IMG/VR virus record: IMGVR_UViG_3300045973_000245
Span: 1-62,755 of that record
Reading direction: 5' to 3' (one strand)
Source of the DNA: a virus
Length of the DNA: 62,755 nt
Made by a program: the position numbers and the translations under genes. Positions 1 through 62,755 of this stretch are shown one piece after another (the first letter of the stretch is position 1; each line of letters starts with the position of its first letter). Under the pieces are notes generated by a model. The model did not search any database, was not told the origin of the DNA, and saw only the letters and a list, made by a program, of their open reading frames with translations.

Positions 1-123
1 GTGCTATTCTGGCAGGCAAGATAGTTTGAACCGCGAGAGATAGTATGCGGGAATCAATAGTATAGCCGCACGGACTAGAGAGCATAATTAACTCTGGATT
101 GTGTCTTGTTAGTCTTCCTACTA

Positions 124-151
124 TTGAAACTATTTGACGCTATCTCATAAT
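124..151 (+). promoter_or_regulatory. Possible sigma70-like promoter
   Basis: TTGAAA (124-129) and CATAAT (146-151) are separated by 16 bases, and the first gene begins about 30 bases downstream. This is a match by eye in AT-rich DNA, so it is weak evidence. The first 183 bases otherwise hold no gene I can support. Confidence 0.3.
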
Positions 152-183
152 GCTATTTTCTGTCCAATTTGAAAAGGGGGGTA

Positions 184-372
184 ATGAATATAGGAGATAA
201 GGTTCTTATAACTTGCAGACATAAGGATTTTTCCTGTTATTTAGGAAGAATTGGAACAATTATGGGCATTGAACCAGAGAGAGGAACACCATACATCTAT
301 AAGATTAACCGTATTGAAGGTAATCGTCAAGATGTTATTCTTCTCGCGGAAAATGAATTTGAGGTAATTTAA
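184..372 (+). CDS. Small SH3-like/KOW-like beta-barrel protein
   Basis: 62 aa, starting at the ATG that follows AAAGGGGGG; an in-frame TTG 15 bases upstream is less likely because it lies inside the Shine-Dalgarno site. The N-terminal pattern 'GDKVLIT' followed by 'GRIGTIMGIE' and an ending acidic 'ENEFEVI' is shared with several other microproteins in this window (near 6.2, 24.1, 32.6, 32.7 and 43.4 kb). Such patterns are typical of SH3-like barrels that bind nucleic acid or protein. Function is unknown. The stop overlaps the next start (TAATG), so the two are probably translationally coupled. Confidence 0.7.
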   Translation: MNIGDKVLITCRHKDFSCYLGRIGTIMGIEPERGTPYIYKINRIEGNRQDVILLAENEFEVI

Positions 373-533
373 TGGACGAAGAAAAGTGTGAATATTGTGT
401 TTGTAGAAATTGTGAAGACATTACCTGCCGCAAAGCCAATTGCTCTGTTTGCTTTAATGAAGAAGATGGAGTAGATTACTGCGAACATCGAATTGTTGCA
501 ATGGAAGCAGATGATGATTTATGGGAGAGCTAA
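372..533 (+). CDS. Cys-rich zinc-binding microprotein
   Basis: 53 aa, too short for usual ORF cut-offs. Eight Cys (6, 9, 11, 14, 19, 24, 27, 37) and His39 make metal binding likely; the C-terminal third is acidic. The start overlaps the previous stop, and the end overlaps the next gene by 13 bases. No family recognised. Confidence 0.6.
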   Translation: MDEEKCEYCVCRNCEDITCRKANCSVCFNEEDGVDYCEHRIVAMEADDDLWES

Positions 534-658
534 TACCTTTTCCTGAAAAGCAAGAACGTGAAGTTAGAAAGTTGATGAAACTTGGCTTTACTCAAGAACA
601 AGCAATTGAGATTCGATATTGGGATGCGTTTTTTGAATACTGGTATGGCGATGAGTAA
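521..658 (+). CDS. Hypothetical small protein
   Basis: 45 aa, starting inside the end of the Cys-rich gene. The segment 'KLMKLGFTQEQAIEI' looks like a short helix-turn-helix or UBA-like element (helix, GF turn, helix), followed by an aromatic tail. Function unknown. The stop overlaps the next start (ATGAGTAA). Confidence 0.5.
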   Translation: MGELIPFPEKQEREVRKLMKLGFTQEQAIEIRYWDAFFEYWYGDE

Positions 659-827
659 TCTTATACTATCCTCAAGAGAACGTAGAGCATTCTTTGACCG
701 AATCGAAAGAGGTAGAGAAAGACATATCTACACCGAAGCAGTGTTTCGGAAATCTGCTCTTGAAAAAGTGATAGAAGATAAAAAGGAAAGGGAAAATGAC
801 CGAACAGGACGAACGCCTTCTCAGTAA
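651..827 (+). CDS. Hypothetical small charged protein
   Basis: 58 aa, highly charged and apparently all helical, rich in Arg, Glu and Lys. The start was chosen at the ATG overlapping the upstream stop; extension upstream would need a non-ATG start inside that gene. Reading continues 32 bases into the next gene. Function unknown. Confidence 0.5.
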   Translation: MSNLILSSRERRAFFDRIERGRERHIYTEAVFRKSALEKVIEDKKERENDRTGRTPSQ

Positions 828-978
828 CTTTGAAGCTGCTCGTAAAGAGTTGCACAATCACGGCGCTCAAGATGGAAAGCAGTTTCACCGATATGAAACT
901 CTATACGGTGAAGCCTATTCGCTTTTGGTTACTGCTGGTTTGAAGCCTAAACTTCGGACTAAGTATCGCCCAAAATGA
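796..978 (+). CDS. Hypothetical small protein
   Basis: 60 aa, preceded by AAAGGAAAGGGA. The N-terminal half is a predicted amphipathic helix and the C terminus is basic (ends 'KLRTKYRPK'). It overlaps both neighbours, as is usual in this operon. Function unknown. Confidence 0.55.
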   Translation: MTEQDERLLSNFEAARKELHNHGAQDGKQFHRYETLYGEAYSLLVTAGLKPKLRTKYRPK

Positions 979-1265
979 AAAGGGCAGACAAAATTGCTGC
1001 TGGTATCTTGATTATAATGATAATCTTTGATACATTGTTCACGTACATCTTCTGGAAATCAGGAATGATTAAAGAAGAAAATGGAGTAATGCTTTGGGCT
1101 TTGCAGCATGGTTCAATGTATTGGGCGATTAAAACTGCTCAATTAATTCTTGCTGGAATATTAGTAGTTTTTGCTAAGACTAGTAGACTAGCACGAATAA
1201 GTGTGTGGATAATTGCTCTTGCATTAATTGTGATTTATGCTAGAGTAGCTTTTCAAGTGTTCTAA
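975..1265 (+). CDS. Three-helix membrane protein, DUF5658-like
   Basis: 96 aa with hydrophobic segments at about residues 8-28, 49-67 and 73-95 and a basic N terminus. Size and spacing of helices resemble the small DUF5658-type membrane proteins common in phages and bacteria; the match is from memory. The start overlaps the previous stop (ATGA). It is the last protein gene before the tRNA cluster. Confidence 0.6.
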   Translation: MKRADKIAAGILIIMIIFDTLFTYIFWKSGMIKEENGVMLWALQHGSMYWAIKTAQLILAGILVVFAKTSRLARISVWIIALALIVIYARVAFQVF

Positions 1266-1312
1266 CCTCTGCAAAGTTTGCTAGTTTGATAGCAGAGGAT
1301 AACGAAAACTAG
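1266..1312 (+). other. Candidate H-type RNA pseudoknot upstream of tRNAs
   Basis: Stem 1 is CCTCTGC (1266-1272) with GCAGAGG (1292-1298). Stem 2 pairs CTAGTTT in the loop (1281-1287) with AAACTAG downstream (1306-1312). Both stems are perfect 7-bp helices, with connecting loops of 8, 4 and 7 nt. This is the topology of compact pseudoknots such as preQ1-I or SAM-II riboswitch aptamers. It ends six bases before tRNA-Tyr. It could be a regulatory aptamer, an RNA-end protector or a processing signal. Confidence 0.5.
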
Positions 1313-1318
1313 TATCAT

Positions 1319-1403
1319 GCTGAGTTCGCATAATGGTAGTGCCCCGGACTGTAAATCCGTAGGATGTATTTAGACATTGGTGGTTCAAGTCCATCACTCA
1401 GCA
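1319..1403 (+). tRNA. tRNA-Tyr (GTA)
   Basis: The acceptor is GCTGAGT/ACTCAGC and the anticodon loop CTGTAAA places GTA at 1351-1353. The T loop is TTCAAGT. The long 18-nt variable arm has an ATGT/ACAT stem, as expected for bacterial tRNA-Tyr. The discriminator is A, followed by CCT rather than CCA, so end repair or addition is needed; a CCA-adding enzyme is encoded nearby. The top pair of the anticodon stem is mismatched. Confidence 0.92.
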
Positions 1404-1411
1404 CCTAATTT

Positions 1412-1485
1412 CGTAGGGAAGCTTAAACGGGATAAGCATCTGTCTGATACACAGAAGATAGTTGGTTCAAATCCAACTCCTACGA
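1412..1485 (+). tRNA. tRNA-Ile (GAT)
   Basis: The acceptor is CGTAGGG/TCCTACG and the D stem GCTT/AAGC. The anticodon stem TCTGT/ACAGA has loop CTGATAC with GAT at 1446-1448. The T arm is GTTGG/CCAAC with loop TTCAAAT and the discriminator is A. The 3' end is followed by CC and then directly by the first base of the next tRNA, so CCA is not fully encoded. Position 8 is A instead of the usual T. Confidence 0.88.
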
Positions 1486-1487
1486 CC

Positions 1488-1561
1488 TGAACGCTAGTAC
1501 AATGATAGTGCAAAGGTCTTATATGCCTAGAATCGAGGTTTGATTCCTCGGCGTTCTACCA
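1488..1561 (+). tRNA. tRNA-Ile (TAT)
   Basis: The D stem is GTAC/GTGC, and anticodon loop CTTATAT gives TAT at 1520-1522. The T arm CGAGG/CCTCG has loop TTTGATT. Discriminator A is followed by an encoded CCA. The acceptor TGAACGC/GCGTTCT has a T:T mismatch at position 1:72. It reads AUA codons, which an AT-rich phage uses often. It abuts the preceding tRNA with no spacer beyond CC. Confidence 0.85.
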
Positions 1562-1580
1562 AACAAATAAAGGAGAAATA

Positions 1581-1850
1581 GTGGCAATGTTCGGTCCTAG
1601 AAAATATGGTCCTGGTGGAAGAGAATTTGACCCTGAATTTCTGGATGAATTGCTTGGAAAAGGAAATTGGAAAGCTACATATCCAGAAGAGAAAAAGGAA
1701 ACTACATCAATGACAGACGACGAATTAACTACCCACATAGCAGAAATGTGGGTAGCAAACGGTGGCGATGATGTAGGCTGGTATTTTTGTGCAGATTCTA
1801 TTGCTAATAAAATAGAAACTCTCGTTTATGCAGAGGATGATGAGGAATGA
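1581..1850 (+). CDS. Hypothetical protein
   Basis: 89 aa. A GTG start was chosen because AGGAG lies five bases upstream; the ATG six bases later is an alternative. The N terminus is Gly/Pro-rich ('FGPRKYGPGGREFDPEF') and the C-terminal half is acidic. First protein gene after the tRNA cluster. Function unknown. Confidence 0.6.
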   Translation: MAMFGPRKYGPGGREFDPEFLDELLGKGNWKATYPEEKKETTSMTDDELTTHIAEMWVANGGDDVGWYFCADSIANKIETLVYAEDDEE

Positions 1851-1957
1851 ACCAAGAAACGTTTGAATTCTGGTTTGCTGGGCTGTTCTTTCTAACGTAT
1901 ACTAGTCTGTACTGCATTTGGTGGTATAAAGCAATAGTTAAGGGAGAGTTTGACTGA
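1847..1957 (+). CDS. Single-pass membrane microprotein
   Basis: 36 aa, with a hydrophobic aromatic segment at about residues 8-30. It overlaps the upstream stop (ATGA) and its own TGA overlaps the next ATG. First of three consecutive tiny membrane proteins. Function unknown. Confidence 0.5.
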   Translation: MNQETFEFWFAGLFFLTYTSLYCIWWYKAIVKGEFD

Positions 1958-2058
1958 TGTTTTGGACTGGTGTTTGTATGGGTTTTCTAGTAGGAGTTTT
2001 TTGTGGAACAGCCACTTTTTACTTTGGAATCCTTTGGGGAATGAGGAAAAGAAAATGA
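1957..2058 (+). CDS. Single-pass membrane microprotein
   Basis: 33 aa, Gly- and Phe-rich membrane segment at about residues 3-27 with a basic C terminus (RKRK), suggesting the C terminus stays in the cytoplasm. It starts at the TGATG junction with the previous gene. Function unknown. Confidence 0.5.
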   Translation: MFWTGVCMGFLVGVFCGTATFYFGILWGMRKRK

Positions 2059-2222
2059 AAACATGGGGATTTAACATCGGACTGTTTGTGTTTGTGCTGA
2101 TTGTGATATTAATACAACGTAGCCTTCATGCTTCTTATGGAGTAATGTTGCTAACAGTTGGTGCTTTTTATGCAGCTAATGTTCTAGGCTTTTTAGAAGG
2201 GTTGATGAAGAAGTACAAATGA
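2055..2222 (+). CDS. Two-helix membrane protein
   Basis: 55 aa. Hydrophobic segments at about residues 7-22 and 27-46, with a basic tail KKYK. The start was chosen at the ATGA overlap; a longer in-frame reading runs back through the previous gene and is less likely. Function unknown. Confidence 0.55.
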   Translation: MKTWGFNIGLFVFVLIVILIQRSLHASYGVMLLTVGAFYAANVLGFLEGLMKKYK

Positions 2223-2452
2223 AACTTTTCATTCAAGACAGTCTTGCACACACTATCTATCGCGTAGAGAATCGTGATGCAAGAGCCGAGGAATTGTGGG
2301 AAGTGTTCAAAGAAGAACAAGGTATGGAGACTAATGAGTATAAGTATCCCTACCTTCACGGTCTTTGTCAAGGTCTATTAGGTGAGTGTCTTTATGATTT
2401 GAAAGCAGCTTTAGAACAAATCAATAAAGACCACCCTGAAAAGGAAGAATGA
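2219..2452 (+). CDS. Hypothetical protein
   Basis: 77 aa with an ATGA start overlap. Mixed alpha/beta composition with a helical acidic C terminus. No recognised motif. Function unknown. Confidence 0.55.
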   Translation: MKLFIQDSLAHTIYRVENRDARAEELWEVFKEEQGMETNEYKYPYLHGLCQGLLGECLYDLKAALEQINKDHPEKEE

Positions 2453-2700
2453 TGTTGTCTAAGAAGGACAAGTCAAAGAAAGAGCCTATTACTAATTGTC
2501 TACCAAATAGCTGTTTAGAATGGGGAGACACTGGTTTTACAGGCGACCATAAATGGGGCAAATGGATGGAATTTTCTCGTGGAGATAGGGGCAGAACCAA
2601 TCTCTATACGGGTGCTTTCTATAGAGAGGGTATTTTTGTTCTTCAAGAGAGAAAATGTTCTGTCTGCGGTGAAATCGAAATGCAGAAGATAACTGTATGA
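2449..2700 (+). CDS. Hypothetical protein with a C-terminal CxxC
   Basis: 83 aa, Lys-rich N terminus, Trp/Gly-rich middle and a CSVCGE knuckle near the C terminus. Cys17 and Cys22 could complete a metal site. The start overlaps the previous stop and a second ATG follows at once. Function unknown. Confidence 0.55.
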   Translation: MMLSKKDKSKKEPITNCLPNSCLEWGDTGFTGDHKWGKWMEFSRGDRGRTNLYTGAFYREGIFVLQERKCSVCGEIEMQKITV

Positions 2701-2864
2701 GAACTCACTACTTTGTATGGCAAGATGATGATACTATGAAGTTGTATCCCTATACAGTTTTCAAACTAGATGGTATCATGATAACTAAGATTGCTTGCTT
2801 CAAAAATCTTTGGGAAGCAGGAGATTATGCAGATTTTCTAGAAAGAAAAGAGTTTCCAAAATGA
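2697..2864 (+). CDS. Hypothetical small protein
   Basis: 55 aa, beginning at an ATGA overlap and ending at another. It starts with a beta-rich aromatic stretch and ends in a helix. Function unknown. Confidence 0.5.
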   Translation: MRTHYFVWQDDDTMKLYPYTVFKLDGIMITKIACFKNLWEAGDYADFLERKEFPK

Positions 2865-3007
2865 ACATTTTGCTTTGGGTTTCAATTGTAATAATGGTAC
2901 TTCAATATCTAGTAATGGCAATAGATACGAAGATATCGGGTGGTGTAAAAATTCTGGCCTATGCTTTGACAATGCCGATTTTCATTTACTTGATTCTGTC
3001 TATCTAG
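2861..3007 (+). CDS. Two-helix membrane microprotein
   Basis: 48 aa with hydrophobic segments at about residues 3-21 and 29-47. The ATG overlaps the preceding TGA; a longer in-frame version would overlap the upstream gene by 67 bases. Function unknown. It is followed within eight bases by tRNA-Lys. Confidence 0.55.
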   Translation: MNILLWVSIVIMVLQYLVMAIDTKISGGVKILAYALTMPIFIYLILSI

Positions 3008-3014
3008 TTTTCTC

Positions 3015-3088
3015 GCAGGTGTAACTCAATTGGCTAGAGTAGCTGACTTTTAATCAGCAAGTTGGGGGTTCAAATCCCCCCGCCTGTA
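3015..3088 (+). tRNA. tRNA-Lys (TTT)
   Basis: The acceptor GCAGGTG/CGCCTGT has a G1:T72 wobble. The anticodon stem GCTGA/TCAGC has loop CTTTTAA with TTT at 3049-3051, and the T arm is GGGGG/CCCCC with loop TTCAAAT. The discriminator is A and the following bases are CTT, so CCA is not encoded. Confidence 0.92.
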
Positions 3089-3117
3089 CTTGTATTATAA
3101 TGAAAAAGGAAGGGTAA

Positions 3118-4035
3118 ATGGCATTTCATATACATGACTACGGCAAAGTCTACAACAATGGCGTTAAATACGTTATGGAAGTGTTTAATGGTCCTGTTAC
3201 TGTGCAAGAAAAAGTAGATGGAAGTCAGATTTCTTTCGGCTTTATTGAAGGCGAACTTTGCTTTCGTAGCCATAACCAGCAGATAATGTGCTATGCCCCT
3301 AATGATATGTTTGCGGCAGGTGTTAAAGCTATCGAAGAAATCAAAGATATGCTTATCCCTAATGTAATCTATCGTGGTGAGTATCTACAGAAACCAAAGC
3401 ACAATGCTTTAAAGTATGAACGAGTGCCAGCCCGACATATCATTCTATTTGATATGGAAGATGCAACCCATCCAGATAACTATTTTCCATCTGATATAGT
3501 AGCCGAAGAAGCCGAACGTTTAGGCTTGGAATGTGTACCAACCTACTTTGTGGGTAAAGTAGATAGTGTAGAGAGTTTGCTACCGTTCTTGACTGAGAAG
3601 AAGCCAATTTTAGGCGGAGATTTCATAGAAGGAATAGTAATCAAGAACTACAATTTGTCCGATGGTATGGGTAAATTCCTGAAGGCTAAAATTGTGGCAG
3701 ATGATTTCCGAGAAGTACACAAACAAGCGTGGGGTGAAGCTAACCCTAGCCGCCAGGACGTTGTTAAAGAGCTTGTGGGGTATCTTAGGACAGAAGCAAG
3801 GTGGAACAAGGCTATTGCCCACCTGAAAGAGAACGGGGAATTACAAGAGGCTCCACAGGATATCGGCCCGCTATTAAAAGCGGTGAATCAGGATATCCTT
3901 GACGAAGAAATAGAATACATCAAAGAGATTCTATTTAAGCACTTTTGGAAGGATATATCTCGCGGAGTAACTAATGGACTTCCAGAGTGGTATAAGCGAA
4001 AACTAGTTGGTGTCGATATGGGCATTGACTTGTAA
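3118..4035 (+). CDS. RNA ligase, nucleotidyltransferase superfamily
   Basis: 305 aa. It joins RNA 5'-phosphate and 3'-OH ends through a covalent lysyl-AMP. Motif I is EKVDGS with the predicted nucleophile Lys32. Later come a motif III-like YRGEY, motif IIIa HIILFDME, motif IV EGIVIKNY and motif V LKAKIV, in the right order for the Rnl2-like RNA ligase family. The start follows AAAGGAAGGGTAA. It lies between tRNA-Lys and tRNA-Trp and upstream of a CCA-adding enzyme, which fits tRNA repair. Family is secure; substrate is inferred. Confidence 0.9.
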   Translation: MAFHIHDYGKVYNNGVKYVMEVFNGPVTVQEKVDGSQISFGFIEGELCFRSHNQQIMCYAPNDMFAAGVKAIEEIKDMLIPNVIYRGEYLQKPKHNALKYERVPARHIILFDMEDATHPDNYFPSDIVAEEAERLGLECVPTYFVGKVDSVESLLPFLTEKKPILGGDFIEGIVIKNYNLSDGMGKFLKAKIVADDFREVHKQAWGEANPSRQDVVKELVGYLRTEARWNKAIAHLKENGELQEAPQDIGPLLKAVNQDILDEEIEYIKEILFKHFWKDISRGVTNGLPEWYKRKLVGVDMGIDL

Positions 4036-4043
4036 TAGTTTGC

Positions 4044-4114
4044 AGAGAGTTGGTGTAAAGGTAGCACAAAAGCTTCCAAACCTTTTAGTACGGGTTCAAG
4101 TCCTGTACTCTCTG
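4044..4114 (+). tRNA. tRNA-Trp (CCA)
   Basis: The acceptor AGAGAGT/ACTCTCT is perfect and the D stem is GTGT/GCAC. Anticodon loop TTCCAAA gives CCA at 4076-4078. The T arm is ACGGG/CCTGT with loop TTCAAGT. The discriminator is G73, the known bacterial TrpRS identity base. The last anticodon-stem pair is a C:C mismatch. CCT rather than CCA follows. Confidence 0.88.
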
Positions 4115-4117
4115 CCT

Positions 4118-4180
4118 AAGCCTAGCGTGTAACGAGTTAGATTATAGAGGGTCTAACCACCGCCATGACGCTAGGCTTTT
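4118..4180 (+). other. Nested hairpin, possible terminator or structured RNA
   Basis: AAGCCTAGCGT (4118-4128) pairs perfectly with ACGCTAGGCTT (4168-4178). An inner stem GTTAGA/TCTAAC (4136-4141/4152-4157) sits inside. Only TTTT follows, so termination would be weak. It lies between tRNA-Trp and the tmRNA-like RNA and may separate or help process them. Bases 4181-4264 show nothing I can name. Confidence 0.45.
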
Positions 4181-4264
4181 CTCACGGCAATAACCCAAAA
4201 AGGTCGTTAACCCGTCTATCCTCTTATAGTGTAGGGGGTAGTGCGTCAATTATCGGGGTCTAAT

Positions 4265-4342
4265 GGGGGCGGGTTGGTTTCGACAAACAATAAACCGAAA
4301 GGCATTGTTTGGACCTCGGTTCAATTCCGAGCGCCTCCACTA
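4265..4342 (+). ncRNA. tmRNA-like RNA lacking the mRNA domain
   Basis: The 5' end carries the tmRNA hallmark GGTTTCGAC behind acceptor strand GGGGGCG, which pairs with CGCCTCC at the 3' end. The third pair is G:U, the alanyl-tRNA synthetase identity element. The T arm is CTCGG/CCGAG with loop TTCAATT, preceded by TTTGGAC as in bacterial ssrA. Discriminator A is followed by CTA. A perfect 8-bp helix CAAACAAT/ATTGTTTG, equivalent to tmRNA P2, is capped by CC-GAAA-GG. There is no anticodon arm, tag ORF or pseudoknot region, and the whole RNA is about 75 nt. Confidence 0.65.
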
Positions 4343-4365
4343 ACTTAATGAAAGGGGGTGTATAA

Positions 4366-4596
4366 ATGACTAAGAAGAGAAAGAAACAGCAAGAAGGAGT
4401 AAAAGCTTTCTCTCATATTGATGAGTATATCTATGAGATTCTCTTGCGCGAAGATATGTTTGATGATGTTGCATCATCGACTGAGCGTTGGAGTAAATTC
4501 GATAGAATCATTGAACAAGTGAGGGACAGTGTTAAGGAATCTTTGCAAAAATCGTTTGACGAAATCTTTGGTGAAGACACCATCGTCGTCATGTGA
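4366..4596 (+). CDS. Hypothetical protein
   Basis: 76 aa, preceded by a strong AAAGGGGGTG site. A basic N terminus (KKRKKQQ) precedes a mostly helical acidic remainder. First protein gene after the second RNA cluster. Function unknown. Confidence 0.6.
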   Translation: MTKKRKKQQEGVKAFSHIDEYIYEILLREDMFDDVASSTERWSKFDRIIEQVRDSVKESLQKSFDEIFGEDTIVVM

Positions 4597-4606
4597 AGGA
4601 AAAAGA

Positions 4607-4756
4607 ATGTGTAAGTATTTCATAACATACAAAACTCAAGGTGGAGAAATTCGTACTCTAGTAGGACAAGTAGAGTCGGATAAAATTGCTGATGTGTGGG
4701 TAAAAAGTTTGCCCAATCGAGCAACTGTGTTGACTATTTTCATTAGTATGGTCTAG
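4607..4756 (+). CDS. Hypothetical small protein
   Basis: 49 aa, started at the ATG behind GAAGGAAAAAG. The sequence alternates strands and short helices with no motif. An in-frame extension upstream would lie inside the previous gene. Function unknown. Confidence 0.5.
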   Translation: MCKYFITYKTQGGEIRTLVGQVESDKIADVWVKSLPNRATVLTIFISMV

Positions 4757-4764
4757 GTGATTAA

Positions 4765-5829
4765 ATGATTGAAGAAGTGATGGAAGTGGTCACTGAAATC
4801 ATGGACCCAATTCCGGTTTATGGTGTTGGTGGCATGGTAAGGGATTGGCTAATGGATAGGGAGTCTGATGATATAGACCTAACTACTCCTGCCACTCCAG
4901 ATGAAATCATTGCACAACTGGAAATAAAAAATCCAGGGCGCAAGATATGGGAAACTGGTAAGCGGTTTGGTACGGTAGCAACTAAAATATACCTGCCTAC
5001 AAGTGACCGCTATGAGAAAGTTGAAATTACCACTTTCCGCACAGAAGAATATGATGGTAAAAGTAGAAAACCTAAAGTGGAATTTGTTAGGAATCTACAT
5101 GAAGACCTAATGCGTCGAGATTTTACCATTAATGCTATTGCGGTACGACTGAAAAAAGGTCGTATTCATATTATTGACCCGTTCAATGGTATGGGTGATA
5201 TCGAAAGTGGTATTATTCGCGCGGTAGGTAGTGCAAAACAGCGTTTTAGGGAAGACCCACAACGTATGCTTAGAGCAGCAAGGTTTAATTCTGCTCTTGG
5301 TTTCCCAATTGAAGAAATTACTATGAAAAGAATGAGGGATGCAAGTCCTGCAATTCTTAAAGTGAGCAAAGAACGTTGGATGCAAGAACTTGATAAACTA
5401 CTTGTAGGTCCAAATGTAATGCAAGCACTCTATATTCTTATGGAAACTAGGCTGCTAAATTACATGATTCCCGAACTTGCTCTGCAATACAATTATGACC
5501 AACAGACTCCATATCATGATTTCACTCTTTGGGAACATACTTGCCGAGTTGTTCAGGCAGTACCTAAAGATGATGTTGAACTGGCATGGATTGGTCTATT
5601 TCACGATGTAGGTAAACCTTATGCTGCATTTCAGAAGAATGAAGAGCAGAAGATTTACGTTGGTCATGAGCTAATCGGTAAAGAACTTACCGAACAAATT
5701 GGTAGGCATCTGAAATGGTCTGCTGATAGAATCAAAACTGTCTCTGAAGGTGTAGGTAATCACCTTGATGAGAAAAGTCGTATCAAAGGCTACGACTCTG
5801 GCGCACAGAAAAGGGTAGATAATGAATGA
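4765..5829 (+). CDS. cca: CCA-adding enzyme / tRNA nucleotidyltransferase with HD domain
   Basis: 354 aa. It adds or repairs the 3' CCA of tRNAs using CTP and ATP. The class II head has the GGMVRD flexible-loop motif (about residues 21-26) and the catalytic DIDLTT pair of Asp. It is followed by RRDFTINA and an EDPQRMLRAARF neck, and then a HDVGK metal site in the C-terminal HD domain. At 354 residues it is shorter than many bacterial enzymes and ends soon after the HD core. Six of the seven tRNA-type RNAs here lack a full CCA, which fits need for this enzyme. The stop lies inside a strong terminator hairpin. Confidence 0.92.
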   Translation: MIEEVMEVVTEIMDPIPVYGVGGMVRDWLMDRESDDIDLTTPATPDEIIAQLEIKNPGRKIWETGKRFGTVATKIYLPTSDRYEKVEITTFRTEEYDGKSRKPKVEFVRNLHEDLMRRDFTINAIAVRLKKGRIHIIDPFNGMGDIESGIIRAVGSAKQRFREDPQRMLRAARFNSALGFPIEEITMKRMRDASPAILKVSKERWMQELDKLLVGPNVMQALYILMETRLLNYMIPELALQYNYDQQTPYHDFTLWEHTCRVVQAVPKDDVELAWIGLFHDVGKPYAAFQKNEEQKIYVGHELIGKELTEQIGRHLKWSADRIKTVSEGVGNHLDEKSRIKGYDSGAQKRVDNE

Positions 5830-5845
5830 GTTATCTACCCTTTTT
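5809..5845 (+). terminator. Intrinsic terminator overlapping cca stop codon
   Basis: AAAAGGGTAGATAA (5809-5822) pairs perfectly with TTATCTACCCTTTT (5831-5844) around an 8-nt loop, and five T end the element. The cca stop codon is in the loop, and the start and Shine-Dalgarno site of the following small gene are in the 5' arm. It can therefore end transcription and also mask translation. Confidence 0.75.
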
Positions 5846-5998
5846 GTGTTGCGTCTAGAAGTTATCCATAGTACTCTAACGAATTATATTGATACGATGG
5901 ATGAAAAAGACCTTCCGTATGAAGCAATAAATGAATTAGAAAATGCTAGGGGACACATCAACGCAGCTATATTATACATTGAAGAAGGAGAAGTTTAA
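5822..5998 (+). CDS. Hypothetical small protein
   Basis: 58 aa, mostly helical and acidic at the end. The ATG follows AAGGG by six bases, but both lie in the terminator stem. A GTG at 5846 is an alternative start outside the hairpin. It ends one base before the next ATG. Function unknown. Confidence 0.5.
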   Translation: MNELSTLFVLRLEVIHSTLTNYIDTMDEKDLPYEAINELENARGHINAAILYIEEGEV

Positions 5999-6214
5999 AT
6001 GAGTAGTACAAGTAATGCAGGTACAAGTAGCGTAGCATCGTTTCCTATTGCCTGGATTCTAACGATTGTGTTTGTTGTGTTGAAACTAACACACACTATT
6101 GATTGGAGTTGGTGGTGGGTACTTAGTCCTCTTTGGATTAGTGCAGCTTTTGTAATTGCAATTTTGCTACTCGTTGCAATTATAATTGTTATTGCTGCTC
6201 TTCTTAAGGATTAA
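5999..6214 (+). CDS. Small membrane protein
   Basis: 71 aa, with a Ser/Thr-rich N terminus, then hydrophobic segments at about residues 15-31 and 46-69 around a Trp-rich turn (DWSWWWVLSPLW). This layout is common among phage and bacterial small transmembrane proteins. Function unknown. Confidence 0.65.
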   Translation: MSSTSNAGTSSVASFPIAWILTIVFVVLKLTHTIDWSWWWVLSPLWISAAFVIAILLLVAIIIVIAALLKD

Positions 6215-6216
6215 CA

Positions 6217-6405
6217 ATGATTGAAGCTGGTGACAAAGTAAAATGGAATGGTAAAGTTTCAGGTGAACCTATGCCTTCTTGGTTGACTCAAGATATGATA
6301 GGTGAAGTCGCTGAAATACAGCCATATGACCAACTTGATGTTGGTGTTTGGTTTGGGGACTTGTATGAAGTCTTCAATCAAAATGAGTTGGAGAGAGTCA
6401 AGTGA
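6217..6405 (+). CDS. Small SH3-like protein
   Basis: 62 aa. It begins with GDKVKWNGKVSGE, closely matching the microprotein near 24.1 kb (GDTVRWNGKTVGDE), and ends in the same acidic NELERVK style. Probably a paralogue within an SH3-like barrel family. Function unknown. Confidence 0.65.
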   Translation: MIEAGDKVKWNGKVSGEPMPSWLTQDMIGEVAEIQPYDQLDVGVWFGDLYEVFNQNELERVK

Positions 6406-6755
6406 TTAAAAGTTTTGTCCGGTTCTATTATCCTGGTATTTTCTTCACAGAAGATTCAAGCCGAGAACTAGAATCAAACGAGCCACCTATTACATTTCCT
6501 AAAAACAGTTTTGCATACATATTGTATACTAAGGAAGTTATTGAAGGTGCAACTGGCGACCTTGTAGGAAGAGAATTTGGACATACGGGTATGCATTTCA
6601 ATGGTGGTCAAGTATACACTACGGCAGAGCTAGAAAAGTCTTTTCCAACAGAAAAGATTCTCATTAGTAACTCTCGAAGTGGGGGTTACGTAATAAAAAC
6701 TTCAATGGGTAATTGGCAATCTTTTAACCCAAAGAAGGATAAAGTTATCTACTAG
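6402..6755 (+). CDS. Hypothetical protein upstream of the Ubl module
   Basis: 117 aa from a GTG start that overlaps the previous stop. Beta-rich with many aromatic residues and no recognised motif. It is the last gene before the structured leader of the ubiquitin-like gene, so a link to that module is possible but unproven. Confidence 0.6.
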   Translation: MIKSFVRFYYPGIFFTEDSSRELESNEPPITFPKNSFAYILYTKEVIEGATGDLVGREFGHTGMHFNGGQVYTTAELEKSFPTEKILISNSRSGGYVIKTSMGNWQSFNPKKDKVIY

Positions 6756-6774
6756 CTAGTAGAAGGGAGAACAT

Positions 6775-6819
6775 CTAATGACGGGAAGAAGCCCGCCCAT
6801 TAGAAAAATGGGTTCGTAA
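6775..6819 (+). promoter_or_regulatory. Structured leader with 13-codon reading frame
   Basis: A 13-aa frame (ATG 6778, TAA 6817-6819) follows GAAGGGAG. Its start lies in a hairpin CTAATG/CATTAG (6775-6780/6798-6803) with inner CGGG/CCCG. A second hairpin CCCATT/AATGGG (6796-6801/6807-6812) uses overlapping bases, so the two exclude each other. This resembles a translational attenuator for the ubiquitin-like gene 63 bases downstream. No U-tract follows either hairpin. Confidence 0.4.
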
Positions 6820-6881
6820 GTGCATCGCGTTTCTCAATTATGTTCATAAATGCTTCTCATATTCTCAAAAGGAGAATTCAA

Positions 6882-7121
6882 ATGGAAACTGGAACTGTTA
6901 ACGTTCGTCTTGCTGTCCAGGGTTCTGGATGCGTTTTGGAATTCGAAGTTGATGAAGGTACTACGATTGGTGAACTGCGTGCAATGCAGACTACCCTTCG
7001 CGGTCTTGATATCAAAATCGGTGCCAACAAAGTTAGCGACGAAGATGAAATCGAAGCTAATGAAGACGGCACTCCCACTACTATCATTGGCACAAAAGAT
7101 GTCAAGGGTGGTATCGCCTAG
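6882..7121 (+). CDS. Ubiquitin-like beta-grasp protein (PRTRC C-like)
   Basis: 79 aa, started at the ATG after AAAAGGAGAA. Predicted beta-grasp: two strands ('TVNVRLAV', 'CVLEFEVDE'), a helix ('TIGELRAM'), then short strands. It ends K-G76-G77-I78-A79. The Gly-Gly two residues from the end is what a peptidase would need to expose before adenylation by an E1. The order Ubl, E2-like, JAMM, E1-like matches the bacterial PRTRC cassettes (proteins C, B, A and ThiF). A strong terminator 25 bases downstream could make it more abundant than the enzymes that follow. Confidence 0.75.
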   Translation: METGTVNVRLAVQGSGCVLEFEVDEGTTIGELRAMQTTLRGLDIKIGANKVSDEDEIEANEDGTPTTIIGTKDVKGGIA

Positions 7122-7145
7122 TCAATAGGTGAAAGACTAATTGAT

Positions 7146-7181
7146 GGGAATGGGGGTAGCAATATCCCCATTCCCTATTTT
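7146..7181 (+). terminator. Intrinsic terminator after the Ubl gene
   Basis: GGGAATGGGG (7146-7155) pairs perfectly with CCCCATTCCC (7166-7175) around a 10-nt loop, followed by TATTTT. The T tract is short, so partial read-through is likely. It separates the Ubl gene from the E2-like gene and may set their ratio. Confidence 0.75.
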
Positions 7182-7210
7182 AGTGTTATCCCTAGCTGAA
7201 AGGAGACTAA

Positions 7211-9127
7211 ATGAACATCATTCTTCCTAAGTCTGATGCTAACAAATTCGTTAATGAAATTAATGAGTTTGCCCTAGATATACGCGCACCACATAGTAGC
7301 TATTACTATGAAGATTTAACGTCGCGCGGAGTCTATTCATGGGTACATTATTCAGAGTACCCGCCGCTCACAAAAGAATTTGTGGACGAATATCTAGCCA
7401 CAAAATTCCCTCACCTTACAGTACTTCATACCATAAAAGAAGAGCAAGATAGCTACTTCGCGTATGAACAAAAAGTGCTGGTAAATGCTGGGGATTCAAC
7501 TAACACAAGCGTAACACAAGAAATAGCGTGGAGAAATAAAGTAAATGAAACTGTAAATCAGTTTGATTTTCTTCTACCGTTTGTGTTAGAATTCAATCCG
7601 AAGGACTGCAATTTTGCTCGATATACTCCTACAGTTATGCTCACTCCGTATGGGATATGGTATAATCAAGGGAAACCGCATATTAGTGCTGGTCCTCAAA
7701 TTCTGGCTTTTAACAAAGCCGCAGTATTGGCGTATAACCAATCTCAGTATAATCCTGCATTCTTATACGAAGCACAGGACCATTCCGGGGATTATCTTAC
7801 GCTTCCATTTGCTTTGGTTTATGAGAATAAACGAGGCTTAGGGAATACTGTGCAGATGTGTTCTAATAAATTCTATCCGACTCAAACTATTTCAAAACAG
7901 AAGACTATCTTTGATTTACTTGCTGAGCCGACTATATGGAAGAGAATTATATTTCATTTGCTTTGGACTCCGCTTGCTCAACTAAAGATTGAATCTGAGC
8001 AAGTAGTAATTCCGCTCTCTTTGCAGGTAAAAATGTTTTCTTTCCAGAATCAATCTGCAATTAGGCAGGAGATAGAATCATTAGAGAACAATAAGGGCGA
8101 AATGCGACGTAATATCGACGCATATATCAAGGAAATCACTAACTACAAGGTAAAAGAGAGCCTGTTAGAAGAGCAGATTATTGTGAAGCATAAAGAGCTT
8201 GCTCGTAGAGCTTCCAGTAAAAACTTTGAGAGAGAACTGAAGAATCTCAAGACTCTTCCCTACATAAAAGACTTTGAGTTTAAAGGTGGTGGAATCTGCT
8301 TTTATACAGAACCTATACAGATTGATAGTGGGCCTACTCTTGGTGGGTACGAAATCAAGTACTCAATGGTTGATAAGAGCCTCAAGATTAGAAACGTAGA
8401 CAATCCTCATGAGAGTCTTGCACACCCGCATATTTATCAGGATGGAGATATCTGTTTTGGTAACTACACTGATGTATTCTTCCGGTTTGAAACAGGAGAA
8501 TTCTACATTGGTATGCAATTGTTGCATGAATTCTTGTCTAGCTATAACCCGGAAGATGAATGGGGACGTAGGCTAATCTATTGGGATGCCAAATTTGTCT
8601 TTGAAGATATGAAGATGCGTGGACTTCTTCATAAACTAGAAGGCAAATGGGATTCGTACTATTACGATATCTATCACGAACACATGAGTAGCAACAACTA
8701 TTGTTCTAGTTGTGAGTTGCCATTGGACGAATGTGAATGTGACCGTTGCCAGTATTGCCAGGAATTCACAGATAACTGTGAGTGTTGGATTTGCTATTCC
8801 TGCGGTGAATTGGTAGAAGATGGTTGTGGGTGTGAACGATGTGCTTCTTGTCAAGAATTGATTAGGGATTGTGGTTGTGAGCGGTGTGAAAACTGCGAAG
8901 AATTGACAAACACTAACTACAGCCCATGCTGTGAGTGTGAACGTTGTCCTGATGATGATTCACTTCTTGATGAAGATGATGAACGTTGTCTCACTTGCCA
9001 AAATACAGACTGTGGACATAACATGAACGAAGACCCTATTCCTACTCAAGAGGAAGAATTGCCACTGCATGAAGCAATGGAACCTGACATATATGAACTA
9101 CTTAGAACAGTATTGGAAGGACGATGA
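7211..9127 (+). CDS. E2-like (UBC-fold, PRTRC B-like) protein with Cys-repeat tail
   Basis: 638 aa. The N-terminal 270 residues have no recognised motif. A coiled coil spans about 278-340. An E2-like domain (about 345-470) holds H405-P-H407-I-Y, then G-D-I-C415-F-G, the layout of E2 conjugating enzymes, where HP(N/H) precedes the catalytic Cys; Cys415 is the predicted thioester site. Residues about 498-580 carry five tandem modules of the form CxxC-x5/6-C-x-C-x2-C, likely zinc-binding, followed by an acidic tail. This arrangement resembles an E2 with a built-in RING-like adaptor, an inference. AAAGGAGAC precedes the ATG, and the stop overlaps the JAMM gene. Confidence 0.75.
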   Translation: MNIILPKSDANKFVNEINEFALDIRAPHSSYYYEDLTSRGVYSWVHYSEYPPLTKEFVDEYLATKFPHLTVLHTIKEEQDSYFAYEQKVLVNAGDSTNTSVTQEIAWRNKVNETVNQFDFLLPFVLEFNPKDCNFARYTPTVMLTPYGIWYNQGKPHISAGPQILAFNKAAVLAYNQSQYNPAFLYEAQDHSGDYLTLPFALVYENKRGLGNTVQMCSNKFYPTQTISKQKTIFDLLAEPTIWKRIIFHLLWTPLAQLKIESEQVVIPLSLQVKMFSFQNQSAIRQEIESLENNKGEMRRNIDAYIKEITNYKVKESLLEEQIIVKHKELARRASSKNFERELKNLKTLPYIKDFEFKGGGICFYTEPIQIDSGPTLGGYEIKYSMVDKSLKIRNVDNPHESLAHPHIYQDGDICFGNYTDVFFRFETGEFYIGMQLLHEFLSSYNPEDEWGRRLIYWDAKFVFEDMKMRGLLHKLEGKWDSYYYDIYHEHMSSNNYCSSCELPLDECECDRCQYCQEFTDNCECWICYSCGELVEDGCGCERCASCQELIRDCGCERCENCEELTNTNYSPCCECERCPDDDSLLDEDDERCLTCQNTDCGHNMNEDPIPTQEEELPLHEAMEPDIYELLRTVLEGR

Positions 9128-9933
9128 TAATGACAGCTATTGCCCAAACAACTTTGTGGATTCCTCCTAAGATTTATGCAGAGCTAATGTTTTATGCATG
9201 GACAGTTGATGCAGAAGTTGGTGGTGTAGGTACTCTGGAATTCAATTGTCCAGAGCCTAATGATATCTATGTGACCGAAGTATTTCTTGAAAAGCAGAAA
9301 GTGCATGGCACCGAATGCCTGCTTTCTAAAGACGATTCTACCTATGAAAAATTGATTCTCAGTAATGAGATTGAAAAAGCGTGTAAGCTGCAACTTTGGT
9401 GGCATTCTCATCACACAATGGGTGCAGGACACTCTACGACTGATGATACAACGATGCGAGAGTGGTCCGGGGAATATGTCGTGGCTTTAGTAATCAACCG
9501 CAAGGGAGATTTGAAAGCTAAACTTATGACCAAAATTCCTGTAATGGTTGTCGGAGATATTGAGGTAAGAATCAATTGGCTCGACATTGAAGCAGGAGAA
9601 GAAATGGGTGCAGAAGTAGCAGCTAAAGTTACTAAAGAAGCCCCTCAAGCAGTAGTAACGTATTGTGGCAATTATGCTCAGCAGCAATGGCAGCAAGTAA
9701 GTGGTGAATATGAGCATGATAAACAGACAGGCTTATGGGGCAAAAAGAAAAAGGATGATGAAGCTACCCCTTTACACAGTATGACCGAGGCAGAGTGGGT
9801 AGAAATGGAAGAAGAGTATTACGAACTGCTGGACGACAAAGACATAAAAACTCTAGGTTTTCCAGTAGGTGAAATGGACGCAGATGAAAAGAGAGCGTTG
9901 AAACAGATTTGGGATGCTAAGGAATGTGACTGA
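9124..9933 (+). CDS. JAB/JAMM metallopeptidase (PRTRC A-like)
   Basis: 269 aa. The zinc motif is complete: Glu31, then His94-Ser-His96-x7-Ser104-x2-Asp107, the HxHx7SxxD signature of deubiquitinating JAMM peptidases. The catalytic domain fills about residues 10-150; the rest is a variable acidic extension with an acidic helix near 215-245. In this cluster the likely role is trimming the Ubl C terminus to expose Gly-Gly and releasing Ubl from targets. It is coupled to the E2-like gene by a four-base overlap. Confidence 0.9.
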   Translation: MIMTAIAQTTLWIPPKIYAELMFYAWTVDAEVGGVGTLEFNCPEPNDIYVTEVFLEKQKVHGTECLLSKDDSTYEKLILSNEIEKACKLQLWWHSHHTMGAGHSTTDDTTMREWSGEYVVALVINRKGDLKAKLMTKIPVMVVGDIEVRINWLDIEAGEEMGAEVAAKVTKEAPQAVVTYCGNYAQQQWQQVSGEYEHDKQTGLWGKKKKDDEATPLHSMTEAEWVEMEEEYYELLDDKDIKTLGFPVGEMDADEKRALKQIWDAKECD

Positions 9934-10124
9934 TGCAAAAGACTGATGTAGGAGAAGTCTGGATTATCTGGCGTAAAATACCAGGAACTCATCATAACTC
10001 AATATGGGAAGTGTGTGATGATGAATATTCTGGCCAGAAAATTCTGAATACACTGATGAATAAATCAGAATTCACTATGTATAAGTATGCAATCACGCAT
10101 GTTGTGACGGAGAGAGTAATATGA
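9933..10124 (+). CDS. Hypothetical protein within the Ubl module
   Basis: 63 aa between the JAMM and E1-like genes, overlapping both by 1-4 bases. Begins with a beta-strand-rich Trp segment. No recognised motif. Its tight coupling suggests a small accessory subunit, but this is inference only. Confidence 0.6.
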   Translation: MQKTDVGEVWIIWRKIPGTHHNSIWEVCDDEYSGQKILNTLMNKSEFTMYKYAITHVVTERVI

Positions 10125-10786
10125 CAGACGTAAATGAGGCGTATCTTCGTAGCATTGATATCTTTGACCCCAATAAAGCTAGGCCAGTATCTATTATTGG
10201 TTGTGGGTCTATTGGTAGCTTTGCTGCTAAGACTCTAGCTAAGATGGGTGTACAGAAGTTTAATCTGTATGATGGTGATATTGTCACTCAGGTTAACATT
10301 GGTTGTCAGGATTTTGGCTGGAAAGACCTAGGAAAACCCAAAGTTGAGGCTGTTAGGGACTTGATTTTAGAAAACTCTCCTGTAAAGCCAGAGGATATCA
10401 ACATCCATTTTGGCTATATAGATGATAAGTCTAAGTTGCCGTTTATTCCTACGATTGTAGGAGTGGACAGTATGACAGCAAGACATTTGATTTGGGGCAA
10501 ACTAAAGAATAAGGCACCTATTATAATTGACGGGCGCATTGGTGGACAGATTGTAAGAGTATTCAGCGTCACTAATGATTATGCAAGCATGGAATACTAC
10601 GAACAATATCTGAAAACTGATGAAGAAGCTGAAGAGCTACCGTGTACACAACGTAATGTGTGCTATGTGGCTAACATTACTCAAGGCATCATAGGACAAA
10701 TGATGCGGAGCTATATCGAGAAAGGGGTAGCTGCTAAAGAAATCGGTATTGATGTGGAGACGTTTATAAACTACGTTAAGGAGTAG
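10121..10786 (+). CDS. E1-like ThiF/MoeB-family adenylating enzyme
   Basis: 221 aa with a Rossmann nucleotide site GCGSIG (27-32), the DGD acidic turn (51-53) and a downstream Asn/Gln pair (VNIGCQ) in place of the usual N-x-x-RQ. It would adenylate the Gly-Gly end of the Ubl using ATP. The Cys in PCTQRNVC near residue 175 are candidates for a thioester or structural site. No adenylation-domain extensions are present, so it is a minimal E1 like the PRTRC ThiF proteins. Confidence 0.88.
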   Translation: MTDVNEAYLRSIDIFDPNKARPVSIIGCGSIGSFAAKTLAKMGVQKFNLYDGDIVTQVNIGCQDFGWKDLGKPKVEAVRDLILENSPVKPEDINIHFGYIDDKSKLPFIPTIVGVDSMTARHLIWGKLKNKAPIIIDGRIGGQIVRVFSVTNDYASMEYYEQYLKTDEEAEELPCTQRNVCYVANITQGIIGQMMRSYIEKGVAAKEIGIDVETFINYVKE

Positions 10787-10788
10787 AA

Positions 10789-11031
10789 GTGACAGAACAT
10801 GATAAGGGATTTGTCCTTATCCCAACAGAAGTCCCTCAAAGAATTAGGGGCAGTAAGTATACTGAAGCAGTGGAGTCTTTTGTTAGCTCTAATGAACCTT
10901 CAGGCAAAATCAATCTAGGTGATACTGCAATTGAAACAGCCTATCAAGGTTTCCATAAGGTACTAAAGAAGAGTGCCTATCCTGTAGAACTAACGAGAGT
11001 TAACGGCTCTCTTTATATTAAGAGGGTGTAG
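10789..11031 (+). CDS. Hypothetical protein after the E1-like gene
   Basis: 80 aa from a GTG start two bases after the E1-like stop, with AAGGAG upstream. No recognised family. It may belong to the same transcription unit as the Ubl module. Confidence 0.6.
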   Translation: MTEHDKGFVLIPTEVPQRIRGSKYTEAVESFVSSNEPSGKINLGDTAIETAYQGFHKVLKKSAYPVELTRVNGSLYIKRV

Positions 11032-11033
11032 AT

Positions 11034-11081
11034 ATGAGCTATCTGGCAAAACTATTACAAAGGATACTATTTGGCAAGTGA
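11034..11081 (+). CDS. Possible 15-aa peptide
   Basis: A short frame with a hydrophobic basic peptide (ends RILFGK) fills the 59-base gap between two genes. The upstream site (AGAGGG) is weak. It could be chance. Confidence 0.25.
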   Translation: MSYLAKLLQRILFGK

Positions 11082-11090
11082 GGTTAACAG

Positions 11091-11363
11091 ATGAATCTTG
11101 ACCTAATGCAAATTTTTAGGGATTTTCGTCTGTTAACCAAGGATGTAACAAATACAACAGAAGCTTCCGAGCTTCTGATGAAAGAGTTTCAAGTGGATGT
11201 ACCAGAGATAGTGGATTTGTGGCAAGTTTTCCATGAATTTATTGTCGAAAAGTTTGAAATCAAGAAACTCAACAAGAAACAAGCTGAACAGATGGATGCC
11301 TTTATAGCGTTACTATATGATGCGTTCTTCTTTGGAATGTATGTAGATAAGCTCTACGCATAG
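11091..11363 (+). CDS. Hypothetical helical protein
   Basis: 90 aa, predicted all-helical with acidic and hydrophobic stretches. Last gene before a pair of strong hairpins, so it probably ends the Ubl-module transcript. Function unknown. Confidence 0.55.
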   Translation: MNLDLMQIFRDFRLLTKDVTNTTEASELLMKEFQVDVPEIVDLWQVFHEFIVEKFEIKKLNKKQAEQMDAFIALLYDAFFFGMYVDKLYA

Positions 11364-11378
11364 TGTAGCGCAAAGCGC

Positions 11379-11409
11379 GAGGGTAGGGGTATTTATTGCC
11401 CCTACCCTC
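11379..11409 (+). terminator. Strong hairpin without T tract
   Basis: GAGGGTAGGGG (11379-11389) pairs perfectly with CCCCTACCCTC (11399-11409) over a 9-nt loop. No T run follows, so it may stabilise the 3' end of the mRNA rather than end transcription alone. Confidence 0.5.
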
Positions 11410-11423
11410 CAGGTGAGGAATAA

Positions 11424-11470
11424 AAGAAAGGGCATATAGATAAGTGCCTTTTCTTATATTCTCTTTTCTG
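11424..11470 (+). terminator. Intrinsic terminator
   Basis: AAGAAAGGGCA (11424-11434) pairs with TGCCTTTTCTT (11445-11455) with one G:T wobble and a T-rich 3' arm and tail. It follows the previous hairpin by 14 bases. The next 80 bases are AT-rich, hold TATAAT at 11476-11481 without a convincing -35, and end in a short hairpin ACGCGC/GCGCGT just before the replication operon. A new promoter probably lies here. Confidence 0.6.
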
Positions 11471-11553
11471 TATTCTATAATTCTATTATCTCTATTAGTG
11501 CTATTAGTTTTGAACGCGCGTGTGCGCGTAACACACAATGAAAGGATTGTCAA

Positions 11554-11754
11554 GTGGATTTTGTAACTCTTTTAGGGGCCGAAGATGTAAAGCAGGCTGG
11601 CTATGATATTAAAGCAGCAGCCAGTGAGATAAAACTTGCTATGGGCTTCTTTGAAGAGGCTTTACAGATGCATGAAAGGTTTCTCACTGATTGGTTGGAA
11701 CAGTTAGAAGCTGCCTTGACGGAAAAGAAAGAGTTTGGGTTAAAAAGATGGTAG
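11554..11754 (+). CDS. Hypothetical helical protein
   Basis: 66 aa from a GTG start with AAAGGA eight bases upstream. Predicted amphipathic helices throughout. First gene of the replication operon. Function unknown. Confidence 0.55.
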   Translation: MDFVTLLGAEDVKQAGYDIKAAASEIKLAMGFFEEALQMHERFLTDWLEQLEAALTEKKEFGLKRW

Positions 11755-12131
11755 ACACATTCTTTCCTATTATGCCTGTGGCCGAAGTACCAAAGCCAGC
11801 AGGAAATTACAAAGGCAAAGGTATTGAGGACTGGACCTGGAAGGATTTCCAGAACTACTTTGATGATAAGTATGCTCAGAAGTTTGGCTTAAAGCCCCCG
11901 ACTTATAAAGCAGCTTTGCGTCGAGCGCAGATAGCATATGCTGTTGAATTGCGGGGAAAAGAGCTATTTAAGGCCATGATAGACTACCTCTTAGAGCGTC
12001 CTAAACGGGTTGAATGGAGTTCTATCAGTATGAGTTTGATACTTGGCAATCATGGTTGGGCTATAGATATCTCGCAAAAAGCGAAGAAAAAGATTGACGC
12101 AGAGCTTGACTTGACCGATGAAGAGTTGTAA
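11748..12131 (+). CDS. Hypothetical protein in the replication operon
   Basis: 127 aa, started at the ATG that overlaps the previous stop (ATGGTAG); a longer version would extend 57 bases into that gene. Contains W-K-D-F aromatic motifs and an acidic C terminus. Position before the helicase genes suggests a replication accessory role, without direct evidence. Confidence 0.55.
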   Translation: MVDTFFPIMPVAEVPKPAGNYKGKGIEDWTWKDFQNYFDDKYAQKFGLKPPTYKAALRRAQIAYAVELRGKELFKAMIDYLLERPKRVEWSSISMSLILGNHGWAIDISQKAKKKIDAELDLTDEEL

Positions 12132-12161
12132 ACTATACCATCTAACACGAAAGGGGACTGA

Positions 12162-12722
12162 ATGACCCGAAAAGAGCTTTATAACTTACTCTATGCTAAC
12201 GGCGTTCCTAAGCAGATAGTTGATTGGACATTTACAGAGGAATTAGACAATCCTTTTTTGAAGGATAAGCTAACTCCAATGCTGGAAGAGATTGACAAGT
12301 TTCTTAACAATAGGACTTCGTTCCTTATTTACTTCCCAAACAACCCGCTATTAGCCGCGCGAATTGCAACGACTTATATGAAGGCTGCTTTCCTTGCTGG
12401 ATTCTACAAGGTCAAGTATGCCACTCCAGGGGTCATTGTAGGCTATAAAAAGGAGTCGTGGGATAATGGTGAGGCATACAACGAGCTATTGGCTGCTGAC
12501 CTCCTGGTAATTGACAAAGTGTTAGAGCATCAAAAAGAAAAGAGTTGGCCGCGAGAAGTGTTCGAGGAATTCGTAGAAGATAGATTAATGAGACGGAGAA
12601 GTACACTATTTGTTTGTGGTGATAACCCTAATGAAGTGTTCTCTGATAGGTTGAAGTTATTGTTTGACTCGACTCCTGTTAAAATTCTCGCAGAGAATGG
12701 GAAAGTTTCTCATGTTAAATAA
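12162..12722 (+). CDS. DnaC-like helicase loader, degenerate P-loop
   Basis: 186 aa. A segment 'SFLIYFPNNPLLAARIATTYMKAAF' style fold matches the beta-strand and helix around an AAA+ Walker A, but the Gly-Lys-Thr is absent. A Walker B-like LLVIDK and an 'STLFVCGDNP' strand (sensor 1 position) follow. It lies two genes upstream of the DnaB-like helicase, the usual place for a loader. Loss of the P-loop suggests a non-ATPase loader or adaptor. The family call is by pattern and context. Confidence 0.5.
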   Translation: MTRKELYNLLYANGVPKQIVDWTFTEELDNPFLKDKLTPMLEEIDKFLNNRTSFLIYFPNNPLLAARIATTYMKAAFLAGFYKVKYATPGVIVGYKKESWDNGEAYNELLAADLLVIDKVLEHQKEKSWPREVFEEFVEDRLMRRRSTLFVCGDNPNEVFSDRLKLLFDSTPVKILAENGKVSHVK

Positions 12723-13122
12723 TGACCTATCAAATAGAGCAGCACCAATCTTACTTTTCAACTTTGAGCGAGTAATTTGTGAAGAGTTTGATAAGAAAAC
12801 GTGGCGAACACCAGAATACAAAGTAAATCAACAAAACATTCATGCAATAAATCAGTTATTCTTGAAAGATTTCCGCATCTTGTACCTAACATTTGAGTGG
12901 CCTGATAAAAAGTTAGACAAATTGGAAGACGAATTAGACCTTGATGGTTGTCTATTTAATGGAATGATTAAAACCAAGGACACACATTCTTTGCAAGAGT
13001 TTCTCAAGCACAATTTGGGGTCACACTATTTCGATACTGATATAACATTAGTAAAAAGTCTAGGTCAATATGCTAGTCAATGGCAAGGATATCTCATAAG
13101 TCTATGGGGCGGTAATCTATGA
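12712..13122 (+). CDS. HAD-like protein with altered catalytic motif
   Basis: 136 aa, started at the ATG 11 bases inside the previous gene. The opening strand 'PILLFNFERVICEEFD' resembles HAD phosphatase motif I (DxDG), but Asn and Glu replace the two Asp. 'RILYLTF' resembles motif II. If correct this is a non-catalytic HAD fold. Its stop overlaps the helicase start. Low-certainty fold guess. Confidence 0.4.
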   Translation: MLNNDLSNRAAPILLFNFERVICEEFDKKTWRTPEYKVNQQNIHAINQLFLKDFRILYLTFEWPDKKLDKLEDELDLDGCLFNGMIKTKDTHSLQEFLKHNLGSHYFDTDITLVKSLGQYASQWQGYLISLWGGNL

Positions 13123-14402
13123 ATATAGAGACTGGCCTAATTTCTAAGATTGAGAGCAAGGAAGATTTACTATATGTTCTTGACGAGAGAATTAATGAGA
13201 AATTCTTTGAAGAGCATGGTGAAATATTTCAGTCGATGCTTGATTATTACAAGAAATATTTGACCGTACCTGGGAAAGAAGTCATTAGTAGTTACTTTCC
13301 TAACTTTGTATTCTCAGATATAGACGAGCCTCTTGCATTCTTTGTAGACGAAATAAAGAAGAAGCACAAAAAGAATATTTACAATACGGGGCTTATTGAA
13401 GTAGTCGAGTTGATGAAGGATGATATTGATGTAGCTGAACAAAAGTTGCAACAATTGTTATCGACTTCTAAGACTGAAATCAAGACAACAGTAGATTTAG
13501 ATGTGCGTTCCAATGCAGCCTTAACAAAGCTAGAATATGAAGAGAAGAAGGGGCATCTAGGCATAGATGGGTATGAGTTGCCGTGGGAATATCTGAACAA
13601 TCTAACTGGCGGGGCACATAAAGGTGAGCTAATTGTATGGTCTGCTCGTCCTAAAATTGGCAAGACTTGGTTAGCAACCTGGATAGCAAAACATATTTGG
13701 CGCGAATGCAATGTGCCAATTGTCTTTATAACTAAGGAAATGCGCCCAAAAGCAATTAAAGATAGGGTATCAGCGATTGAAACAGGTCTACCATATGATG
13801 CTTTGAAACGAGGCTTTCTTACTGATGCTCAACAGAGATTCTATTATGAATATCTTGATAGGCTTGAAGAAGAAAAGGAAGAAGGATATCCAGATTTTAT
13901 TATACCAGGATATTCACTATCAGATACTATTGGTGGAGTATCAAGCATTATTCCTAAAGTAGAACAGCATCTAATGCATGGTGGTGTTTTAATTGTGGAC
14001 GGAATGTATTTGTTGCCTGATGATAGAGGCGAGAAAGATTGGAAAGCTATTGTTAACATTTCGATGGATTTGAAGAATCTTGCCTTAGCCTATAACATTC
14101 CTGTGATAGCAACAACTCAGCAGAATATGTCGGACAAGAATCCAACACCTACATTTGACGGAGCAGCTTATGGCAAATATCTTGTACAGTTTGTAGATGC
14201 GTTTCTTGGTATTGGTAGAAATGCTACGGACTACACTTTAGGTAGAGGTAGAATTTATATGCTTGGACAACGAGAAGGTGATGTTGGTGACTTTCCAATT
14301 GATATGAAATTCTCACCAGTAGATTTCTCACAAGCATATGAGAAAACTGTAGAAGACACAAATATGGATGAAGACGACGATGATGAAAGTATGAGGTATT
14401 AA
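13119..14402 (+). CDS. DnaB-like replicative helicase
   Basis: 427 aa. The N-terminal 150 residues are helical; the C-terminal RecA-like core has Walker A PKIGKT, Walker B VLIVDG and the TQQN segment typical of DnaB/SF4 helicases. An acidic tail (DEDDDDES) ends the protein. It would unwind the phage replication fork together with the primase encoded next. The start overlaps the previous stop (ATGA). Confidence 0.88.
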   Translation: MNIETGLISKIESKEDLLYVLDERINEKFFEEHGEIFQSMLDYYKKYLTVPGKEVISSYFPNFVFSDIDEPLAFFVDEIKKKHKKNIYNTGLIEVVELMKDDIDVAEQKLQQLLSTSKTEIKTTVDLDVRSNAALTKLEYEEKKGHLGIDGYELPWEYLNNLTGGAHKGELIVWSARPKIGKTWLATWIAKHIWRECNVPIVFITKEMRPKAIKDRVSAIETGLPYDALKRGFLTDAQQRFYYEYLDRLEEEKEEGYPDFIIPGYSLSDTIGGVSSIIPKVEQHLMHGGVLIVDGMYLLPDDRGEKDWKAIVNISMDLKNLALAYNIPVIATTQQNMSDKNPTPTFDGAAYGKYLVQFVDAFLGIGRNATDYTLGRGRIYMLGQREGDVGDFPIDMKFSPVDFSQAYEKTVEDTNMDEDDDDESMRY

Positions 14403-14403
14403 A

Positions 14404-14616
14404 ATGATATATTCAATAGAAGAAAGCAAACCTTTTCATTGTACTGAAATGAAGTGCTTCTGTTTTTCTTGTGATAGAAATGATGTTTGTCTTGATGGTT
14501 GTTTGGTTTGTAATAGTAACCATGAGCCAATGCCTTCAAATGAATGTGTAACTAGTGACTATGATAGCTACGACGAAGAAGACGACTATTATGAAGAAGA
14601 CAGTGTAGATTGGTAA
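14404..14616 (+). CDS. Cys-rich protein with acidic tail
   Basis: 70 aa. Seven Cys are clustered before residue 40 (CFCFSC, CLDGCLVC) and the C terminus is almost all Asp, Glu and Tyr. Located between helicase and primase. The acidic tail could mimic that of an SSB. Function unknown. Confidence 0.55.
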   Translation: MIYSIEESKPFHCTEMKCFCFSCDRNDVCLDGCLVCNSNHEPMPSNECVTSDYDSYDEEDDYYEEDSVDW

Positions 14617-15513
14617 ATGGACCTACAAGAGCTAGCTAATTTTCTTGGCTTACAAAAGGTCAAGATTAGAGGGGATGAAATACATGCATCCTGTCCATTT
14701 CCTGAAGCACACCTTACAGGAAAAGATACACATCCAAGTTTCTTTCTTAATCCTGAAAAGGGGGTATACAATTGCTTCTCTTGCGGGAACAGAGGAACTA
14801 TTGAAGAACTCGTTGCCAGGATTAAGCATACGACAATTAGTGAGGCTTTATCTCAACTTGACAACATAGGATTCAACCGAATAGCACTAAAGTTACGAGA
14901 GAAGGTAAAGAATGAGTATCCAGAAATTCTACCCGAAGGAATCCTCTACTACTTCGACAAAGTGGATGATGAAGTTGCTGAAACTTATCGGGGTGAAGTG
15001 GATGGACAGGATTGCTTAGTCTATCCTGTTCGTAATCGTGAAGGACACTTGGTTGGTGCATTAGCTAGAAGTGTTGAGGGTCGTTGGCACAAAATCATGT
15101 GGAATATGACGAAGAAGTATCTTTATGGCGAGAATTGTGTTAAACTAGAAGTTCCATTAATAGTGGTTGAAGGCCCAGGTGATGCCATCGCAATACGGCG
15201 TTCAGGTATGAAGAATGTAGTGGCATTAATGGGTAGCAATCTGTCTAATGAGCAAGCTGAGCGCCTTTTGTGGTTGTCAAGTAAACTGGTTATTTGGGCA
15301 GACAAAGACAAGGCTGGTGCTAAGTGTATCAACCAATGTATTAGGAAGCTGGATAAACGCGCGACTGTTAGATACATTGACCCCTGGAAACTCTTACCAG
15401 AAGGCTGTAAAGACGCAAAAGAGGTCTATGAGAAATTCGGTTACGAAGCAGTACAGTATATAGTTGAGGAAGCAAAGACATTCTTAGAACAAGTATTGGA
15501 GAATAAGAAATGA
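14617..15513 (+). CDS. DnaG-type DNA primase, zinc and TOPRIM domains
   Basis: 298 aa. The N-terminal zinc site uses CPF...H and YNCFSCG, as in DnaG and T7 gp4. The TOPRIM core has the Glu motif VVEGPGDAIA (about residues 181-190) and WADKDKAG. There is no fused helicase, which is a separate gene two frames upstream. It makes RNA primers for lagging-strand synthesis. It starts directly after the previous stop. Confidence 0.88.
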   Translation: MDLQELANFLGLQKVKIRGDEIHASCPFPEAHLTGKDTHPSFFLNPEKGVYNCFSCGNRGTIEELVARIKHTTISEALSQLDNIGFNRIALKLREKVKNEYPEILPEGILYYFDKVDDEVAETYRGEVDGQDCLVYPVRNREGHLVGALARSVEGRWHKIMWNMTKKYLYGENCVKLEVPLIVVEGPGDAIAIRRSGMKNVVALMGSNLSNEQAERLLWLSSKLVIWADKDKAGAKCINQCIRKLDKRATVRYIDPWKLLPEGCKDAKEVYEKFGYEAVQYIVEEAKTFLEQVLENKK

Positions 15514-15746
15514 GTTTTGAATCAGAGGCGATGCTAACTGGTCAAAGGATAGTTGAACTTTTGTGTGACTATAAAAAGGAATTTTCTTCTTATATGGAAG
15601 ACAATTTTGATGGTGGGGATAAGTATGATGTAGCAAGCCAATTTGTTGATAATGAAGTTATGGATAGTATTATAGATGAGGTACATGACTTGTTTGATAA
15701 GTTGGCAGACAAAATCAAAATCAAAGTAATAGTAGAAGAAGTCTAG
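15510..15746 (+). CDS. Hypothetical acidic protein
   Basis: 78 aa, helical and acidic, coupled to the primase by an ATGA overlap. Function unknown. Downstream, bases 15747-15841 hold only a small GCAATG/CATTGC hairpin that I could not assign. Confidence 0.55.
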   Translation: MSFESEAMLTGQRIVELLCDYKKEFSSYMEDNFDGGDKYDVASQFVDNEVMDSIIDEVHDLFDKLADKIKIKVIVEEV

Positions 15747-15841
15747 CAATGTTCTTTATCATTGCGCGGCTACCTATTTTGTTCAATTGGTGTAGAAAAC
15801 TCAGATAAGGCGAAAATCGAGTCGGCCTGGGGAAAAATAGT

Positions 15842-16057
15842 ATGCGATACCAAAAAGTATTGATTGCAGAATGCAACGAAGTAGATTGGGTGCAGTACAC
15901 TACATATATTCCTGATGTTTTTGCTGTTGCTGGAAATAAATTAAAACTAAAGCCAGATACATCTGGTTGGCTAGTAGAGCTAGTTTATGATGAATACATG
16001 ATAGCTCCTAATGATTTCTATGAGTTTGTACGAAAGCATGATTTAAATCCAGTGTAA
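15842..16057 (+). CDS. Hypothetical protein
   Basis: 71 aa after GGGGAAAAAT. Beta-rich with an SH3-like feel: strands around 'GNKLKLKPD' and 'GWLVELVYD'. Ends five bases before tRNA-Leu. Function unknown. Confidence 0.55.
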   Translation: MRYQKVLIAECNEVDWVQYTTYIPDVFAVAGNKLKLKPDTSGWLVELVYDEYMIAPNDFYEFVRKHDLNPV

Positions 16058-16062
16058 TAATT

Positions 16063-16146
16063 GGGGGAATGGCGGAATGGCAGACGCGCGGGACTTAAAA
16101 TCCTGTGCCGAAAGGCGTGAGGGTTCAACTCCCTCTTCCCCCACCA
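16063..16146 (+). tRNA. tRNA-Leu (TAA)
   Basis: The acceptor GGGGGAA/TTCCCCC is perfect and loop CTTAAAA places TAA at 16096-16098. The class II variable arm has TGCC/GGCG pairing, and the T arm is GAGGG/CCCTC with loop TTCAACT. CCA is encoded. It reads UUA, common in AT-rich genes. Confidence 0.95.
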
Positions 16147-16166
16147 ATAAACTAAAGGAGTAGGAA

Positions 16167-16274
16167 ATGAAGAAGCCTATTTGTGGTAATTGTGTTCTCT
16201 ATAATGAAAAAGGCTGTATAGGTGTGAATCCTAATAACGGTGCATGTTGTGTGTACCAGGAAAGGAAGGACTAA
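16167..16274 (+). CDS. Cys-rich zinc-binding microprotein
   Basis: 35 aa after AAAGGAGTAGG, with Cys at 6, 9, 17, 27 and 28. The C-x2-C ... C ... CC pattern suggests a small metal site. Ends immediately before the next start. No family recognised. Confidence 0.6.
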   Translation: MKKPICGNCVLYNEKGCIGVNPNNGACCVYQERKD

Positions 16275-16520
16275 TTGTTCTGGAATATCCGCATTGTACA
16301 TACCAAGAATGGTTATGGCGTTTATGAGGTTTTCTACAACAAAGAGACTGGTATTCCGTGGGGCAGGGATATGGATGCCATGATGTTTGGAGAAACTCTT
16401 GAAGAATTGCACGAATACATTGCAATGGTGTTGAGGGATATCGAAAAACCTGTTCTTGAGGATAAAGATATCCGTCCTGAGTGTGAGGGCAATACAAATG
16501 AAGACGGTATATCTGATTGA
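16275..16520 (+). CDS. Hypothetical protein
   Basis: 81 aa from a TTG start with AGGAAGGA four bases upstream; no ATG near the beginning fits. 'EEHLLEYI'-type helical centre and acidic C terminus. Function unknown. Confidence 0.55.
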   Translation: MFWNIRIVHTKNGYGVYEVFYNKETGIPWGRDMDAMMFGETLEELHEYIAMVLRDIEKPVLEDKDIRPECEGNTNEDGISD

Positions 16521-16749
16521 AGGCCCATATCCGGGCAAGGGAAACAGAAAGTATGTAATAGCAGAAGTAGATGGTAAGCGGAGAAAGATTAATTTCGCAA
16601 AGTATGTCCTGTTAAAAGCAGGAGTTGATGTAAAAGACTACGAGCAAGTTCATCATGAGAATGGCAACAAAGATGATGATAGAAAAGAAAATCTCAAGAA
16701 CATGAGAGAATACAAACATAAGGAAGCGGATAGGAGAATCAAGAAATGA
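16498..16749 (+). CDS. Small HNH-type endonuclease
   Basis: 83 aa. The C-terminal half has Q-V-H-H-E-N-G-N-K followed by D-D-R-K-E-N-L, the HNH_3 homing-endonuclease pattern. The N-terminal half is a short beta region. Started at the ATG 22 bases inside the previous gene. At this size it holds only the nuclease and no separate DNA-binding domain. Probably a free-standing homing nuclease. Confidence 0.75.
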   Translation: MKTVYLIEGPYPGKGNRKYVIAEVDGKRRKINFAKYVLLKAGVDVKDYEQVHHENGNKDDDRKENLKNMREYKHKEADRRIKK

Positions 16750-17165
16750 GTAAGAAGTTTGTTGGAGTGCAATTTATTGAAACTGTGCGTGAAGGTGACA
16801 AGACTTTCGCGTTTGGTATCTACGCCGACCACGTAATAGGTCGTATACCGTTCTGTGGGCTTGCTGAGCGCAATCCTACGGATAAAGAGAACCATAAGCG
16901 GGGCCGAAATTTTGCTATTGGCAGGGCGCTTGAGAACGCTGGCAAAGAGGTTCAAAAAGCTGAGTGGAAGAAGATAAAGAGCAAGAGTAAGGCAACGATT
17001 AAGCATAAACTCTCAGAAGAAGCAATTGATGAGCTAAGGAAAGAGGCTAATAAGAATCGTGCAAAAGCCAGTAAACAAGCGAATCAAGAAAATTCTGAAA
17101 TCAGCCCGAGAACTGGCAAACCAAAACGACAGTACACTCGAAAAGCACAGTCTACTGAGGTTTAG
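16746..17165 (+). CDS. Basic DNA-binding-like protein
   Basis: 139 aa. The first 60 residues are mixed alpha/beta; the remainder is Lys/Arg-rich with low complexity (KSKSKATIKHK, KPKRQYTRKA), typical of nucleic-acid-binding tails. Function unknown. Confidence 0.55.
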   Translation: MSKKFVGVQFIETVREGDKTFAFGIYADHVIGRIPFCGLAERNPTDKENHKRGRNFAIGRALENAGKEVQKAEWKKIKSKSKATIKHKLSEEAIDELRKEANKNRAKASKQANQENSEISPRTGKPKRQYTRKAQSTEV

Positions 17166-17177
17166 AAAGGTTAAAAA

Positions 17178-17576
17178 GTGAAAGTAGTTGCAGCAGTACT
17201 TGGTGCGATTGTTGGTCTGTTTCTCATTTGTAATCTAATTCTTTGGGGAGCAGGGATATCCAACATCTTTTACCAGGAACATCTAGGTGTTAAGACACAG
17301 AATGTTCAAACACATATCTTTCATGGCTCACAGGCATGGCAAGATGGACAATTACAGCAGGCGCAGCAAATGTGGACAGAATGGAATACAGCAAAGGATG
17401 GTGGCAAGACTAATACAATGGTAGCACTTGAAAGCGAAGCAAGAACTTTAATTTCTGTTTGGCCTCAAGAAGTATGGGATAGATGTTCTCCCGAATTGTT
17501 TAACTGGCTAAAAAGTACAATGCCAGGAAATATGATGAAACCAGTTGATACAACTACGACAACACTCTTTAAGTAG
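17178..17576 (+). CDS. Membrane-anchored protein
   Basis: 132 aa from a GTG start. One N-terminal membrane segment (about 4-26) is followed by a soluble, Gln-rich domain probably outside the cytoplasm. Paired with the lipoprotein gene that follows nine bases later. Function unknown. Confidence 0.6.
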   Translation: MKVVAAVLGAIVGLFLICNLILWGAGISNIFYQEHLGVKTQNVQTHIFHGSQAWQDGQLQQAQQMWTEWNTAKDGGKTNTMVALESEARTLISVWPQEVWDRCSPELFNWLKSTMPGNMMKPVDTTTTTLFK

Positions 17577-17585
17577 GAGATACAA

Positions 17586-18146
17586 ATGAAACGTCGATAC
17601 GGATTTATTGCTACAATGTTCGCGCTAACTGTCATGTTACTCATGATATTTAGCTTCGCAGGTTCTTGTTCAAATCAATCTCCATCAGATATCCAACAGG
17701 CATCACAACAGGAGCAGATTGCACAACAATCTAATCAGGTTGTGGGTATGCCAAACATCACGAATTTTCGTGAGAAGGCTACTCTAAAGCAGATTTATGA
17801 ACTGCGTGACCAAGCGAATCTTGTAACCTACAGCTATATCTTTTCAATTATGACTGGTAAATTCACCTTTATTGGTCAGACAATCGGATATCCTATTCCT
17901 TATGCAACACAGTTTACAAATCCTGATAAGATAGTATACGCAACTAATGGAAATATAATTGTACCACAACAAGACCCTAACGCTTTATTTTCACCCTCAT
18001 CGGCTGCTGCAACGTGGGTGCTATTGAAAGAACCTGCCCCGTCTGTTAAAGTATCTCCGTTCTACTGTGAAGAGAACATTGAGACTTTCCAGAGTAAGTT
18101 GCCTGATAGTCTAGTAAGTAACCCTGAATTGCAGGCACAGTACTAA
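17586..18146 (+). CDS. Putative membrane lipoprotein
   Basis: 186 aa. A basic N terminus and hydrophobic stretch end in SFAGSC, an imperfect lipobox with Cys28 as the predicted lipid site. The mature part has 'MPNITNF', 'YELRDQ', 'YPIPYATQFTNP' segments that I recognise as common to a family of phage membrane lipoproteins. Role in infection is unknown; exclusion or envelope modification is possible. Confidence 0.65.
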   Translation: MKRRYGFIATMFALTVMLLMIFSFAGSCSNQSPSDIQQASQQEQIAQQSNQVVGMPNITNFREKATLKQIYELRDQANLVTYSYIFSIMTGKFTFIGQTIGYPIPYATQFTNPDKIVYATNGNIIVPQQDPNALFSPSSAAATWVLLKEPAPSVKVSPFYCEENIETFQSKLPDSLVSNPELQAQY

Positions 18147-18147
18147 A

Positions 18148-18444
18148 ATGGAATTCAAATATATTGAGCCAGTAACAGATTTAAGTAGTCTTTCTCGTCT
18201 TGGACCGAGAAGGAATACTTTTTATGAAGAGGCTATTAATGAATTTGTTAATAGTGGTGTAACTGCTGCAAAAATTAAATTTGATGACTCTAGAATAGTT
18301 CATATAAAATGGTATACTGTTGTTCAGCAGTTAAGAACAAAACTTAAAAATCGGAATCTAGGTAATCAATTTAAAGTTTTAGTCAGGTCAGATAAGGATA
18401 CTAATCTTGTAAGCATTTACTTTTTTAAGCTGTCCTTTGAATAG
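18148..18444 (+). CDS. Hypothetical protein
   Basis: 98 aa with alternating strands and a basic centre. No motif. It lies between the lipoprotein and the SNF2-type helicase. Function unknown. Confidence 0.5.
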   Translation: MEFKYIEPVTDLSSLSRLGPRRNTFYEEAINEFVNSGVTAAKIKFDDSRIVHIKWYTVVQQLRTKLKNRNLGNQFKVLVRSDKDTNLVSIYFFKLSFE

Positions 18445-18454
18445 GTAGGTAAAA

Positions 18455-19903
18455 ATGTATCTCGGTACTCTCAAAGAATTTCAATTAGAAGGGGCGAAGT
18501 TTCTTGCGAATAAACGCAGGGCTATCTGCGCCTTCGATGTAGGCTTAGGCAAGACTCATATTGCTATGGCTTGCAATGAAAAACTGCGAGAGTACCGAGG
18601 TATAGAACGTACACTTATTGTCTGCCCCAACTATTTGAAATGGAAATGGGCATATGAACTGGATACTTGGACTGATAATTGTAATGTTGTTATTGACGGT
18701 ACTCCGAAACATCGTCAAGCACAAATAGGCTCCTTTTCTGAAGGATACTTGATAGTGAATTATGAGCTATTACTACAGGATTTTCAGGAGCTACTGAGCT
18801 ACAATTTCAATGTGATAATAGCTGATGAAGTGACTAGGATTAAGAACTTCAAGAGCAAGACCAAAGCAGCATTGAATAGATTTCGTCCCGATTATAGATG
18901 GGGCTTAACAGGTACTCCGGTATCAAATTACCCCGATGAACTATATTCGATAATGGGTTGGGTGGATGGGAATCTATTTGGCAAGTGGTACGACTTCGAC
19001 CAACAATATATTATTCGTAACAGATTCGGTGGAGTGGATAGGTATGTCAACCTACAGAAACTAGCTGGTGTATCATCTAAACGTATGATTAGTATGACAC
19101 AGGAAGAAGTAGGCGAAGGACTACCAGAAGTTATTATAGAGAATCTACCACTTAGCTTTACACCTAAACAAGAAAAGCTATATAATGAGGTAGCTTTGTC
19201 GCTGGAAGGCTACCTTGATGTGATGGTATCTAAACTTCTCAGCGACGAGGAATTGACTGGTGAAGAGGCCAAAATTAGGGAAAGAATCAATGCTCTAAGG
19301 ATGGTCTGTATTTGTCCTCGGTTGTTACAGGGTTCTGGTTCAAAATATATCAAGAAAACCCTAGAAGACTTCAATGATGATGGTGGTAAAGTAACTGCCT
19401 TGTTCAAGATTATTGAGGACAAGGTATGGAAGACTAATGACAAGATGGTTATCTTCTCGTTCTATCGAGGACTCATACCAATCATAGAAGAGTATCTTAA
19501 AGAAAAGAAAATCGGATACCTAACTTTAATGGGAGGAATGGATGCGAGAGATACTCAGAACAATATTGAATTATTTCATAATGACCCTAACAAACAAATC
19601 TTTCTCACCACCGAAGCAGGGGACAAAGGAATTGATTTACAGGCGGCTAAGTATCTGGTTAACATGGATATTCCTCCGTCTTGGGAAAAATATGAACAAC
19701 GATTAGGTAGAGTAAAAAGACTCTATGGTAAGCACAAGTCTGTTATTGTTTACAACCTAATGATGAAAGGAAGCTTTGAAGAGAGACAGCTTCAAAGAAC
19801 CCTTCGCAAAGGTGAACTATCAGAAGTTATTAGGGGCAAGTCTAATATTGACACGTTGAAACCAGTTGACCAGTCATTGAGACAATTCCTGAAAGGGGAA
19901 TAA
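18455..19903 (+). CDS. SNF2-type superfamily 2 helicase
   Basis: 482 aa. Motif I DVGLGKT, motif II ADEVTR (DEVT variant of DEAH), motif III LTGTP and motif VI QRLGRVKR mark both RecA-like lobes of an SF2 SNF2-like ATPase. Phage homologues are often replication or recombination remodellers. The start follows TAGGTAGGTAAAA. Specific job cannot be told from sequence. Confidence 0.85.
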   Translation: MYLGTLKEFQLEGAKFLANKRRAICAFDVGLGKTHIAMACNEKLREYRGIERTLIVCPNYLKWKWAYELDTWTDNCNVVIDGTPKHRQAQIGSFSEGYLIVNYELLLQDFQELLSYNFNVIIADEVTRIKNFKSKTKAALNRFRPDYRWGLTGTPVSNYPDELYSIMGWVDGNLFGKWYDFDQQYIIRNRFGGVDRYVNLQKLAGVSSKRMISMTQEEVGEGLPEVIIENLPLSFTPKQEKLYNEVALSLEGYLDVMVSKLLSDEELTGEEAKIRERINALRMVCICPRLLQGSGSKYIKKTLEDFNDDGGKVTALFKIIEDKVWKTNDKMVIFSFYRGLIPIIEEYLKEKKIGYLTLMGGMDARDTQNNIELFHNDPNKQIFLTTEAGDKGIDLQAAKYLVNMDIPPSWEKYEQRLGRVKRLYGKHKSVIVYNLMMKGSFEERQLQRTLRKGELSEVIRGKSNIDTLKPVDQSLRQFLKGE

Positions 19904-19904
19904 G

Positions 19905-20078
19905 ATGTTCATGTGTAAAGAATGCCACAAGACAGATGAAGACAAAGGAATTTGTGGCCCAAGCCATTTTGATTTTGACTTAAACCTTTCTATGGGTAAA
20001 TGTGAAATCTGTGGAAAGTATGGGGCTTGTGTGGATTGCAAGGCATATAAATATGTGCAGGTGAAAAATGATAACTAG
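19905..20078 (+). CDS. Zinc-binding microprotein
   Basis: 57 aa with three CxxC knuckles: CKEC (4-7), CEIC (33-36) and CVDC (42-45), plus Cys17 and two His. Probably two metal sites. It overlaps the next gene by 11 bases. A second ATG two codons in is equally possible. Confidence 0.6.
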   Translation: MFMCKECHKTDEDKGICGPSHFDFDLNLSMGKCEICGKYGACVDCKAYKYVQVKNDN

Positions 20079-20424
20079 AAGTGACGCGGTTAGCCAGTTA
20101 GAGAGAGTAGTTGAATTACAGCAGATTGCTAGAAATTCAGAATGTAAGGCTACAGCAGTAACAATGCTGGCTAAGATTTTTGGTGGTTCAATTGCTAAGA
20201 GTGATGTTGACTATCTTTCCATCATTTATTGGAAAGAATACTATGAGTATGAGTTTTCATTTAAGTATGATGGTTTCTACTTTAGGATAGAGCATGGAAA
20301 AACGTGTGACCATGATGGATATAGCATAACTGAACTATTTGTTCTTACTAAGAAAAAGAGTAAGTGGAAATCAATAGATGATGCAGAGACTCTTTTAGGA
20401 ATGGTAAATAGGGGTGAAGTATGA
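20068..20424 (+). CDS. Hypothetical protein
   Basis: 118 aa. A helical N terminus precedes a beta-rich aromatic region and a short helical end. No recognised motif. The stop overlaps the next ATG. Confidence 0.55.
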   Translation: MITRSDAVSQLERVVELQQIARNSECKATAVTMLAKIFGGSIAKSDVDYLSIIYWKEYYEYEFSFKYDGFYFRIEHGKTCDHDGYSITELFVLTKKKSKWKSIDDAETLLGMVNRGEV

Positions 20425-20588
20425 AAACTAAGTCACAGATGATTCTTGACCTAGTTCAAGAGTTTGACTATTGGGAACTTGATGCTATCATGAGCTACAT
20501 TAAAGAGCTAGAGAGGCATAGACTACGCGCTTTAACTGAAGAAGAAGTGCGGGATGAGTACATTGGTATCTTTGGAGACGATGAATAA
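20421..20588 (+). CDS. Hypothetical small protein
   Basis: 55 aa, helical and acidic, coupled at both ends (ATGA and TAATG). Function unknown. Confidence 0.5.
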   Translation: MKTKSQMILDLVQEFDYWELDAIMSYIKELERHRLRALTEEEVRDEYIGIFGDDE

Positions 20589-21031
20589 TGAATGTAGGAT
20601 TCACTGGTACTCGTAAGGGTATGTCAGAAAGACAGAAGAAAGAACTAGAAGATTGGTTTGAAGAACACTATGATAGTTATGAGGATAGTCCTAACTATCT
20701 AGCTGAATTTCATCATGGTGATTGTGAAGGTGCAGACGAAGCTGCACATGAATTAGCAGGATACTATTTCAAAAAGCGAGTAGTTCATCCTCCACTTGAC
20801 CCAAAATATCGTGCCTATACGATTAGTGATATGACTCCTTTGTATTTGCCGAAGGAATATGGTTACAGACAACCAAAAGAGTACTTAGCTAGGAACCATG
20901 ATATTGTCGATGAGTGCGCTATACTTATTGCAGCCCCGCAATTTGCATTTGAAGAGTTGCGTTCAGGAACATGGGCGACAGTAAGATATGCTAGACAACA
21001 GGGTAAACCAGTTGTAATATTGGAGCCATAA
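20588..21031 (+). CDS. SLOG-superfamily nucleotide-binding protein
   Basis: 147 aa. It shows GFTGTRKG at the N terminus, HGDCEGAD in the middle and SGTWATVRYAR...GKPVVIL at the end, the three signature blocks of SLOG/DprA-LOG Rossmann-like proteins (DUF2493-like). Such proteins bind nucleotides or nucleotide-derived signals and occur in anti-phage systems and phages. Coupled to the phosphoesterase that follows (shared ATG/TAA). Confidence 0.78.
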   Translation: MNVGFTGTRKGMSERQKKELEDWFEEHYDSYEDSPNYLAEFHHGDCEGADEAAHELAGYYFKKRVVHPPLDPKYRAYTISDMTPLYLPKEYGYRQPKEYLARNHDIVDECAILIAAPQFAFEELRSGTWATVRYARQQGKPVVILEP

Positions 21032-21552
21032 TGAGAAACTTTGTAATAGCGGATACACATTTTAATCACACAAACATCATCAAGTATTGTGAACGTCCAT
21101 TTGCTGATGCAGAAGAAATGGATGAAACTATGATTCGTAACTGGAATCAAGTTGTTTCTCCTAATGATACTGTATACCATCTTGGTGATTTTGCTTTTGG
21201 TCCTGGGGCTAAACAAATGGTTGAAGGATACGTTCGTAGGCTTAATGGTAAAATCATTCTGGTCAAAGGAAATCATGACCATGAATCAGCTACTTGGTAT
21301 GAGAATCGAGGGTTCTGGAGTGTACATGGTGGAGAAGCAACGCACTATGATGGGGATAAAGATGTTCTCTTATCACATTGGCCTTGCCCACGAAAAGAAC
21401 CTGTGATAAATATCTACGGGCATGTGCATAATCTAGTAAAGATTTGTAGTTGGAACTATCGTTGTGTATCCGTGGAGCAAATTAACTATACCCCTGTGGA
21501 CTTAGACGAGTTAATAAAGGAGATTAGACAGCATGAGTTACGAAGGGTATGA
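21031..21552 (+). CDS. Calcineurin-like metallophosphoesterase
   Basis: 173 aa with all motifs: D-x-H (DTHFNH), GDFAFG (GD), KGNHDH (GNHD), LSHWP and GHVHN. The small size and order match phage and bacterial YfcE-like phosphodiesterases. With the SLOG gene directly upstream it could degrade a nucleotide second messenger; that link is inferred from position. Confidence 0.88.
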   Translation: MRNFVIADTHFNHTNIIKYCERPFADAEEMDETMIRNWNQVVSPNDTVYHLGDFAFGPGAKQMVEGYVRRLNGKIILVKGNHDHESATWYENRGFWSVHGGEATHYDGDKDVLLSHWPCPRKEPVINIYGHVHNLVKICSWNYRCVSVEQINYTPVDLDELIKEIRQHELRRV

Positions 21553-21859
21553 CCAAGTTCTTTGTGAGAATGGACACTATTGGATGTATGATTGCTATGA
21601 TTTCTGGTCGGCAGAGGATTGGAAATGCCCTACTTGTCAAGCTAAATTTGCATGGTCTAATATGGTAGATGTTACAAATGGTTCGTGGGAAGAAGGCGGT
21701 CCATTTGATGCTGAGCATAGAATAGATGGGCATGTAGTGATGGAAATAGTGGACGAGTGTAAGTGTGCATACTGTGGGCATATAAAGGAATTAAAATACA
21801 AGATTCCTACAGAGGCCGACATGAGAAAAGCAAAACCTTGGAGATACAGTAATGAATGA
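21533..21859 (+). CDS. Zinc-ribbon protein
   Basis: 108 aa with CPTCQ and CKCAYCGH pairs, plus Cys11, giving one or two zinc ribbons. It overlaps the previous gene by 20 bases. No known family. Confidence 0.6.
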   Translation: MSYEGYDQVLCENGHYWMYDCYDFWSAEDWKCPTCQAKFAWSNMVDVTNGSWEEGGPFDAEHRIDGHVVMEIVDECKCAYCGHIKELKYKIPTEADMRKAKPWRYSNE

Positions 21860-22037
21860 CAAACAGATACGAGTAAGATATTCTGATGGAAAAGATGTTA
21901 CTTTCTATCGTGTGACTTATATTTCTTATTCGGAGCCAGGATTTGTAGTCATTACAGAGCCAGATGATGAGAAAATTAATGAGTATCGTATTCCACTTTC
22001 AAATGTTCAGTTTGTTGTAGATGAAACGAGGGACTAA
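21852..22037 (+). CDS. Hypothetical small beta-rich protein
   Basis: 61 aa, strands throughout (IRVRYSDG, VTFYRVTY, GFVVIT), suggestive of a small barrel. Overlaps both neighbours. Function unknown. Confidence 0.55.
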   Translation: MNDKQIRVRYSDGKDVTFYRVTYISYSEPGFVVITEPDDEKINEYRIPLSNVQFVVDETRD

Positions 22038-22282
22038 TGATTCTTAGGATTAGAAAAATAATTGAAGCCACATGCCCTATTTGTGGTTGGGCAAAAGATT
22101 ATGACCCTCTTGAGTTTGAAGTAGAGTATCTTATTCCTAAGATATGCCCTGCATGTGGTGATGGGAAAAGCCAGACTTGGAAAACTCAAGAATGGTCTAG
22201 AAAAGCAATGAAGAGGATTAATGATGCCCATGATAGGTATCTTAATATGGTAGAGGACTATGACAAGTGTAGAGATAACTAA
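22037..22282 (+). CDS. Zinc-ribbon protein
   Basis: 81 aa with CPICGW (14-19) and CPACGDG, a classical four-Cys zinc ribbon, then a helical tail. Overlaps the cytidine-deaminase-like gene by 23 bases. Function unknown. Confidence 0.6.
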   Translation: MILRIRKIIEATCPICGWAKDYDPLEFEVEYLIPKICPACGDGKSQTWKTQEWSRKAMKRINDAHDRYLNMVEDYDKCRDN

Positions 22283-22580
22283 TCTGGCAATAAAGAAAGC
22301 TAAGCAATCTACTTGCACTTATAGAGTCTCCGCTATTGGAATGAATAAGAGGGGAGAAGTGATATATTCTTCCTTCAACAAAAGTAGATTCATGCGTCCA
22401 GGTGGAGCAATCCACGCGGAAATGGAAGTAATGTTGAAAGGTGGTCCTGGTGTTAAAACTATTGTCATTTGTCGCGTTGGTAGGAGTGGTGATATACTTC
22501 CTATTGAACCATGTGAAGTTTGCCAACGTAAAGCCGACGAACTCGGAATCAAGATACTATCCGTCAGGATGGAAATTTAA
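22260..22580 (+). CDS. Cytidine deaminase-like protein
   Basis: 106 aa. HAEME supplies the zinc His and the catalytic Glu, and PCEVC supplies the two Cys, as in the CDA fold. It is shorter than typical cytidine deaminases. Substrate unknown; a true dCMP deaminase is encoded separately near 55.6 kb. Confidence 0.7.
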   Translation: MTSVEITNLAIKKAKQSTCTYRVSAIGMNKRGEVIYSSFNKSRFMRPGGAIHAEMEVMLKGGPGVKTIVICRVGRSGDILPIEPCEVCQRKADELGIKILSVRMEI

Positions 22581-22594
22581 TATGTGGGATTACA

Positions 22595-22747
22595 ATGAAT
22601 AAAAAGCAGTTTGAAAAAATGAAACAAGAATTTGTAACTTATCCTTCTACAGTTACATATATGACATTTATTGTAAACCTTAATCGAGAAGTAGAAGACC
22701 TTAAAAAAAGAGTAGCAAAGCTAGAGGTAGAGAGTAATGAAGCTTAG
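22595..22747 (+). CDS. Small coiled-coil protein
   Basis: 50 aa. Residues about 30-46 form a heptad-like coiled coil (NLNREVEDLKKRVAKLE). Overlaps the next gene. Function unknown. Confidence 0.5.
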   Translation: MNKKQFEKMKQEFVTYPSTVTYMTFIVNLNREVEDLKKRVAKLEVESNEA

Positions 22748-22910
22748 CACAATACAAGGAATATTTCTATTTTTAGCAGGTGTTTCTTTTCTTGTAGAAA
22801 TGGGATTTTGGGCGTTCGGTACTTTTCGTGGAACAGGAATGGCTATAGGAACAGCCGCATGGTTCTGTTTTATACTAGCATTTTGGCTTACTAAGTTGGT
22901 GAAACAATGA
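22737..22910 (+). CDS. Two-helix membrane protein
   Basis: 57 aa with hydrophobic segments at about residues 7-26 and 35-53. ATGA coupling to the Pth2 gene. Function unknown. Confidence 0.55.
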   Translation: MKLSTIQGIFLFLAGVSFLVEMGFWAFGTFRGTGMAIGTAAWFCFILAFWLTKLVKQ

Positions 22911-23335
22911 AAGCTAAAGCAGTATGTGTAATGCGTACTGACCTAAGAAATAGTGATGGGCACAAAGTACCCAAAGGTAAGCTCATTGCTCAAGGCGGTC
23001 ATGCTTTTGTAGGGATGTTGACTAAACTTATGGGTACGGTGTTAACCTTTGACCCCGATGAATACTATGATGAAAAGACTTTATATTGTCGGCATGGTGG
23101 GGCATTATATGAGTGGCTTCGTGGTTCTTTTACTAAGGTAGTTCTTGGTGTAGATTCTGAAGAAGAACTTTTGAGTATTTATGCAGCAGTGAAAAAAGCT
23201 GGCTTTAATGCAGTTCTTATCACTGATAATGGTTTGACTGAATTTCATGAGCCAACTAATACTTGCATTGGTATCGGTCCTGATTGGGAAGACAAGATAG
23301 ATGCAATCACTGGACACTTGAAAGGATTTCAATGA
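22907..23335 (+). CDS. Peptidyl-tRNA hydrolase, Pth2 family
   Basis: 142 aa. Opens with 'VCVMRTDL' then 'VPKGKLIAQGGHA', the Pth2 lysine/glutamine/His pattern. Later come KVVLGV, EEELLSIYAAVKKAG, TDNGLTEF and 'IGIGP'. It releases peptides from peptidyl-tRNA and recycles tRNA. Pth2 is the archaeal/eukaryotic-type enzyme, unlike the bacterial Pth. It joins the RNA ligase, CCA-adding enzyme and RtcB as tRNA maintenance functions. Confidence 0.82.
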   Translation: MKAKAVCVMRTDLRNSDGHKVPKGKLIAQGGHAFVGMLTKLMGTVLTFDPDEYYDEKTLYCRHGGALYEWLRGSFTKVVLGVDSEEELLSIYAAVKKAGFNAVLITDNGLTEFHEPTNTCIGIGPDWEDKIDAITGHLKGFQ

Positions 23336-23670
23336 AAGCTACAGACCCTAAACGTATCAATGAAGTAGTTGATAAAGATATTAAGTATGATTTAGAAGGC
23401 GACCTTGCTTCAGCAATAAACAAACTTCAAAATCTTTATGAGGAACACTCGGCTAAGTACGAACACCTTGAAATAGAAATCTCAATGGAATCTGATTATG
23501 GTTATGAGTATGTTGCTGTTAAACTTCTTGGTTTTCGTCATGAAACCCCTGAAGAAGTTGCTTCTCGTATGGAAGCTGATGCAAAATACAAACAGAGGCA
23601 GAAGGATAAAGACCTTAAAGAGTTAGAAAGGTTGCAGAAAAAATATGAGAAGACTATCCACAAATGTTAA
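23332..23670 (+). CDS. Hypothetical coiled-coil protein
   Basis: 112 aa from the ATGA overlap. The last 45 residues are a strongly charged coiled coil (KQRQKDKDLKELERLQKK). Function unknown. Confidence 0.55.
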   Translation: MKATDPKRINEVVDKDIKYDLEGDLASAINKLQNLYEEHSAKYEHLEIEISMESDYGYEYVAVKLLGFRHETPEEVASRMEADAKYKQRQKDKDLKELERLQKKYEKTIHKC

Positions 23671-23908
23671 TTACTATATATGGGTTAAGTTAACAAAAGA
23701 AGGACGAGAAATTTATTACGAGCATCACAAGGATATCTATCCTATGCTTCTAAGAGCAGGTTATGGTATTCCTGCGATAGTGGAAGAGGATGGTTGGTCG
23801 AAGTTTCAAATGTGGGATTTCATGCAGATATTTGGTTCTCATATCCATATGGGAATATGTGGTCCAATGGAAACACAGATAGAAATAGAGGTAGAAGATG
23901 AAAAATGA
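23645..23908 (+). CDS. Hypothetical protein
   Basis: 87 aa, starting 26 bases inside the previous gene. Aromatic and His-rich centre, acidic C terminus. Function unknown. Confidence 0.5.
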   Translation: MRRLSTNVNYYIWVKLTKEGREIYYEHHKDIYPMLLRAGYGIPAIVEEDGWSKFQMWDFMQIFGSHIHMGICGPMETQIEIEVEDEK

Positions 23909-24056
23909 TGAGTATTGCCAGCAATGTCGGTGTTATTCATGCTTCCATGACCCAGCAGTGTGTGATGTAGAAGAGAATGAAGCATTTGCTCCTTGCACAG
24001 ATTGCGAAGAAGAGGGTTTTGTAGTGTCATGTAATGCGTGGATGGAAGTAAAATGA
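23898..24056 (+). CDS. Cys-rich zinc-binding microprotein
   Basis: 52 aa with CQQC-x-C-x2-C, then CTDC and two more Cys, nine in all. Likely binds two metals. Overlaps both neighbours. No family recognised. Confidence 0.6.
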   Translation: MKNDEYCQQCRCYSCFHDPAVCDVEENEAFAPCTDCEEEGFVVSCNAWMEVK

Positions 24057-24250
24057 AAGTTGGAGATACGGTTCGTTGGAATGGTAAGACTGTAGGCGAT
24101 GAAGAAATGTCCTACGGCATTGATACTACAATGGTGGGAACTGTAGACGCTACCTTTTTGCAGGGGTTCTATAATATCGCAGTGTCCTTTGATGATGAAG
24201 ATTTTCCGATGGAGACTTTTAATGAAGAAGAATTGGAGATTGTAGAATGA
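24053..24250 (+). CDS. Small SH3-like protein
   Basis: 65 aa, started at the ATGA overlap. GDTVRWNGKTVGDE followed by 'MVGTVDA' and ending EEELEIVE places it in the SH3-like microprotein family; closest to the one at 6.2 kb. Function unknown. Confidence 0.65.
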   Translation: MKVGDTVRWNGKTVGDEEMSYGIDTTMVGTVDATFLQGFYNIAVSFDDEDFPMETFNEEELEIVE

Positions 24251-24516
24251 AACTGTGGGAACTATACCCAAAAGCAGATGCTCCTGGTTATTGGGGATAT
24301 GATTGTTATCATGGCGCGGTAATTCGTGCCAAGACAGAAAAAGATGCTAGAGAAATGATGCCTACTGCTGATGAAGCACCGTATCATTGGGATTTAAAAG
24401 CTGGTGAGAAGATTGTAGATGATAATCCCTGGCTTGACCCACAAAGAACTGCGTGTGTTCAGCTTACTGTAGCAGGAGAAGCGGAAGTAATTATTACAGA
24501 TTTTCATGCGGGGTAG
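24247..24516 (+). CDS. Hypothetical protein
   Basis: 89 aa. 'YWGYDCYHGAVIRAKTEKDAREM' resembles the strand-helix start of small phage proteins that respond to substrate load; no firm family. Starts at an ATGA overlap. Confidence 0.55.
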   Translation: MKLWELYPKADAPGYWGYDCYHGAVIRAKTEKDAREMMPTADEAPYHWDLKAGEKIVDDNPWLDPQRTACVQLTVAGEAEVIITDFHAG

Positions 24517-24519
24517 AGA

Positions 24520-24708
24520 ATGAAAGCACATTTGCACATCACAATGGAGTTACCAGAAGAAACTCGTTTAAAAGTTCCACAAGATATTAACATTATCTTT
24601 GGAACTGATTGTTATGCTTATAAGGGAATTCTTGTAGGAGCGTTGTTTGCAGAATATGATATGTGTTTAGAATGTGCTGAGTATGAAAAGGGAGATTACG
24701 GAGATTGA
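24520..24708 (+). CDS. Hypothetical small protein
   Basis: 62 aa, with a beta-rich start and a CLEC knuckle near the end. Overlaps the TTG start of the next gene. Function unknown. Confidence 0.5.
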   Translation: MKAHLHITMELPEETRLKVPQDINIIFGTDCYAYKGILVGALFAEYDMCLECAEYEKGDYGD

Positions 24709-25370
24709 AAGTAATACTTAAAGCGCGTGTAGGGTCACATCTGTATGGGCTAGACACGCCTGAATCAGATGAAGATTTTCTCGGTGTTTATGTTGCAAGA
24801 ACTTGGGAAGTTCTTAGTCTACATCACAAACCGCAGGAAACAGGTGTAACTAAAGACCCTGACTGTACTATTCATGAAGTAGAAAAGTATATGAAGTTAG
24901 CTGCACAGGGAAATCCGACTGTATTGGAGCTTCTATTTTGCCCCGAATATCTTGAACAAACTTTTGAAGGTGAACAGCTACTTTATTATAGGGATGCATT
25001 TCTAAGTAATCGTGTTAGAGACAGCTATGGTGGGTACGCCTATCAGCAATCTAAGAAACTAGAGACACGTATTAAGCAGGGACTAGAGGGATTTGAACCC
25101 GCAGTAAAGAAGCGTTACGAGAAACACGCACGACATATCTTTAGATTGATGCTACAGGGTGAAGAGTTAATGACAACGGGAACTATAACTCCGCGCGTTA
25201 AAGACCCTGAATCTTTGTTTGCGATTGGGAAATTGCCGCCAGAGAAATTGATTCCTAGATTTGAAGAGGCATATGCAAGGTATAAAGAACTGCCTAGCAT
25301 ACTCCCTGAACAACCAAAGTGGGAAATCTTGGATATTTTGCTGAATGATATAAGGAGAAGAAACTTATGA
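24705..25370 (+). CDS. RlaP-type nucleotidyltransferase (Pol beta superfamily)
   Basis: 221 aa from a TTG start. GSHLYGLDTPESDEDF holds the G-S and D-x-D metal residues of COG3541/RlaP-like nucleotidyltransferases. RlaP-type enzymes are predicted to act on RNA ends and often sit beside RNA ligases. Here RtcB and RNA ligase are in the same genome. The substrate is unknown. Confidence 0.8.
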   Translation: MKVILKARVGSHLYGLDTPESDEDFLGVYVARTWEVLSLHHKPQETGVTKDPDCTIHEVEKYMKLAAQGNPTVLELLFCPEYLEQTFEGEQLLYYRDAFLSNRVRDSYGGYAYQQSKKLETRIKQGLEGFEPAVKKRYEKHARHIFRLMLQGEELMTTGTITPRVKDPESLFAIGKLPPEKLIPRFEEAYARYKELPSILPEQPKWEILDILLNDIRRRNL

Positions 25371-26182
25371 TTCTTTTCAATGGCGTTGAACCAGTTAAAA
25401 AGTTTCCTAATGGGGAGACTCATATTGATACTGATTTGATTATCAATAGAATGAGTCTGAAAGTCAATATTATCTCTTGCAAGTACGAGTCAGATGCAGA
25501 CCTGTTTCAACTAATGTTACTCAAGAGATATACTGACACTCTTTCTTGTGTTTGTCAACTTTTTATTCCATATCTGCCATACAGCAGAATGGATAGAACT
25601 GAAGCCGGTAGTGCTTTCACCTTGAAATATGTGTGTGAGTTTATCAATAGCCTGAACTTCTATGAAGTGCATGTAGTTGAGCCACATTCTGATGTATCAG
25701 TAGCATTGCTAGATAAAGTCAAGGTGCATTTTGTTACAGATAAGTTATTTGAGTATGCCTCTAATTATTGGGGCTTTAACGAGAATGACTACATCTTTTT
25801 TCCAGATGCAGGTGCTAAGAAAAGATACAAAACGTTTAACAGTGAGAATATTATCTTTGGTGATAAGGCTAGAGATTTTTCCACTGGCAAGATTACTGGT
25901 CTTAATGTGATTGGTGACTTCAAGCCGGGTGGGTTAGTTTACATTATTGACGACCTGTGTTCTTATGGTGGAACATTTGTGCTGGCAACAGAGAAACTAA
26001 TGGAAATGGGTGCAAGAGCAGTAATACTTATTGTGGCCCATTGCGAAGATTCTTATCTACAAGGGAAAATCCCTGCTAATAACGATATTATCAAGGTACT
26101 ATCTACTGATAGTATTTACACAAAAGGTTCTGAGGGAAAGCTGACCATCTATAAAGCCAATAAATTTTTGGGGGATAAATGA
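25367..26182 (+). CDS. prs: Ribose-phosphate pyrophosphokinase (PRPP synthetase)
   Basis: 271 aa. FPNGETHI, LPYLPYSRMDR, VHVVEPHSDVS and the PRPP-binding loop VYIIDDLCSYGGT are in order. It makes PRPP from ribose-5-phosphate and ATP. It is translationally coupled to the NAMPT gene that consumes PRPP, a standard two-gene phage NAD salvage unit. Confidence 0.92.
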   Translation: MILFNGVEPVKKFPNGETHIDTDLIINRMSLKVNIISCKYESDADLFQLMLLKRYTDTLSCVCQLFIPYLPYSRMDRTEAGSAFTLKYVCEFINSLNFYEVHVVEPHSDVSVALLDKVKVHFVTDKLFEYASNYWGFNENDYIFFPDAGAKKRYKTFNSENIIFGDKARDFSTGKITGLNVIGDFKPGGLVYIIDDLCSYGGTFVLATEKLMEMGARAVILIVAHCEDSYLQGKIPANNDIIKVLSTDSIYTKGSEGKLTIYKANKFLGDK

Positions 26183-27651
26183 TTAACCCGACGCTGCTCT
26201 GTGACTTTTACAAGATTTCTCATAGGGAACAGTACCCTACAAATACTGAAATGATTTACTCTACTTGGACCCCAAGAATGAGTAGACTCAAAAATGTGGA
26301 TAAGGTAGTTGCCTTTGGATTCCAAGCGTTTGTTAAGAAGTATCTCATTGACTATTTCAATGAGCAGTTCTTTGATAGACCAGTAGAAGCAGTTGTTTAT
26401 GACTATAAGAGGATGATTGGTTTTACTCTTGGGCAGAAAGATGTTAAAGCTGACCATCTAATTGCACTACATAAACTAGGCTATCTTCCTATTAGGATTA
26501 AAGCAGTACCAGAAGGTACAAGGGTTCCACTAAGAGTACCGATGCTTACAATTGAGAATACTCTTCCTGAATTCTTTTGGGTAACGAACTATCTTGAAAC
26601 TCTTATGAGTTGTGAGCTATGGCAGGCAACTACTAGTGCCACAATTGCATATGAATACAAGAAACTTCTAACTTCATGGGCAGATAAGACTAGTGACCAA
26701 CCTGAATTTGTTCAGTTCCAGGCTCATGATTTTTCTATGAGAGGTATGGGCAGTATTGAAGCCGCACAATTAAGTGGTGCAGGGCACTTGTTATCATTTG
26801 TGGGAACAGATACTATTCCAGCAGTTATATTTCTAGAAGAGTATTACAATGCTGACATAGAGAAAGAACTTGTAGGTACTTCTATTCCTGCCACTGAGCA
26901 TAGCGTAATGGAAGCCTACGGTACGGATGAAATGATATCCTACAAACGATTCATTACTGAAGTATACCCAACTGGCTTTGTATCCATTGTGTCTGATACT
27001 TGGAATCTATGGGCAGTGTTAACGAAAGTTATTGCAGGACTCAAGAAAGAAATCATGGCGCGTGATGGTAGAATTGTTATTCGACCTGATTCTGGCGACC
27101 CGGTAGATATTCTTTGTGGAAAAGCTGATGGAGATTCTGTTGAAGAATGCAAAGGTGTAATTGAAATCCTTTGGGAAATCTTTGGTGGAACAACTAATAG
27201 TAAGGGGTTTAAACAACTTGATTCTCATATTGGTGCTATTTATGGGGATGCTATTACTCTGGACCGCGCTAACCTTATTTGTGAAAAGCTTGCGGAGAAA
27301 GGTTTCTCAAGTACCAACGTGGTATTTGGTGTTGGGTCTTATACTTATCAGTACAACACTAGGGATACTTTTGGATTCGCTTTGAAGTCTACCTTTGGTG
27401 TTTTTGGTGGAGAAGAGAAACTCTTATTCAAAGACCCGGTAACTGATACGGCCAATTTCAAGAAGTCTGCAACAGGGCTTGTTACTGTATTGATGAACAA
27501 CAAGACTCATGAGATTGTCTTGCAGGATGGATTAGACCTTCAAGGTCGGGAGTATGCACACAATATGGACATACTACAGGATATCTTTGTGGATGGAAAA
27601 CTAATTGTTGATGATACCCTAGCGAACATTAGGGCAAGATTGGTGGTATAA
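26179..27651 (+). CDS. nadV: Nicotinamide phosphoribosyltransferase
   Basis: 490 aa. It joins nicotinamide and PRPP to make NMN. TEHSVMEAYG, VSDTWNLW, RPDSGDP and IYGDAIT are signature NAMPT blocks, with His in the first as the phosphohistidine. Length is normal for NadV/NAMPT. With PRPP synthetase directly upstream it forms an NAD+ replenishing route, known in phages as an answer to NAD-depleting immunity. Confidence 0.93.
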   Translation: MINPTLLCDFYKISHREQYPTNTEMIYSTWTPRMSRLKNVDKVVAFGFQAFVKKYLIDYFNEQFFDRPVEAVVYDYKRMIGFTLGQKDVKADHLIALHKLGYLPIRIKAVPEGTRVPLRVPMLTIENTLPEFFWVTNYLETLMSCELWQATTSATIAYEYKKLLTSWADKTSDQPEFVQFQAHDFSMRGMGSIEAAQLSGAGHLLSFVGTDTIPAVIFLEEYYNADIEKELVGTSIPATEHSVMEAYGTDEMISYKRFITEVYPTGFVSIVSDTWNLWAVLTKVIAGLKKEIMARDGRIVIRPDSGDPVDILCGKADGDSVEECKGVIEILWEIFGGTTNSKGFKQLDSHIGAIYGDAITLDRANLICEKLAEKGFSSTNVVFGVGSYTYQYNTRDTFGFALKSTFGVFGGEEKLLFKDPVTDTANFKKSATGLVTVLMNNKTHEIVLQDGLDLQGREYAHNMDILQDIFVDGKLIVDDTLANIRARLVV

Positions 27652-27869
27652 TGTATCATCCTCATGTTGACGATAATGTGTGGGTTACTGTTGAAGAAGA
27701 AGATTATGATAGAATCTTTGGCAGTGATAATGGGTTCCCAAATCCATACCAAATAACTATTCCTGGAGTAGTAGTTCATGTATCTGAGAGAGATACTCGT
27801 AGGTATATTGTAAGCACAGTATTTGGAAAACATGGTTTTGAATTTGAAGCTCTAAAGGAGAGAAAATGA
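27651..27869 (+). CDS. Hypothetical small protein
   Basis: 72 aa, beginning 'DDNVWVTVEEEDYDRIFG' and followed by beta strands; SH3-like character possible. Coupled to NAMPT. Function unknown. Confidence 0.5.
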   Translation: MYHPHVDDNVWVTVEEEDYDRIFGSDNGFPNPYQITIPGVVVHVSERDTRRYIVSTVFGKHGFEFEALKERK

Positions 27870-28168
27870 GCACGAATGCGTCCGTAGAAGTTTTTGATGA
27901 GTATGATTCATTGCTTATAACAATCTATAAGCATTGGGACGGTGATTCGCTTGGTGAAAAACTAGAAAAGATTGCTGGTAAGTATACTCTTGTTGATGGT
28001 CTTAGAGGTAATCCAGGTGAGGCTAATGGTATGGGTTGTTTTGCAGCTTCTCTTATCAAAGAATTAAAACAAGAACCTGGAGATATCTACATAGTTACTG
28101 CTGGTGATTATCAGCAGTATAACTACAAGATTAAACCCGATGGGGACAAAATTAAAGTAAGTTCGTAA
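27866..28168 (+). CDS. Hypothetical protein
   Basis: 100 aa. Strands and a helix around 'HWDGDSLGEKLEKIAGKY' and 'NGMGCFAASLIKELK'. Probably a compact alpha/beta domain. Function unknown. Confidence 0.6.
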   Translation: MSTNASVEVFDEYDSLLITIYKHWDGDSLGEKLEKIAGKYTLVDGLRGNPGEANGMGCFAASLIKELKQEPGDIYIVTAGDYQQYNYKIKPDGDKIKVSS

Positions 28169-28177
28169 GGAGCTATT

Positions 28178-28324
28178 ATGTGCTGGCATAAGTGGACAAA
28201 ATGGAGTACTCCTGTTGCTGTTAAATACTATGATGGTTGGATGGATGCTTATGGTTACGACTACGACCAACATAAAACTTGTTTAAAATGTGGCAAAGTA
28301 AAGGTAAGGACGGTGGAAAGATGA
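28178..28324 (+). CDS. Zinc-knuckle microprotein
   Basis: 48 aa after TAAGGAGC. Cys2-x-His4 at the start and H-K-T-C-L-K-C near the end could form one zinc site; Trp/Tyr-rich middle. Function unknown. Confidence 0.55.
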   Translation: MCWHKWTKWSTPVAVKYYDGWMDAYGYDYDQHKTCLKCGKVKVRTVER

Positions 28325-28524
28325 AAGTTTATCAGCTTATAGCAGAGTTACAGAAGTATGACCTGGATACAGAAGTATTCATGTCAATTGACGAAGAAGG
28401 AAACGGTTTTGCTCAATTAGACGTTGCTCAGGAGAATGCTATGGAAGATATGGAAAATGGAGAAATTGTAGATGGTGTTATTCTTTGGCCGGGTGGAGCA
28501 GAATATTGGGAAGCTGTAGAATGA
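28321..28524 (+). CDS. Hypothetical acidic protein
   Basis: 67 aa, started at the ATGA overlap. Opens 'VYQLIAELQKYDLDTEVFMS', a common phage microprotein pattern (helix, D, then strand), with a beta hairpin and acidic end. Function unknown. Confidence 0.6.
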   Translation: MKVYQLIAELQKYDLDTEVFMSIDEEGNGFAQLDVAQENAMEDMENGEIVDGVILWPGGAEYWEAVE

Positions 28525-28691
28525 AAACTAGATGTAAACATGACTGGCCTAAATGGGGAGAACCCTACTTTGTTGATGCAGAGTGGGGTGGTAAACTTCT
28601 TAAGAAGGAATATCAAAGACGAGCCTGTAATAAATGTGGGCTAATAGAGAAAAATTTTATAGGAGATTACTATGCCTTTGAATGTAGATAG
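28521..28691 (+). CDS. Zinc-binding microprotein
   Basis: 56 aa. C5-K-H and RACNKCGLIEK suggest a zinc ribbon like others in the window. Overlaps the RtcB gene by 20 bases. Function unknown. Confidence 0.55.
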   Translation: MKTRCKHDWPKWGEPYFVDAEWGGKLLKKEYQRRACNKCGLIEKNFIGDYYAFECR

Positions 28692-29886
28692 CACACAAAA
28701 ACTGCCGATTAAGATTTGGCTACCTTTGGTAGAGATTCCTATGCCAGAAGATTACATTCTTACTCCGCAGTACAAGATAGATATTGAAGAGGGAGCATTA
28801 GCGCAGGCACATAACCTTGCTAATCTTCCGTTCCTCTATAAGCACGTTGCGCTTATGCCTGATACCCATCAGGGTTATGGTATGCCTATTGGTGGTGTGA
28901 TAGCTGCTAAAGGTGTGGTCATTCCGAATGCTGTAGGGGTGGACATTGGTTGTGGAATGTGTGCATGTGAGACGAGTTTAACTCTTGGGGATATCAACGT
29001 AGAGGATATCAAGTTTATTATGGGTCAGATTCGTGAAGCGATTCCGGTAGGATTTGAACACCATAAAGAACGTCAAGCAGGGCTTCCGTTATTCAACGGT
29101 AATGAAACTGTCATTACTAGGCAAGCAGATTCCGCAGCGTATCAGTTAGGAACTCTTGGTGGTGGAAATCATTTTATTGAAATTCAAGCTGATAGCTGGG
29201 ATAACATTTGGGTGATGATTCATTCTGGCTCTCGTAATCTAGGTCTGAAAGTAGCTGATTACTACAACAAATTAGCAGTTCAGTTGAATGAACGTTGGTT
29301 CTCTGAAGTGCCTAAGAAATGGGAATTAGCTTACCTTCCGATTGAAACCCAGGAAGCAAAAGACTACATGCAGGAAATGCAGTATTGTGTGGAATTTGCA
29401 TTCGCCAACCGTATGCATATGATGAGAGCAATAGAGAAAATCTTTGCTCAGGTTACTGGTGCAACGTTTGAGGATGCAATCAACATTGTACATAACTATG
29501 CTGCATGGGAAAACCACTTTGGACAGAATGTATTGGTACATAGGAAAGGTGCAACTCGCGCTCGTAAAGGTGAGGTAGGTATTATTCCTGGTAGCATGGG
29601 TACTGCATCATACATTGTGGAAGGCTTAGGAAACGCTGAATCGTTTAACTCTTGCTCTCATGGAGCAGGGCGTAAAATGGGCCGCAAAGATGCAACTAGA
29701 AGGTTAGACCTTGATGCAGAGGTTGCAGCTTTAGATGCGCGGGGAATCATTCATGGTGTTAGACATAAAGAAGATTTAGATGAAGCACCTGGGGCATACA
29801 AAAACATAACTGAAGTAATGGATAATCAGGCAGACCTTGTTCAAATCAATGTTCCACTAAGACCATTGGCAGTAATTAAAGGATGA
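28672..29886 (+). CDS. rtcB: RNA-splicing ligase RtcB
   Basis: 404 aa. It seals 2',3'-cyclic phosphate or 3'-phosphate to 5'-OH RNA ends using GTP and Mn. MPDTHQGYGMPIGG, GVDIGCGMCA (metal Cys), GGGNHFIE, HSGSRNLG, and the guanylate His region SHGAGRKMGR are all present. RtcB heals tRNAs cut by anticodon nucleases. The phage also has a classical RNA ligase, giving two sealing chemistries. Confidence 0.95.
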   Translation: MPLNVDSTQKLPIKIWLPLVEIPMPEDYILTPQYKIDIEEGALAQAHNLANLPFLYKHVALMPDTHQGYGMPIGGVIAAKGVVIPNAVGVDIGCGMCACETSLTLGDINVEDIKFIMGQIREAIPVGFEHHKERQAGLPLFNGNETVITRQADSAAYQLGTLGGGNHFIEIQADSWDNIWVMIHSGSRNLGLKVADYYNKLAVQLNERWFSEVPKKWELAYLPIETQEAKDYMQEMQYCVEFAFANRMHMMRAIEKIFAQVTGATFEDAINIVHNYAAWENHFGQNVLVHRKGATRARKGEVGIIPGSMGTASYIVEGLGNAESFNSCSHGAGRKMGRKDATRRLDLDAEVAALDARGIIHGVRHKEDLDEAPGAYKNITEVMDNQADLVQINVPLRPLAVIKG

Positions 29887-30086
29887 AAGTAGGTAATGTA
29901 GTACAGATTCCATTTGTTCATAAAAAAGGAAAAATAAAAGCTGGTGGAGCAAAAGGAATAGTTGTTGAAACAAGAGGTCATTGGCCCCACAAAGAAGTAT
30001 TAGTAGAGTGGTGGAATCTCTATGATAACACCCCGACTTGGGAATCAACTAAAAGATTAACTACTTGGATAGAAGGGATTACTTAA
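29883..30086 (+). CDS. Small SH3-like protein
   Basis: 67 aa. 'MKVGNVVQIPF' and 'GAKGIVVETRG' fit the SH3/KOW-like microprotein pattern. Coupled to rtcB. Function unknown. Confidence 0.55.
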   Translation: MKVGNVVQIPFVHKKGKIKAGGAKGIVVETRGHWPHKEVLVEWWNLYDNTPTWESTKRLTTWIEGIT

Positions 30087-30087
30087 C

Positions 30088-30267
30088 ATGGGTACTTTTG
30101 TTATCGAAGGAATCCTTCAAGCTAACTTTCGTAAGGAAATAGAAGCCGATTCTCTTGAAGATGCAGACTATATTGCTGACGAATTACTTGAAGAGGAAAT
30201 TGAAGACGAGGATATCGTGTGGCCTCCTTATTCGATTGAAATCATAGATGTATCGGAGTCAGAATGA
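30088..30267 (+). CDS. Hypothetical acidic protein
   Basis: 59 aa, strongly acidic C-terminal half; strand-helix-strand likely. Located two bases after the previous gene and overlapping the next. Function unknown. Confidence 0.55.
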   Translation: MGTFVIEGILQANFRKEIEADSLEDADYIADELLEEEIEDEDIVWPPYSIEIIDVSESE

Positions 30268-30515
30268 TTAAGGATATTGCTGGACATGAGGTTAAAGTAG
30301 GAGATACGATTGCTCTTGCTGTAAGACTAGGCAATTCAGCATATCTGTCTACCTATGAAATACTTTCGATTGAAGAAGCTAAAGATAAGTATATGTATAA
30401 TAGGATTCCTGTTAGAGCGAAACAGCTTTCAGCACATTGGGCTAACTATACTGACAGGGATTCTATACTATACGGAGAACTATTTGAAGAAAGAGCATTG
30501 GTGATTTATCCATGA
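30264..30515 (+). CDS. Small SH3-like protein
   Basis: 83 aa. 'IAGHEVKVGDTIALAVR' is a typical opening of small beta-barrel phage proteins. Function unknown; overlaps both neighbours. Confidence 0.6.
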   Translation: MIKDIAGHEVKVGDTIALAVRLGNSAYLSTYEILSIEEAKDKYMYNRIPVRAKQLSAHWANYTDRDSILYGELFEERALVIYP

Positions 30516-30787
30516 AAATTTGGAAGTATGAACTTCTTATGGGTACAACTGTGCTGTCTATGCCAAAGTACAGTAGAGTTATGCATGTGGAAAAACAGGG
30601 TGAGACTCCTTGTATGTGGGTAGAAATAGAAAACCAGTACAATGAACCTGTAGAATATGAAGAACGAACTTTTGTGGTTATTGGTACTGGATGGGAGTTT
30701 GGTGAGCGAGAGATTGGTAGATATGGCTATCATGTTGATACTTGGCTAGACGGTTCTTATGTGTGGCATCTATATGAGAGGTTATAA
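30512..30787 (+). CDS. Hypothetical DUF-type phage protein
   Basis: 91 aa. Begins 'WKYELLMGTTVLSMPKYSRVMHVEKQGETPCMW', then 'FVVIGTGW'. This beta-rich pattern matches the widespread DUF7352-like small phage proteins, whose function is unknown. Family memory is approximate. Confidence 0.65.
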   Translation: MKIWKYELLMGTTVLSMPKYSRVMHVEKQGETPCMWVEIENQYNEPVEYEERTFVVIGTGWEFGEREIGRYGYHVDTWLDGSYVWHLYERL

Positions 30788-31101
30788 TGATAATTGAAGC
30801 ACTACAAAGAGAGTTAGAAGATTACGAGCTAGAGATTTTAAATGCTCGTCTTGATGCTGAAATATTTGTTTACTATTACGACTATGAATCTTATGAAGGA
30901 TATGGAATTGGTATCTGGAAAAAAGGAAATCTTTATGGATATCATTCTATGGGTCATTGCTCCTGCTATGGGCCGGTGGAAGATAATTTTAATCCAGTGA
31001 CTCCTTATACTGAGAGTGAAATGGACAAGATTATAGCTAACGATGATTATAGCTATGACCATGCTCCCGAAGTTTGGGCTAGATTAAAGGAGATTGCATG
31101 A
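30787..31101 (+). CDS. Hypothetical protein
   Basis: 104 aa, rich in Tyr and Glu, with a helical start and a 'YHSMGHCSCYGPVED' segment holding two Cys and two His. Such a 'GHCSCYGP' motif recurs in phage microproteins of unknown function. Overlaps both neighbours. Confidence 0.6.
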   Translation: MIIEALQRELEDYELEILNARLDAEIFVYYYDYESYEGYGIGIWKKGNLYGYHSMGHCSCYGPVEDNFNPVTPYTESEMDKIIANDDYSYDHAPEVWARLKEIA

Positions 31102-31262
31102 AGTTTGATTTTGATACCTGTAAAGGGCTTGCTCTTGAGGCTAAAGCACTCATGGCTGAAGTAGATTTTCTCTGCCATGTGGAAGATAGTGAAGGTCTTA
31201 AAGACCTTTTTATCAGGCTTGGATATGTAGCAAATGATGCTAAAGGATTGTTTAATGAGTAA
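31098..31262 (+). CDS. Hypothetical helical microprotein
   Basis: 54 aa, predicted all helical. ATGA coupling upstream and ATGAGTAA overlap downstream. Function unknown. Confidence 0.5.
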   Translation: MKFDFDTCKGLALEAKALMAEVDFLCHVEDSEGLKDLFIRLGYVANDAKGLFNE

Positions 31263-31806
31263 AGATTTGACAAAAGAGTTTGCTAAGTTACCGATTGAGA
31301 AGAAAGACATTATCTTTGGCGCGGCTTATGACTATGACCTGTTGAATCAGCAGGAGAAGTTGCTTGAAGAACGGCGTAACAAACAATGCCGTGGCGTAGT
31401 TGAAGTGGCTGCTGATACATGGGGAATTGCTGATGCTGATGGACATATACATCTGAATTTTTCTGGTAAGATGGGTGAAGAAGTAGTAGAGATTGAGATT
31501 ACTCGGCAGAAGAAAATTAGTCGTACTCTTAATACGATTGCAGCAGAAGAGTTGCTCCGTGAAAAAGGTATCTACGACTCTTGCATTGAAGAGGTAGTTA
31601 CCTATGAGTTTGACGAAGAGAAAATTATTGAGGCATACGAAGCAGGGAAAATTACTGCCCGAGAACTTGACAACATCTTTACAGAGAAGGTAAGTTATGC
31701 TACAATAGTAAAGACAGACGCGGAAGAAATCAGGGCTTTGGAATCTGCTCGTAAGGCTATAGCCAAGGCAGCTAAGAAGGGAGAAATGGTAGAAATTGGC
31801 AACTGA
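31255..31806 (+). CDS. Hypothetical protein
   Basis: 183 aa. Helical N terminus, beta-rich centre with 'GHIHLNFSGKMGEEVVEIEI', helical C terminus ending in a basic helix. No recognised family. Started at the ATG overlapping the upstream stop. Confidence 0.6.
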   Translation: MSKDLTKEFAKLPIEKKDIIFGAAYDYDLLNQQEKLLEERRNKQCRGVVEVAADTWGIADADGHIHLNFSGKMGEEVVEIEITRQKKISRTLNTIAAEELLREKGIYDSCIEEVVTYEFDEEKIIEAYEAGKITARELDNIFTEKVSYATIVKTDAEEIRALESARKAIAKAAKKGEMVEIGN

Positions 31807-32062
31807 TGTGACTAGGGATGAGGAACCAGAATTCGTATCCGGGCAGAAGTATAAGGTAGCATATAGACCTACAAGGTATGCTGCGTATCATAATACCTTT
31901 GACACGGTATTAGATTGTCCTAACTGTAAGTGTATCCTCTGGATATATTATGACAGGACTGGTACTAAGAAACTTGGCAAAGACCAGATGAAACTAAAAT
32001 GCTCCAGTTGTGGGCAGTGGTTTATTGCCAACAAAAATGAGATATCAAGAACGTTGGGTTAG
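31796..32062 (+). CDS. Zinc-ribbon protein
   Basis: 88 aa from a TTG start (a GTG at 31808 is an alternative). CPNCKC and CSSCGQW form a clear four-Cys ribbon. Located directly before a MerR-like HTH protein. Function unknown. Confidence 0.6.
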   Translation: MATDVTRDEEPEFVSGQKYKVAYRPTRYAAYHNTFDTVLDCPNCKCILWIYYDRTGTKKLGKDQMKLKCSSCGQWFIANKNEISRTLG

Positions 32063-32063
32063 T

Positions 32064-32522
32064 ATGCCTGTTCACTACTATGAAATAAAAGGTCATGAAG
32101 TGCCTCTCTTTCCACTACGCTATGTAAAGTATGTTTTTCATTGTTCACGCGCTGGTATTCTGCGTAAAGAAGAGCGAGGACAGCTTAGCCCTGCTAATTG
32201 GAAGACACCTGCTGGCAATAGACTCTATTCTATTGAAGACCTTGCACTTATAGACTACATCTATAAGGAAGTTTTTCCCCATAAACAAGGGGTAAAAGTG
32301 CCAGATTGGGTCAAAGGTCTTGTGGCTGCGGCACTTGCACAAAGCAAGCAAGTTGTGATACAATATGGTAAGTCCGAAAGCGAGGAAGACTGGAAAGAAC
32401 TACACAAAGAATTCATGCAGTTTAATAAGTATAGAGCACAGCTTTATATTGAAAGTTGGAGACGCAGACTGTTAGACATTAACAAATTCTTTCCTGAATT
32501 AGTAGACGATGATGATGAGTAA
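32064..32522 (+). CDS. Putative MerR-like helix-turn-helix protein
   Basis: 152 aa from the ATG one base after the previous stop; an upstream ATG at 32037 is an alternative. 'VFHCSRAGILRKEERGQLSPANWKTPAGNRLYSIEDLALI' resembles a winged HTH of MerR type. The C-terminal half is helical. Could be a phage regulator. Moderate certainty. Confidence 0.5.
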   Translation: MPVHYYEIKGHEVPLFPLRYVKYVFHCSRAGILRKEERGQLSPANWKTPAGNRLYSIEDLALIDYIYKEVFPHKQGVKVPDWVKGLVAAALAQSKQVVIQYGKSESEEDWKELHKEFMQFNKYRAQLYIESWRRRLLDINKFFPELVDDDDE

Positions 32523-32552
32523 TGGTAATACCATAAGTCCAAAGGAAGTAAA

Positions 32553-32735
32553 ATGAAATTTACAGTTGGAGATAGAGTAGAAGTTGTTCGTGCAGAAGAA
32601 AAAGATATGCGTAAGTATATCGGTGAAGTTGGTATGGTAGTTTTTGCTCCAAGGGACTACGATGATTTTTATAACGTGGCTCTTGATGGTGATGATGAAA
32701 TAGAATTCTATGAGTCGGAGTTAGAACTAGAGTGA
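32553..32735 (+). CDS. Small SH3-like protein
   Basis: 60 aa. FTVGDRVEVV, GEVGMVVF and YNVALDGDDE are the three signature strands of the window's SH3-like family; ends YESELELE. Tandem paralogue of the next gene. Function unknown. Confidence 0.7.
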   Translation: MKFTVGDRVEVVRAEEKDMRKYIGEVGMVVFAPRDYDDFYNVALDGDDEIEFYESELELE

Positions 32736-32917
32736 GCATTAAAGTAGGAGACAGAGTACGGATAGCTAAGTTAGATAATTGGCTTCCTATTGAAGACCCT
32801 AGTCAATGGCTTGGTAAAGAAGGTACTGTAACAAAAATAGCCACCTACATAGAGGTAGATATCCTTTTGGATGGAGATAATACTCTTTGGTGGGAAGAGG
32901 AATTGGAGAAAATATGA
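32732..32917 (+). CDS. Small SH3-like protein
   Basis: 61 aa from a GTG start overlapping the previous stop. IKVGDRVRIA, GKEGTVTKI, DILLDGDNTLWWEEELEKI align with its upstream neighbour, so the pair arose by duplication. Function unknown. Confidence 0.7.
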   Translation: MSIKVGDRVRIAKLDNWLPIEDPSQWLGKEGTVTKIATYIEVDILLDGDNTLWWEEELEKI

Positions 32918-33189
32918 AGGTAGGATTTAGTGCGGGTTGTTCGTTAGAAGTTACTCTCAAGTTCGCAGATTATGAGAACATGAAGCCCTCTTATTGGGCA
33001 GGGATTAAAAAAGAGTATGAAACTTCAGAGGGAGACACTGTTCTTACTGATGAAGAATTACGTACAGGTATTAGTGAGGCCCAAGATGTTTGCAGAAAGA
33101 TTTGTGAAGACAAAATTGATGCAGATATTTATGATGTAAAGCAAGTCAAGGTATTTGAACAAATTCTATACAAGAAAGGAAAGAAATAG
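32914..33189 (+). CDS. Hypothetical protein
   Basis: 91 aa from the ATGA overlap. Beta start ('VGFSAGCSLEVTLKF') and helical remainder. Function unknown. Phage proteins with this opening often lie beside replication genes, as here. Confidence 0.55.
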   Translation: MKVGFSAGCSLEVTLKFADYENMKPSYWAGIKKEYETSEGDTVLTDEELRTGISEAQDVCRKICEDKIDADIYDVKQVKVFEQILYKKGKK

Positions 33190-33315
33190 GTGCCTTGGTG
33201 GGGATGGGTTATTGTAGGTGTTGTAGGGTTCTCTGCGTTTTGGTATACTGTAATAGCTGTAATAGCTTTTACAGCGTTCAGGGACGTACACAAAAAAATT
33301 AGGAAAGGCTGGTAA
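33190..33315 (+). CDS. Single-pass membrane microprotein
   Basis: 41 aa from a GTG start directly after the previous stop. Hydrophobic segment about residues 5-29, then a basic tail. Function unknown. Confidence 0.5.
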   Translation: MPWWGWVIVGVVGFSAFWYTVIAVIAFTAFRDVHKKIRKGW

Positions 33316-33318
33316 TTT

Positions 33319-33954
33319 ATGGGTTGGTATGGCAAAGGGTTTGACGAAGCGGAAGCACAGGTTGCTGCCAATAGTCAGTCATTTACAAGAGAGTTCTTCT
33401 TTAAGGCTGGCGAAGACGTTACATTTAGAATGATTGATGATGAACCTATCAACATTCGTGACCATTTTATTATGGGTAAAGGTTGGTTCACTTGTATTCA
33501 GGGCATTAATGATGAGCAGTGTCCTTTATGCGAAGCTGGAAATAAAGCTACAAATCACTTTGTATTCAATGTGTTTGACCCTCGGGAATACACAAAGAAA
33601 ACTGGTGAAAAAGTTACTGGTGGGCAAGCTAAACTATGGCGTATCGGCATTACACTTCTTCGTATGCTCGATAAGAAACGTGCGAAATACGGGCCTCTAT
33701 CTTCTCTCGCAATTGAGATTAGTAAAATGGGCCAAGGCCAGAGTACAGCTTATAACATCGAAGTAGAAAAAGCAGCTAAGGCTGTTAAGCTACCTGAAGG
33801 TCAAGAAGTATATGACCGTTTAGAAGTCCTTGCTCCTAAGAGTCGTAAAGAGTTAATCGCTATTATGAATGGCGCTAATACTCCCGCGACAGCACCAGAT
33901 GAAGATGAAGACGATGATGATGGTGAAGATGATATCGACTGGAAAAAGTCGTAG
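33319..33954 (+). CDS. Single-stranded DNA-binding protein
   Basis: 211 aa. An OB-like aromatic and basic core with CPLC (T4 gp32-style zinc-like site), and a long Asp/Glu tail (DEDEDDDDGEDD) ending in a hydrophobic-basic cap. The acidic tail is typical of phage SSBs for recruiting replication partners. A strong terminator follows and the DNA polymerase gene is next, which supports the role. Specific family uncertain. Confidence 0.75.
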   Translation: MGWYGKGFDEAEAQVAANSQSFTREFFFKAGEDVTFRMIDDEPINIRDHFIMGKGWFTCIQGINDEQCPLCEAGNKATNHFVFNVFDPREYTKKTGEKVTGGQAKLWRIGITLLRMLDKKRAKYGPLSSLAIEISKMGQGQSTAYNIEVEKAAKAVKLPEGQEVYDRLEVLAPKSRKELIAIMNGANTPATAPDEDEDDDDGEDDIDWKKS

Positions 33955-33964
33955 TTAAAAGATT

Positions 33965-34005
33965 GGGGGAAGGGCAGCATTAGTTGTCCTTCTCCCTCTT
34001 TTTTC
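33965..34005 (+). terminator. Intrinsic terminator after SSB
   Basis: A 12-bp stem (33965-33976 with 33985-33996, two G:T wobbles) and an 8-nt loop are followed by TCTTTTTT. The layout is that of a Rho-independent terminator, and it lets SSB be expressed above the polymerase. Confidence 0.8.
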
Positions 34006-34022
34006 ATACCTAAAGGAAAATT

Positions 34023-35891
34023 ATGATACATACGATTGACGAATTTGAAAGCATTTTAGGCGTTCTCAAGACGGAGCCTTTGATAGCTTTTGACTTTGAG
34101 ACTATGCCTAATGGTAAATACCCTGCGGTTGAAAACGCTAAAGACGGAAATAAGAACGCCTCTCTTCATCATAAAATGTGCGATGTAGAGGGCTTATCTT
34201 TACGGAGTGAGAATTTACCTGCCTGTTATGTCCCCTTCAAAGACACTAACATTTCCCGCGTAGTATTGAATGAAGGAATAGCAGAACTCTTTAAGCAGGA
34301 CTCACTCTTTGTTGCACACAACATGGCATTTGATGCTAAGATATCGGATTACTTTTTTCATTCCCGCCCTAAAAACAAGTTTTGTACAATGGTGGGGTAC
34401 TGGTATCTAAATGAGAACAGTAAGAAAAGCAAGGTAGCATTAGCCAAAGATGTTTTTGGCCTCAATCTAATTGACTATTCTACGGCCAAGGGATTAACAG
34501 ACGACGATTTTGTGGCATATGCTGAGCGAGACGCAGAGTTTGCCTGGAATCTCTATCATTACCTGAAGGATAAATTACCTTCAAGATTATACGGACTTGC
34601 CTCTACACTTGAAATGGATTTTGTTGATGTGCTTATTGATATGTGCTTACATGGAATGAACATTGATATTGAGAATCTTAAACTAGGTGAGCATGTTCTT
34701 ACTGATAAGGTTCTTGAACTAGAAGCTAAAATCTATAATGAGTTAGGCGAGTTTAATATTGGCTCTCCGCAACAGCTATGTGAGAAGATTTATGGAATCA
34801 AAATCACACGAAAAAAAGGACAGCCAATTAAGCTAACAAAACTCCCCGGTGAGTTTGCTCCTGTTAAGAAGTGGAATCATGGGGACAACCTAGCAAAGAA
34901 AGCACCAAGTACAGATGTAAAAGCATTAGAGTTTCTTGATACTCCTGCGGCCCTTATGGTCAAAGAGTATCGCGGAGTAGCAAAGCTTCTTGAAACATAT
35001 GCTACAGGCTACCAGAAATGGATTGTTGGTGGTAAAATCTATCCAGCTTTCAACCATGTTGGAACTGTATCCGGTAGGTTGTCAAGTGACAAGCCTAATA
35101 TGCAGAACATTCCGAGAGAGCGTTCTCATTATCTAACTAATCCAGATGATGAAAAATCTGGTTGGTGGCTAAGGGATGCTCTATTTGCACCGCCAGGATA
35201 CAAGCTGATTGTGGCTGATGAATCACAGCTAGAAATCCGTATCCTTGCACACTTTTGTATGGACCCAAGCTTAATGGCAGCTATTCTTTCTGGAGAAGAT
35301 ATCCATTTAGCCACAGCTAAACTTATCTTTGAAAAAGAAGACATAAGTAGCGTTGAAAGAGTTTTTGCAAAGACAACTAACTTTGGGGTTATCTACGGAA
35401 TGTCTGTACCAGCTATTGCTGAGCGTTTAAAGATAGACAAAAAAGAAGCTGTTCGATTCTACAATAGGTACTTTGAAACCTTTCCAGGTATCGGTGTTTA
35501 TATGGATGAATGCGCTCAAACAATGGCTGATAAAGGTTTTGTTAAGACTATCATTGGAAGGCGCAGAAGGATTCCAGAGATTTATTCTCCGCAACAAAGT
35601 ATATTTCAACGGGCTAAACGACAGACGGTTAATTCAATTATCCAAGGGTCTGCTTCAGATATCTTGAAGGTAGCTATGGTGAATATCAATCAGGAACTAC
35701 AAGAAAAAAGGCTAGATGCGAATATTCTTAGCCAGATTCATGATGAGTTAGTGATTGAAGTACTAGAACCGTATGCTGAAGAGGTAGTAGAGATTACTAA
35801 AAGACATATGGAACACCCATTTGCAGAAGATTTGAAGGTTCCATTAGTTGTGAACCCTATTATATGCAATATTTGGAGCGAGGGAAAGTAG
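34023..35891 (+). CDS. Family A DNA polymerase
   Basis: 622 aa. 3'-5' exonuclease motifs FDFET, HNMAFD and YAERDAEFA precede polymerase motifs A (VADESQLEIRI), B (RVFAKTTNFGVIYG) and C (IHDELV). No 5' nuclease domain, as in phage T7-like enzymes. The O-helix Phe is of the type seen in E. coli Pol I. AAAGGAAAAT precedes the ATG. It is the phage replicase. Confidence 0.95.
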   Translation: MIHTIDEFESILGVLKTEPLIAFDFETMPNGKYPAVENAKDGNKNASLHHKMCDVEGLSLRSENLPACYVPFKDTNISRVVLNEGIAELFKQDSLFVAHNMAFDAKISDYFFHSRPKNKFCTMVGYWYLNENSKKSKVALAKDVFGLNLIDYSTAKGLTDDDFVAYAERDAEFAWNLYHYLKDKLPSRLYGLASTLEMDFVDVLIDMCLHGMNIDIENLKLGEHVLTDKVLELEAKIYNELGEFNIGSPQQLCEKIYGIKITRKKGQPIKLTKLPGEFAPVKKWNHGDNLAKKAPSTDVKALEFLDTPAALMVKEYRGVAKLLETYATGYQKWIVGGKIYPAFNHVGTVSGRLSSDKPNMQNIPRERSHYLTNPDDEKSGWWLRDALFAPPGYKLIVADESQLEIRILAHFCMDPSLMAAILSGEDIHLATAKLIFEKEDISSVERVFAKTTNFGVIYGMSVPAIAERLKIDKKEAVRFYNRYFETFPGIGVYMDECAQTMADKGFVKTIIGRRRRIPEIYSPQQSIFQRAKRQTVNSIIQGSASDILKVAMVNINQELQEKRLDANILSQIHDELVIEVLEPYAEEVVEITKRHMEHPFAEDLKVPLVVNPIICNIWSEGK

Positions 35892-36012
35892 GCCGGGAAC
35901 CTGCCGAGCGCATAGGGCTAGGACGCGCTATAAGGCCCCTACGCCGTGACGGTTTCGCGCTGGTAGTATCGGGTGGTGGTTTCGCAGCGCGGCCCTTAGC
36001 GTGTGAGGGCTT
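35892..36012 (+). other. GC-rich structured island
   Basis: About 120 bases, far richer in G+C than the surrounding genes, with several stems: AGCGC/GCGCT (35907-35911/35925-35929), GCGCTG/CAGCGC (35957-35962/35985-35990) and AGGGC/GCCCT (35914-35918/35992-35996). GGTTTCGC occurs twice. No reading frame was found. It may be a structured ncRNA, replication origin element or a strong mRNA-end fold. Confidence 0.5.
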
Positions 36013-36034
36013 AAACTAAAAACGAAAGGATAAA

Positions 36035-36586
36035 ATGAAGACAAACATAAACAAGATATGGTTTACTGGTTCTCATGGTACTGGTAAAACTACTCAGATG
36101 GAGTATTTTCATCAGATACACCCGGAGTTTGGGAAGATGAAAATGGAGCGTCGAGACTTACATAAGCAAGGCATTATTAAGCTGAATAAAGATGCGGCTC
36201 CGTGGGATGAAGTGGTAATTGCAGGGTCAGTTATGCTAGCGATTCTTGCCACCGCTTCACCATTTATTTCAGATAGAAGTTGGGTGTGTAAATGTGCTTA
36301 TTCTCAAGCATTACCCTTTCGTCAAGAAATACTAGACGCATTCCATACATTGTACACAGATGCATTTCCTGGTATGAATGAGGCTACAGAAAAATACTTC
36401 TACTTTCCTCCCACAATAGGGCTAGAGAATGATGGTGTTAGAAGTACAGACGTAGAGTATCAAAAAGAGATTGATTTGAACGTGCAGTTCTATCTTAATT
36501 TCTTTGGCATCCCTTATCACACTATCACAGCCAGCACGATTCAAGATAGAAACTTTGAAATAGAGCGTGAGGTATTTAAAAAGTGA
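36035..36586 (+). CDS. P-loop kinase-like protein (AAA_28/NadR-type)
   Basis: 183 aa. GSHGTGKTT is an ideal Walker A. The rest resembles AAA_28/NadR-type small-molecule kinases. Function could be nucleoside or nicotinamide riboside phosphorylation; phage deoxynucleotide kinase is an alternative. It would fit NAD salvage if NadR-like, but substrate residues are not resolved by eye. Confidence 0.65.
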   Translation: MKTNINKIWFTGSHGTGKTTQMEYFHQIHPEFGKMKMERRDLHKQGIIKLNKDAAPWDEVVIAGSVMLAILATASPFISDRSWVCKCAYSQALPFRQEILDAFHTLYTDAFPGMNEATEKYFYFPPTIGLENDGVRSTDVEYQKEIDLNVQFYLNFFGIPYHTITASTIQDRNFEIEREVFKK

Positions 36587-36738
36587 AGTACAAAGATTAC
36601 GAATCAGCCTACATTAAGTGCCCGGATTGTGGGTCTTTAGTAGATAAAGATTCAATGATGTGCAAGAAATGTGGCTATGACTGTGAGGTAAAAAATGACA
36701 GCAGCAAAAAAACCAAACCCCCAGCTAGGAATCGTTAG
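36583..36738 (+). CDS. Zinc-ribbon microprotein
   Basis: 51 aa from a GTG overlap start. CPDCGS and CKKCGY form a zinc ribbon, followed by a basic tail. Overlaps the next gene by 44 bases. Function unknown. Confidence 0.55.
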   Translation: MKYKDYESAYIKCPDCGSLVDKDSMMCKKCGYDCEVKNDSSKKTKPPARNR

Positions 36739-36844
36739 AACTTTCTATGAAGTTTGCGAAGGCATAACAATTCTGACAATTTATGCTATACTATGGATGC
36801 TAGTTGGCCTAGCTGGGTATAAGATTTTCACATGGATAATGTAG
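36695..36844 (+). CDS. Small membrane protein
   Basis: 49 aa. A soluble N terminus and one hydrophobic segment (about 23-47). It overlaps the zinc-ribbon gene upstream and runs up to the RecA ribosome-binding site. Function unknown. Confidence 0.45.
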   Translation: MTAAKKPNPQLGIVRTFYEVCEGITILTIYAILWMLVGLAGYKIFTWIM

Positions 36845-36855
36845 ATGGGAGGGAA

Positions 36856-37884
36856 ATGGCTCTTAAACAGGTAATGGATGAGATTAACAAGAAGTATGGA
36901 GAAGGCGCTATAGTAAAAGGTGCTGACGCTAAAGGACTTGTTATTCAACGTCTAAGAACAGGCTCGTTAGCACTAGATTTTGCTACTGGTGGTGGCTGGG
37001 CTATGGGGCATATGAATGAAGTGTATGGTCCGTGGTCTGGTGGTAAGACCTATATTTCTTTGACAACTTTAGCCGAAACTCAGAGGGCATATCCCGACGC
37101 TAAATGTGCGTGGATAGATTTTGAAGGTTGCTTTGATGAAGATTGGGCAGAAAAGGTCGGAGTTAATACGACGGAGTTGCTGATTTCTTCCCCTGAAACA
37201 ATGGAAGATGGTTTGCAAATTGCTTCAATGCTGATTCAAAGTGGTGATGTAGCTCTGCTAATTATTGACTCATTGGCTGCGGCTTCTCCTAAAGCAGAAC
37301 TTGAAGGAGAAATGGGTGACTCAACTATAGGTCTTAGAGCTAGAGTTGGTAACAAATTTGTGCGTAAGTATAGCCCTAAAACTAACATACTTAGTGATGA
37401 GGTTGATTTAGGCCGTACAACGTTGTTGATAATCAATCAAGAATATCAACAGATTGGTGCATATGCTGGTCCACCTATAACTCCATGCGGGGACCAAGTA
37501 AAATTTGGCTCACTAGTTAGAGTAAGGGTTAGAAGAGGCGAGCTATTGCAGGATAAAGATGGTTCTATACTGATGCAAGAGAGCAAGTTTGTTGTTGAGA
37601 AGAATAAGACTCACTCAGCAAAACAAGCAGGTAGTTTCAGCTTTTCTACTAAGGATAACCCTAAAGGGAAAGCTGGGGAACTGTACCGCGCAGGAGAGAT
37701 TATTACTTTCGGCACATTAACAGGAGTTATTCGTAAGTCTGGTGCTTGGCTATATCTTCCTGACATATTTGGTGAATTGAAATTCCAGGGTGCCCCAGCA
37801 TTAGCGGATTGGATTGCTGATAATTCGGAAGAATATAGAAAACTAGAGTCTTTAGTTGTCAATGAAATGCCTAATCTTCGCTAA
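36856..37884 (+). CDS. recA: RecA-like recombinase
   Basis: 342 aa. Walker A GPWSGGKT, Walker B ALLIIDS and the RecA core 'TGGGWAMGHMNEVYG' are clear. The start is taken at the ATG behind GGGAGGG; an in-frame ATG eight codons earlier lacks a ribosome site. It drives strand exchange and repair and is followed at once by three nuclease-type genes. Confidence 0.92.
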   Translation: MALKQVMDEINKKYGEGAIVKGADAKGLVIQRLRTGSLALDFATGGGWAMGHMNEVYGPWSGGKTYISLTTLAETQRAYPDAKCAWIDFEGCFDEDWAEKVGVNTTELLISSPETMEDGLQIASMLIQSGDVALLIIDSLAAASPKAELEGEMGDSTIGLRARVGNKFVRKYSPKTNILSDEVDLGRTTLLIINQEYQQIGAYAGPPITPCGDQVKFGSLVRVRVRRGELLQDKDGSILMQESKFVVEKNKTHSAKQAGSFSFSTKDNPKGKAGELYRAGEIITFGTLTGVIRKSGAWLYLPDIFGELKFQGAPALADWIADNSEEYRKLESLVVNEMPNLR

Positions 37885-38219
37885 TGTCTGACAAGCGTTC
37901 AAAGAAATATGAAACTAAGGTAGCTAAAGATATCTCTGGTGGGTTTGTTCAGCCTGCTTCTGGTGCGTTACCTTATTGGAAGCACGATGTTAGGGGAGAC
38001 TATTGGCTTGTTGAACATAAGTATACAGAAGCTAAGAGTTTCTCTATCAAGAAGAATTATTTTGAAGAGGTCTTGAAAAATGCTTTCAAAGACGATAAAC
38101 TACCTGTTATGATTGTTGAGTTTCCCAACAAGCCAGAGTTAAAGCTGGCTGTGATACGATATGCTGATTTTCTAGAATTTGATAAATACTTGGCAAGGGA
38201 GGACAATGACAGCAAATAA
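37884..38219 (+). CDS. Putative PD-(D/E)XK Holliday junction resolvase-like nuclease
   Basis: 111 aa. An early Glu ('YETKVAKD'), 'GFVQPASGALP', then RGDYWLVEHKYT gives the D-...-E-x-K catalytic row of Hjc/PD-(D/E)XK enzymes. Its place between recA and a Cas4-like exonuclease fits resolution of recombination intermediates. Confidence 0.65.
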   Translation: MSDKRSKKYETKVAKDISGGFVQPASGALPYWKHDVRGDYWLVEHKYTEAKSFSIKKNYFEEVLKNAFKDDKLPVMIVEFPNKPELKLAVIRYADFLEFDKYLAREDNDSK

Positions 38220-39165
38220 TCTCAAAGACCTAGTGAAGAAGAACAAAAAGTATGTTAAGGAAGAACTAAATCTTAATGAGCTTATTGACAAATTCCTTGC
38301 TAGTCAGCAAGTAGAGTCTAATGATAGACACTCTTCATTCTTTCATCCATCCCTTATCTCAAAAGGGGTAGAATGTCAGCTTTGGTGGTGGCATTTTTTG
38401 CGTGGAGAAGTATCCGCACCTAATAAATTTTCAGATGAAACGCTGACAGCTATGCTCGTTGGTAAAGGTATTCATAATCAGGTTCAAGAGACTCTGTATT
38501 ACATGGGAATACTTGAGGGTGTATGGAAATGTATGTCTTGTGGAGCCGAATTTTGGGCACTTTCTCCTAGAGGACAATGCCCACAATGCACACAGGTATT
38601 CAAGTCCTGGAATTATTTACGCTTCAAAGAAGTGCCTATTCAGACTAGTCTTATGCGAGGACACGCTGATGGAATTATATTTACTGGTGGAAATAGATTC
38701 TTGCTTGAGTTGAAGTCCATCAAGAATGTTGATAGACCAGGAGCTAAATATGGTTATGAAAAACTTGGTACAAAACCAATGGACGACCATCTAATCCAAG
38801 CGCAATTGTATATGTATGGTTGGGCAGAGATTGCAAAGCAAGCTGTTCTTGAAGAAGAGTATGTGATAGATGAGACTGGTAAGCTTTCGGTAGAAAAACT
38901 CGTTGGTCCTGTGTACGATGGTGCAAAGGTAATAGGCCCTGTTAATAATGGGGTTATTGAGTATGTGGCTAAGAACACTTCTCAGAAAAGTTCGTATATG
39001 ATTAAGCGTAACACAGCTTCTATTCAATTTTTGCTAGATGAAATGCAATTGATTTGGAAAGCTTATTTAGAGGATACGCCAGAAATTCTTGTTGGTGTTT
39101 CCCCGACATTTAAGAGCAGTTGTACTAAATGTCCGTATAAAAAAGTTTGCTCATGGAACAGTTAG
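38206..39165 (+). CDS. Cas4/RecB-like PD-(D/E)XK exonuclease
   Basis: 319 aa, started at the ATG behind AAGGGAGGACA. GHADGII, LLELKSIK (E-x-K) and a Cys pair in CMSC...CPQC plus terminal CTKCPYKKVC suggest an Fe-S or zinc-stabilised nuclease, like Cas4 and AddB exonucleases. In phages it feeds ssDNA to RecA. There is no CRISPR array in the window. Confidence 0.8.
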   Translation: MTANNLKDLVKKNKKYVKEELNLNELIDKFLASQQVESNDRHSSFFHPSLISKGVECQLWWWHFLRGEVSAPNKFSDETLTAMLVGKGIHNQVQETLYYMGILEGVWKCMSCGAEFWALSPRGQCPQCTQVFKSWNYLRFKEVPIQTSLMRGHADGIIFTGGNRFLLELKSIKNVDRPGAKYGYEKLGTKPMDDHLIQAQLYMYGWAEIAKQAVLEEEYVIDETGKLSVEKLVGPVYDGAKVIGPVNNGVIEYVAKNTSQKSSYMIKRNTASIQFLLDEMQLIWKAYLEDTPEILVGVSPTFKSSCTKCPYKKVCSWNS

Positions 39166-39174
39166 GAGTATAGA

Positions 39175-39657
39175 ATGGTTAAAGTACCTAGAAATTGGGA
39201 TGATTTGGAAGCCGTAGTAGAAGAACGAGTGACTCAGCAAGGGTATATCTATCCATCTGCGGAAGCAATTACTGGTATTTCAGATGAAGATAAGGCTCTT
39301 GATTTACGAATCTCAGAACTTCCTCAGACCGTACTGTTGGATAAATTGGCTGTATATACTGCGCTTTTTTCTTCAGCTTCTATTGATGAAGCCAGATACA
39401 TTTCTAAGAAAGCTGCATTAGAAAAAGACCTCGATATTGCTGAATCAGAAGCCTTTCAAGGAAGCCTAGCTACTACTGTAGCAGGCCGGGACCGTGAAGT
39501 TGCTTTGCATCCGAAAGTAATAGAGGTACAGCAAGCGATTGCTCTTGCCGATTATTACCTACAGAGGTATTCAGCTTTTAGAAAAGACTACGATAAAATC
39601 TGTATGCTTTATTCTAGGGCCATCACTGTGCAGTCGGAGGAAAAGAAACTTCAATAA
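39175..39657 (+). CDS. Hypothetical helical protein
   Basis: 160 aa, mostly helical and predicted coiled-coil in the middle ('KAALEKDLDIAESEAF'). Lies within the recombination block. Function unknown. Confidence 0.6.
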   Translation: MVKVPRNWDDLEAVVEERVTQQGYIYPSAEAITGISDEDKALDLRISELPQTVLLDKLAVYTALFSSASIDEARYISKKAALEKDLDIAESEAFQGSLATTVAGRDREVALHPKVIEVQQAIALADYYLQRYSAFRKDYDKICMLYSRAITVQSEEKKLQ

Positions 39658-40013
39658 TGAGTAAAGTGTCACAACAATGGAAAGCACTAGAGAAACTCGT
39701 TGCTCAAAAACTAGGCGGGGTACGCTTAGTTAGAGGCGAGGATTTTGGCGTCTCTATGCTAGATGTTGAATGTGACCAATGGGCGGTAGATTGTAAATGG
39801 CGCTCTTCTTTAGCGACTGTAACGTGGTATAAGAAGTTGATTAAAGACAATGACAAAATCTACGGACGAGGAAAGAAGGTGCCAATACTAGTAATAAAAG
39901 AAAAGGGAATGCGCGGTGAATTAGTTGTGATATCGCTTGACGATTTCATTAACGTAGTAAATGACGAACGATATAAAATTGAATCAAAGGAGACAGAAAA
40001 TGACAAAGAATGA
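39657..40013 (+). CDS. PD-(D/E)XK nuclease-like protein
   Basis: 118 aa. 'EKLVAQKLGGVRLVRGEDFGVSMLDVE' then AVDCKWRSS gives a resolvase-like layout with the usual E-x-K changed to D-C-K. The second such small nuclease in this block, next to RecA. Activity depends on whether D-C-K works. Confidence 0.55.
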   Translation: MSKVSQQWKALEKLVAQKLGGVRLVRGEDFGVSMLDVECDQWAVDCKWRSSLATVTWYKKLIKDNDKIYGRGKKVPILVIKEKGMRGELVVISLDDFINVVNDERYKIESKETENDKE

Positions 40014-40314
40014 ACCACTTCTAGAGACTCTTAAAGTATCTAAAACAACCAACCCAAGTAAACTAGCTGGGGCAGTTGTAAAAATTACTCAGAAGGGTGC
40101 TGACTGTGAAATTATCGCCATTGGAGCAGGACCGATTAACCAGGCTATTAAGTCTATTGCCATTGCTAACAGGTTACTTGGTTCCAGTGGTGTTTCTCTT
40201 TCTGTTAAACCATGCTTTACAACTCTTGACCTTTCTACTGAGAAGCGCGAAGGGCAAGAAGAAGGTAAATCAGAAGTAACAGCTATTCTATTCAAAGTTA
40301 TTGTAGACAAGTAA
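40000..40314 (+). CDS. SpoVS-like protein
   Basis: 104 aa, started at the internal ATG after AAGGAGACAGAAA. LKVSKTTNPSKLAGAVV, 'IIAIGAGPINQAIKSIAIANRLL', 'GVSLSVKP' and the last strand match stage V sporulation protein S, an Alba-fold nucleic-acid-binding family. Overlaps the upstream nuclease by 14 bases. Its use by a phage is not known to me; chromatin-like binding or host development control are possible. Confidence 0.85.
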   Translation: MTKNEPLLETLKVSKTTNPSKLAGAVVKITQKGADCEIIAIGAGPINQAIKSIAIANRLLGSSGVSLSVKPCFTTLDLSTEKREGQEEGKSEVTAILFKVIVDK

Positions 40315-40316
40315 CA

Positions 40317-40610
40317 ATGAATGAGTTAATTCTGAATTTAGAACCAGGCTTTGTTAATTGCTCTAGTGTAGTTGTGACCTATGATGGTAACAATATTGGA
40401 CGATTTTTTAAAGATAGATACTTTAGTAAAGTTGTGCTTGATGCAGCTAAGGGCATAAACAGCGATAATGACTTGTATGATTTTGCGTGTCTAGTTTATT
40501 CAAGCGTTGACTCAGCCATTAAGCACCGAATACTAGGACAAGAATTAATGCTAAAAAGTGTGGAAGCCCGTAATGAAGATGGAACCCTCTCAGTAAAGAT
40601 ATGTCGATAA
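40317..40610 (+). CDS. Hypothetical protein
   Basis: 97 aa, mixed alpha/beta, no motif. Two bases after the SpoVS-like gene. Function unknown. Confidence 0.5.
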   Translation: MNELILNLEPGFVNCSSVVVTYDGNNIGRFFKDRYFSKVVLDAAKGINSDNDLYDFACLVYSSVDSAIKHRILGQELMLKSVEARNEDGTLSVKICR

Positions 40611-40623
40611 AGGAGAATAAAGA

Positions 40624-41064
40624 ATGTCAAAGTTGACTCAAGAAGACCTTCTCAAAGATTTAGATTTTAAGTGTGAAAGATGCCAAGCAGAGTGTACAAA
40701 GATTAATGCTGCTGAAGCAGACTTAGGGTATATCTCTAAAGTTGATGGGGCATTTACACACATCTGTCAGAACTGCTATAACGACCTTCCTGAACTAGAT
40801 AAACGAGTAAGAACTTTACCGGATACAGCATTCCTTGTGATTGTTAAGGCTAATGGTGAGGGAGTTTATATGACAGTTGAAGGTGTTGATATCGCTTTTA
40901 TGCGTGACCCAACTCCTTATGATGTAATAGCAGCTTGTGAAACAGTTGCTACAGATGTTAAAACTGCCTTGACAAATCAGAAACTTCTTGGTAGACTAGT
41001 ACCTGTAATGCAGCAGATGATTCAGCAAATGTTGAAACCATCTAAACTAGTAATACCAAAATAA
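40624..41064 (+). CDS. Hypothetical protein with N-terminal zinc site
   Basis: 146 aa after AAAGGAGAATAAAG. CERCQAEC near the start and HICQNC after it form a likely zinc-binding N-terminal domain; the rest is alpha/beta. Function unknown. Confidence 0.6.
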   Translation: MSKLTQEDLLKDLDFKCERCQAECTKINAAEADLGYISKVDGAFTHICQNCYNDLPELDKRVRTLPDTAFLVIVKANGEGVYMTVEGVDIAFMRDPTPYDVIAACETVATDVKTALTNQKLLGRLVPVMQQMIQQMLKPSKLVIPK

Positions 41065-41073
41065 GGAGGTAGT

Positions 41074-41379
41074 TTGAATATACCCGAGAAGTTAGTTGTT
41101 TTTGGTAGGGAGTATTCAGTTGTAAGAGACTCACATACTGCTGATAGGTCTGAGTGTTGGGGATTTTTAGATTTACTTACTGATGAAATACTTCTGAAAG
41201 CAAGGTCTAGTGATGCATTCTCTATGACTAGAGAAAAGCAAGTTTTCATGCATGAATTGATTCATATCATTGACGATAATTTAAGAATTGGCCTTGGTGA
41301 TGATGATGCTCAAAGACTTGCTGTAGGGCTTGTAACCTTGATTGTGGATAATAAGTTGGACTTCAATGACCAAACTTAA
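41074..41379 (+). CDS. Zincin-like metallopeptidase
   Basis: 101 aa from a TTG start with AAGGAGG eight bases upstream. HELIH is a complete HExxH zinc motif within a helix, and the N-terminal strands resemble ImmA/IrrE-type phage metallopeptidases. Targets are unknown; such enzymes often cleave host regulators. Confidence 0.7.
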   Translation: MNIPEKLVVFGREYSVVRDSHTADRSECWGFLDLLTDEILLKARSSDAFSMTREKQVFMHELIHIIDDNLRIGLGDDDAQRLAVGLVTLIVDNKLDFNDQT

Positions 41380-41611
41380 CGAAATAATTGACATTCTCAA
41401 GAAGCATTTTGCGTTTGCATATGCTCTTGATATTGGTAATGAGGACACGCTATTCATCTTTGGTGACGATGTGCTGCTGTATGCTGTAGTAATAGATGGG
41501 TATTCTCTGTACACTGAGCAGCCGTATATTATAGCAAACGCTATTTGGGATGGGATTTATGAAGATTTTCTTGGACGGGATGGAGTATCGAGCATACAGG
41601 GAGATTCTTGA
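41366..41611 (+). CDS. Hypothetical protein
   Basis: 81 aa, started at an ATG that overlaps the zincin stop. Helical start, hydrophobic strands and a short tail. Overlaps the next gene by 53 bases, an unusually long overlap. Function unknown. Confidence 0.5.
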   Translation: MTKLNEIIDILKKHFAFAYALDIGNEDTLFIFGDDVLLYAVVIDGYSLYTEQPYIIANAIWDGIYEDFLGRDGVSSIQGDS

Positions 41612-42212
41612 AAAGGCTGGAGCTAAGTATGGGTGCTTAAACTATGAGTACTTGTGGAGACGAATGCCGAAATTTGATATCTCTGAGTGTGACTTTTTAG
41701 AAGAGCTAATGGTTCATCCAGGCCAATTATGGGGCTATGCCCTTGAAGACTACGAAAGATTTTTAGATGATAATGCAGAGTATATCTCATTTGCATTGGC
41801 TGCAAAACCTATGGATTGTGCAGTAAAAGTACTCCCCTTCAATCATGGACGGGAGTACTACATTTCTTACGAAGAATCTATGAGGCCGTTTGCTAGACAG
41901 AAGTTTAAGCGCGCGAGTGAAGCAGGAGATAGTATACACGGCTTTGGCTTTGATTTACCTTTCTTTGAGTCTACAAATAATGGGTTGTGGATGAAAGGTA
42001 GAGCCGGGATAGCTTCAGATTTTAGAAATGGTAAGATGCGAACTTACTTTGAAAATTCAATGGCATATACCATATCCTCTGCTCGACGTTTGATTTTAGA
42101 AGGGTACAAAATAGATTTGATGAAGATAAAGAAGAGAGATTGGAAAGAGATAGCCAAAGTTAATGGAATAAATTGGATGAAATATCAGGAGGTTATGGAT
42201 GAAAAAATCTGA
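41559..42212 (+). CDS. Hypothetical protein
   Basis: 217 aa. Start taken at an ATG behind GGATGGGATTT; others nearby are possible. Basic helical C-terminal region ('KIKKRDWKEIAKVNG') and aromatic centre. No family recognised. Function unknown. Confidence 0.55.
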   Translation: MKIFLDGMEYRAYREILEKAGAKYGCLNYEYLWRRMPKFDISECDFLEELMVHPGQLWGYALEDYERFLDDNAEYISFALAAKPMDCAVKVLPFNHGREYYISYEESMRPFARQKFKRASEAGDSIHGFGFDLPFFESTNNGLWMKGRAGIASDFRNGKMRTYFENSMAYTISSARRLILEGYKIDLMKIKKRDWKEIAKVNGINWMKYQEVMDEKI

Positions 42213-42714
42213 CTTTATTACACCGAGTCCACCAGGGGTTATAGATATGGAAGATGTTATTAAGGTTGACCCAGCAGACCTACAGATACTAGACCCTGAA
42301 GATACGTCTGAAGAAGTCGAATTATGGCGACCTGGGAAGATGCCTATTAGTTTTCTTCGTTGTACAACATGCTACCTAAGAAAAGAATGCCCATATTGCG
42401 ACTTTTCTAGTAACGTCTGTGCGCTGAAAGAGATAGAAACAGTTGACGTTTCGACAGGAGAAGGTATAATATCTCTTGTACAAACGATGCTAGCTATCCA
42501 AGCGCAGCGTGTTCTTCGTTTTGTGAAGATAGAAGAAATGGAATCAGGTTTTCCAGACCCGTCAGTAACTAATGAGTTGCTGATATTTGTTTCTCTAGTA
42601 GAGAAATTGAAAAAGATTCTTAGTGATGATGATTTCTTAGTTATTAGAGCGAAAGGAAAATCCGCTCAGGGCGTACTTGATAGATTGTTCGGAGATATAG
42701 GTAAGGACGAATAA
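42199..42714 (+). CDS. Hypothetical protein with Cys cluster
   Basis: 171 aa. CTTCYLRKECPYCDF with a later Cys forms a probable zinc site; a helical C-terminal half follows. Position in the block between recombination and nucleotide genes gives no clear role. Confidence 0.6.
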   Translation: MKKSDFITPSPPGVIDMEDVIKVDPADLQILDPEDTSEEVELWRPGKMPISFLRCTTCYLRKECPYCDFSSNVCALKEIETVDVSTGEGIISLVQTMLAIQAQRVLRFVKIEEMESGFPDPSVTNELLIFVSLVEKLKKILSDDDFLVIRAKGKSAQGVLDRLFGDIGKDE

Positions 42715-42971
42715 TGAGGCTACCATTTTTAGATGGCAATGAGTTTGTAAGACTTCCTGGTACCAAGCCTGCTTGTTACGGTGTGTTTAAAGCTGAAGAA
42801 TTAAACTCTCTCCTAGAAAAGAAGGAGCAAAAAGTTCTTGGTACAGCAGCAAGATTCTTGCAAGTACAGCACACACAAATTATTCAAGTGATACCTATGT
42901 CTGCTTATTCAGTTAGTGTTTTCTTTGGTGAGAAAGAAGCAGATATGTATGACTATGGTGATGAGGACTAA
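42714..42971 (+). CDS. Hypothetical protein
   Basis: 85 aa, coupled by a TAATG overlap. Strands and one helix, acidic tail. Function unknown. Confidence 0.5.
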   Translation: MRLPFLDGNEFVRLPGTKPACYGVFKAEELNSLLEKKEQKVLGTAARFLQVQHTQIIQVIPMSAYSVSVFFGEKEADMYDYGDED

Positions 42972-42973
42972 TA

Positions 42974-43192
42974 ATGTACTTTAGAAAAGAGTGCGAAGTA
43001 GTTCCTGTATATCAGGACATAACTGTTGATGGTAGTAACATGGTTGAGCTAACAGTAACGGGGTTTGAACCTGGAACTATCCATTACTACATCAACGGTG
43101 AAGAAGTGCCAGAAGATGAGTATGAATATTTTTGGAATGAGCAATATAAAGATGGTTATAAGGAGCAAACTAATGAACCCATTAGAAGATGA
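42974..43192 (+). CDS. Hypothetical beta-rich protein
   Basis: 72 aa. 'VELTVTGFEPGTIHYYINGEEV' suggests a small beta sandwich or Ig-like strand pair. Overlaps the next gene by 20 bases. Function unknown. Confidence 0.5.
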   Translation: MYFRKECEVVPVYQDITVDGSNMVELTVTGFEPGTIHYYINGEEVPEDEYEYFWNEQYKDGYKEQTNEPIRR

Positions 43193-43373
43193 AAAACTCC
43201 TTGATGTAATAGATAATTTAGATTCAGTATTAAGACAACTTCTTTATTGGAGAAATAGTGAGGTAAATGTTCGTGCTAGGCTACCCTTAGCGAAACATCT
43301 TTGTGGTAAGCTATCTCAAAAGATTTATGAATTAGACTGTAAAGAACATTACAAGGAGGATGAGTACTTTTGA
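43173..43373 (+). CDS. Hypothetical helical protein
   Basis: 66 aa, started at the ATG behind AAGGAG. Helical throughout. Overlaps both neighbours. Function unknown. Confidence 0.5.
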   Translation: MNPLEDEKLLDVIDNLDSVLRQLLYWRNSEVNVRARLPLAKHLCGKLSQKIYELDCKEHYKEDEYF

Positions 43374-43567
43374 AAGTCAATGATAAAGTTATTTTAGTTA
43401 AGACAAGCAACTTTTACACTCAGGAATTTGAGGGGAAGTTAGGAGTTATTAAGTCTGTAGCAGAGAAAACTCCGGCCCCATATCAAGTTAAGTTTATCAA
43501 ATCCCCCCATGCTCCGGTAAGATGGTGCAAAGAAGATGAACTTAAACTAGCAGAGGAACAAGTTTGA
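43370..43567 (+). CDS. Small SH3-like protein
   Basis: 65 aa from a TTG start. VNDKVILVK, 'GKLGVIKSV' and terminal EDELKLAEE repeat the pattern seen in other microproteins of this genome. AAGGAGG lies upstream. Function unknown. Confidence 0.65.
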   Translation: MKVNDKVILVKTSNFYTQEFEGKLGVIKSVAEKTPAPYQVKFIKSPHAPVRWCKEDELKLAEEQV

Positions 43568-44241
43568 ACATTGCAATAGGCTGTCCGATTTATGAGCGAG
43601 AATGGTCACTACCAAGGTGGTTTCAATGTATTTTCGACCAGAAGATGAATCCGAAAAATATAGACCTTATCTTTGCTTATACAAAAGGTACAGACGGTAC
43701 AGAAGCTATCTTAGAGAAGTATGGACAGAAATTCTCTTCTATATCTATCTTAGATTGCAATGACCTTCCTGCATTTGGTAGTAGAGATTCGGCACGATTC
43801 TATCCACTAGTTATTCTTCGTAATAGAATCTTTGCGAAACTTCGTGAGTTACAGCCTGACTATTACTTCAGCTATGATTCAGATATCTTGATTCCTGAAG
43901 GTACTCTTAAAGGTCTTATTAAAGACAAGAAAGATATTGTTGGGCCGTGGCTAGATTTAGTTCCCCCCGATGGAATTCCTAACTGTGCTACAGTAAGAGA
44001 TACGGGTGGGTTCAAGAGGTATAAACCATATGAAAAATTCTACCCAAAGGCAGGACTGTATGAAGTCTCTACTGTATTTGCTGTATCACTCATGGCAAAC
44101 GAGGTATTTAATACCTGCACTTACAAATGGCACCAAGGCGGCGAAGACTTCGGATTCGCAGAAGAAGTAATCAAAGCAGGATTTCATAGTTGGGTGGACG
44201 CTAATTTCATTGCGGAACATCTGTACAAAAAGGATATGTAA
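43564..44241 (+). CDS. Glycosyltransferase family 2-like protein
   Basis: 225 aa from a TTG start. 'NIAIGCPIYEREWSLPRWFQCI' opens a GT-A fold, with DSDI as the D-x-D metal site and 'WHQGGEDFGFAEEV' near the end. It would transfer a sugar from a nucleotide donor. First of several glycan genes in the region. Confidence 0.8.
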   Translation: MNIAIGCPIYEREWSLPRWFQCIFDQKMNPKNIDLIFAYTKGTDGTEAILEKYGQKFSSISILDCNDLPAFGSRDSARFYPLVILRNRIFAKLRELQPDYYFSYDSDILIPEGTLKGLIKDKKDIVGPWLDLVPPDGIPNCATVRDTGGFKRYKPYEKFYPKAGLYEVSTVFAVSLMANEVFNTCTYKWHQGGEDFGFAEEVIKAGFHSWVDANFIAEHLYKKDM

Positions 44242-44621
44242 TGCCACAAGTTAAAGTCATATTAGTAGAAAACATATACTCTTATGGTAACAATAAACAT
44301 AATTGGAGAGAGTTTAAGGATTCTATAACTGATTGGGAAGAGATTAGTAATGAAGAGGTTACTCTGCTACGTACTAATCTTCAGTATCTTCCTCCTAATG
44401 ATTACTACACAAAATATCAGTTAATTGTAAAAGATGATGTTCCAGTACTTAAAAGATTAGCAGAGTTAATGCCTGCTATTGAAGCAAAAGCACAGGCAGA
44501 AGAAGCAAAAAGACTCAAGAAATCTGAAACTGCTAAAAAAGCAGCGGAGACTAGAAAAAGAAAAGAAGAAGCGGCGGATAAAAAACTACTCAAAGAATTG
44601 CAGGCGAAATATGGGGCATAA
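44241..44621 (+). CDS. Hypothetical protein with charged coiled-coil tail
   Basis: 126 aa. Ordered N-terminal 75 residues, then a long Lys/Glu/Ala-rich helix (from about 78). Overlaps the ribonucleotide reductase start by 11 bases. Function unknown. Confidence 0.55.
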   Translation: MPQVKVILVENIYSYGNNKHNWREFKDSITDWEEISNEEVTLLRTNLQYLPPNDYYTKYQLIVKDDVPVLKRLAELMPAIEAKAQAEEAKRLKKSETAKKAAETRKRKEEAADKKLLKELQAKYGA

Positions 44622-46986
44622 AAACGAAGCGATACAGAAACTACTAGAGGATAGGTACTATCGTCGTGATGAAAATGGAAAGCTTTTAGAAAATGACCCG
44701 TATGAAATGTACGACAGGGTAGCCGCCACTGTAGCAGGCGCAGAAGAGATAGAAAATAATATTTGGGAGTCTAAATTCTATGCTCTAATGGCAGAGAATA
44801 AGTTTCTTCCCAATACTCCTACTCTAATTAATGCTGGCAAAGGTAAAGGCACTCTTAGTGGTTGTTTCGTACTTCCTGTACCGGATTCTATGGATGGAAT
44901 CTTTGAAGCTGTAAAACAATCTGCGATGATTATGAAATCAGGCGGGGGGATAGGTTATAATTTTGGACACCTGAGAGAAGAAGGCGCAGTAGTTAAATCT
45001 ACCGGACAGAAGTCCGGTGGTCCTATTTCTTTCATGAAATCGTTCGATGCAATGTGTGACACTGTTAAACAGGGCGGTTCTAGACGCGGTGCTATGATGG
45101 CCGTATTACCAGTGTGGCACCCTGACATTGAAAAGTTTATTGAAATGAAAGCTGATGGTAAGTCTTTCAGTAATTTTAATATTTCTGTTGGTATTACAGA
45201 TGAGTTTATGGCAGCAGTTGAAGAAGATAAGGATTGGTTTTTGTACTCTCCTAATTTTCATGATGTTGATAACATTAAAAAAATCTCAGCCATAGAATTG
45301 TGGGAAAAGATAGTTGAGCAAGCGTGGAAAACTGGCGACCCTGGACTAATCTTTCTTGACACTATAAATGCAGTACACCCATTAGATGAAGAGATTGAAT
45401 CTACTAATCCGTGTGGAGAAATCCCTCTTCGACCATATGAAAGCTGTAATCTTGGTAGTATTAATCTTATGTCTTATCTTAAAGATACTGGATATGGAAG
45501 AATTGATGGCTCAAAAGAATTATATGAATTTGATTGGGATGCTTTAGCAGAAGATATTCCTACTATGGTTCGTTTTCTTGATGATATTATTGAGGTTAAT
45601 CCTTTCCCACTTCCTGAAATTGAATTGGCTACTAAGGATGCTAGAAAGATTGGCCTCGGTATTATGGGGTGGGCCGATTGTCTTATTAAGATGAAGATTC
45701 CTTATGATAGCCAAGAAGCTATAGATTTAGCAGAAAAACTTATGTGTTTTATTCTTGAAAATGCTACAAGTGCAAGTGAAATATTAGCACATGAAAAAGG
45801 GCAGTATCCACTGTATATTCATAATGGTTATTTGCCCCCAAGAAGAAATGCTACTCTTCTTTGTGTAGCTCCTACAGGTACTCTCTCTAGAATCGCGGGA
45901 GTTAGTAGTGGGATTGAACCTGTGTTTGCCTATGAGATTCATCATAACCTAGATGGGCATGAGTATGATGAAACGCATTGGGCTTGGGATGAAGTCATGG
46001 AAGATAGACAGGTTAGACCCAACTACATGAAAACTGCTAATGAGATTCCTTGGGAATGGCACCTTAAAACACAAGCAGCGTTTCAGAAGTACATAGACAA
46101 CTCTGTTAGTAAGACCATAAATCTTTCTAGCTCAGCATCAGCATATGAGGTTGCAGACATTTATATGTATGCTTGGAAGAATGGACTTAAAGGAATTACT
46201 ATATATCGTGATGGCAGTAAAGACAACCAGCCGCTCAATAACATAGCAACCACCAATATTCCTATCACTGGAAGATTTGATTCTCAGCATAAAAATGCGT
46301 CGAATATTCCTCAAGAGATTCCAATGCTAACTACTGAGGAAGAGAAAGAGATTATTAAGAACTCTTGTGACAGTTATCTTCCTGGTGCTTATGACACAAT
46401 GGGTAATGCTGGAATAGCTGCCGCTAAATTTAAGGAAAAAATAGCCGCAAATATTATCAATGGCAATCGTAGGCGTGGTTCTGTAGCAGTAGGTCCAACT
46501 CATAAAGTGGATACTACTAAGGGTAAAGCTTATATCACAGTGAACTATAGTGAGTATCATCAAGAACCAGTAGAAATATTTATCCGACTAGGACATATGG
46601 CTACTCCACAAGAGCAATCATATGCCGATTACATTGGTAGACTTGTGAGTGTTTGCTTGAAATATAATGTTCCTCTTGATAGAATTGTCAAGCAAGGAAA
46701 CAAGGTGTACAGTGATTGCGTGTTCTGGTATGACCAGCGTTCTTTCCAGAGTATCCCCATGTTGATTTCATATCTCATTGGGTTTACTTTTGAAGATGCA
46801 TTAAAGATGGCAGAGATAGATATTGAGTCTATGCTTGATAATTGCTATGATGAAGATGATACTTTCTTTGAGGCTGCTCGATTGTTTGAAACAGAGCCTT
46901 GTCGCCATTGCGGGAAATACTCTGTTGTTCGTGAAGGTGGTTGTTTAGTTTGTACAAATTGTTATGATGAGAAGTGCGGAGGCTAA
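44611..46986 (+). CDS. nrdJ: Class II (B12-dependent) ribonucleotide reductase
   Basis: 791 aa. It reduces ribonucleotides using adenosylcobalamin. NTPTLINAG, SGCFVLP (first redox Cys), GGGIGYNFG, ESTNPCGEIPL (N-x-C-x-E catalytic row) and APTGTLSRIAGVSSGIEP are all present. The tail has a CRHC...C-x2-C-x2-C zinc or redox cluster. It supplies dNTPs without oxygen or a radical-generating subunit. The start is the ATG after the coiled-coil gene; a long upstream extension in frame is an overlap artefact. Confidence 0.93.
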   Translation: MGHKNEAIQKLLEDRYYRRDENGKLLENDPYEMYDRVAATVAGAEEIENNIWESKFYALMAENKFLPNTPTLINAGKGKGTLSGCFVLPVPDSMDGIFEAVKQSAMIMKSGGGIGYNFGHLREEGAVVKSTGQKSGGPISFMKSFDAMCDTVKQGGSRRGAMMAVLPVWHPDIEKFIEMKADGKSFSNFNISVGITDEFMAAVEEDKDWFLYSPNFHDVDNIKKISAIELWEKIVEQAWKTGDPGLIFLDTINAVHPLDEEIESTNPCGEIPLRPYESCNLGSINLMSYLKDTGYGRIDGSKELYEFDWDALAEDIPTMVRFLDDIIEVNPFPLPEIELATKDARKIGLGIMGWADCLIKMKIPYDSQEAIDLAEKLMCFILENATSASEILAHEKGQYPLYIHNGYLPPRRNATLLCVAPTGTLSRIAGVSSGIEPVFAYEIHHNLDGHEYDETHWAWDEVMEDRQVRPNYMKTANEIPWEWHLKTQAAFQKYIDNSVSKTINLSSSASAYEVADIYMYAWKNGLKGITIYRDGSKDNQPLNNIATTNIPITGRFDSQHKNASNIPQEIPMLTTEEEKEIIKNSCDSYLPGAYDTMGNAGIAAAKFKEKIAANIINGNRRRGSVAVGPTHKVDTTKGKAYITVNYSEYHQEPVEIFIRLGHMATPQEQSYADYIGRLVSVCLKYNVPLDRIVKQGNKVYSDCVFWYDQRSFQSIPMLISYLIGFTFEDALKMAEIDIESMLDNCYDEDDTFFEAARLFETEPCRHCGKYSVVREGGCLVCTNCYDEKCGG

Positions 46987-46987
46987 G

Positions 46988-47152
46988 ATGGTTACAGTAA
47001 GAATTAATGTAGAAACAGGTGCAAAAGTTGAGTTTGTTAGGGGTTCTTATTGGGTTGTTAACGATAGGAATGATGAGTTATCTGTTTACTCTGAGACAGA
47101 ATCCAAACCTTTAGGCACATTTAAACGATGGGAATATGTGATAAAGACATGA
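46988..47152 (+). CDS. Hypothetical small beta-rich protein
   Basis: 54 aa, started at the ATG immediately after nrdJ. Strand-rich ('TVRINVETGAKVEF', 'GSYWVV'), possible SH3-like barrel. Function unknown. Confidence 0.5.
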   Translation: MVTVRINVETGAKVEFVRGSYWVVNDRNDELSVYSETESKPLGTFKRWEYVIKT

Positions 47153-47412
47153 AAAAACCTTATGTAATATGCCCAGCATGTAAAGAAGTGAGAATGCAAG
47201 AGACTACTGGCAAGTGGGTAGTTCTTTGCTCAATTGTATATGACGAGTATGTATCAGGTCAAAGTAATTATGAAAACTTCATCATTGTGCCGTCTAATTG
47301 TGAAGAAGAGCATTACCTTCAATGTCCTGTTTGGCGTAAAGAGAAAGATGAAAATTGGGCGAGGGACCATAGCTACTCTAGCCTAAGACAAAAAGAATCA
47401 ATTAGACTCTAA
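47149..47412 (+). CDS. Zinc-binding protein
   Basis: 87 aa. CPACKE near the start and Cys/His residues later (NCEEEHYLQC) form a possible zinc site. ATGA coupling upstream. Function unknown. Confidence 0.55.
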   Translation: MKKPYVICPACKEVRMQETTGKWVVLCSIVYDEYVSGQSNYENFIIVPSNCEEEHYLQCPVWRKEKDENWARDHSYSSLRQKESIRL

Positions 47413-47810
47413 TGGAAGATGCGTATATAGTAGCTACTCAAACGCCTCATTATCTGAATGGTGTTAGATGGGATTCTTATACTTTTGAATGGAAAGGTTC
47501 TAAGTATGCTACTGCGTATATTTCGTATGACCTTTATTATAAAGCAAAAGACACTGTGTTAAAACAACTTCCTTGGCCTGTAAAGATAATGGATGAAGTA
47601 GATTTTGGCCGAGGCATGATGATGGTTCGTAAAGATGTGGGCTGGCATTTATGGTGGATTCTTGTTTTCATAAAACGTTATGCGTTTAACAACAGGTTGT
47701 ATCAGCACTTTAAATGGCGTATCATAATGACTTTTGAAATTTGGGGACTAGCTTATCAACCTGAAGCAGAGATTACTAGTTGGCGAAATATTGGAAGAAA
47801 GAGGAAATAA
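47412..47810 (+). CDS. Hypothetical protein
   Basis: 132 aa. N-terminal beta region, then an aromatic hydrophobic stretch ('GWHLWWILVFIKRYAF') that might be a membrane or buried helix, and a basic end. Located right before an HNH nuclease. Function unknown. Confidence 0.5.
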   Translation: MEDAYIVATQTPHYLNGVRWDSYTFEWKGSKYATAYISYDLYYKAKDTVLKQLPWPVKIMDEVDFGRGMMMVRKDVGWHLWWILVFIKRYAFNNRLYQHFKWRIIMTFEIWGLAYQPEAEITSWRNIGRKRK

Positions 47811-48308
47811 ATGATAGAAATCCAACTTACACAAAATATGGTTGCCTTCATAGATGATGAAGATTATGACTTAGTTAAAGACTATAAATGGCATACTCAT
47901 GCTCATAGAAATACTTATTATGCTCAAACATTTCCATATATAAAAGGAACAGGTAGAAAAGGTAAGAAGCATTATCTTTCTATGCACCGATTGATAATAG
48001 GCGCTACACAACCCACCCAACTTGTAGACCATGTAAATGGTAATGGCTTAGACAACCAGAAAGAAAATCTAAGGTTCTGCACCAATAGTCAAAATGCTAT
48101 GAACAGAAAACAGGGTTGGGGAAGTTCGCTATATAAAGGTGTATCCTATAAAAAAGCTACAGATAGGTGGGTTTCTAGAATTATGCTGGATTATAAGTAT
48201 ACTTATCTAGGAAGTTTTCTTTCTGAGGAAGCTGCTGCAAAAGCTTATGATAAGGCTGCTATTGAAACATATGGAGAGTTTGCTAATTTAAATTTTAAGG
48301 AGATATAG
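47811..48308 (+). CDS. HNH endonuclease with AP2 DNA-binding domain
   Basis: 165 aa. 'HRLIIGATQPTQLVDHVNGNGLDNQKENLRF' carries the HNH_3 catalytic core, and 'SLYKGVSYKKATDRWVSRIML' to 'AAKAYDKAAIETYGEFAN' is an AP2/ERF-type DNA-binding domain. This is a free-standing homing endonuclease, a paralogue of the one upstream of the terminase. Probably a mobile element with no phage role. Confidence 0.88.
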   Translation: MIEIQLTQNMVAFIDDEDYDLVKDYKWHTHAHRNTYYAQTFPYIKGTGRKGKKHYLSMHRLIIGATQPTQLVDHVNGNGLDNQKENLRFCTNSQNAMNRKQGWGSSLYKGVSYKKATDRWVSRIMLDYKYTYLGSFLSEEAAAKAYDKAAIETYGEFANLNFKEI

Positions 48309-48310
48309 TT

Positions 48311-48679
48311 ATGCTACTAGGCTACACGGCGGGGCCATATCGGGCTAAAACTGAGTGGGAATTAATAATGAACATTAGGCTTGCCGAAGAGTGGGCAGCC
48401 TATGGTTGGGCACAGAATTGTGCTATGATTTGTCCTCATAAGAATACAGCACATTATGGTGGTATCTTAGGACTTGATGATAGTGTGTGGCTTATTGGTG
48501 ATTTAGAAATGATTAAGCGTTGTGACTTTCTTTTGATTGTTCCGGGTTGGGAAAAAAGTTCAGGGACAAGGGGAGAGATTGCATTAGCAGATGAGTTAGG
48601 AATTCCTGTCTTCTATATGCCGTATGATGTTGGAAAATTTCAAGATTATTTGGAGGCAAATTATGGTGAAGAGGAATAA
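48311..48679 (+). CDS. Nucleoside 2-deoxyribosyltransferase-like protein (DUF4406)
   Basis: 122 aa. TAGPYRA, CPHKNTAHYGG, 'CDFLLIVPGWEKSSGTRGE' match the DUF4406/NDT-like fold found in many phages. Nucleotide hydrolysis or exchange is possible but unproven. Confidence 0.75.
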   Translation: MLLGYTAGPYRAKTEWELIMNIRLAEEWAAYGWAQNCAMICPHKNTAHYGGILGLDDSVWLIGDLEMIKRCDFLLIVPGWEKSSGTRGEIALADELGIPVFYMPYDVGKFQDYLEANYGEEE

Positions 48680-48815
48680 AAAAGAAATTATTACAGTTTG
48701 TCCTGAGTGTGGCTGTAAATCGTGGATTGCTACAACAAAAGGACAAATGTGCAAGCAGTGTGGCTTTACTCAAGGTGCAGCACCTTTTTACGCACTAGAA
48801 GATAAAGAAGAATGA
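48663..48815 (+). CDS. Zinc-ribbon microprotein
   Basis: 50 aa. CPECGCKSW and CKQCGF make a standard zinc ribbon. It starts at an ATG 17 bases inside the previous gene. Function unknown. Confidence 0.6.
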   Translation: MVKRNKKEIITVCPECGCKSWIATTKGQMCKQCGFTQGAAPFYALEDKEE

Positions 48816-49840
48816 AAATAAAAATCACAGGAGCACTAGATGTGCGCGATGGCTATGGGTATATTACTCATAGCCTCGCTCTAGCCTTAGATGAATTAGG
48901 TCATGATGTTTGGGTTAATCCTGTGAGTATTTGGTATTCTAAAGAGCAGCTTAGTCCACGAATACACGAATTAATGGTTCCGTTTGAACCTGATTTTGAG
49001 TTGATTATCATGTATCCAGTTCATAACTTTGGTGAGTTACATGAGAAAGCAGCAATTCTTACGATGTATGAGGCGCATAAATGCCCTGCTGAATGGACAA
49101 AGAAACTTAATCGTATGAAGATTCCTGTAATTTGCCCAAGTATCTTTGTAAGAGATATGTTTAAGAACAGTGGAGTAACAACCAAGCTAGAAGTTCTAAA
49201 TCTTGGAATAGACTCTGAATTGTACCAAAAGAAGCACAGGTATGCATCTGATAAGACGTTTCGCTTTCTTACAATGGGCAAGATGGAACCCCGCAAGAAT
49301 CTAAACGTGACCGTAAAATGCTTTCAAGAAGCACTTCCAACGGAAGATGTAGAGTTAGTCATAAAAACTCGGGAAAGATTTTTGTCAACCGAAGTAAAAG
49401 TTGCGGCTTGTAAAGATACACGAATCAAGATAATTGAGAAGACACTTACAGAAGCAGAACTAGTCAAGTTGTATAATTACTGTGATGCGTTTGTTTATCC
49501 ATCGCGCGGGGAAGGTTTTGCTTTTCCCCCACGAAATGCTGTAGCCAATGGTATGCCAACAATGGTAACTGATTGGTCGGCACTTGCTGAAATTCCTGGA
49601 GCAATAAAGATACCTATAAAGAATCTTTCCCCAATGTTTCCTTGTGGTTTTTCATACGGCGACCATGATAAAATGTATATGGCGAATATATGTGAAGCTG
49701 ATTTAGTTGCTGAAATGAGAAGTTTTGTAAAAGACCATTACTATTATAATGCCATAGCCGATATGACGTACAATACTGACCAGGATACTTGGGAAGAGTG
49801 TGCTCTTAACTTAGTAAGGATGATTAAAAATGGACTCTAA
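48812..49840 (+). CDS. Glycosyltransferase family 4-like protein
   Basis: 342 aa. GT-B fold: N-terminal 'GYGYITHSLALALDELGHDVWV', C-terminal 'MGKMEPRKNLNVTVKCF' and 'FVYPSRGEGFAFPPRNAVANGMP', the nucleotide-sugar E-x7-E-like region. It would add a sugar to a lipid, protein or glycan acceptor. ATGA coupling upstream. Confidence 0.88.
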   Translation: MKIKITGALDVRDGYGYITHSLALALDELGHDVWVNPVSIWYSKEQLSPRIHELMVPFEPDFELIIMYPVHNFGELHEKAAILTMYEAHKCPAEWTKKLNRMKIPVICPSIFVRDMFKNSGVTTKLEVLNLGIDSELYQKKHRYASDKTFRFLTMGKMEPRKNLNVTVKCFQEALPTEDVELVIKTRERFLSTEVKVAACKDTRIKIIEKTLTEAELVKLYNYCDAFVYPSRGEGFAFPPRNAVANGMPTMVTDWSALAEIPGAIKIPIKNLSPMFPCGFSYGDHDKMYMANICEADLVAEMRSFVKDHYYYNAIADMTYNTDQDTWEECALNLVRMIKNGL

Positions 49841-50003
49841 AGAAGAAAAGAAACCAAAATATTGGTATATGATTTACGAAGACGAGTGTGTTCTTTGTGG
49901 CCGTCACGATATTTGGCGTGAAAGACAAGACACTCCAAAACCTGAAAAATGGGAAGACCGTCATGAGCGTACTGAGTATGCTTGTGATTGGCATTTTTTA
50001 TAA
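49830..50003 (+). CDS. Small Cys/His-rich protein
   Basis: 57 aa, overlapping the GT4 gene by 11 bases. ECVLCGRHD and terminal CDWH suggest one zinc site. Lys-rich start. Function unknown. Confidence 0.55.
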   Translation: MDSKEEKKPKYWYMIYEDECVLCGRHDIWRERQDTPKPEKWEDRHERTEYACDWHFL

Positions 50004-50012
50004 AGGAGACAA

Positions 50013-51449
50013 ATGACTATCGCATTAAACATGATAGTGGGTCCATACGAAGAACCTTTCTTAGCAGCAGCCTTAGCTTCGGTGCTAGACTTATGTGATG
50101 AGATAGTTTTTGTAGACACTTCTCCAGGTAATAACCCAAATATTGGCATTATGAGAATGTTTGGTAGGGTAATAGAAATGCCAAGGGGAGAAGATAAAGA
50201 CTTTTCTTTTGCTGCTGCTAGAGAGTTGGCTAGAGTTAACACTAAGAGTGAGTGGGTTCTTCGTCTTGATGCTGATGAAGTCTTGCATGAGTCTACGATA
50301 GCTATTTTAAAAAAAGCTACTGAAGACATAAGATATAGCACCGTAGAGATTGCATTTTATCATTTCATGGTGTACCCTTGGTTGTATCAATATATAGAAC
50401 CAAAACGTATTCTGTTTAGGAAAGACAACTTTTCGTGGATAAATGGTGTTCATGAGATACCAATAACTGTAGGAAGAACTCTAAAGAGACACGATATTCT
50501 GTTCTACCATTATGGATATTGCCGAGGACAAGAAGAAGTATTCAAACGTTGGCAACTGTATGTAGAGATTGACGGTAGACCTACATGGTACTCTGGTACA
50601 AATCCTGCTACAATATTAAGTGACCGAATTTCTGTCTGTCAAAATTTTACCGGAGAACACCCTAAAGTAGTACAGGGTGTGTTGGCAGATTTGTTCAAAG
50701 ATGTTATCCCTTTTCAAATACGAGCGATACCGAGGTATAGTATGACAGATAGATATGTTGGACTTCTTTTACTTACTCACAATGATGAGTGGAATTTGAA
50801 GCCTATGCTTTCTTCTCTTGAAGAAACGCTAGACTATCCTACTGTTATTCTTCATATTGATATGGATTCTACAGATACATCAGCAGCCTTAGTAGAGAAT
50901 TGGTCTGCATTATGCAAGAATAACAATTTAAAAGAGTGTATTACCTTACGTTGGGATAAGCTTTATTCATTATCCTCAACTCAAAACTATGGTTTTAAGC
51001 ATTTAATGTCTAGACAAGAGTGTGACTTAATTGGGTGGATTCATCCTGATATGCTTTATGCTCCAGGTTGGTTATCAGAGTTGGTAGCTACTCTTCAAAC
51101 ACATTCTGAGATTGGAAAGATTTGTGCATATAATACCCGCGAGGGAAGCCCTAATGTCACTGAAATTTTTGAAGGACACGAGCAGGCATATCTAATTAAA
51201 CGCGGAATTCTCCTACAAATAGGGCTGTTTGATGAAAAGTTTATAGGTATTGGTGGCTATGAAGATTGGGATATGAATAATCGTATCCGTAGAGAGGGTT
51301 TAAAAGTAGCCATTACTCCTAAGTCTCTAGTGTGGCACAAAGGAATGGCAACCCGAGAGAGAAGAGATACTACTGCTGAACAAATTCATAATCGAGGATT
51401 GTATGTCCAAAAATGGGGAACAGCTAGTGAGTGGATAGACTTTGCATAA
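50013..51449 (+). CDS. Tandem GT2-type glycosyltransferase
   Basis: 478 aa after AAAGGAGAC. Two GT-A-like halves: the first with 'LNMIVGPYEEPFLAAALAS' and LRLDADE (D-x-D), the second from about residue 245 with 'LLLLTHNDEWNLKPMLSSL' and 'HIDMDS'. It ends with a GGYEDWDMNNRIRREG segment typical of GT2 acceptor sites. Two active sites may make a disaccharide. Confidence 0.85.
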   Translation: MTIALNMIVGPYEEPFLAAALASVLDLCDEIVFVDTSPGNNPNIGIMRMFGRVIEMPRGEDKDFSFAAARELARVNTKSEWVLRLDADEVLHESTIAILKKATEDIRYSTVEIAFYHFMVYPWLYQYIEPKRILFRKDNFSWINGVHEIPITVGRTLKRHDILFYHYGYCRGQEEVFKRWQLYVEIDGRPTWYSGTNPATILSDRISVCQNFTGEHPKVVQGVLADLFKDVIPFQIRAIPRYSMTDRYVGLLLLTHNDEWNLKPMLSSLEETLDYPTVILHIDMDSTDTSAALVENWSALCKNNNLKECITLRWDKLYSLSSTQNYGFKHLMSRQECDLIGWIHPDMLYAPGWLSELVATLQTHSEIGKICAYNTREGSPNVTEIFEGHEQAYLIKRGILLQIGLFDEKFIGIGGYEDWDMNNRIRREGLKVAITPKSLVWHKGMATRERRDTTAEQIHNRGLYVQKWGTASEWIDFA

Positions 51450-51999
51450 AATACACATAATAGGAGACAGTCATGCCCTTACTTTTATTGATGCGGATAA
51501 TGTAATTACGCATTGGATAGGAGCAGCTACAGCACATAATCTATCCAATAAATATGAAACTGTTAAACACTTTTTCAGTGGATTTAGTGACGATTATTGG
51601 TTTTGTTTGGGAGAAATTGATTGTCGTTTGCATATTTATAGGCAACATAAAATTACAGGTCGTACACAGTTTAGCTTGATACAGTATACAGTTGAGAATT
51701 ATCTTGAGGCAGTAAACGTTTTTGATGGTTGGAATCTAGGTGTAATGGCAGTTCCTCCACAAGGATACCAAGATAACTTTTTTGAATATGACTACTATGC
51801 ATCAAGAGAGCATAGACAACAAATAACTGATGTGTTTAACTTCTGTTTAGAGAACAGATGTTTAGAATTAGAGATACCTTTTATTGACATATGGAAGCAA
51901 GAATCATTGTGGCCTGAAGAAAACTTCAAAGAAGACAAATGTCATATTAAAAATGAGATAGCTACTAAATTTTTGGAGGAATACCTTGATAACAATTGA
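51442..51999 (+). CDS. SGNH-hydrolase-like protein
   Basis: 185 aa from a TTG start overlapping the GT gene. IIGDSHALTF supplies the Ser and His of block I (GDSH), and 'FCLGEIDCRLH' is a block III-like strand. Could be an esterase or acyltransferase-related fold acting on glycan. Terminal D-x-x-H (DKCHIKNE) supplies the other catalytic pair. Confidence 0.65.
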   Translation: MHKIHIIGDSHALTFIDADNVITHWIGAATAHNLSNKYETVKHFFSGFSDDYWFCLGEIDCRLHIYRQHKITGRTQFSLIQYTVENYLEAVNVFDGWNLGVMAVPPQGYQDNFFEYDYYASREHRQQITDVFNFCLENRCLELEIPFIDIWKQESLWPEENFKEDKCHIKNEIATKFLEEYLDNN

Positions 52000-52636
52000 A
52001 GATGAACCAATCGTTAAGTACAATGGGTTAGAGTTTTTCTACCGTCCAGAGACTACCGACTGGAATATTATTAGAGAGGCTTGTGGTGGGCTTAACACCC
52101 TACACTTTGACGTAGAAGATGATGAGCTATGGTTTGATATCGGCGCTCACATAGGTTCATTCTCTTGCTACGCCGCAAATAAAGGCGCACAAGTATTTGC
52201 TTTTGAACCTATGCCTGATAACTTTGCTTTTCTAGATGATAATGTTGCACTCAATAACTTTGAAAGCAACATTGAGTGCTTTCAAATGGGTGTATCCAAA
52301 GACGGTGCTAGTATCCCACTCTACATTGACAGACAGAATTATGGAAACTGTAGCTCTTTCAGGGGTGACATACTCGGAGAAGTGATTAGTGTACAAACAA
52401 TGCCCGCTAAGAACATGAATAATCAATCAAGCTATTGTTTAAAAATAGATACTGAAGGTTATGAATACGATATTCTAACAGAGGTAGATTTCCGTAAGAT
52501 TAGCAAGCTAGTGTTTGAATGGCATTACTGGTTGATTGAATTTCCCCATGAAAAATTAGATTGGGTGCTAGAGAAAATGAATGAGAACTTTGACCATGTA
52601 GCAAATCATGGAGATTACATATACTATGGCTGGTAG
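51986..52636 (+). CDS. FkbM-family methyltransferase
   Basis: 216 aa from a TTG start behind TGGAGG. 'ELWFDIGAHIGSFSCYAANKGAQVFAFEPMP' is the SAM-binding motif of FkbM enzymes, and 'LKIDTEGYEYDIL' is the family's second block. These methylate sugars or glycans. Part of the glycan cluster. Confidence 0.9.
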   Translation: MITIEDEPIVKYNGLEFFYRPETTDWNIIREACGGLNTLHFDVEDDELWFDIGAHIGSFSCYAANKGAQVFAFEPMPDNFAFLDDNVALNNFESNIECFQMGVSKDGASIPLYIDRQNYGNCSSFRGDILGEVISVQTMPAKNMNNQSSYCLKIDTEGYEYDILTEVDFRKISKLVFEWHYWLIEFPHEKLDWVLEKMNENFDHVANHGDYIYYGW

Positions 52637-53096
52637 AAAGCTAGACATAGGAAGACCTTCACGCAGACATGATGGTTGGGAAACCTGTGATATTAGGCAA
52701 GGAGCAGACTATCTTTGTAGTGCAACCAACGTTTCATCATTAGGAAAATTTGACGAATTAGAGTGTACTATGGTGCTAGAGCATTTACGCCCTTGGGAAA
52801 TTTCTATCGCCCTTTACGATTGGCATGAAGCATTGAATGTTGGAGGAATTGTTGATATAATAGTTCCTGACTTAGACGATATAATCCAGCTTCTAAAGAA
52901 AAACTCTACTGAGGCTTTACGAAGATTGTTTGGTGGGAGTCTTTTTGAAGATGGGCCTGATGATTCCCCTGAAATGGAACACAGGTGGGCTTTTACTGAA
53001 AGTACTTTAAGCAATGAGCTATTTGAAGCTGGTTATAGTGATGCTAAACGTATGGAATCCCCAATAGGGATACTAAGAATGAGGGCATGGAAATGA
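52626..53096 (+). CDS. SAM-dependent methyltransferase
   Basis: 156 aa. KLDIGRPSRRHDGWETCDIR, TMVLEHL and NVGGIVDIIVPD match type 11 class I methyltransferases, though the N-terminal helix is short. Probably acts on a sugar, by context. Started at the ATG 11 bases inside the previous gene. Confidence 0.75.
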   Translation: MAGRKLDIGRPSRRHDGWETCDIRQGADYLCSATNVSSLGKFDELECTMVLEHLRPWEISIALYDWHEALNVGGIVDIIVPDLDDIIQLLKKNSTEALRRLFGGSLFEDGPDDSPEMEHRWAFTESTLSNELFEAGYSDAKRMESPIGILRMRAWK

Positions 53097-53749
53097 GAGC
53101 TATAATAATGGCAGATGGATTAGGTGAAAGATGGTTGTCTTCTGTTGTAGGAACAGAGTATGAAAGAACGCCTAAACAACTGATAACAGTTGAAAGACAG
53201 ACTCTTCTAGCAAGAACTGTAAGTTTGCTCTATGGTTTTGGTATGCGTGATGTTTGGATTACTTCTCATGACCCACGAATGGAAGTGGGCGGAGCTATAA
53301 GATATGAGCCAGAAAACAATACACATTGTTTAGATAAGTTACAAGCCTGTAAACCTATATGGGATACCAAGTATGGAACACTATTTCTCTATGGTGATGT
53401 ATACTATTCTGCTGATGCAATATCTAAAATAAGAAATATACCTGTAAAAGATAGGTTTTTATTCTTTGGTAGGATGAATGTTTCTTATTATAGTGGTTGT
53501 GGGCATGAAATCTTCTGTAAGAAGATAGAAGACTTTGATTACCTAGAAGAATGTATTAGCTGGGTTAAATTTCATTTGCCTGATTATGGGGGTGGTTGGG
53601 AACTCTACAGAAGAATGTGTCTTGGTGTTACTGAGGTCGATAGATTAAAAATCCATATTCCATATGACCACTTTATCAGTATTGATGATTTAACAGAAGA
53701 TTTTGATGAGTATAGTCATTATAAGAATTGGAAGGAAGCACAAGAATGA
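53093..53749 (+). CDS. Nucleotidyltransferase (sugar-phosphate NTP transferase-like)
   Basis: 218 aa, started at the ATGA overlap. MRAIIMADGLGERW is the phosphate loop of the NTP_transferase family (canonical GGxGxR changed to DGLGER), followed by PKQLITVERQTLLAR. 'LYGDVYYS' supplies the metal Asp. It would activate a sugar for the glycosyltransferases. Confidence 0.8.
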   Translation: MRAIIMADGLGERWLSSVVGTEYERTPKQLITVERQTLLARTVSLLYGFGMRDVWITSHDPRMEVGGAIRYEPENNTHCLDKLQACKPIWDTKYGTLFLYGDVYYSADAISKIRNIPVKDRFLFFGRMNVSYYSGCGHEIFCKKIEDFDYLEECISWVKFHLPDYGGGWELYRRMCLGVTEVDRLKIHIPYDHFISIDDLTEDFDEYSHYKNWKEAQE

Positions 53750-53928
53750 GTACAACCTCAGTTACCATGTGTGATTCATGTGATAAGATAATCGAGTATA
53801 TTGACCTTAATGTTGTTGAGATAAATGGAAAGAGTCTAGTGTACAAGCCATACTATTACTTTGATTTGTGCCCGGAGTGTCTTCAAAAAATGATAAAAAA
53901 GTTTGGTGTGGAGGATAGAGGCGAATGA
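53746..53928 (+). CDS. Zinc-binding microprotein
   Basis: 60 aa. MCDSCDK and LCPECLQK pair as a zinc site. ATGA coupling in both directions. It sits inside the glycan cluster. Function unknown. Confidence 0.55.
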   Translation: MSTTSVTMCDSCDKIIEYIDLNVVEINGKSLVYKPYYYFDLCPECLQKMIKKFGVEDRGE

Positions 53929-54827
53929 ATATAGCAATGTTGACAACTTGGAATTCAGCGTGTGGGATTGCTGAGTATTCCAGAAATTTAGTAGATGAGT
54001 TTCTTGCCACAAAAGAAGTAAACAACATTATCTTGTTTACAAATCAACCTGAGACAAGTCTTGAGGCTCGTCCGAGATTAGAGGTTGTTCCTATTTTTGG
54101 TGTGCATTGGTGGGGAGAAGAACCAAAGATTGATATAAAGAAGTTTGCTAAGGCATGGTACTTCTTTGTTAAAGACCACGGTGATATTGACGTTCTCTTT
54201 ATTCAGTACCAGTCAAGTCTCTATGAATCCGAGGGATTTAACTGGCTTCTTCAGAATGTAAAATGCCCAATCGTAATTACATACCATGACTCGACTGTTA
54301 ACTCAAAGCATATCTTTCCTGAAAAAGTTTCTAGCATTGTTCACAACGAAGACATTCAAGCTGAACATTACATTCCTTTTCCTACAATAGAGACAATACC
54401 GTTGGTGTTCAGTTTTGGAATGGGAAGAAATGATTACAATTTCATAGAGCAAGTTTGCATTAAACTAGGTGTGTCTTTTGTAGGTCACGACTCTAGAAAA
54501 TCTGGATGGCTCAATGAAAATCAGCTATTCATGGCTATGAAACAGGCAGATGCAATCGTTCTTTGGTACAACGATGTTCCCTTAAAAGGACAATCAGCCG
54601 CACTAAGAACAGCTATCTCTAGCCATAGACCCGTAATAGTGAACGATATTGGTTGGTTTGCAAATGCGCCACGTTTTGTTCATAAGTGTGGCTTTGACAA
54701 CAACCCAAAACTAGATAGTATTTATTTACAAGTCTTATTGGAAGCTGTCTTGCATCTAGATTATATACGAGAGAATTCTTTTGAGAAATGTGCTGAACGA
54801 TACTTGGAGATAGCAAATGGAAACTAG
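53925..54827 (+). CDS. Glycosyltransferase-like protein
   Basis: 300 aa. 'MLTTWNSACGIAEYSRNLVDEF' is a GT-B N-terminal signature, but the C-terminal sugar-binding Glu motif is weak ('LFMAMKQADAIVLWYND'). Probably a glycosyltransferase of GT4 type. ATGA start overlap. Confidence 0.72.
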   Translation: MNIAMLTTWNSACGIAEYSRNLVDEFLATKEVNNIILFTNQPETSLEARPRLEVVPIFGVHWWGEEPKIDIKKFAKAWYFFVKDHGDIDVLFIQYQSSLYESEGFNWLLQNVKCPIVITYHDSTVNSKHIFPEKVSSIVHNEDIQAEHYIPFPTIETIPLVFSFGMGRNDYNFIEQVCIKLGVSFVGHDSRKSGWLNENQLFMAMKQADAIVLWYNDVPLKGQSAALRTAISSHRPVIVNDIGWFANAPRFVHKCGFDNNPKLDSIYLQVLLEAVLHLDYIRENSFEKCAERYLEIANGN

Positions 54828-55176
54828 GCAACAGTCAAGACTATGTGTAGAGCAAGTGTATACAAATGAAATGGCAAGATTTTTCAATCCAATGATGGTA
54901 GTAGCAACAGTTCTAGCTAAGGTTGATATCAATCCTTATGCTATTCGACGTTTGGATATCAATTTTACGCAGGGAGAACAGGATTTCTATTACAACAAAG
55001 TACGTCTTTGTATTGAAATGGATTACTCTGTGCCTGATTCGTGGATTGAGTACATGAAACAAAAAATTGAAAGGTTAATGAAGGATGCCTTTACCACTTC
55101 TTACGGAAAGAAGAAGGGTGATGATTGGTACTCTATGATTGATAAAGACCCACCGTTCTTCAATAAGGAGTTTTAG
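54817..55176 (+). CDS. Hypothetical protein
   Basis: 119 aa. Helical and basic near the end. Starts 11 bases inside the glycosyltransferase gene. Function unknown. Confidence 0.5.
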   Translation: METRQQSRLCVEQVYTNEMARFFNPMMVVATVLAKVDINPYAIRRLDINFTQGEQDFYYNKVRLCIEMDYSVPDSWIEYMKQKIERLMKDAFTTSYGKKKGDDWYSMIDKDPPFFNKEF

Positions 55177-55367
55177 TGAAATTAGACCTTCTTAACGAGG
55201 CTACTGCAATTGACAAGAAAGGAATAGTATGGTTTAGAACCGTACTAAAAAATGCACATATGTACTGGCCTACTTGTACTGAATGCAAGAAGAGAGCTAA
55301 TATATATTGGACAAGTTATCCAGACTGTGATAAAGTAGTATGCGACAACTGTAGGGAGGATTTATAA
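55176..55367 (+). CDS. Zinc-binding microprotein
   Basis: 63 aa from a GTG start. CTECKK, CDK and CDNCRED give a four- to five-Cys zinc site at the C terminus. Function unknown. Confidence 0.55.
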   Translation: MKLDLLNEATAIDKKGIVWFRTVLKNAHMYWPTCTECKKRANIYWTSYPDCDKVVCDNCREDL

Positions 55368-55579
55368 TGCTTAAACCCATGAAACCAGGACGTAGATACA
55401 TTCAAATCAATGTAGATGAACCATATGCAAAAGCTATCTATGAAGTTTTAAAAGCTGGACAGATAGCAAAAGATGATTGGCCTGAAGGGGATATTACTTA
55501 CGAAGAATGGATTGAAGAAACATTTGGTGGTAACTTAATAAACAACACATGGCATCAAGATGATTTTGACTATAGATAG
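55367..55579 (+). CDS. Hypothetical protein
   Basis: 70 aa, with alternating strands and a helix, 'YIQINVDEPYAKAIYEVLKAG'. The start overlaps the previous stop. Function unknown. Confidence 0.5.
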   Translation: MLKPMKPGRRYIQINVDEPYAKAIYEVLKAGQIAKDDWPEGDITYEEWIEETFGGNLINNTWHQDDFDYR

Positions 55580-55587
55580 GAGATAGT

Positions 55588-56034
55588 ATGAGCCGAGTAG
55601 AGTGGGATGAATATTTTATAGACTTAGCTGTGCTGGTAGCCAGCCGTTCAACTTGTCTTCGTAAGCAACACGGAGCTATCGTTGTTAAAGACAAGCAAAT
55701 TCTTAGTACAGGATACAACGGTACGCCTGTTAAGATATCGCATTGTGAAACTTGTTTCCGTCAAGAAAACAATATTCCTCACGGAACTATGTATGAGTTA
55801 TGTCGCTCGGTTCATGCAGAAATGAATGCGATTGCTTTAGCAGCCAAACATGGCATTGCTATCAATGGTGCAGATATGTACATCACTGGCTTTCCATGCT
55901 TAATGTGTACTCGTCTTATTATCAACGCGGGGATTAAATCGCTTTGTGTTCTTACAACAGAAGCCGAGCAAGATTATGCCTCACTTTCAATGGAATTACT
56001 TAAAGAAGCTAAAATGTCAATTAGGAGAGTTTAG
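55588..56034 (+). CDS. dCMP deaminase
   Basis: 148 aa. HAEMNAI gives the zinc His and Glu; PCLMC the two Cys. The extra ligand region 'CETCFRQ' and 'CRSVHAE' matches ComEB-type dCMP deaminase. Converts dCMP to dUMP for thymidylate synthesis, complementing the RNR. AGGAG precedes the ATG. Confidence 0.9.
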   Translation: MSRVEWDEYFIDLAVLVASRSTCLRKQHGAIVVKDKQILSTGYNGTPVKISHCETCFRQENNIPHGTMYELCRSVHAEMNAIALAAKHGIAINGADMYITGFPCLMCTRLIINAGIKSLCVLTTEAEQDYASLSMELLKEAKMSIRRV

Positions 56035-56507
56035 TGAAGCACCTGCGTTACATCAAGTATATAACGCGGCACAGATGGTTTGTATTTATTGCCTGCTGCA
56101 AGCTAGGTATTCCGTGGCTTGGTCTAATACATGACCTAAGTAAGTATCGTCCGTCTGAATGGCTACCCTATGCTAATTATTTCTACGGAAACAATTCAGC
56201 AAAGAACCAAGCAGCTAACAAGAATAAGCGGCCAGAAATTGTAGATGATGCTGCATTTGATTACGCTTGGCTGTTACACCAAAAAAGAAACAAACACCAC
56301 TGGCAATTCTGGATGCTGCCTAAAGACGATGGCTCTAATAGATTTTTACCTATGCCTGAGAAATATGTAAAGGAAATGATAGCTGATTGGACAGGTGCAG
56401 GTATGGCAATAGTAGGAAGAAAAGACTGGCGACCTTGGTATGAGAGTAATAAAAACGTAATCCAGCTACACCCTGATACTAGGGCTAGAATAGAAAGAGA
56501 GCTTTAA
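56034..56507 (+). CDS. DUF5662 protein, HD-like
   Basis: 157 aa from a GTG overlapping the deaminase stop. HDLSKYRPSEW and 'HQKRNKHHW' are the signature of DUF5662 phage proteins. An HD-type metal site is likely; substrate unknown. Confidence 0.75.
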   Translation: MKHLRYIKYITRHRWFVFIACCKLGIPWLGLIHDLSKYRPSEWLPYANYFYGNNSAKNQAANKNKRPEIVDDAAFDYAWLLHQKRNKHHWQFWMLPKDDGSNRFLPMPEKYVKEMIADWTGAGMAIVGRKDWRPWYESNKNVIQLHPDTRARIEREL

Positions 56508-56717
56508 ATGGTAGTATGCCCACGTTGTAAAAGAAGTCATTTTAATACCTTCACAGTTACCCGCTCCAAGTTTCATGACAAAATGCCGATAAATAAGTGT
56601 ATGATTTGTGGATTTCTATGGTTAAATGATGAAGATATAATTAGTCTTAGTAAGAGTGAAGCTAAAAAAGCATTCATAGATGCTCTTCTAAAGCTAGGAA
56701 AAGAAGATGGAGCTTAA
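56508..56717 (+). CDS. Zinc-ribbon microprotein
   Basis: 69 aa. CPRCKR and CMICGF form a zinc ribbon; helical tail. The C-terminal end overlaps the HNH gene by 11 bases. Function unknown. Confidence 0.55.
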   Translation: MVVCPRCKRSHFNTFTVTRSKFHDKMPINKCMICGFLWLNDEDIISLSKSEAKKAFIDALLKLGKEDGA

Positions 56718-57207
56718 ACTTTCTCAAGGTAAAATTGCTGTAGTCGATGATGAAGATTTTGATTTGATTAGCTCTTATAAGTTCAAGTTGCGTGAGTCTA
56801 AGTCAAGCGGTTTTTATGTGGATTGCTACTTTAGAGATAGCAATAACAAACGAAAATATGTTCCTATGCATAGAATAATTATGGAAGCAGAAAAGGAACA
56901 GAACGTAGACCATAAAAACGGTAACGGCCTTGATAACCGCCGAGAGAATTTAAGATTTTGTACAGATAGCCAGAACGCTATGAATCGAACTAGGATAGTA
57001 GGAAAGTCCTCGTATAAAGGAATCTACTGGAATACTGCCAGTAAAGGTTGGTATTCTAGAATTTATGTAAACAAGAAAAGAATTAACTTAGGAACTTATA
57101 AAGATGAAGTAGAAGCTGCTAAAGCATATGATAAGGCTGCTATTAAGCATTTCGGAGAATTTGCAAAAACTAATTTTAAGGATAAGAATGGAGACGACTC
57201 TAGTTAA
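56707..57207 (+). CDS. HNH endonuclease with AP2 DNA-binding domain
   Basis: 166 aa. 'HRIIMEAEKEQNVDHKNGNGLDNRRENLRF' is the HNH_3 core, followed by 'SSYKGIYWNTASKGWYSRIYV' and 'AAKAYDKAAIKHFGEFAK', the AP2 domain. Close paralogue of the 47.8 kb copy (same order, many shared blocks). It inserts right before the terminase, whose ORF also carries an intein. Overlaps the terminase start by 20 bases. Confidence 0.88.
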   Translation: MELKLSQGKIAVVDDEDFDLISSYKFKLRESKSSGFYVDCYFRDSNNKRKYVPMHRIIMEAEKEQNVDHKNGNGLDNRRENLRFCTDSQNAMNRTRIVGKSSYKGIYWNTASKGWYSRIYVNKKRINLGTYKDEVEAAKAYDKAAIKHFGEFAKTNFKDKNGDDSS

Positions 57208-59698
57208 ACTTTCGCACCGTAGCGAAGAAAAGATAGTGGACAGTATTGTTAAACTCTCTCAGATTATGGGGGAGGTTACTTACTATCCTTATCAACTTTC
57301 GTTCGCTCGTAGATTAACTCAGAGTATTGTCACAAATGAAGGCGCAACTCTTACCGCTCTATTTAGTCGGCAATGTATTGCTGAAAATTCCCTTATTATG
57401 GACCGTAATGGCAACATCTTGCCTATTCAAAAACATCCGAATGCATGGCTCACTGAAGCTGCTGCTCCTATTTGGGAGATAAAAACCTTCGGTGGGCATA
57501 CGATTAACTGTACAGAAGAACATCCTATTGCTACTCCTAGCGGATATGTGTCTGCTTTTTGTTTGAAACCATACGATAAAGTTATTGTTTTAGACAGATG
57601 GGATAAGTTTGGGGATGGACGTATCCCTGTAAAAGAGGGATACATTTCTATTAATAGTGATTTAGCTGAACTTGTTGGCTGGTTTACAGCCTATATCAAA
57701 ACAGATGATGAAGTAAAAATCATCGACGGGAAAGATAGAGTAGTCGAACTACTTACTAAATACTTTCCCGCTACCCCTCTCCGTACAACACGGAATCAAG
57801 CCATCATAAAGATTGATGGTCCTTTCAAAGCCTTTCTCAGAACCATGAAGTTTAACGCTTCTGGTTTCCCTGAGAACGTCAATTACTTCACCCGTTCCCA
57901 AACCATCAGTTTCTTTGCGCCCATTTTTAGATTAAAAGGCAAATCGTATAAGAAACCCACGACAGTTAAGACTATCATAAAGGGAGATAAGACTTTCTTG
58001 CTTTATGCAAAAGAGCATCTTAACAAGTTGGGGCTGCATGGTAATCTAGAAGTGTGGATAGGTGATTGTTTAATCTTTCAGTGTAATGATAACTACTTCC
58101 GCATGAAAGAACTTTTTGGAGATTTTCTTCCAAACAACTTTTTCCCACCACTTTATGTGTCTCGTAAGAGAACTAAAAAGATAACTCTTGGTGAAGATGG
58201 GGAAGAGTTAATGGAAACTAAAGTTTACTCTGTAAAAAAACTTGACAAACTAATGCCAGTGTGGGATACTACAATAGAAGATAAGGGTTGGTTCTTATGT
58301 TCTGGAGCTAAAGTACATAACTCAGGCAAGACTCAGGTAGTAGCTATGGTTACTGCTGCTTGTATGGTTATGCTTCCAAAATTAGCTGAAAAGTTTCCCC
58401 ACAATTTTGGGCTATTTATCAAAGGCTTTTGGGCGGGCTGCTTCGGACCCGTTGGAGAGCAAGCGGTGACGATGTTCGATAGAATTTACTCCGTTTTTAC
58501 GACAGAAACGACTAAGAAAATGTTCATCGAGGAATTGAAAATGCCAGTACCCGCGCAAGGTGGAGCAAGGGGTAACTTAATCAAGCTACAGAACAAGTCT
58601 TTTGTTCGTTATATGTCTTCAAGTAAACGCGCGAGGATTGAATCTAAGACCTATCACTTGATTATCTTAGATGAATGTCAGGACATGGAATCCTTCAAAG
58701 TGAAGAAATCTATTCTTCCAATGGGGGCTGCTGTAAACGCTACAGTTGTAGCAACAGGTACTCCTGATATTTATATTGGATTCTTCTATGATATGATTGA
58801 GAAGAATAAGCAACAAGATTTAGAAGGTGGTAAACAAGCTCATTTTGAGACAGATTATCTTGTTGCACAACGATACAATCCAATGTATAAAACTTTCGTA
58901 GCTAAGCAGAAGAAAGATTTACTAGAAGACTCCGATGAATTCAAGATGGCATATCGTCTTATCTGGCCTATCACAAAAGGTATGGTGTTTACTAAAGCCC
59001 AACTTGAGGAAAAAAGCTATGATAAGTCTCTAAGAATAGTTAAGAAATACAAAGAATCTTTATGTATTGCTGGTTTAGATTTAGGAAAAAGTCAAGACTC
59101 TACGATAGTTACAGTCATTAGACCATTTTGGGCAGATGCAGACGAAGAAGGAAACATGCCTAAACAGCTTCTAGATTGGCTAGAACTGGAGGGTGATGAG
59201 TGGGAAGTACAGTATCCAAAAGTAGTTGATTTTCTTGACAACTTTAACATTGATACTCTTGTCTGTGATAGCACAGGAGTAGGCGACCCGATTAGAGAGC
59301 ATTATACCGTTTTATTGCCGAAGGTGAATGTTGTTCCTTTTGTATTCAGCCCAACAACTAAAGATATAGGCTATAAATACTTGATGCAGGAGATTAATCA
59401 AAAACGAATGTTGATTCCTGCCCACACAACTACCAGAAACACAAACAGGTTTAAGAAGTTTGAGCTACAAATGACCACAATCAAGAAACATTATAGTGGT
59501 AAGTTCTTAAATCCATGTCCGGTAGACGCTGAAAAAGGGCATGATGATTATCCTGATTCACTAATGTTAGCTACTTTTGGAACGTACTTTGATACGATGC
59601 CAGAAATGGAAACTTCGGCTAACGATATCTTCTCCACATACAGAGACGGCTACGACCTTGGAAAGCTGTATTCGTCACACATTAGGAGAAATCAATAA
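57188..59698 (+). CDS. terL: Terminase large subunit, interrupted by an intein
   Basis: 836 aa precursor; about 520 aa after splicing, normal for TerL. Walker A is split: SRQ before and SGKT after the intein. Walker B ILDECQD, a nuclease-domain LDLGKSQDSTI and metal residues in CDSTGVG and KGHDDYPDS follow. It packages DNA into the prohead. The start is the ATG behind GGATAAGAATGG, overlapping the HNH gene. Confidence 0.92.
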   Translation: METTLVKLSHRSEEKIVDSIVKLSQIMGEVTYYPYQLSFARRLTQSIVTNEGATLTALFSRQCIAENSLIMDRNGNILPIQKHPNAWLTEAAAPIWEIKTFGGHTINCTEEHPIATPSGYVSAFCLKPYDKVIVLDRWDKFGDGRIPVKEGYISINSDLAELVGWFTAYIKTDDEVKIIDGKDRVVELLTKYFPATPLRTTRNQAIIKIDGPFKAFLRTMKFNASGFPENVNYFTRSQTISFFAPIFRLKGKSYKKPTTVKTIIKGDKTFLLYAKEHLNKLGLHGNLEVWIGDCLIFQCNDNYFRMKELFGDFLPNNFFPPLYVSRKRTKKITLGEDGEELMETKVYSVKKLDKLMPVWDTTIEDKGWFLCSGAKVHNSGKTQVVAMVTAACMVMLPKLAEKFPHNFGLFIKGFWAGCFGPVGEQAVTMFDRIYSVFTTETTKKMFIEELKMPVPAQGGARGNLIKLQNKSFVRYMSSSKRARIESKTYHLIILDECQDMESFKVKKSILPMGAAVNATVVATGTPDIYIGFFYDMIEKNKQQDLEGGKQAHFETDYLVAQRYNPMYKTFVAKQKKDLLEDSDEFKMAYRLIWPITKGMVFTKAQLEEKSYDKSLRIVKKYKESLCIAGLDLGKSQDSTIVTVIRPFWADADEEGNMPKQLLDWLELEGDEWEVQYPKVVDFLDNFNIDTLVCDSTGVGDPIREHYTVLLPKVNVVPFVFSPTTKDIGYKYLMQEINQKRMLIPAHTTTRNTNRFKKFELQMTTIKKHYSGKFLNPCPVDAEKGHDDYPDSLMLATFGTYFDTMPEMETSANDIFSTYRDGYDLGKLYSSHIRRNQ
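57374..58321 (+). mobile_element. Intein inside the terminase Walker A motif
   Basis: 316 aa, from Cys (first residue of CIAENSL) to Asn in VHN, with Ser of SGKT as the first downstream extein residue. Block B is TINCTEEHP with T-x-x-H. Block G is FLCSGAKVHN. A LAGLIDADG-like block C (ELVGWFTAYI) is present but the catalytic acidic residue is replaced, so the homing nuclease looks degenerate. It should self-splice to restore SRQ-SGKT. Confidence 0.93.
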
Positions 59699-59717
59699 TT
59701 AGCCGATATAAAGGTTA

Positions 59718-61328
59718 ATGAAGAAAACTAGTTTAGGTAAGGGGGTGATTAAAATAACATACGCAATGCCAGGAAATTTTGACTCGCAAGTTTTTGCTAG
59801 CACTTTCTTTGCTAATGCATATAACTTCGGGCCTGAACATACACATCGACTAGCAAAGTATCAAAATTGCTGGGATTTTTATGATGGTAAACATTGGAGT
59901 ATGGCTACCCCTGAAGGATATAAACAGGTTACAGTTAACTATACTAAAGTCTTTGTCAAAAAACTAAGACGATTTGCATTTCGTAATGGTTGGACAATGG
60001 ACTTTTCTCCAGAACAAGAAGCAGATAAGATAGATAAGTGGGTTAATGACGTTTGGGATGCTAATGATAGGTTTGATTTAACCAGTAAAATTGTTGAATT
60101 TGGTTCCATTTTCGGGGACTGGTATATCTATCCACAATGGTTGCCAGATGTAGAAATGGATTCTAAACTTCCAAAAAGTTCACAAGTAAAATTAACTGTT
60201 CTAGACCCAAGATATGTATTTCCTCAGTACAATAACAAGACAGGGGAAATGGAATTCTGTGTAATTCTTATTCCTTACGAGAATATTGAGCTTCAACCAG
60301 ACGGTAATTTTGAGTATGTCGCACGATTATATCGTGAAGTTCATACTAAAGACAAGATATTTATTCAAGATTTAGACGACCAAAATACTGTTGTCGAGGA
60401 AAGAGTAGTAGAAAACCCGCTAAAGAAAATTCTTGTTATACACGGAGTTCATCAAATACAAGCAGGAAGTAATTACGGAGCAGGTTTAGTGGAAGACCTT
60501 ATAGGACCACAAAAACTCTTCAACGAAAAGGTATCTAATATCTCGGAAATTCTAGACTACCATGCTGCACCGATTACTATTATCTACGGCGCTAAAGCTA
60601 GACAACTAGAAAAAGGTGCAAACAAGCTTTGGTCTGGTCTTCCAGCTAATGCTAAAGTTGAGAACTTATCAAGTGAAGGTAATATTCCTACTGCTAGAGA
60701 GTTCGTTCAAGACACAAAAACATGGATGCATGAACTAGCTAATATTCCAGAAGATGCTTTAGGAGCAAATAGAAAGATTAGCAACACATCTGCTGTTGCT
60801 TTATCCATTGACTTTGAGCCATTAATTGAACTTTCAGATGATGTTAGATTCTATTTCAATCAGGGAATAAAGGCTGTTAATGAGTTGGTAATTGATATTG
60901 GTCTTTATCTAGATGAGATTAAAACCAATCTTGAACCTCCAGCTAAATATGCAATGGGCATCGAACATGGTGCATTACTTCCAAGAGATAGGTCACTAGA
61001 CTTAGCCGATATGAACATGGAAATAACTATGGGTATTGAATCTAAAGCTGGTGCTTTGAAAAGACTAGGGAATACAAACCCACAAGAAAAACTTGATGAG
61101 ATTGATAAAGAAGTTGAAGCTGAGAAAAAACGAGCTATGGAATTAGCAACTAAATACATGGACCCAGCGATGGTTGCCCAAATTGGGAATCCAAATAACT
61201 TACCAGGGAAACCGCCTGTAGCTCCAGCGACTACAGTTCAAAAAGGTAAAGCAGGAAAAGCTGTGAACAATAGTGATGTAGTACACGGTCAACAAGTGGC
61301 AGACACAGCTAAGGCTAAAAAAGCTTAG
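59718..61328 (+). CDS. Portal protein
   Basis: 536 aa, of typical portal size, with a long helical C-terminal region and an Ala/Lys-rich tail. It follows the terminase and precedes a scaffold-like gene, the normal position. The exact start is uncertain: ATG 59718 is used, but a second ATG at 59766 follows a strong AAGGGGGTGAT site. It would form the packaging vertex ring. Confidence 0.88.
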   Translation: MKKTSLGKGVIKITYAMPGNFDSQVFASTFFANAYNFGPEHTHRLAKYQNCWDFYDGKHWSMATPEGYKQVTVNYTKVFVKKLRRFAFRNGWTMDFSPEQEADKIDKWVNDVWDANDRFDLTSKIVEFGSIFGDWYIYPQWLPDVEMDSKLPKSSQVKLTVLDPRYVFPQYNNKTGEMEFCVILIPYENIELQPDGNFEYVARLYREVHTKDKIFIQDLDDQNTVVEERVVENPLKKILVIHGVHQIQAGSNYGAGLVEDLIGPQKLFNEKVSNISEILDYHAAPITIIYGAKARQLEKGANKLWSGLPANAKVENLSSEGNIPTAREFVQDTKTWMHELANIPEDALGANRKISNTSAVALSIDFEPLIELSDDVRFYFNQGIKAVNELVIDIGLYLDEIKTNLEPPAKYAMGIEHGALLPRDRSLDLADMNMEITMGIESKAGALKRLGNTNPQEKLDEIDKEVEAEKKRAMELATKYMDPAMVAQIGNPNNLPGKPPVAPATTVQKGKAGKAVNNSDVVHGQQVADTAKAKKA

Positions 61329-61395
61329 CTTTATAAAGTAAATTAGTTATTTACCGATACCTATTAGTAGTAAATTTAAACGAAAGGTGGTGAAA

Positions 61396-61599
61396 ATGGC
61401 TACTAAGAACTTTCAACCGGATAAGGGAGCGAAGGTAACAGGCAGTTTAGCCAGTACGTTTACTGGTCACATTACCGAGCTTAGAAGTAAAGGTGAAGTC
61501 TCAAGTTCAGCGAACGCTAGTGCTTGGGCAAAAACCCTGAATGAAAGAGATTGGGAAAGTCCAATTGCAAAAACGGACAATCCTAACGACGATAGATAA
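61396..61599 (+). CDS. Hypothetical small protein between portal and scaffold
   Basis: 67 aa from the ATG behind AAAGGTGGTG. Ser/Thr-rich; no motif. Head-region small proteins here are often decoration or assembly factors, but nothing shows this. Confidence 0.5.
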   Translation: MATKNFQPDKGAKVTGSLASTFTGHITELRSKGEVSSSANASAWAKTLNERDWESPIAKTDNPNDDR

Positions 61600-61620
61600 A
61601 TCGTAAGAAAGGAGACAGAA

Positions 61621-62316
61621 ATGTCTGACGAACAAGACAAGGAACTTGAGTTGAAGAAAGAAGATGAGCAAGAAGATAAGATAGAGGAACCTAAAGTAGA
61701 TGTAAAGGCTCTAGATGTAGAGGCTCTTAGAAAAGCATTGCGCGAAGAAATCGCTGAAAGTATTCGCACCGAAGAAAAAGCAAAACTTTATCCTTCTATG
61801 GAGAAGTATAAAACTGATGCTAAAACAGCCTCAGATGCTAAAGATGCTGCTGAAGCCAAGCTAAAAGAGTATGAAACTAAGAATCTTTCTGCTGAAGAGC
61901 AAGTTGCTCAAAGGTATAAAGAACTGCAAGAATCGAATGAAATGTTAACCGAGAGATTTAACAAAGTAGTGGAAGAAGCCAATGGTCGAATTAATTCACT
62001 ACAAGTTGAATTAGCCAAGAAAGAAATACTCGCGGCTTATAAAGACGAGATTATTACTGGTATGGTTACAGGGGACACTATTGAGGAATTGCAACAAAGT
62101 GCCGAAAATGCACATAGAGAGTATAAAGCGATTGAAGAAAAGGCTCAGGCTAAGATAGCCGCAGTAGGAAAAGCACCTATTGGTTCAGGGTTAGCCCAAC
62201 CAAATAGCGATAAATTAAATGTTAGTCCTACATTAGCCGATATTAAGAAGGTAACGAATCTTAAAGAGTGGGATAAAGTAAAAACCAAACTCTTAGAGGA
62301 TGCTTTAAAACAATAA
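61621..62316 (+). CDS. Scaffold-like protein
   Basis: 231 aa, Lys/Glu-rich with long coiled-coil from about residue 35 to 160 and an acidic N terminus, as in phage scaffolding proteins. It lies between portal and major capsid genes. AAAGGAGACAG precedes the ATG. Confidence 0.8.
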   Translation: MSDEQDKELELKKEDEQEDKIEEPKVDVKALDVEALRKALREEIAESIRTEEKAKLYPSMEKYKTDAKTASDAKDAAEAKLKEYETKNLSAEEQVAQRYKELQESNEMLTERFNKVVEEANGRINSLQVELAKKEILAAYKDEIITGMVTGDTIEELQQSAENAHREYKAIEEKAQAKIAAVGKAPIGSGLAQPNSDKLNVSPTLADIKKVTNLKEWDKVKTKLLEDALKQ

Positions 62317-62347
62317 CGAAATTGTGAGAGGGGGTGAATAACTTAAA

Positions 62348-62755
62348 ATGACAAATTATCTAACTACTGCTCTTGCAGCTACGGGTACAGGTGCTAACCC
62401 CCCTCTAAACGTAAGGCTTTCAGAACTAGTTCTTACTATTTATAGTAAGGAGATTATGTTCCAAGCTATGCCTGCATTCAAATTTGACCAGTTTGCCACA
62501 GTTAAGACGGACCTATCCGCCACTCCCGGTAAAGCAATTACTTTCTTCAAATACAACAACCTGACTCCAGGTGGTCCATTAGTTGAAGGTTATCCGATGC
62601 AGACTCAAGCTCTAGCAGGTTCTCAGATTAGCATAACAGTAGGTGAATACGGTAACGCTGTTGCTGTATCTAACTTACTTTTAGCTACATCGTTCATTGA
62701 TGTTATGGCTGGTGCTGCAAAACTACTAGGTGATGATTACGTTCGTGTTGTTGAC
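62348..62755 (+). CDS. Major capsid protein, N4-gp56 family (partial)
   Basis: 136 aa visible; the gene runs off the window. Opening 'NVRLSELVLTIYSKEIMFQAMPAFKFDQFA' and 'ITFFKYNNLTPGGPLVEGYPM' match N4-gp56-type HK97-fold capsid proteins. The ATG is at the end of AGGGGGTGAATAACTTAAA. Confidence 0.9.
   Translation, partial: MTNYLTTALAATGTGANPPLNVRLSELVLTIYSKEIMFQAMPAFKFDQFATVKTDLSATPGKAITFFKYNNLTPGGPLVEGYPMQTQALAGSQISITVGEYGNAVAVSNLLLATSFIDVMAGAAKLLGDDYVRVVD

What the first reader, a model, noticed from the sequence alone, without database searches (positions are those of the whole stretch)
6882..10786. Phage-encoded ubiquitin-like conjugation module with Ubl, E2-like, JAMM and E1-like genes
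Four genes in 4 kb give a Ubl with Gly-Gly near its end, an E2-like protein with HPH-x(7)-C, a complete JAMM peptidase (HxHx7SxxD) and a minimal ThiF E1. The order parallels bacterial PRTRC cassettes, but this copy has no ParB-like genes and is in a phage. A phage might tag host defence proteins or its own virion.
Basis: partly seen in the sequence, partly recalled or inferred. Interest (0 to 1): 0.95.

Follow-up and report, generated by a model that had tools for sequence, protein, structure and literature searches.

The report
Phage-borne ubiquitin-like protein tagging cassette
This bacterial virus carries a compact set of genes for a ubiquitin-like tag, the two enzymes that would attach it and the enzyme that would trim or remove it; the same four-gene cassette sits beside the DNA-replication genes of hundreds of other phages, including the crAss-like phages of the human gut, although I found no paper that describes it.

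Summary
In detail: all four genes and motifs are where stated. AlphaFold gives the 79-aa Ubl a beta-grasp fold whose best solved matches are SUMO and ubiquitin. The E2 core matches human E2s by profile (score 47; 100 shuffles reach at most 25). JAMM catalytic residues and the E1 cysteine are invariant in all relatives tested. The window is a phage fragment (portal, DnaB, primase, PolA).

(1) The cassette is conserved: scans gave over 300 confirmed viral contigs, with E2-JAMM-E1 order in 123 of 130 loci, in crAss-like, Flavobacterium and other environmental phages, and sporadically in Patescibacteria genomes; it sits beside primase/recombinase genes. (2) A strong terminator-like hairpin follows the Ubl gene here and in 16 of 34 crAss-like gaps, so the tag is probably made in excess of its enzymes.

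It fails PRTRC membership tests but works like PRTRC/Bil systems. Most likely it is a conjugation-deconjugation pathway acting during phage replication; all chemistry is inferred and the targets are unknown. The E2 fold could not be confirmed by structure prediction. New variant of a known kind.

The parts
6882..7121 (+). Ubiquitin-like modifier (Ubl), 79 aa, C-terminus ...VKGG-IA (Gly-Gly at residues 76-77, two-residue tail)
   Evidence: AlphaFold2 pLDDT 79, strands-helix-strands beta-grasp; Foldseek PDB hits are SUMO-2/3, ubiquitin, archaeal ubiquitin; ThiS Pfam matches in 9 of 31 relatives; GG conserved
7146..7175 (+). Intrinsic-terminator-like hairpin (13 pairs, 4-nt loop, TATTTTAG tail) between Ubl and E2 genes; predicted to make Ubl transcripts exceed enzyme transcripts
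   Evidence: similar hairpins in 16 of 34 crAss-like Ubl-E2 gaps, 0 expected from shuffles
7211..9127 (+). E2-like protein, 638 aa: N-terminal region and predicted helical/coiled-coil stretch, E2/UBC core, Cys-rich C-terminal region
8213..8584 (+). E2/UBC-like core (residues 335-458) with HPHIYQDGDIC: H405 at 8423-8425, predicted catalytic Cys415 at 8453-8455
   Evidence: profile-profile match to human E2s; HMM made without the window finds it at E=2.9e-15
8678..9010 (+). Cys-rich region (residues 490-600, 24 Cys; repeated CxxC-x(n)-CxCxxC units), probable multi-zinc domain
   Evidence: direct reading; CxxC-x(4-9)-C motif in 22 of 59 relatives of the largest phage group
9124..9933 (+). JAMM/MPN+ metalloprotease (E31, H94-x-H96-x7-S104-x2-D107); starts 4 nt inside the E2 gene
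   Evidence: Prok-JAB in 27 of 28 relatives; profile best PDB hit archaeal Rpn11 6fjv, E=1.1e-7; residues invariant
9933..10124 (+). 63-aa ORF of unknown role between JAMM and E1; not part of the usual order in relatives
   Evidence: no family match; order in relatives
10121..10786 (+). Minimal E1-like adenylating enzyme (ThiF family), GxGxxG, Cys175 at 10643-10645 in LPCTQRN
   Evidence: Pfam ThiF 5e-15; invariant residues; PADLOC E1-E2 models 1e-16
13119..14402 (+). Context: DnaB-like replicative helicase downstream on the same strand
   Evidence: Pfam DnaB_C 8e-20
14617..15513 (+). Context: DnaG-type primase (zinc ribbon + Toprim)
   Evidence: Pfam Toprim 2e-13, Zn_ribbon_DnaG 1.5e-9

Best explanation
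A phage-encoded ubiquitin-like conjugation and deconjugation pathway. The Ubl is translated with a short tail (IA here; 0-10 residues in similar phages, a whole 100-200-residue extension in crAss-like phages) that the JAMM peptidase removes to expose Gly-Gly. The ThiF-type E1 adenylates the Gly terminus with ATP and probably holds it as a thioester on Cys175, then passes it to Cys415 of the E2-like protein. The E2, alone or with its Cys-rich tail acting like an E3 or a substrate-binding arm, puts it on amino groups of target proteins; the JAMM enzyme also strips it off again. The terminator-like hairpin after the Ubl gene lets the tag be made in excess of its enzymes. Because the cassette sits beside primase, helicase and recombinase genes in three groups of phages, the likeliest targets are phage or host proteins of DNA replication/recombination during infection. 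Shown here: gene content, motifs, conservation, predicted Ubl fold, E2-core profile similarity, gene order, hairpin. Inferred: every chemical step and the targets.
For: Motifs and conservation. Predicted Ubl fold and structural hits to SUMO/ubiquitin; the structural search of viral proteins independently returned proteins of the size of the cassette Ubls of phage cr111_1 (211 aa) and a Fpv phage (289 aa) (130, against 9, 10, 15, 16). E2 core against human E2s: hhalign probability 93%, score 47.1 over 106-114 columns; 100 column-shuffles reach at most 24.9, reversed 12.8; a model built without the window finds the window at 2.9e-15. JAMM to archaeal Rpn11. Order Ubl-E2-JAMM-E1 kept. Replication context: primase upstream in 55 of 58 crAss-like loci, primase-helicase-like gene downstream in 39 of 41 of the other group (132; annotation 9, 12, 128, 129), DnaB and primase here. 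Terminator-like hairpin. No rhodanese domain and no CxxC pair in the window E1 (direct reading).
Against: The residue equivalent to MoeB Arg73/UBA1 Arg515 is not Arg in these E1s (Cys62 here; mostly Val or Gly elsewhere), so adenylation may differ in detail. The AlphaFold model of the E2-like protein is poor (pLDDT 46) and its fold search empty. With the HPx-C motif masked, the E2 match falls to 7%. The crAss-like 'E2' is linked by position and conserved H/C only (profile match 1%, 106). The closest relatives of the window copy (L006, L007, L157) end in LGD, LG or GNG instead of GG. No biochemical data, no identified target.
Confidence: 0.62

Rival explanations
1. Same conjugation chemistry, but the targets are host proteins: the phage tags, and so blocks or marks for destruction, host defence or regulatory proteins.
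For: Bacteria use related E1/E2/JAB sets in anti-phage defence (type II CBASS, PMC10097602), so the chemistry belongs to the phage-host conflict; the window phage carries other genes that look like counter-defence (tRNA end repair, RNA ligase, RtcB-like, NAMPT).
Against: Counter-defence genes usually vary between near relatives (general knowledge); this cassette is kept at a fixed place beside primase genes across crAss-like and other phages.
Confidence: 0.22
2. Sulfur-carrier pathway: the Ubl is a ThiS/MoaD-like carrier, the E1 makes a thiocarboxylate, and the phage uses the sulfur for nucleic acid or cofactor modification.
For: Weak ThiS/MoaD matches for Ubls; phage records call the E1 'thiamine biosynthesis protein'; Ubl+JAB+E1 sets without E2 exist in sulfur pathways (PMC1779556).
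Against: A conserved cysteine protein, with an E2 core in the window's group, always lies between Ubl and JAMM; no sulfurtransferase, cysteine desulfurase or sulfur-using enzyme was noticed in the cassettes.
Confidence: 0.08
3. Virion tagging: the phage decorates its own structural proteins, the reverse of Bil defence, which tags phage structural proteins.
For: Bacterial Ubl systems are reported to attach Ubls to phage structural proteins (own knowledge).
Against: The cassette lies in the replication half of crAss001, away from structural genes (PMC6235969); gp76-gp79 are not named in the main text of the crAss001 virion atlas, whose named cargo proteins are gp45, 46, 47, 49 and 50 (PMC10172136; its mass-spectrometry table was not readable).
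Confidence: 0.05
4. Defence inhibitor only: the JAMM protein cleaves host Ubl conjugates (CBASS, Bil) and the Ubl is a decoy; the E1/E2 genes are relics.
For: JAMM enzymes can reverse such conjugates; Ubl decoys are conceivable (general knowledge).
Against: E1 and E2 cysteines and other E1 active-site residues are invariant, so they are under selection.
Confidence: 0.03

Closest known systems
PRTRC cassettes (ParB-related, ThiF-related cassette; Iyer et al. 2006 operon type 6d is probably the same, my identification)
   Same: Separate small Ubl, E2-like, JAB and ThiF genes; a ParB-like gene beside the Ubl in six related phage loci
   Different: E1 22 bits against a 145-bit cut-off; no PRTRC model matches E2 or Ubl; the type 6d E2 lacks the histidine before the Cys and its JAB has an extra N-terminal domain (PMC1779556), neither of which is true here; no ParB in the window
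Bacterial conjugation defence systems (type II CBASS Cap2/Cap3; Bil; operon types 6a-6c)
   Same: E1, E2 and JAB chemistry; the E1 best matches PADLOC E1-E2 models
   Different: In CBASS E1 and E2 are fused and there is no separate Ubl gene (PMC12355090; own knowledge); here four separate genes, no CD-NTase, carried by a phage as a conserved gene set; no PADLOC match for Ubl, E2 or JAMM
crAss001 gp76-gp79 and Flavobacterium phage FpV4 ALN97163-ALN97166
   Same: Same order Ubl-(E2-like)-JAMM-ThiF
   Different: Annotated only as ThiF, metalloprotease or hypothetical; the Ubl is 225-289 aa with an internal KSG/KSGG and a long extension; E2-like protein not matched to UBC by profile
Patescibacteria cassettes (L157 Parcubacteria MAG; L172-L175)
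   Same: E2 core, JAMM, E1 and Ubl together; L157 has the closest E1 to the window's (37%)
   Different: In bacterial genome contigs; Ubl downstream of E1; some E2 proteins longer or with apparent membrane segments; Ubl ends GN or GNG or is doubled
Lambda/T1 tail assembly TAPI (Ubl) and TAPK (JAB+NlpC)
   Same: Phage Ubl plus JAB
   Different: No E1 or E2; tail genes (PMC1779556)
Caldiarchaeum ubiquitin-Rpn11 system
   Same: Separate Ubl, E1, E2 and Rpn11-like JAMM (PMC5654768); the JAMM profile and the Ubl fold hit its structures
   Different: Cellular archaeal system with a small RING protein; here a phage, with no RING recognised

Membership tests
Ubiquitin-like (beta-grasp) modifiers | beta-grasp fold | tested here: met
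   AlphaFold2 pLDDT 79, E5-12 E18-24 H29-35 E43-46 E66-71; Foldseek SUMO/ubiquitin, 7 hits E<1e-3
Ubiquitin-like (beta-grasp) modifiers | C-terminal Gly-Gly, directly or after processing | tested here: met
   KGG-IA here; GG plus 0-10 residues in relatives; but LG/LGD/GNG in L006, L007, L157
E2/UBC enzymes | HP motif and catalytic Cys at canonical spacing | tested here: met
   HPHIYQDGDIC against HPNVYPSGTVC of UBC9; C415 invariant in 41
E2/UBC enzymes | Homology to the UBC domain by profile | tested here: met
E2/UBC enzymes | UBC fold in a predicted structure | tested here: inconclusive
   AlphaFold model pLDDT 46, empty fold search
E2/UBC enzymes | Match to Pfam/NCBIfam E2 families | tested here: not met
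   none of 41 + 30 + 5 relatives matches a known E2 family
E1-like / ThiF superfamily | GxGxxG, Asp, Lys and conserved Cys | tested here: met
   Pfam ThiF 5e-15; K74 and D116 (MoeB K86, D130) and C175 invariant
E1-like / ThiF superfamily | Arg equivalent to MoeB Arg73 / UBA1 Arg515 | tested here: not met
   Cys62 here; V, G, S, T or N in 121 of 123 (residue roles from PMC12355090)
JAMM/MPN+ peptidases | E, HxH, S, D metal/catalytic set | tested here: met
   E31, H94, H96, S104, D107 invariant in 28; Rpn11 profile hit
PRTRC cassette | PRTRC_ThiF, protein B and protein C models above cut-off | tested here: not met
   22.1 against 144.75 bits; none for E2, Ubl
PRTRC cassette | ParB-related gene in the cassette | tested here: not met
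   none found in the window by motif scan and HMM; present in 6 related loci
Bil / CBASS / 6a-6c defence operons | System-specific proteins or E1-E2 fusion | tested here: not met
   separate genes; PADLOC and NCBIfam match only the generic E1
Ubl conjugation pathway (function) | ATP-dependent thioester relay and isopeptide conjugates | not testable with these tools
   needs biochemistry

The most novel reading that the evidence does not exclude
An ancient, core protein-tagging system of phages: crAss-like phages and at least two other phage groups run a ubiquitin-like conjugation/deconjugation cycle on their replication machinery (a phage counterpart of SUMO/ubiquitin control of replication), probably exchanged with ultra-small bacteria of the Patescibacteria.
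Probability: 0.35. Interest if true: 0.95.

Novelty: new variant of a known kind. Interest (0 to 1): 0.84.

Why it matters
Ubl conjugation in bacteria is known from defence systems and plasmid cassettes; a full tag-E1-E2-protease set kept as a fixed part of the replication region of many phages, including the crAss-like phages that are among the most abundant viruses of the human gut, would be a new layer of phage biology. It is directly testable, because crAss001 and the Flavobacterium phages are in culture and their genes 76-79 (or equivalents) are at present called ThiF, metalloprotease or hypothetical. It also bears on how E1-E2 systems spread outside eukaryotes.

Tried and rejected
Exact-word searches with the window E2 and E1 in viral contigs found nothing, so the copy itself is isolated. 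tblastn of the E2 and JAMM proteins against annotated phages found nothing. The AlphaFold model of the whole E2 protein was too poor to use and its fold search was empty. Profile searches of E2 alignments against PDB chains gave only chance hits; the E2 comparison was then made profile to profile with controls. I considered the crAss-like 'E2' proven by homology and rejected that: it rests on position and conserved H/C only. I considered filing the cassette as PRTRC and rejected it on the model scores. A plasmid search with the E1 found CBASS, polyUbl and other operons, no close relative. Of the three hits in species genomes, the Spirochaetia contig examined (L159) has crAss-like gene order and is probably phage contamination; L157 looks bacterial, but its contig is only 17 kb. 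The place of the window in the E1 tree is weak (long branch, quick tree, 102). No host could be inferred: the portal is closest to Streptomyces BRock-like phages at 30%. Literature searches in the open PMC library found no description of the phage cassette (13, 14, 23, 24, 65-67, 101, 111, 116; 117, 118, 120), but most subscription papers are not held.

Full report
Observation. The four ORFs exist as described and the motifs are exact: Ubl 6882-7121 ending VKGG-IA; E2-like 7211-9127 with H405-P-H-x7-C415; JAMM 9124-9933 with E31 and H94-x-H96-x7-S104-x2-D107; E1-like 10121-10786 with GCGSIGS and C175 in LPCTQRN. The first two genes each have a good ribosome-binding site. All lie on the plus strand; E2/JAMM and the 63-aa ORF/E1 overlap by a few bases. 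The window is a 62,755-base linear virus record with an SPP1-type portal, DnaB-like helicase, DnaG-type primase, PolA, RecA and ribonucleotide reductase, so 'in a phage' is right.

What the single proteins are. Ubl: no family match alone, but 9 of 31 relatives hit ThiS (best 1.3e-4), AlphaFold gives a beta-grasp with a floppy GG tail, and Foldseek against the PDB gives SUMO-2/3, archaeal ubiquitin and ubiquitin first. Against viral models it also returns proteins of phage cr111_1 (211 aa), Flavobacterium phage Fpv3 (289 aa) and cr106_1; by size and phage the first two correspond to the gene upstream of the E2-like gene in those cassettes. JAMM: 27 of 28 relatives match Prok-JAB; the profile's best solved relative is an archaeal Rpn11 (1.1e-7). 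E1: ThiF 5e-15; the best defence-library matches are E1-E2 fusions. Nine residues including Cys175 are invariant in 123 distinct relatives, but the Arg that corresponds to MoeB Arg73 is replaced (residue roles PMC12355090). The match of C175 to the E1 catalytic Cys is my reading of its P-x-C-T-like context and position.

The E2 question. No Pfam or NCBIfam E2 model matches. AlphaFold of the 638-aa protein failed (mean pLDDT 46) and its fold search is empty. However, the cores of the window, phage L006 and six Patescibacteria proteins align well, and this profile matches an alignment of five human E2s at 93% (score 47.1) along the whole UBC core, with HPH and Cys in register; 100 column-shuffled E2 alignments reach at most 24.9 and the reversed one 12.8. 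Masking the motif leaves 22.9 (7%), so the motif carries much of the signal. A model made without the window finds the window protein at 2.9e-15 and still matches human E2s at 91%. The E2-like proteins of the large environmental phage group match the core around the cysteine (89%); those of crAss-like phages do not (1%) and are called E2-like by position and their nearly invariant HSH and invariant C179 only.

The cassette elsewhere. A scan with the E1 alignment gave 67 loci and a scan with the window JAMM 255 confirmed stretches, 80 kept. In 123 of 130 loci with all three enzymes, the order is E2-like, JAMM, E1 within about 1 kb, with the Ubl upstream. In crAss-like and Flavobacterium phages the Ubl carries an internal KxKSG(G/A) followed by a 100-200-residue extension; in the other group it is about 66-97 aa ending K-T/S/R-GG or xKGG with 0-10 extra residues. 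This pattern is what a processing peptidase would explain. In six loci a ParB-like gene lies directly upstream of the Ubl, which strengthens the resemblance to PRTRC. In 84,980 species genomes the JAMM pattern found no confirmed relative and the E1 three; a targeted search of 380 genomes of the phylum of L157 (Patescibacteria) found E2-core matches in six and E1 matches in six, five of them the same genomes, with E2, JAMM, E1 and Ubl side by side in L157 and L172-L175 (in L174 no separate JAMM gene was recognised). An E1 tree separates the crAss-like set, the large environmental set, and a looser set of window + L006/L007 + Patescibacteria; the last grouping is weak.

Regulation and context. 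A 13-pair hairpin with a T-rich tail follows the Ubl gene (7146-7175). Sixteen of 34 distinct Ubl-E2 gaps of crAss-like phages have such a hairpin, against none expected from (mononucleotide) shuffles; only 1 of 35 in the other phage group has one. The simplest reading is that most transcripts stop after the Ubl, so the tag outnumbers its enzymes; this is inferred. A primase gene lies within 5 kb upstream of JAMM in 55 of 58 crAss-like loci, and a primase-helicase-like gene within 4.5 kb downstream of E1 in 39 of 41 loci of the other group, often after a Sak4-like or other short gene (annotation). In the window DnaB and primase follow 2.3 and 3.8 kb downstream. The cassette is thus tied to DNA replication in three groups of phages. 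In crAss001 it is in the replication half of the genome, and gp76-79 are not mentioned in the main text of the virion atlas.

Mechanism and rivals. The best reading is a full conjugation-deconjugation pathway (biochemical part about 0.85) whose targets are proteins of the replication stage (about 0.4 or more given the pathway, the rest spread over host proteins, virion or others). The overall statement is given 0.62. A sulfur-carrier pathway is disfavoured by the constant E2-like gene and by the absence of any sulfur enzyme seen in the cassettes.

Known or new. It works like PRTRC, CBASS/Bil and archaeal ubiquitin systems but is not a member of PRTRC by the models, nor of the defence systems by gene content. 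Iyer et al. 2006 (PMC1779556) predicted bacterial Ubl-E1-E2-JAB operons and a Ubl-JAB pair in phage tail genes, but no phage E1-E2 cassette. No open-access paper I could search describes this one; papers outside that library could.

Noticed in passing
window 57128-59698: Probable terminase large subunit gene split by an intein-like insertion: Cys after SRQ at residue ~80-83 and VHN-SGKTQ at ~396, i.e. inserted at the Walker A loop; no Pfam match.
   Followed up: partly
window 25367-27651: PRPP-synthetase-like gene overlapping a nicotinamide phosphoribosyltransferase (NAMPT) gene, a likely NAD+ salvage pair of the kind that phages use against NAD-depleting defence.
   Followed up: partly
window 1319-5829 and 28672-29886: tRNA genes with an RNA ligase, a CCA-adding/poly(A)-polymerase-type enzyme with HD domain, and an RtcB-like ligase: an apparent tRNA repair kit.
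   Followed up: partly
window 47811-48308 and 56707-57207: Two HNH/AP2-type homing-endonuclease-like genes, the second just before the intein-bearing terminase gene.
   Followed up: no
window 48812-54827: Cluster of glycosyltransferase, methyltransferase and sugar nucleotidyltransferase-like genes in a phage.
   Followed up: no
L086, L096, L099, L101, L116, L146: In one phage subgroup a radical-SAM (spore photoproduct lyase-like) gene of about 289 aa is inserted between the E2-like and JAMM genes.
   Followed up: partly
L173 2885-3496; L172 3642-4691: Patescibacteria Ubl genes with two beta-grasp-like units in one protein, as in polyUbl systems.
   Followed up: no
L138 2056-2265 and L142 58-294: Near-identical Ubls, one ending exactly at GG, the other running on for about nine residues (MTYYIKYSK): a natural pair for testing JAMM processing.
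   Followed up: no
L159 (Spirochaetia MAG contig): Contig with crAss-like gene order (primase, Ubl, E2-like, JAMM, ThiF) binned in a Spirochaetia MAG: phage contamination or an unusual host.
   Followed up: partly
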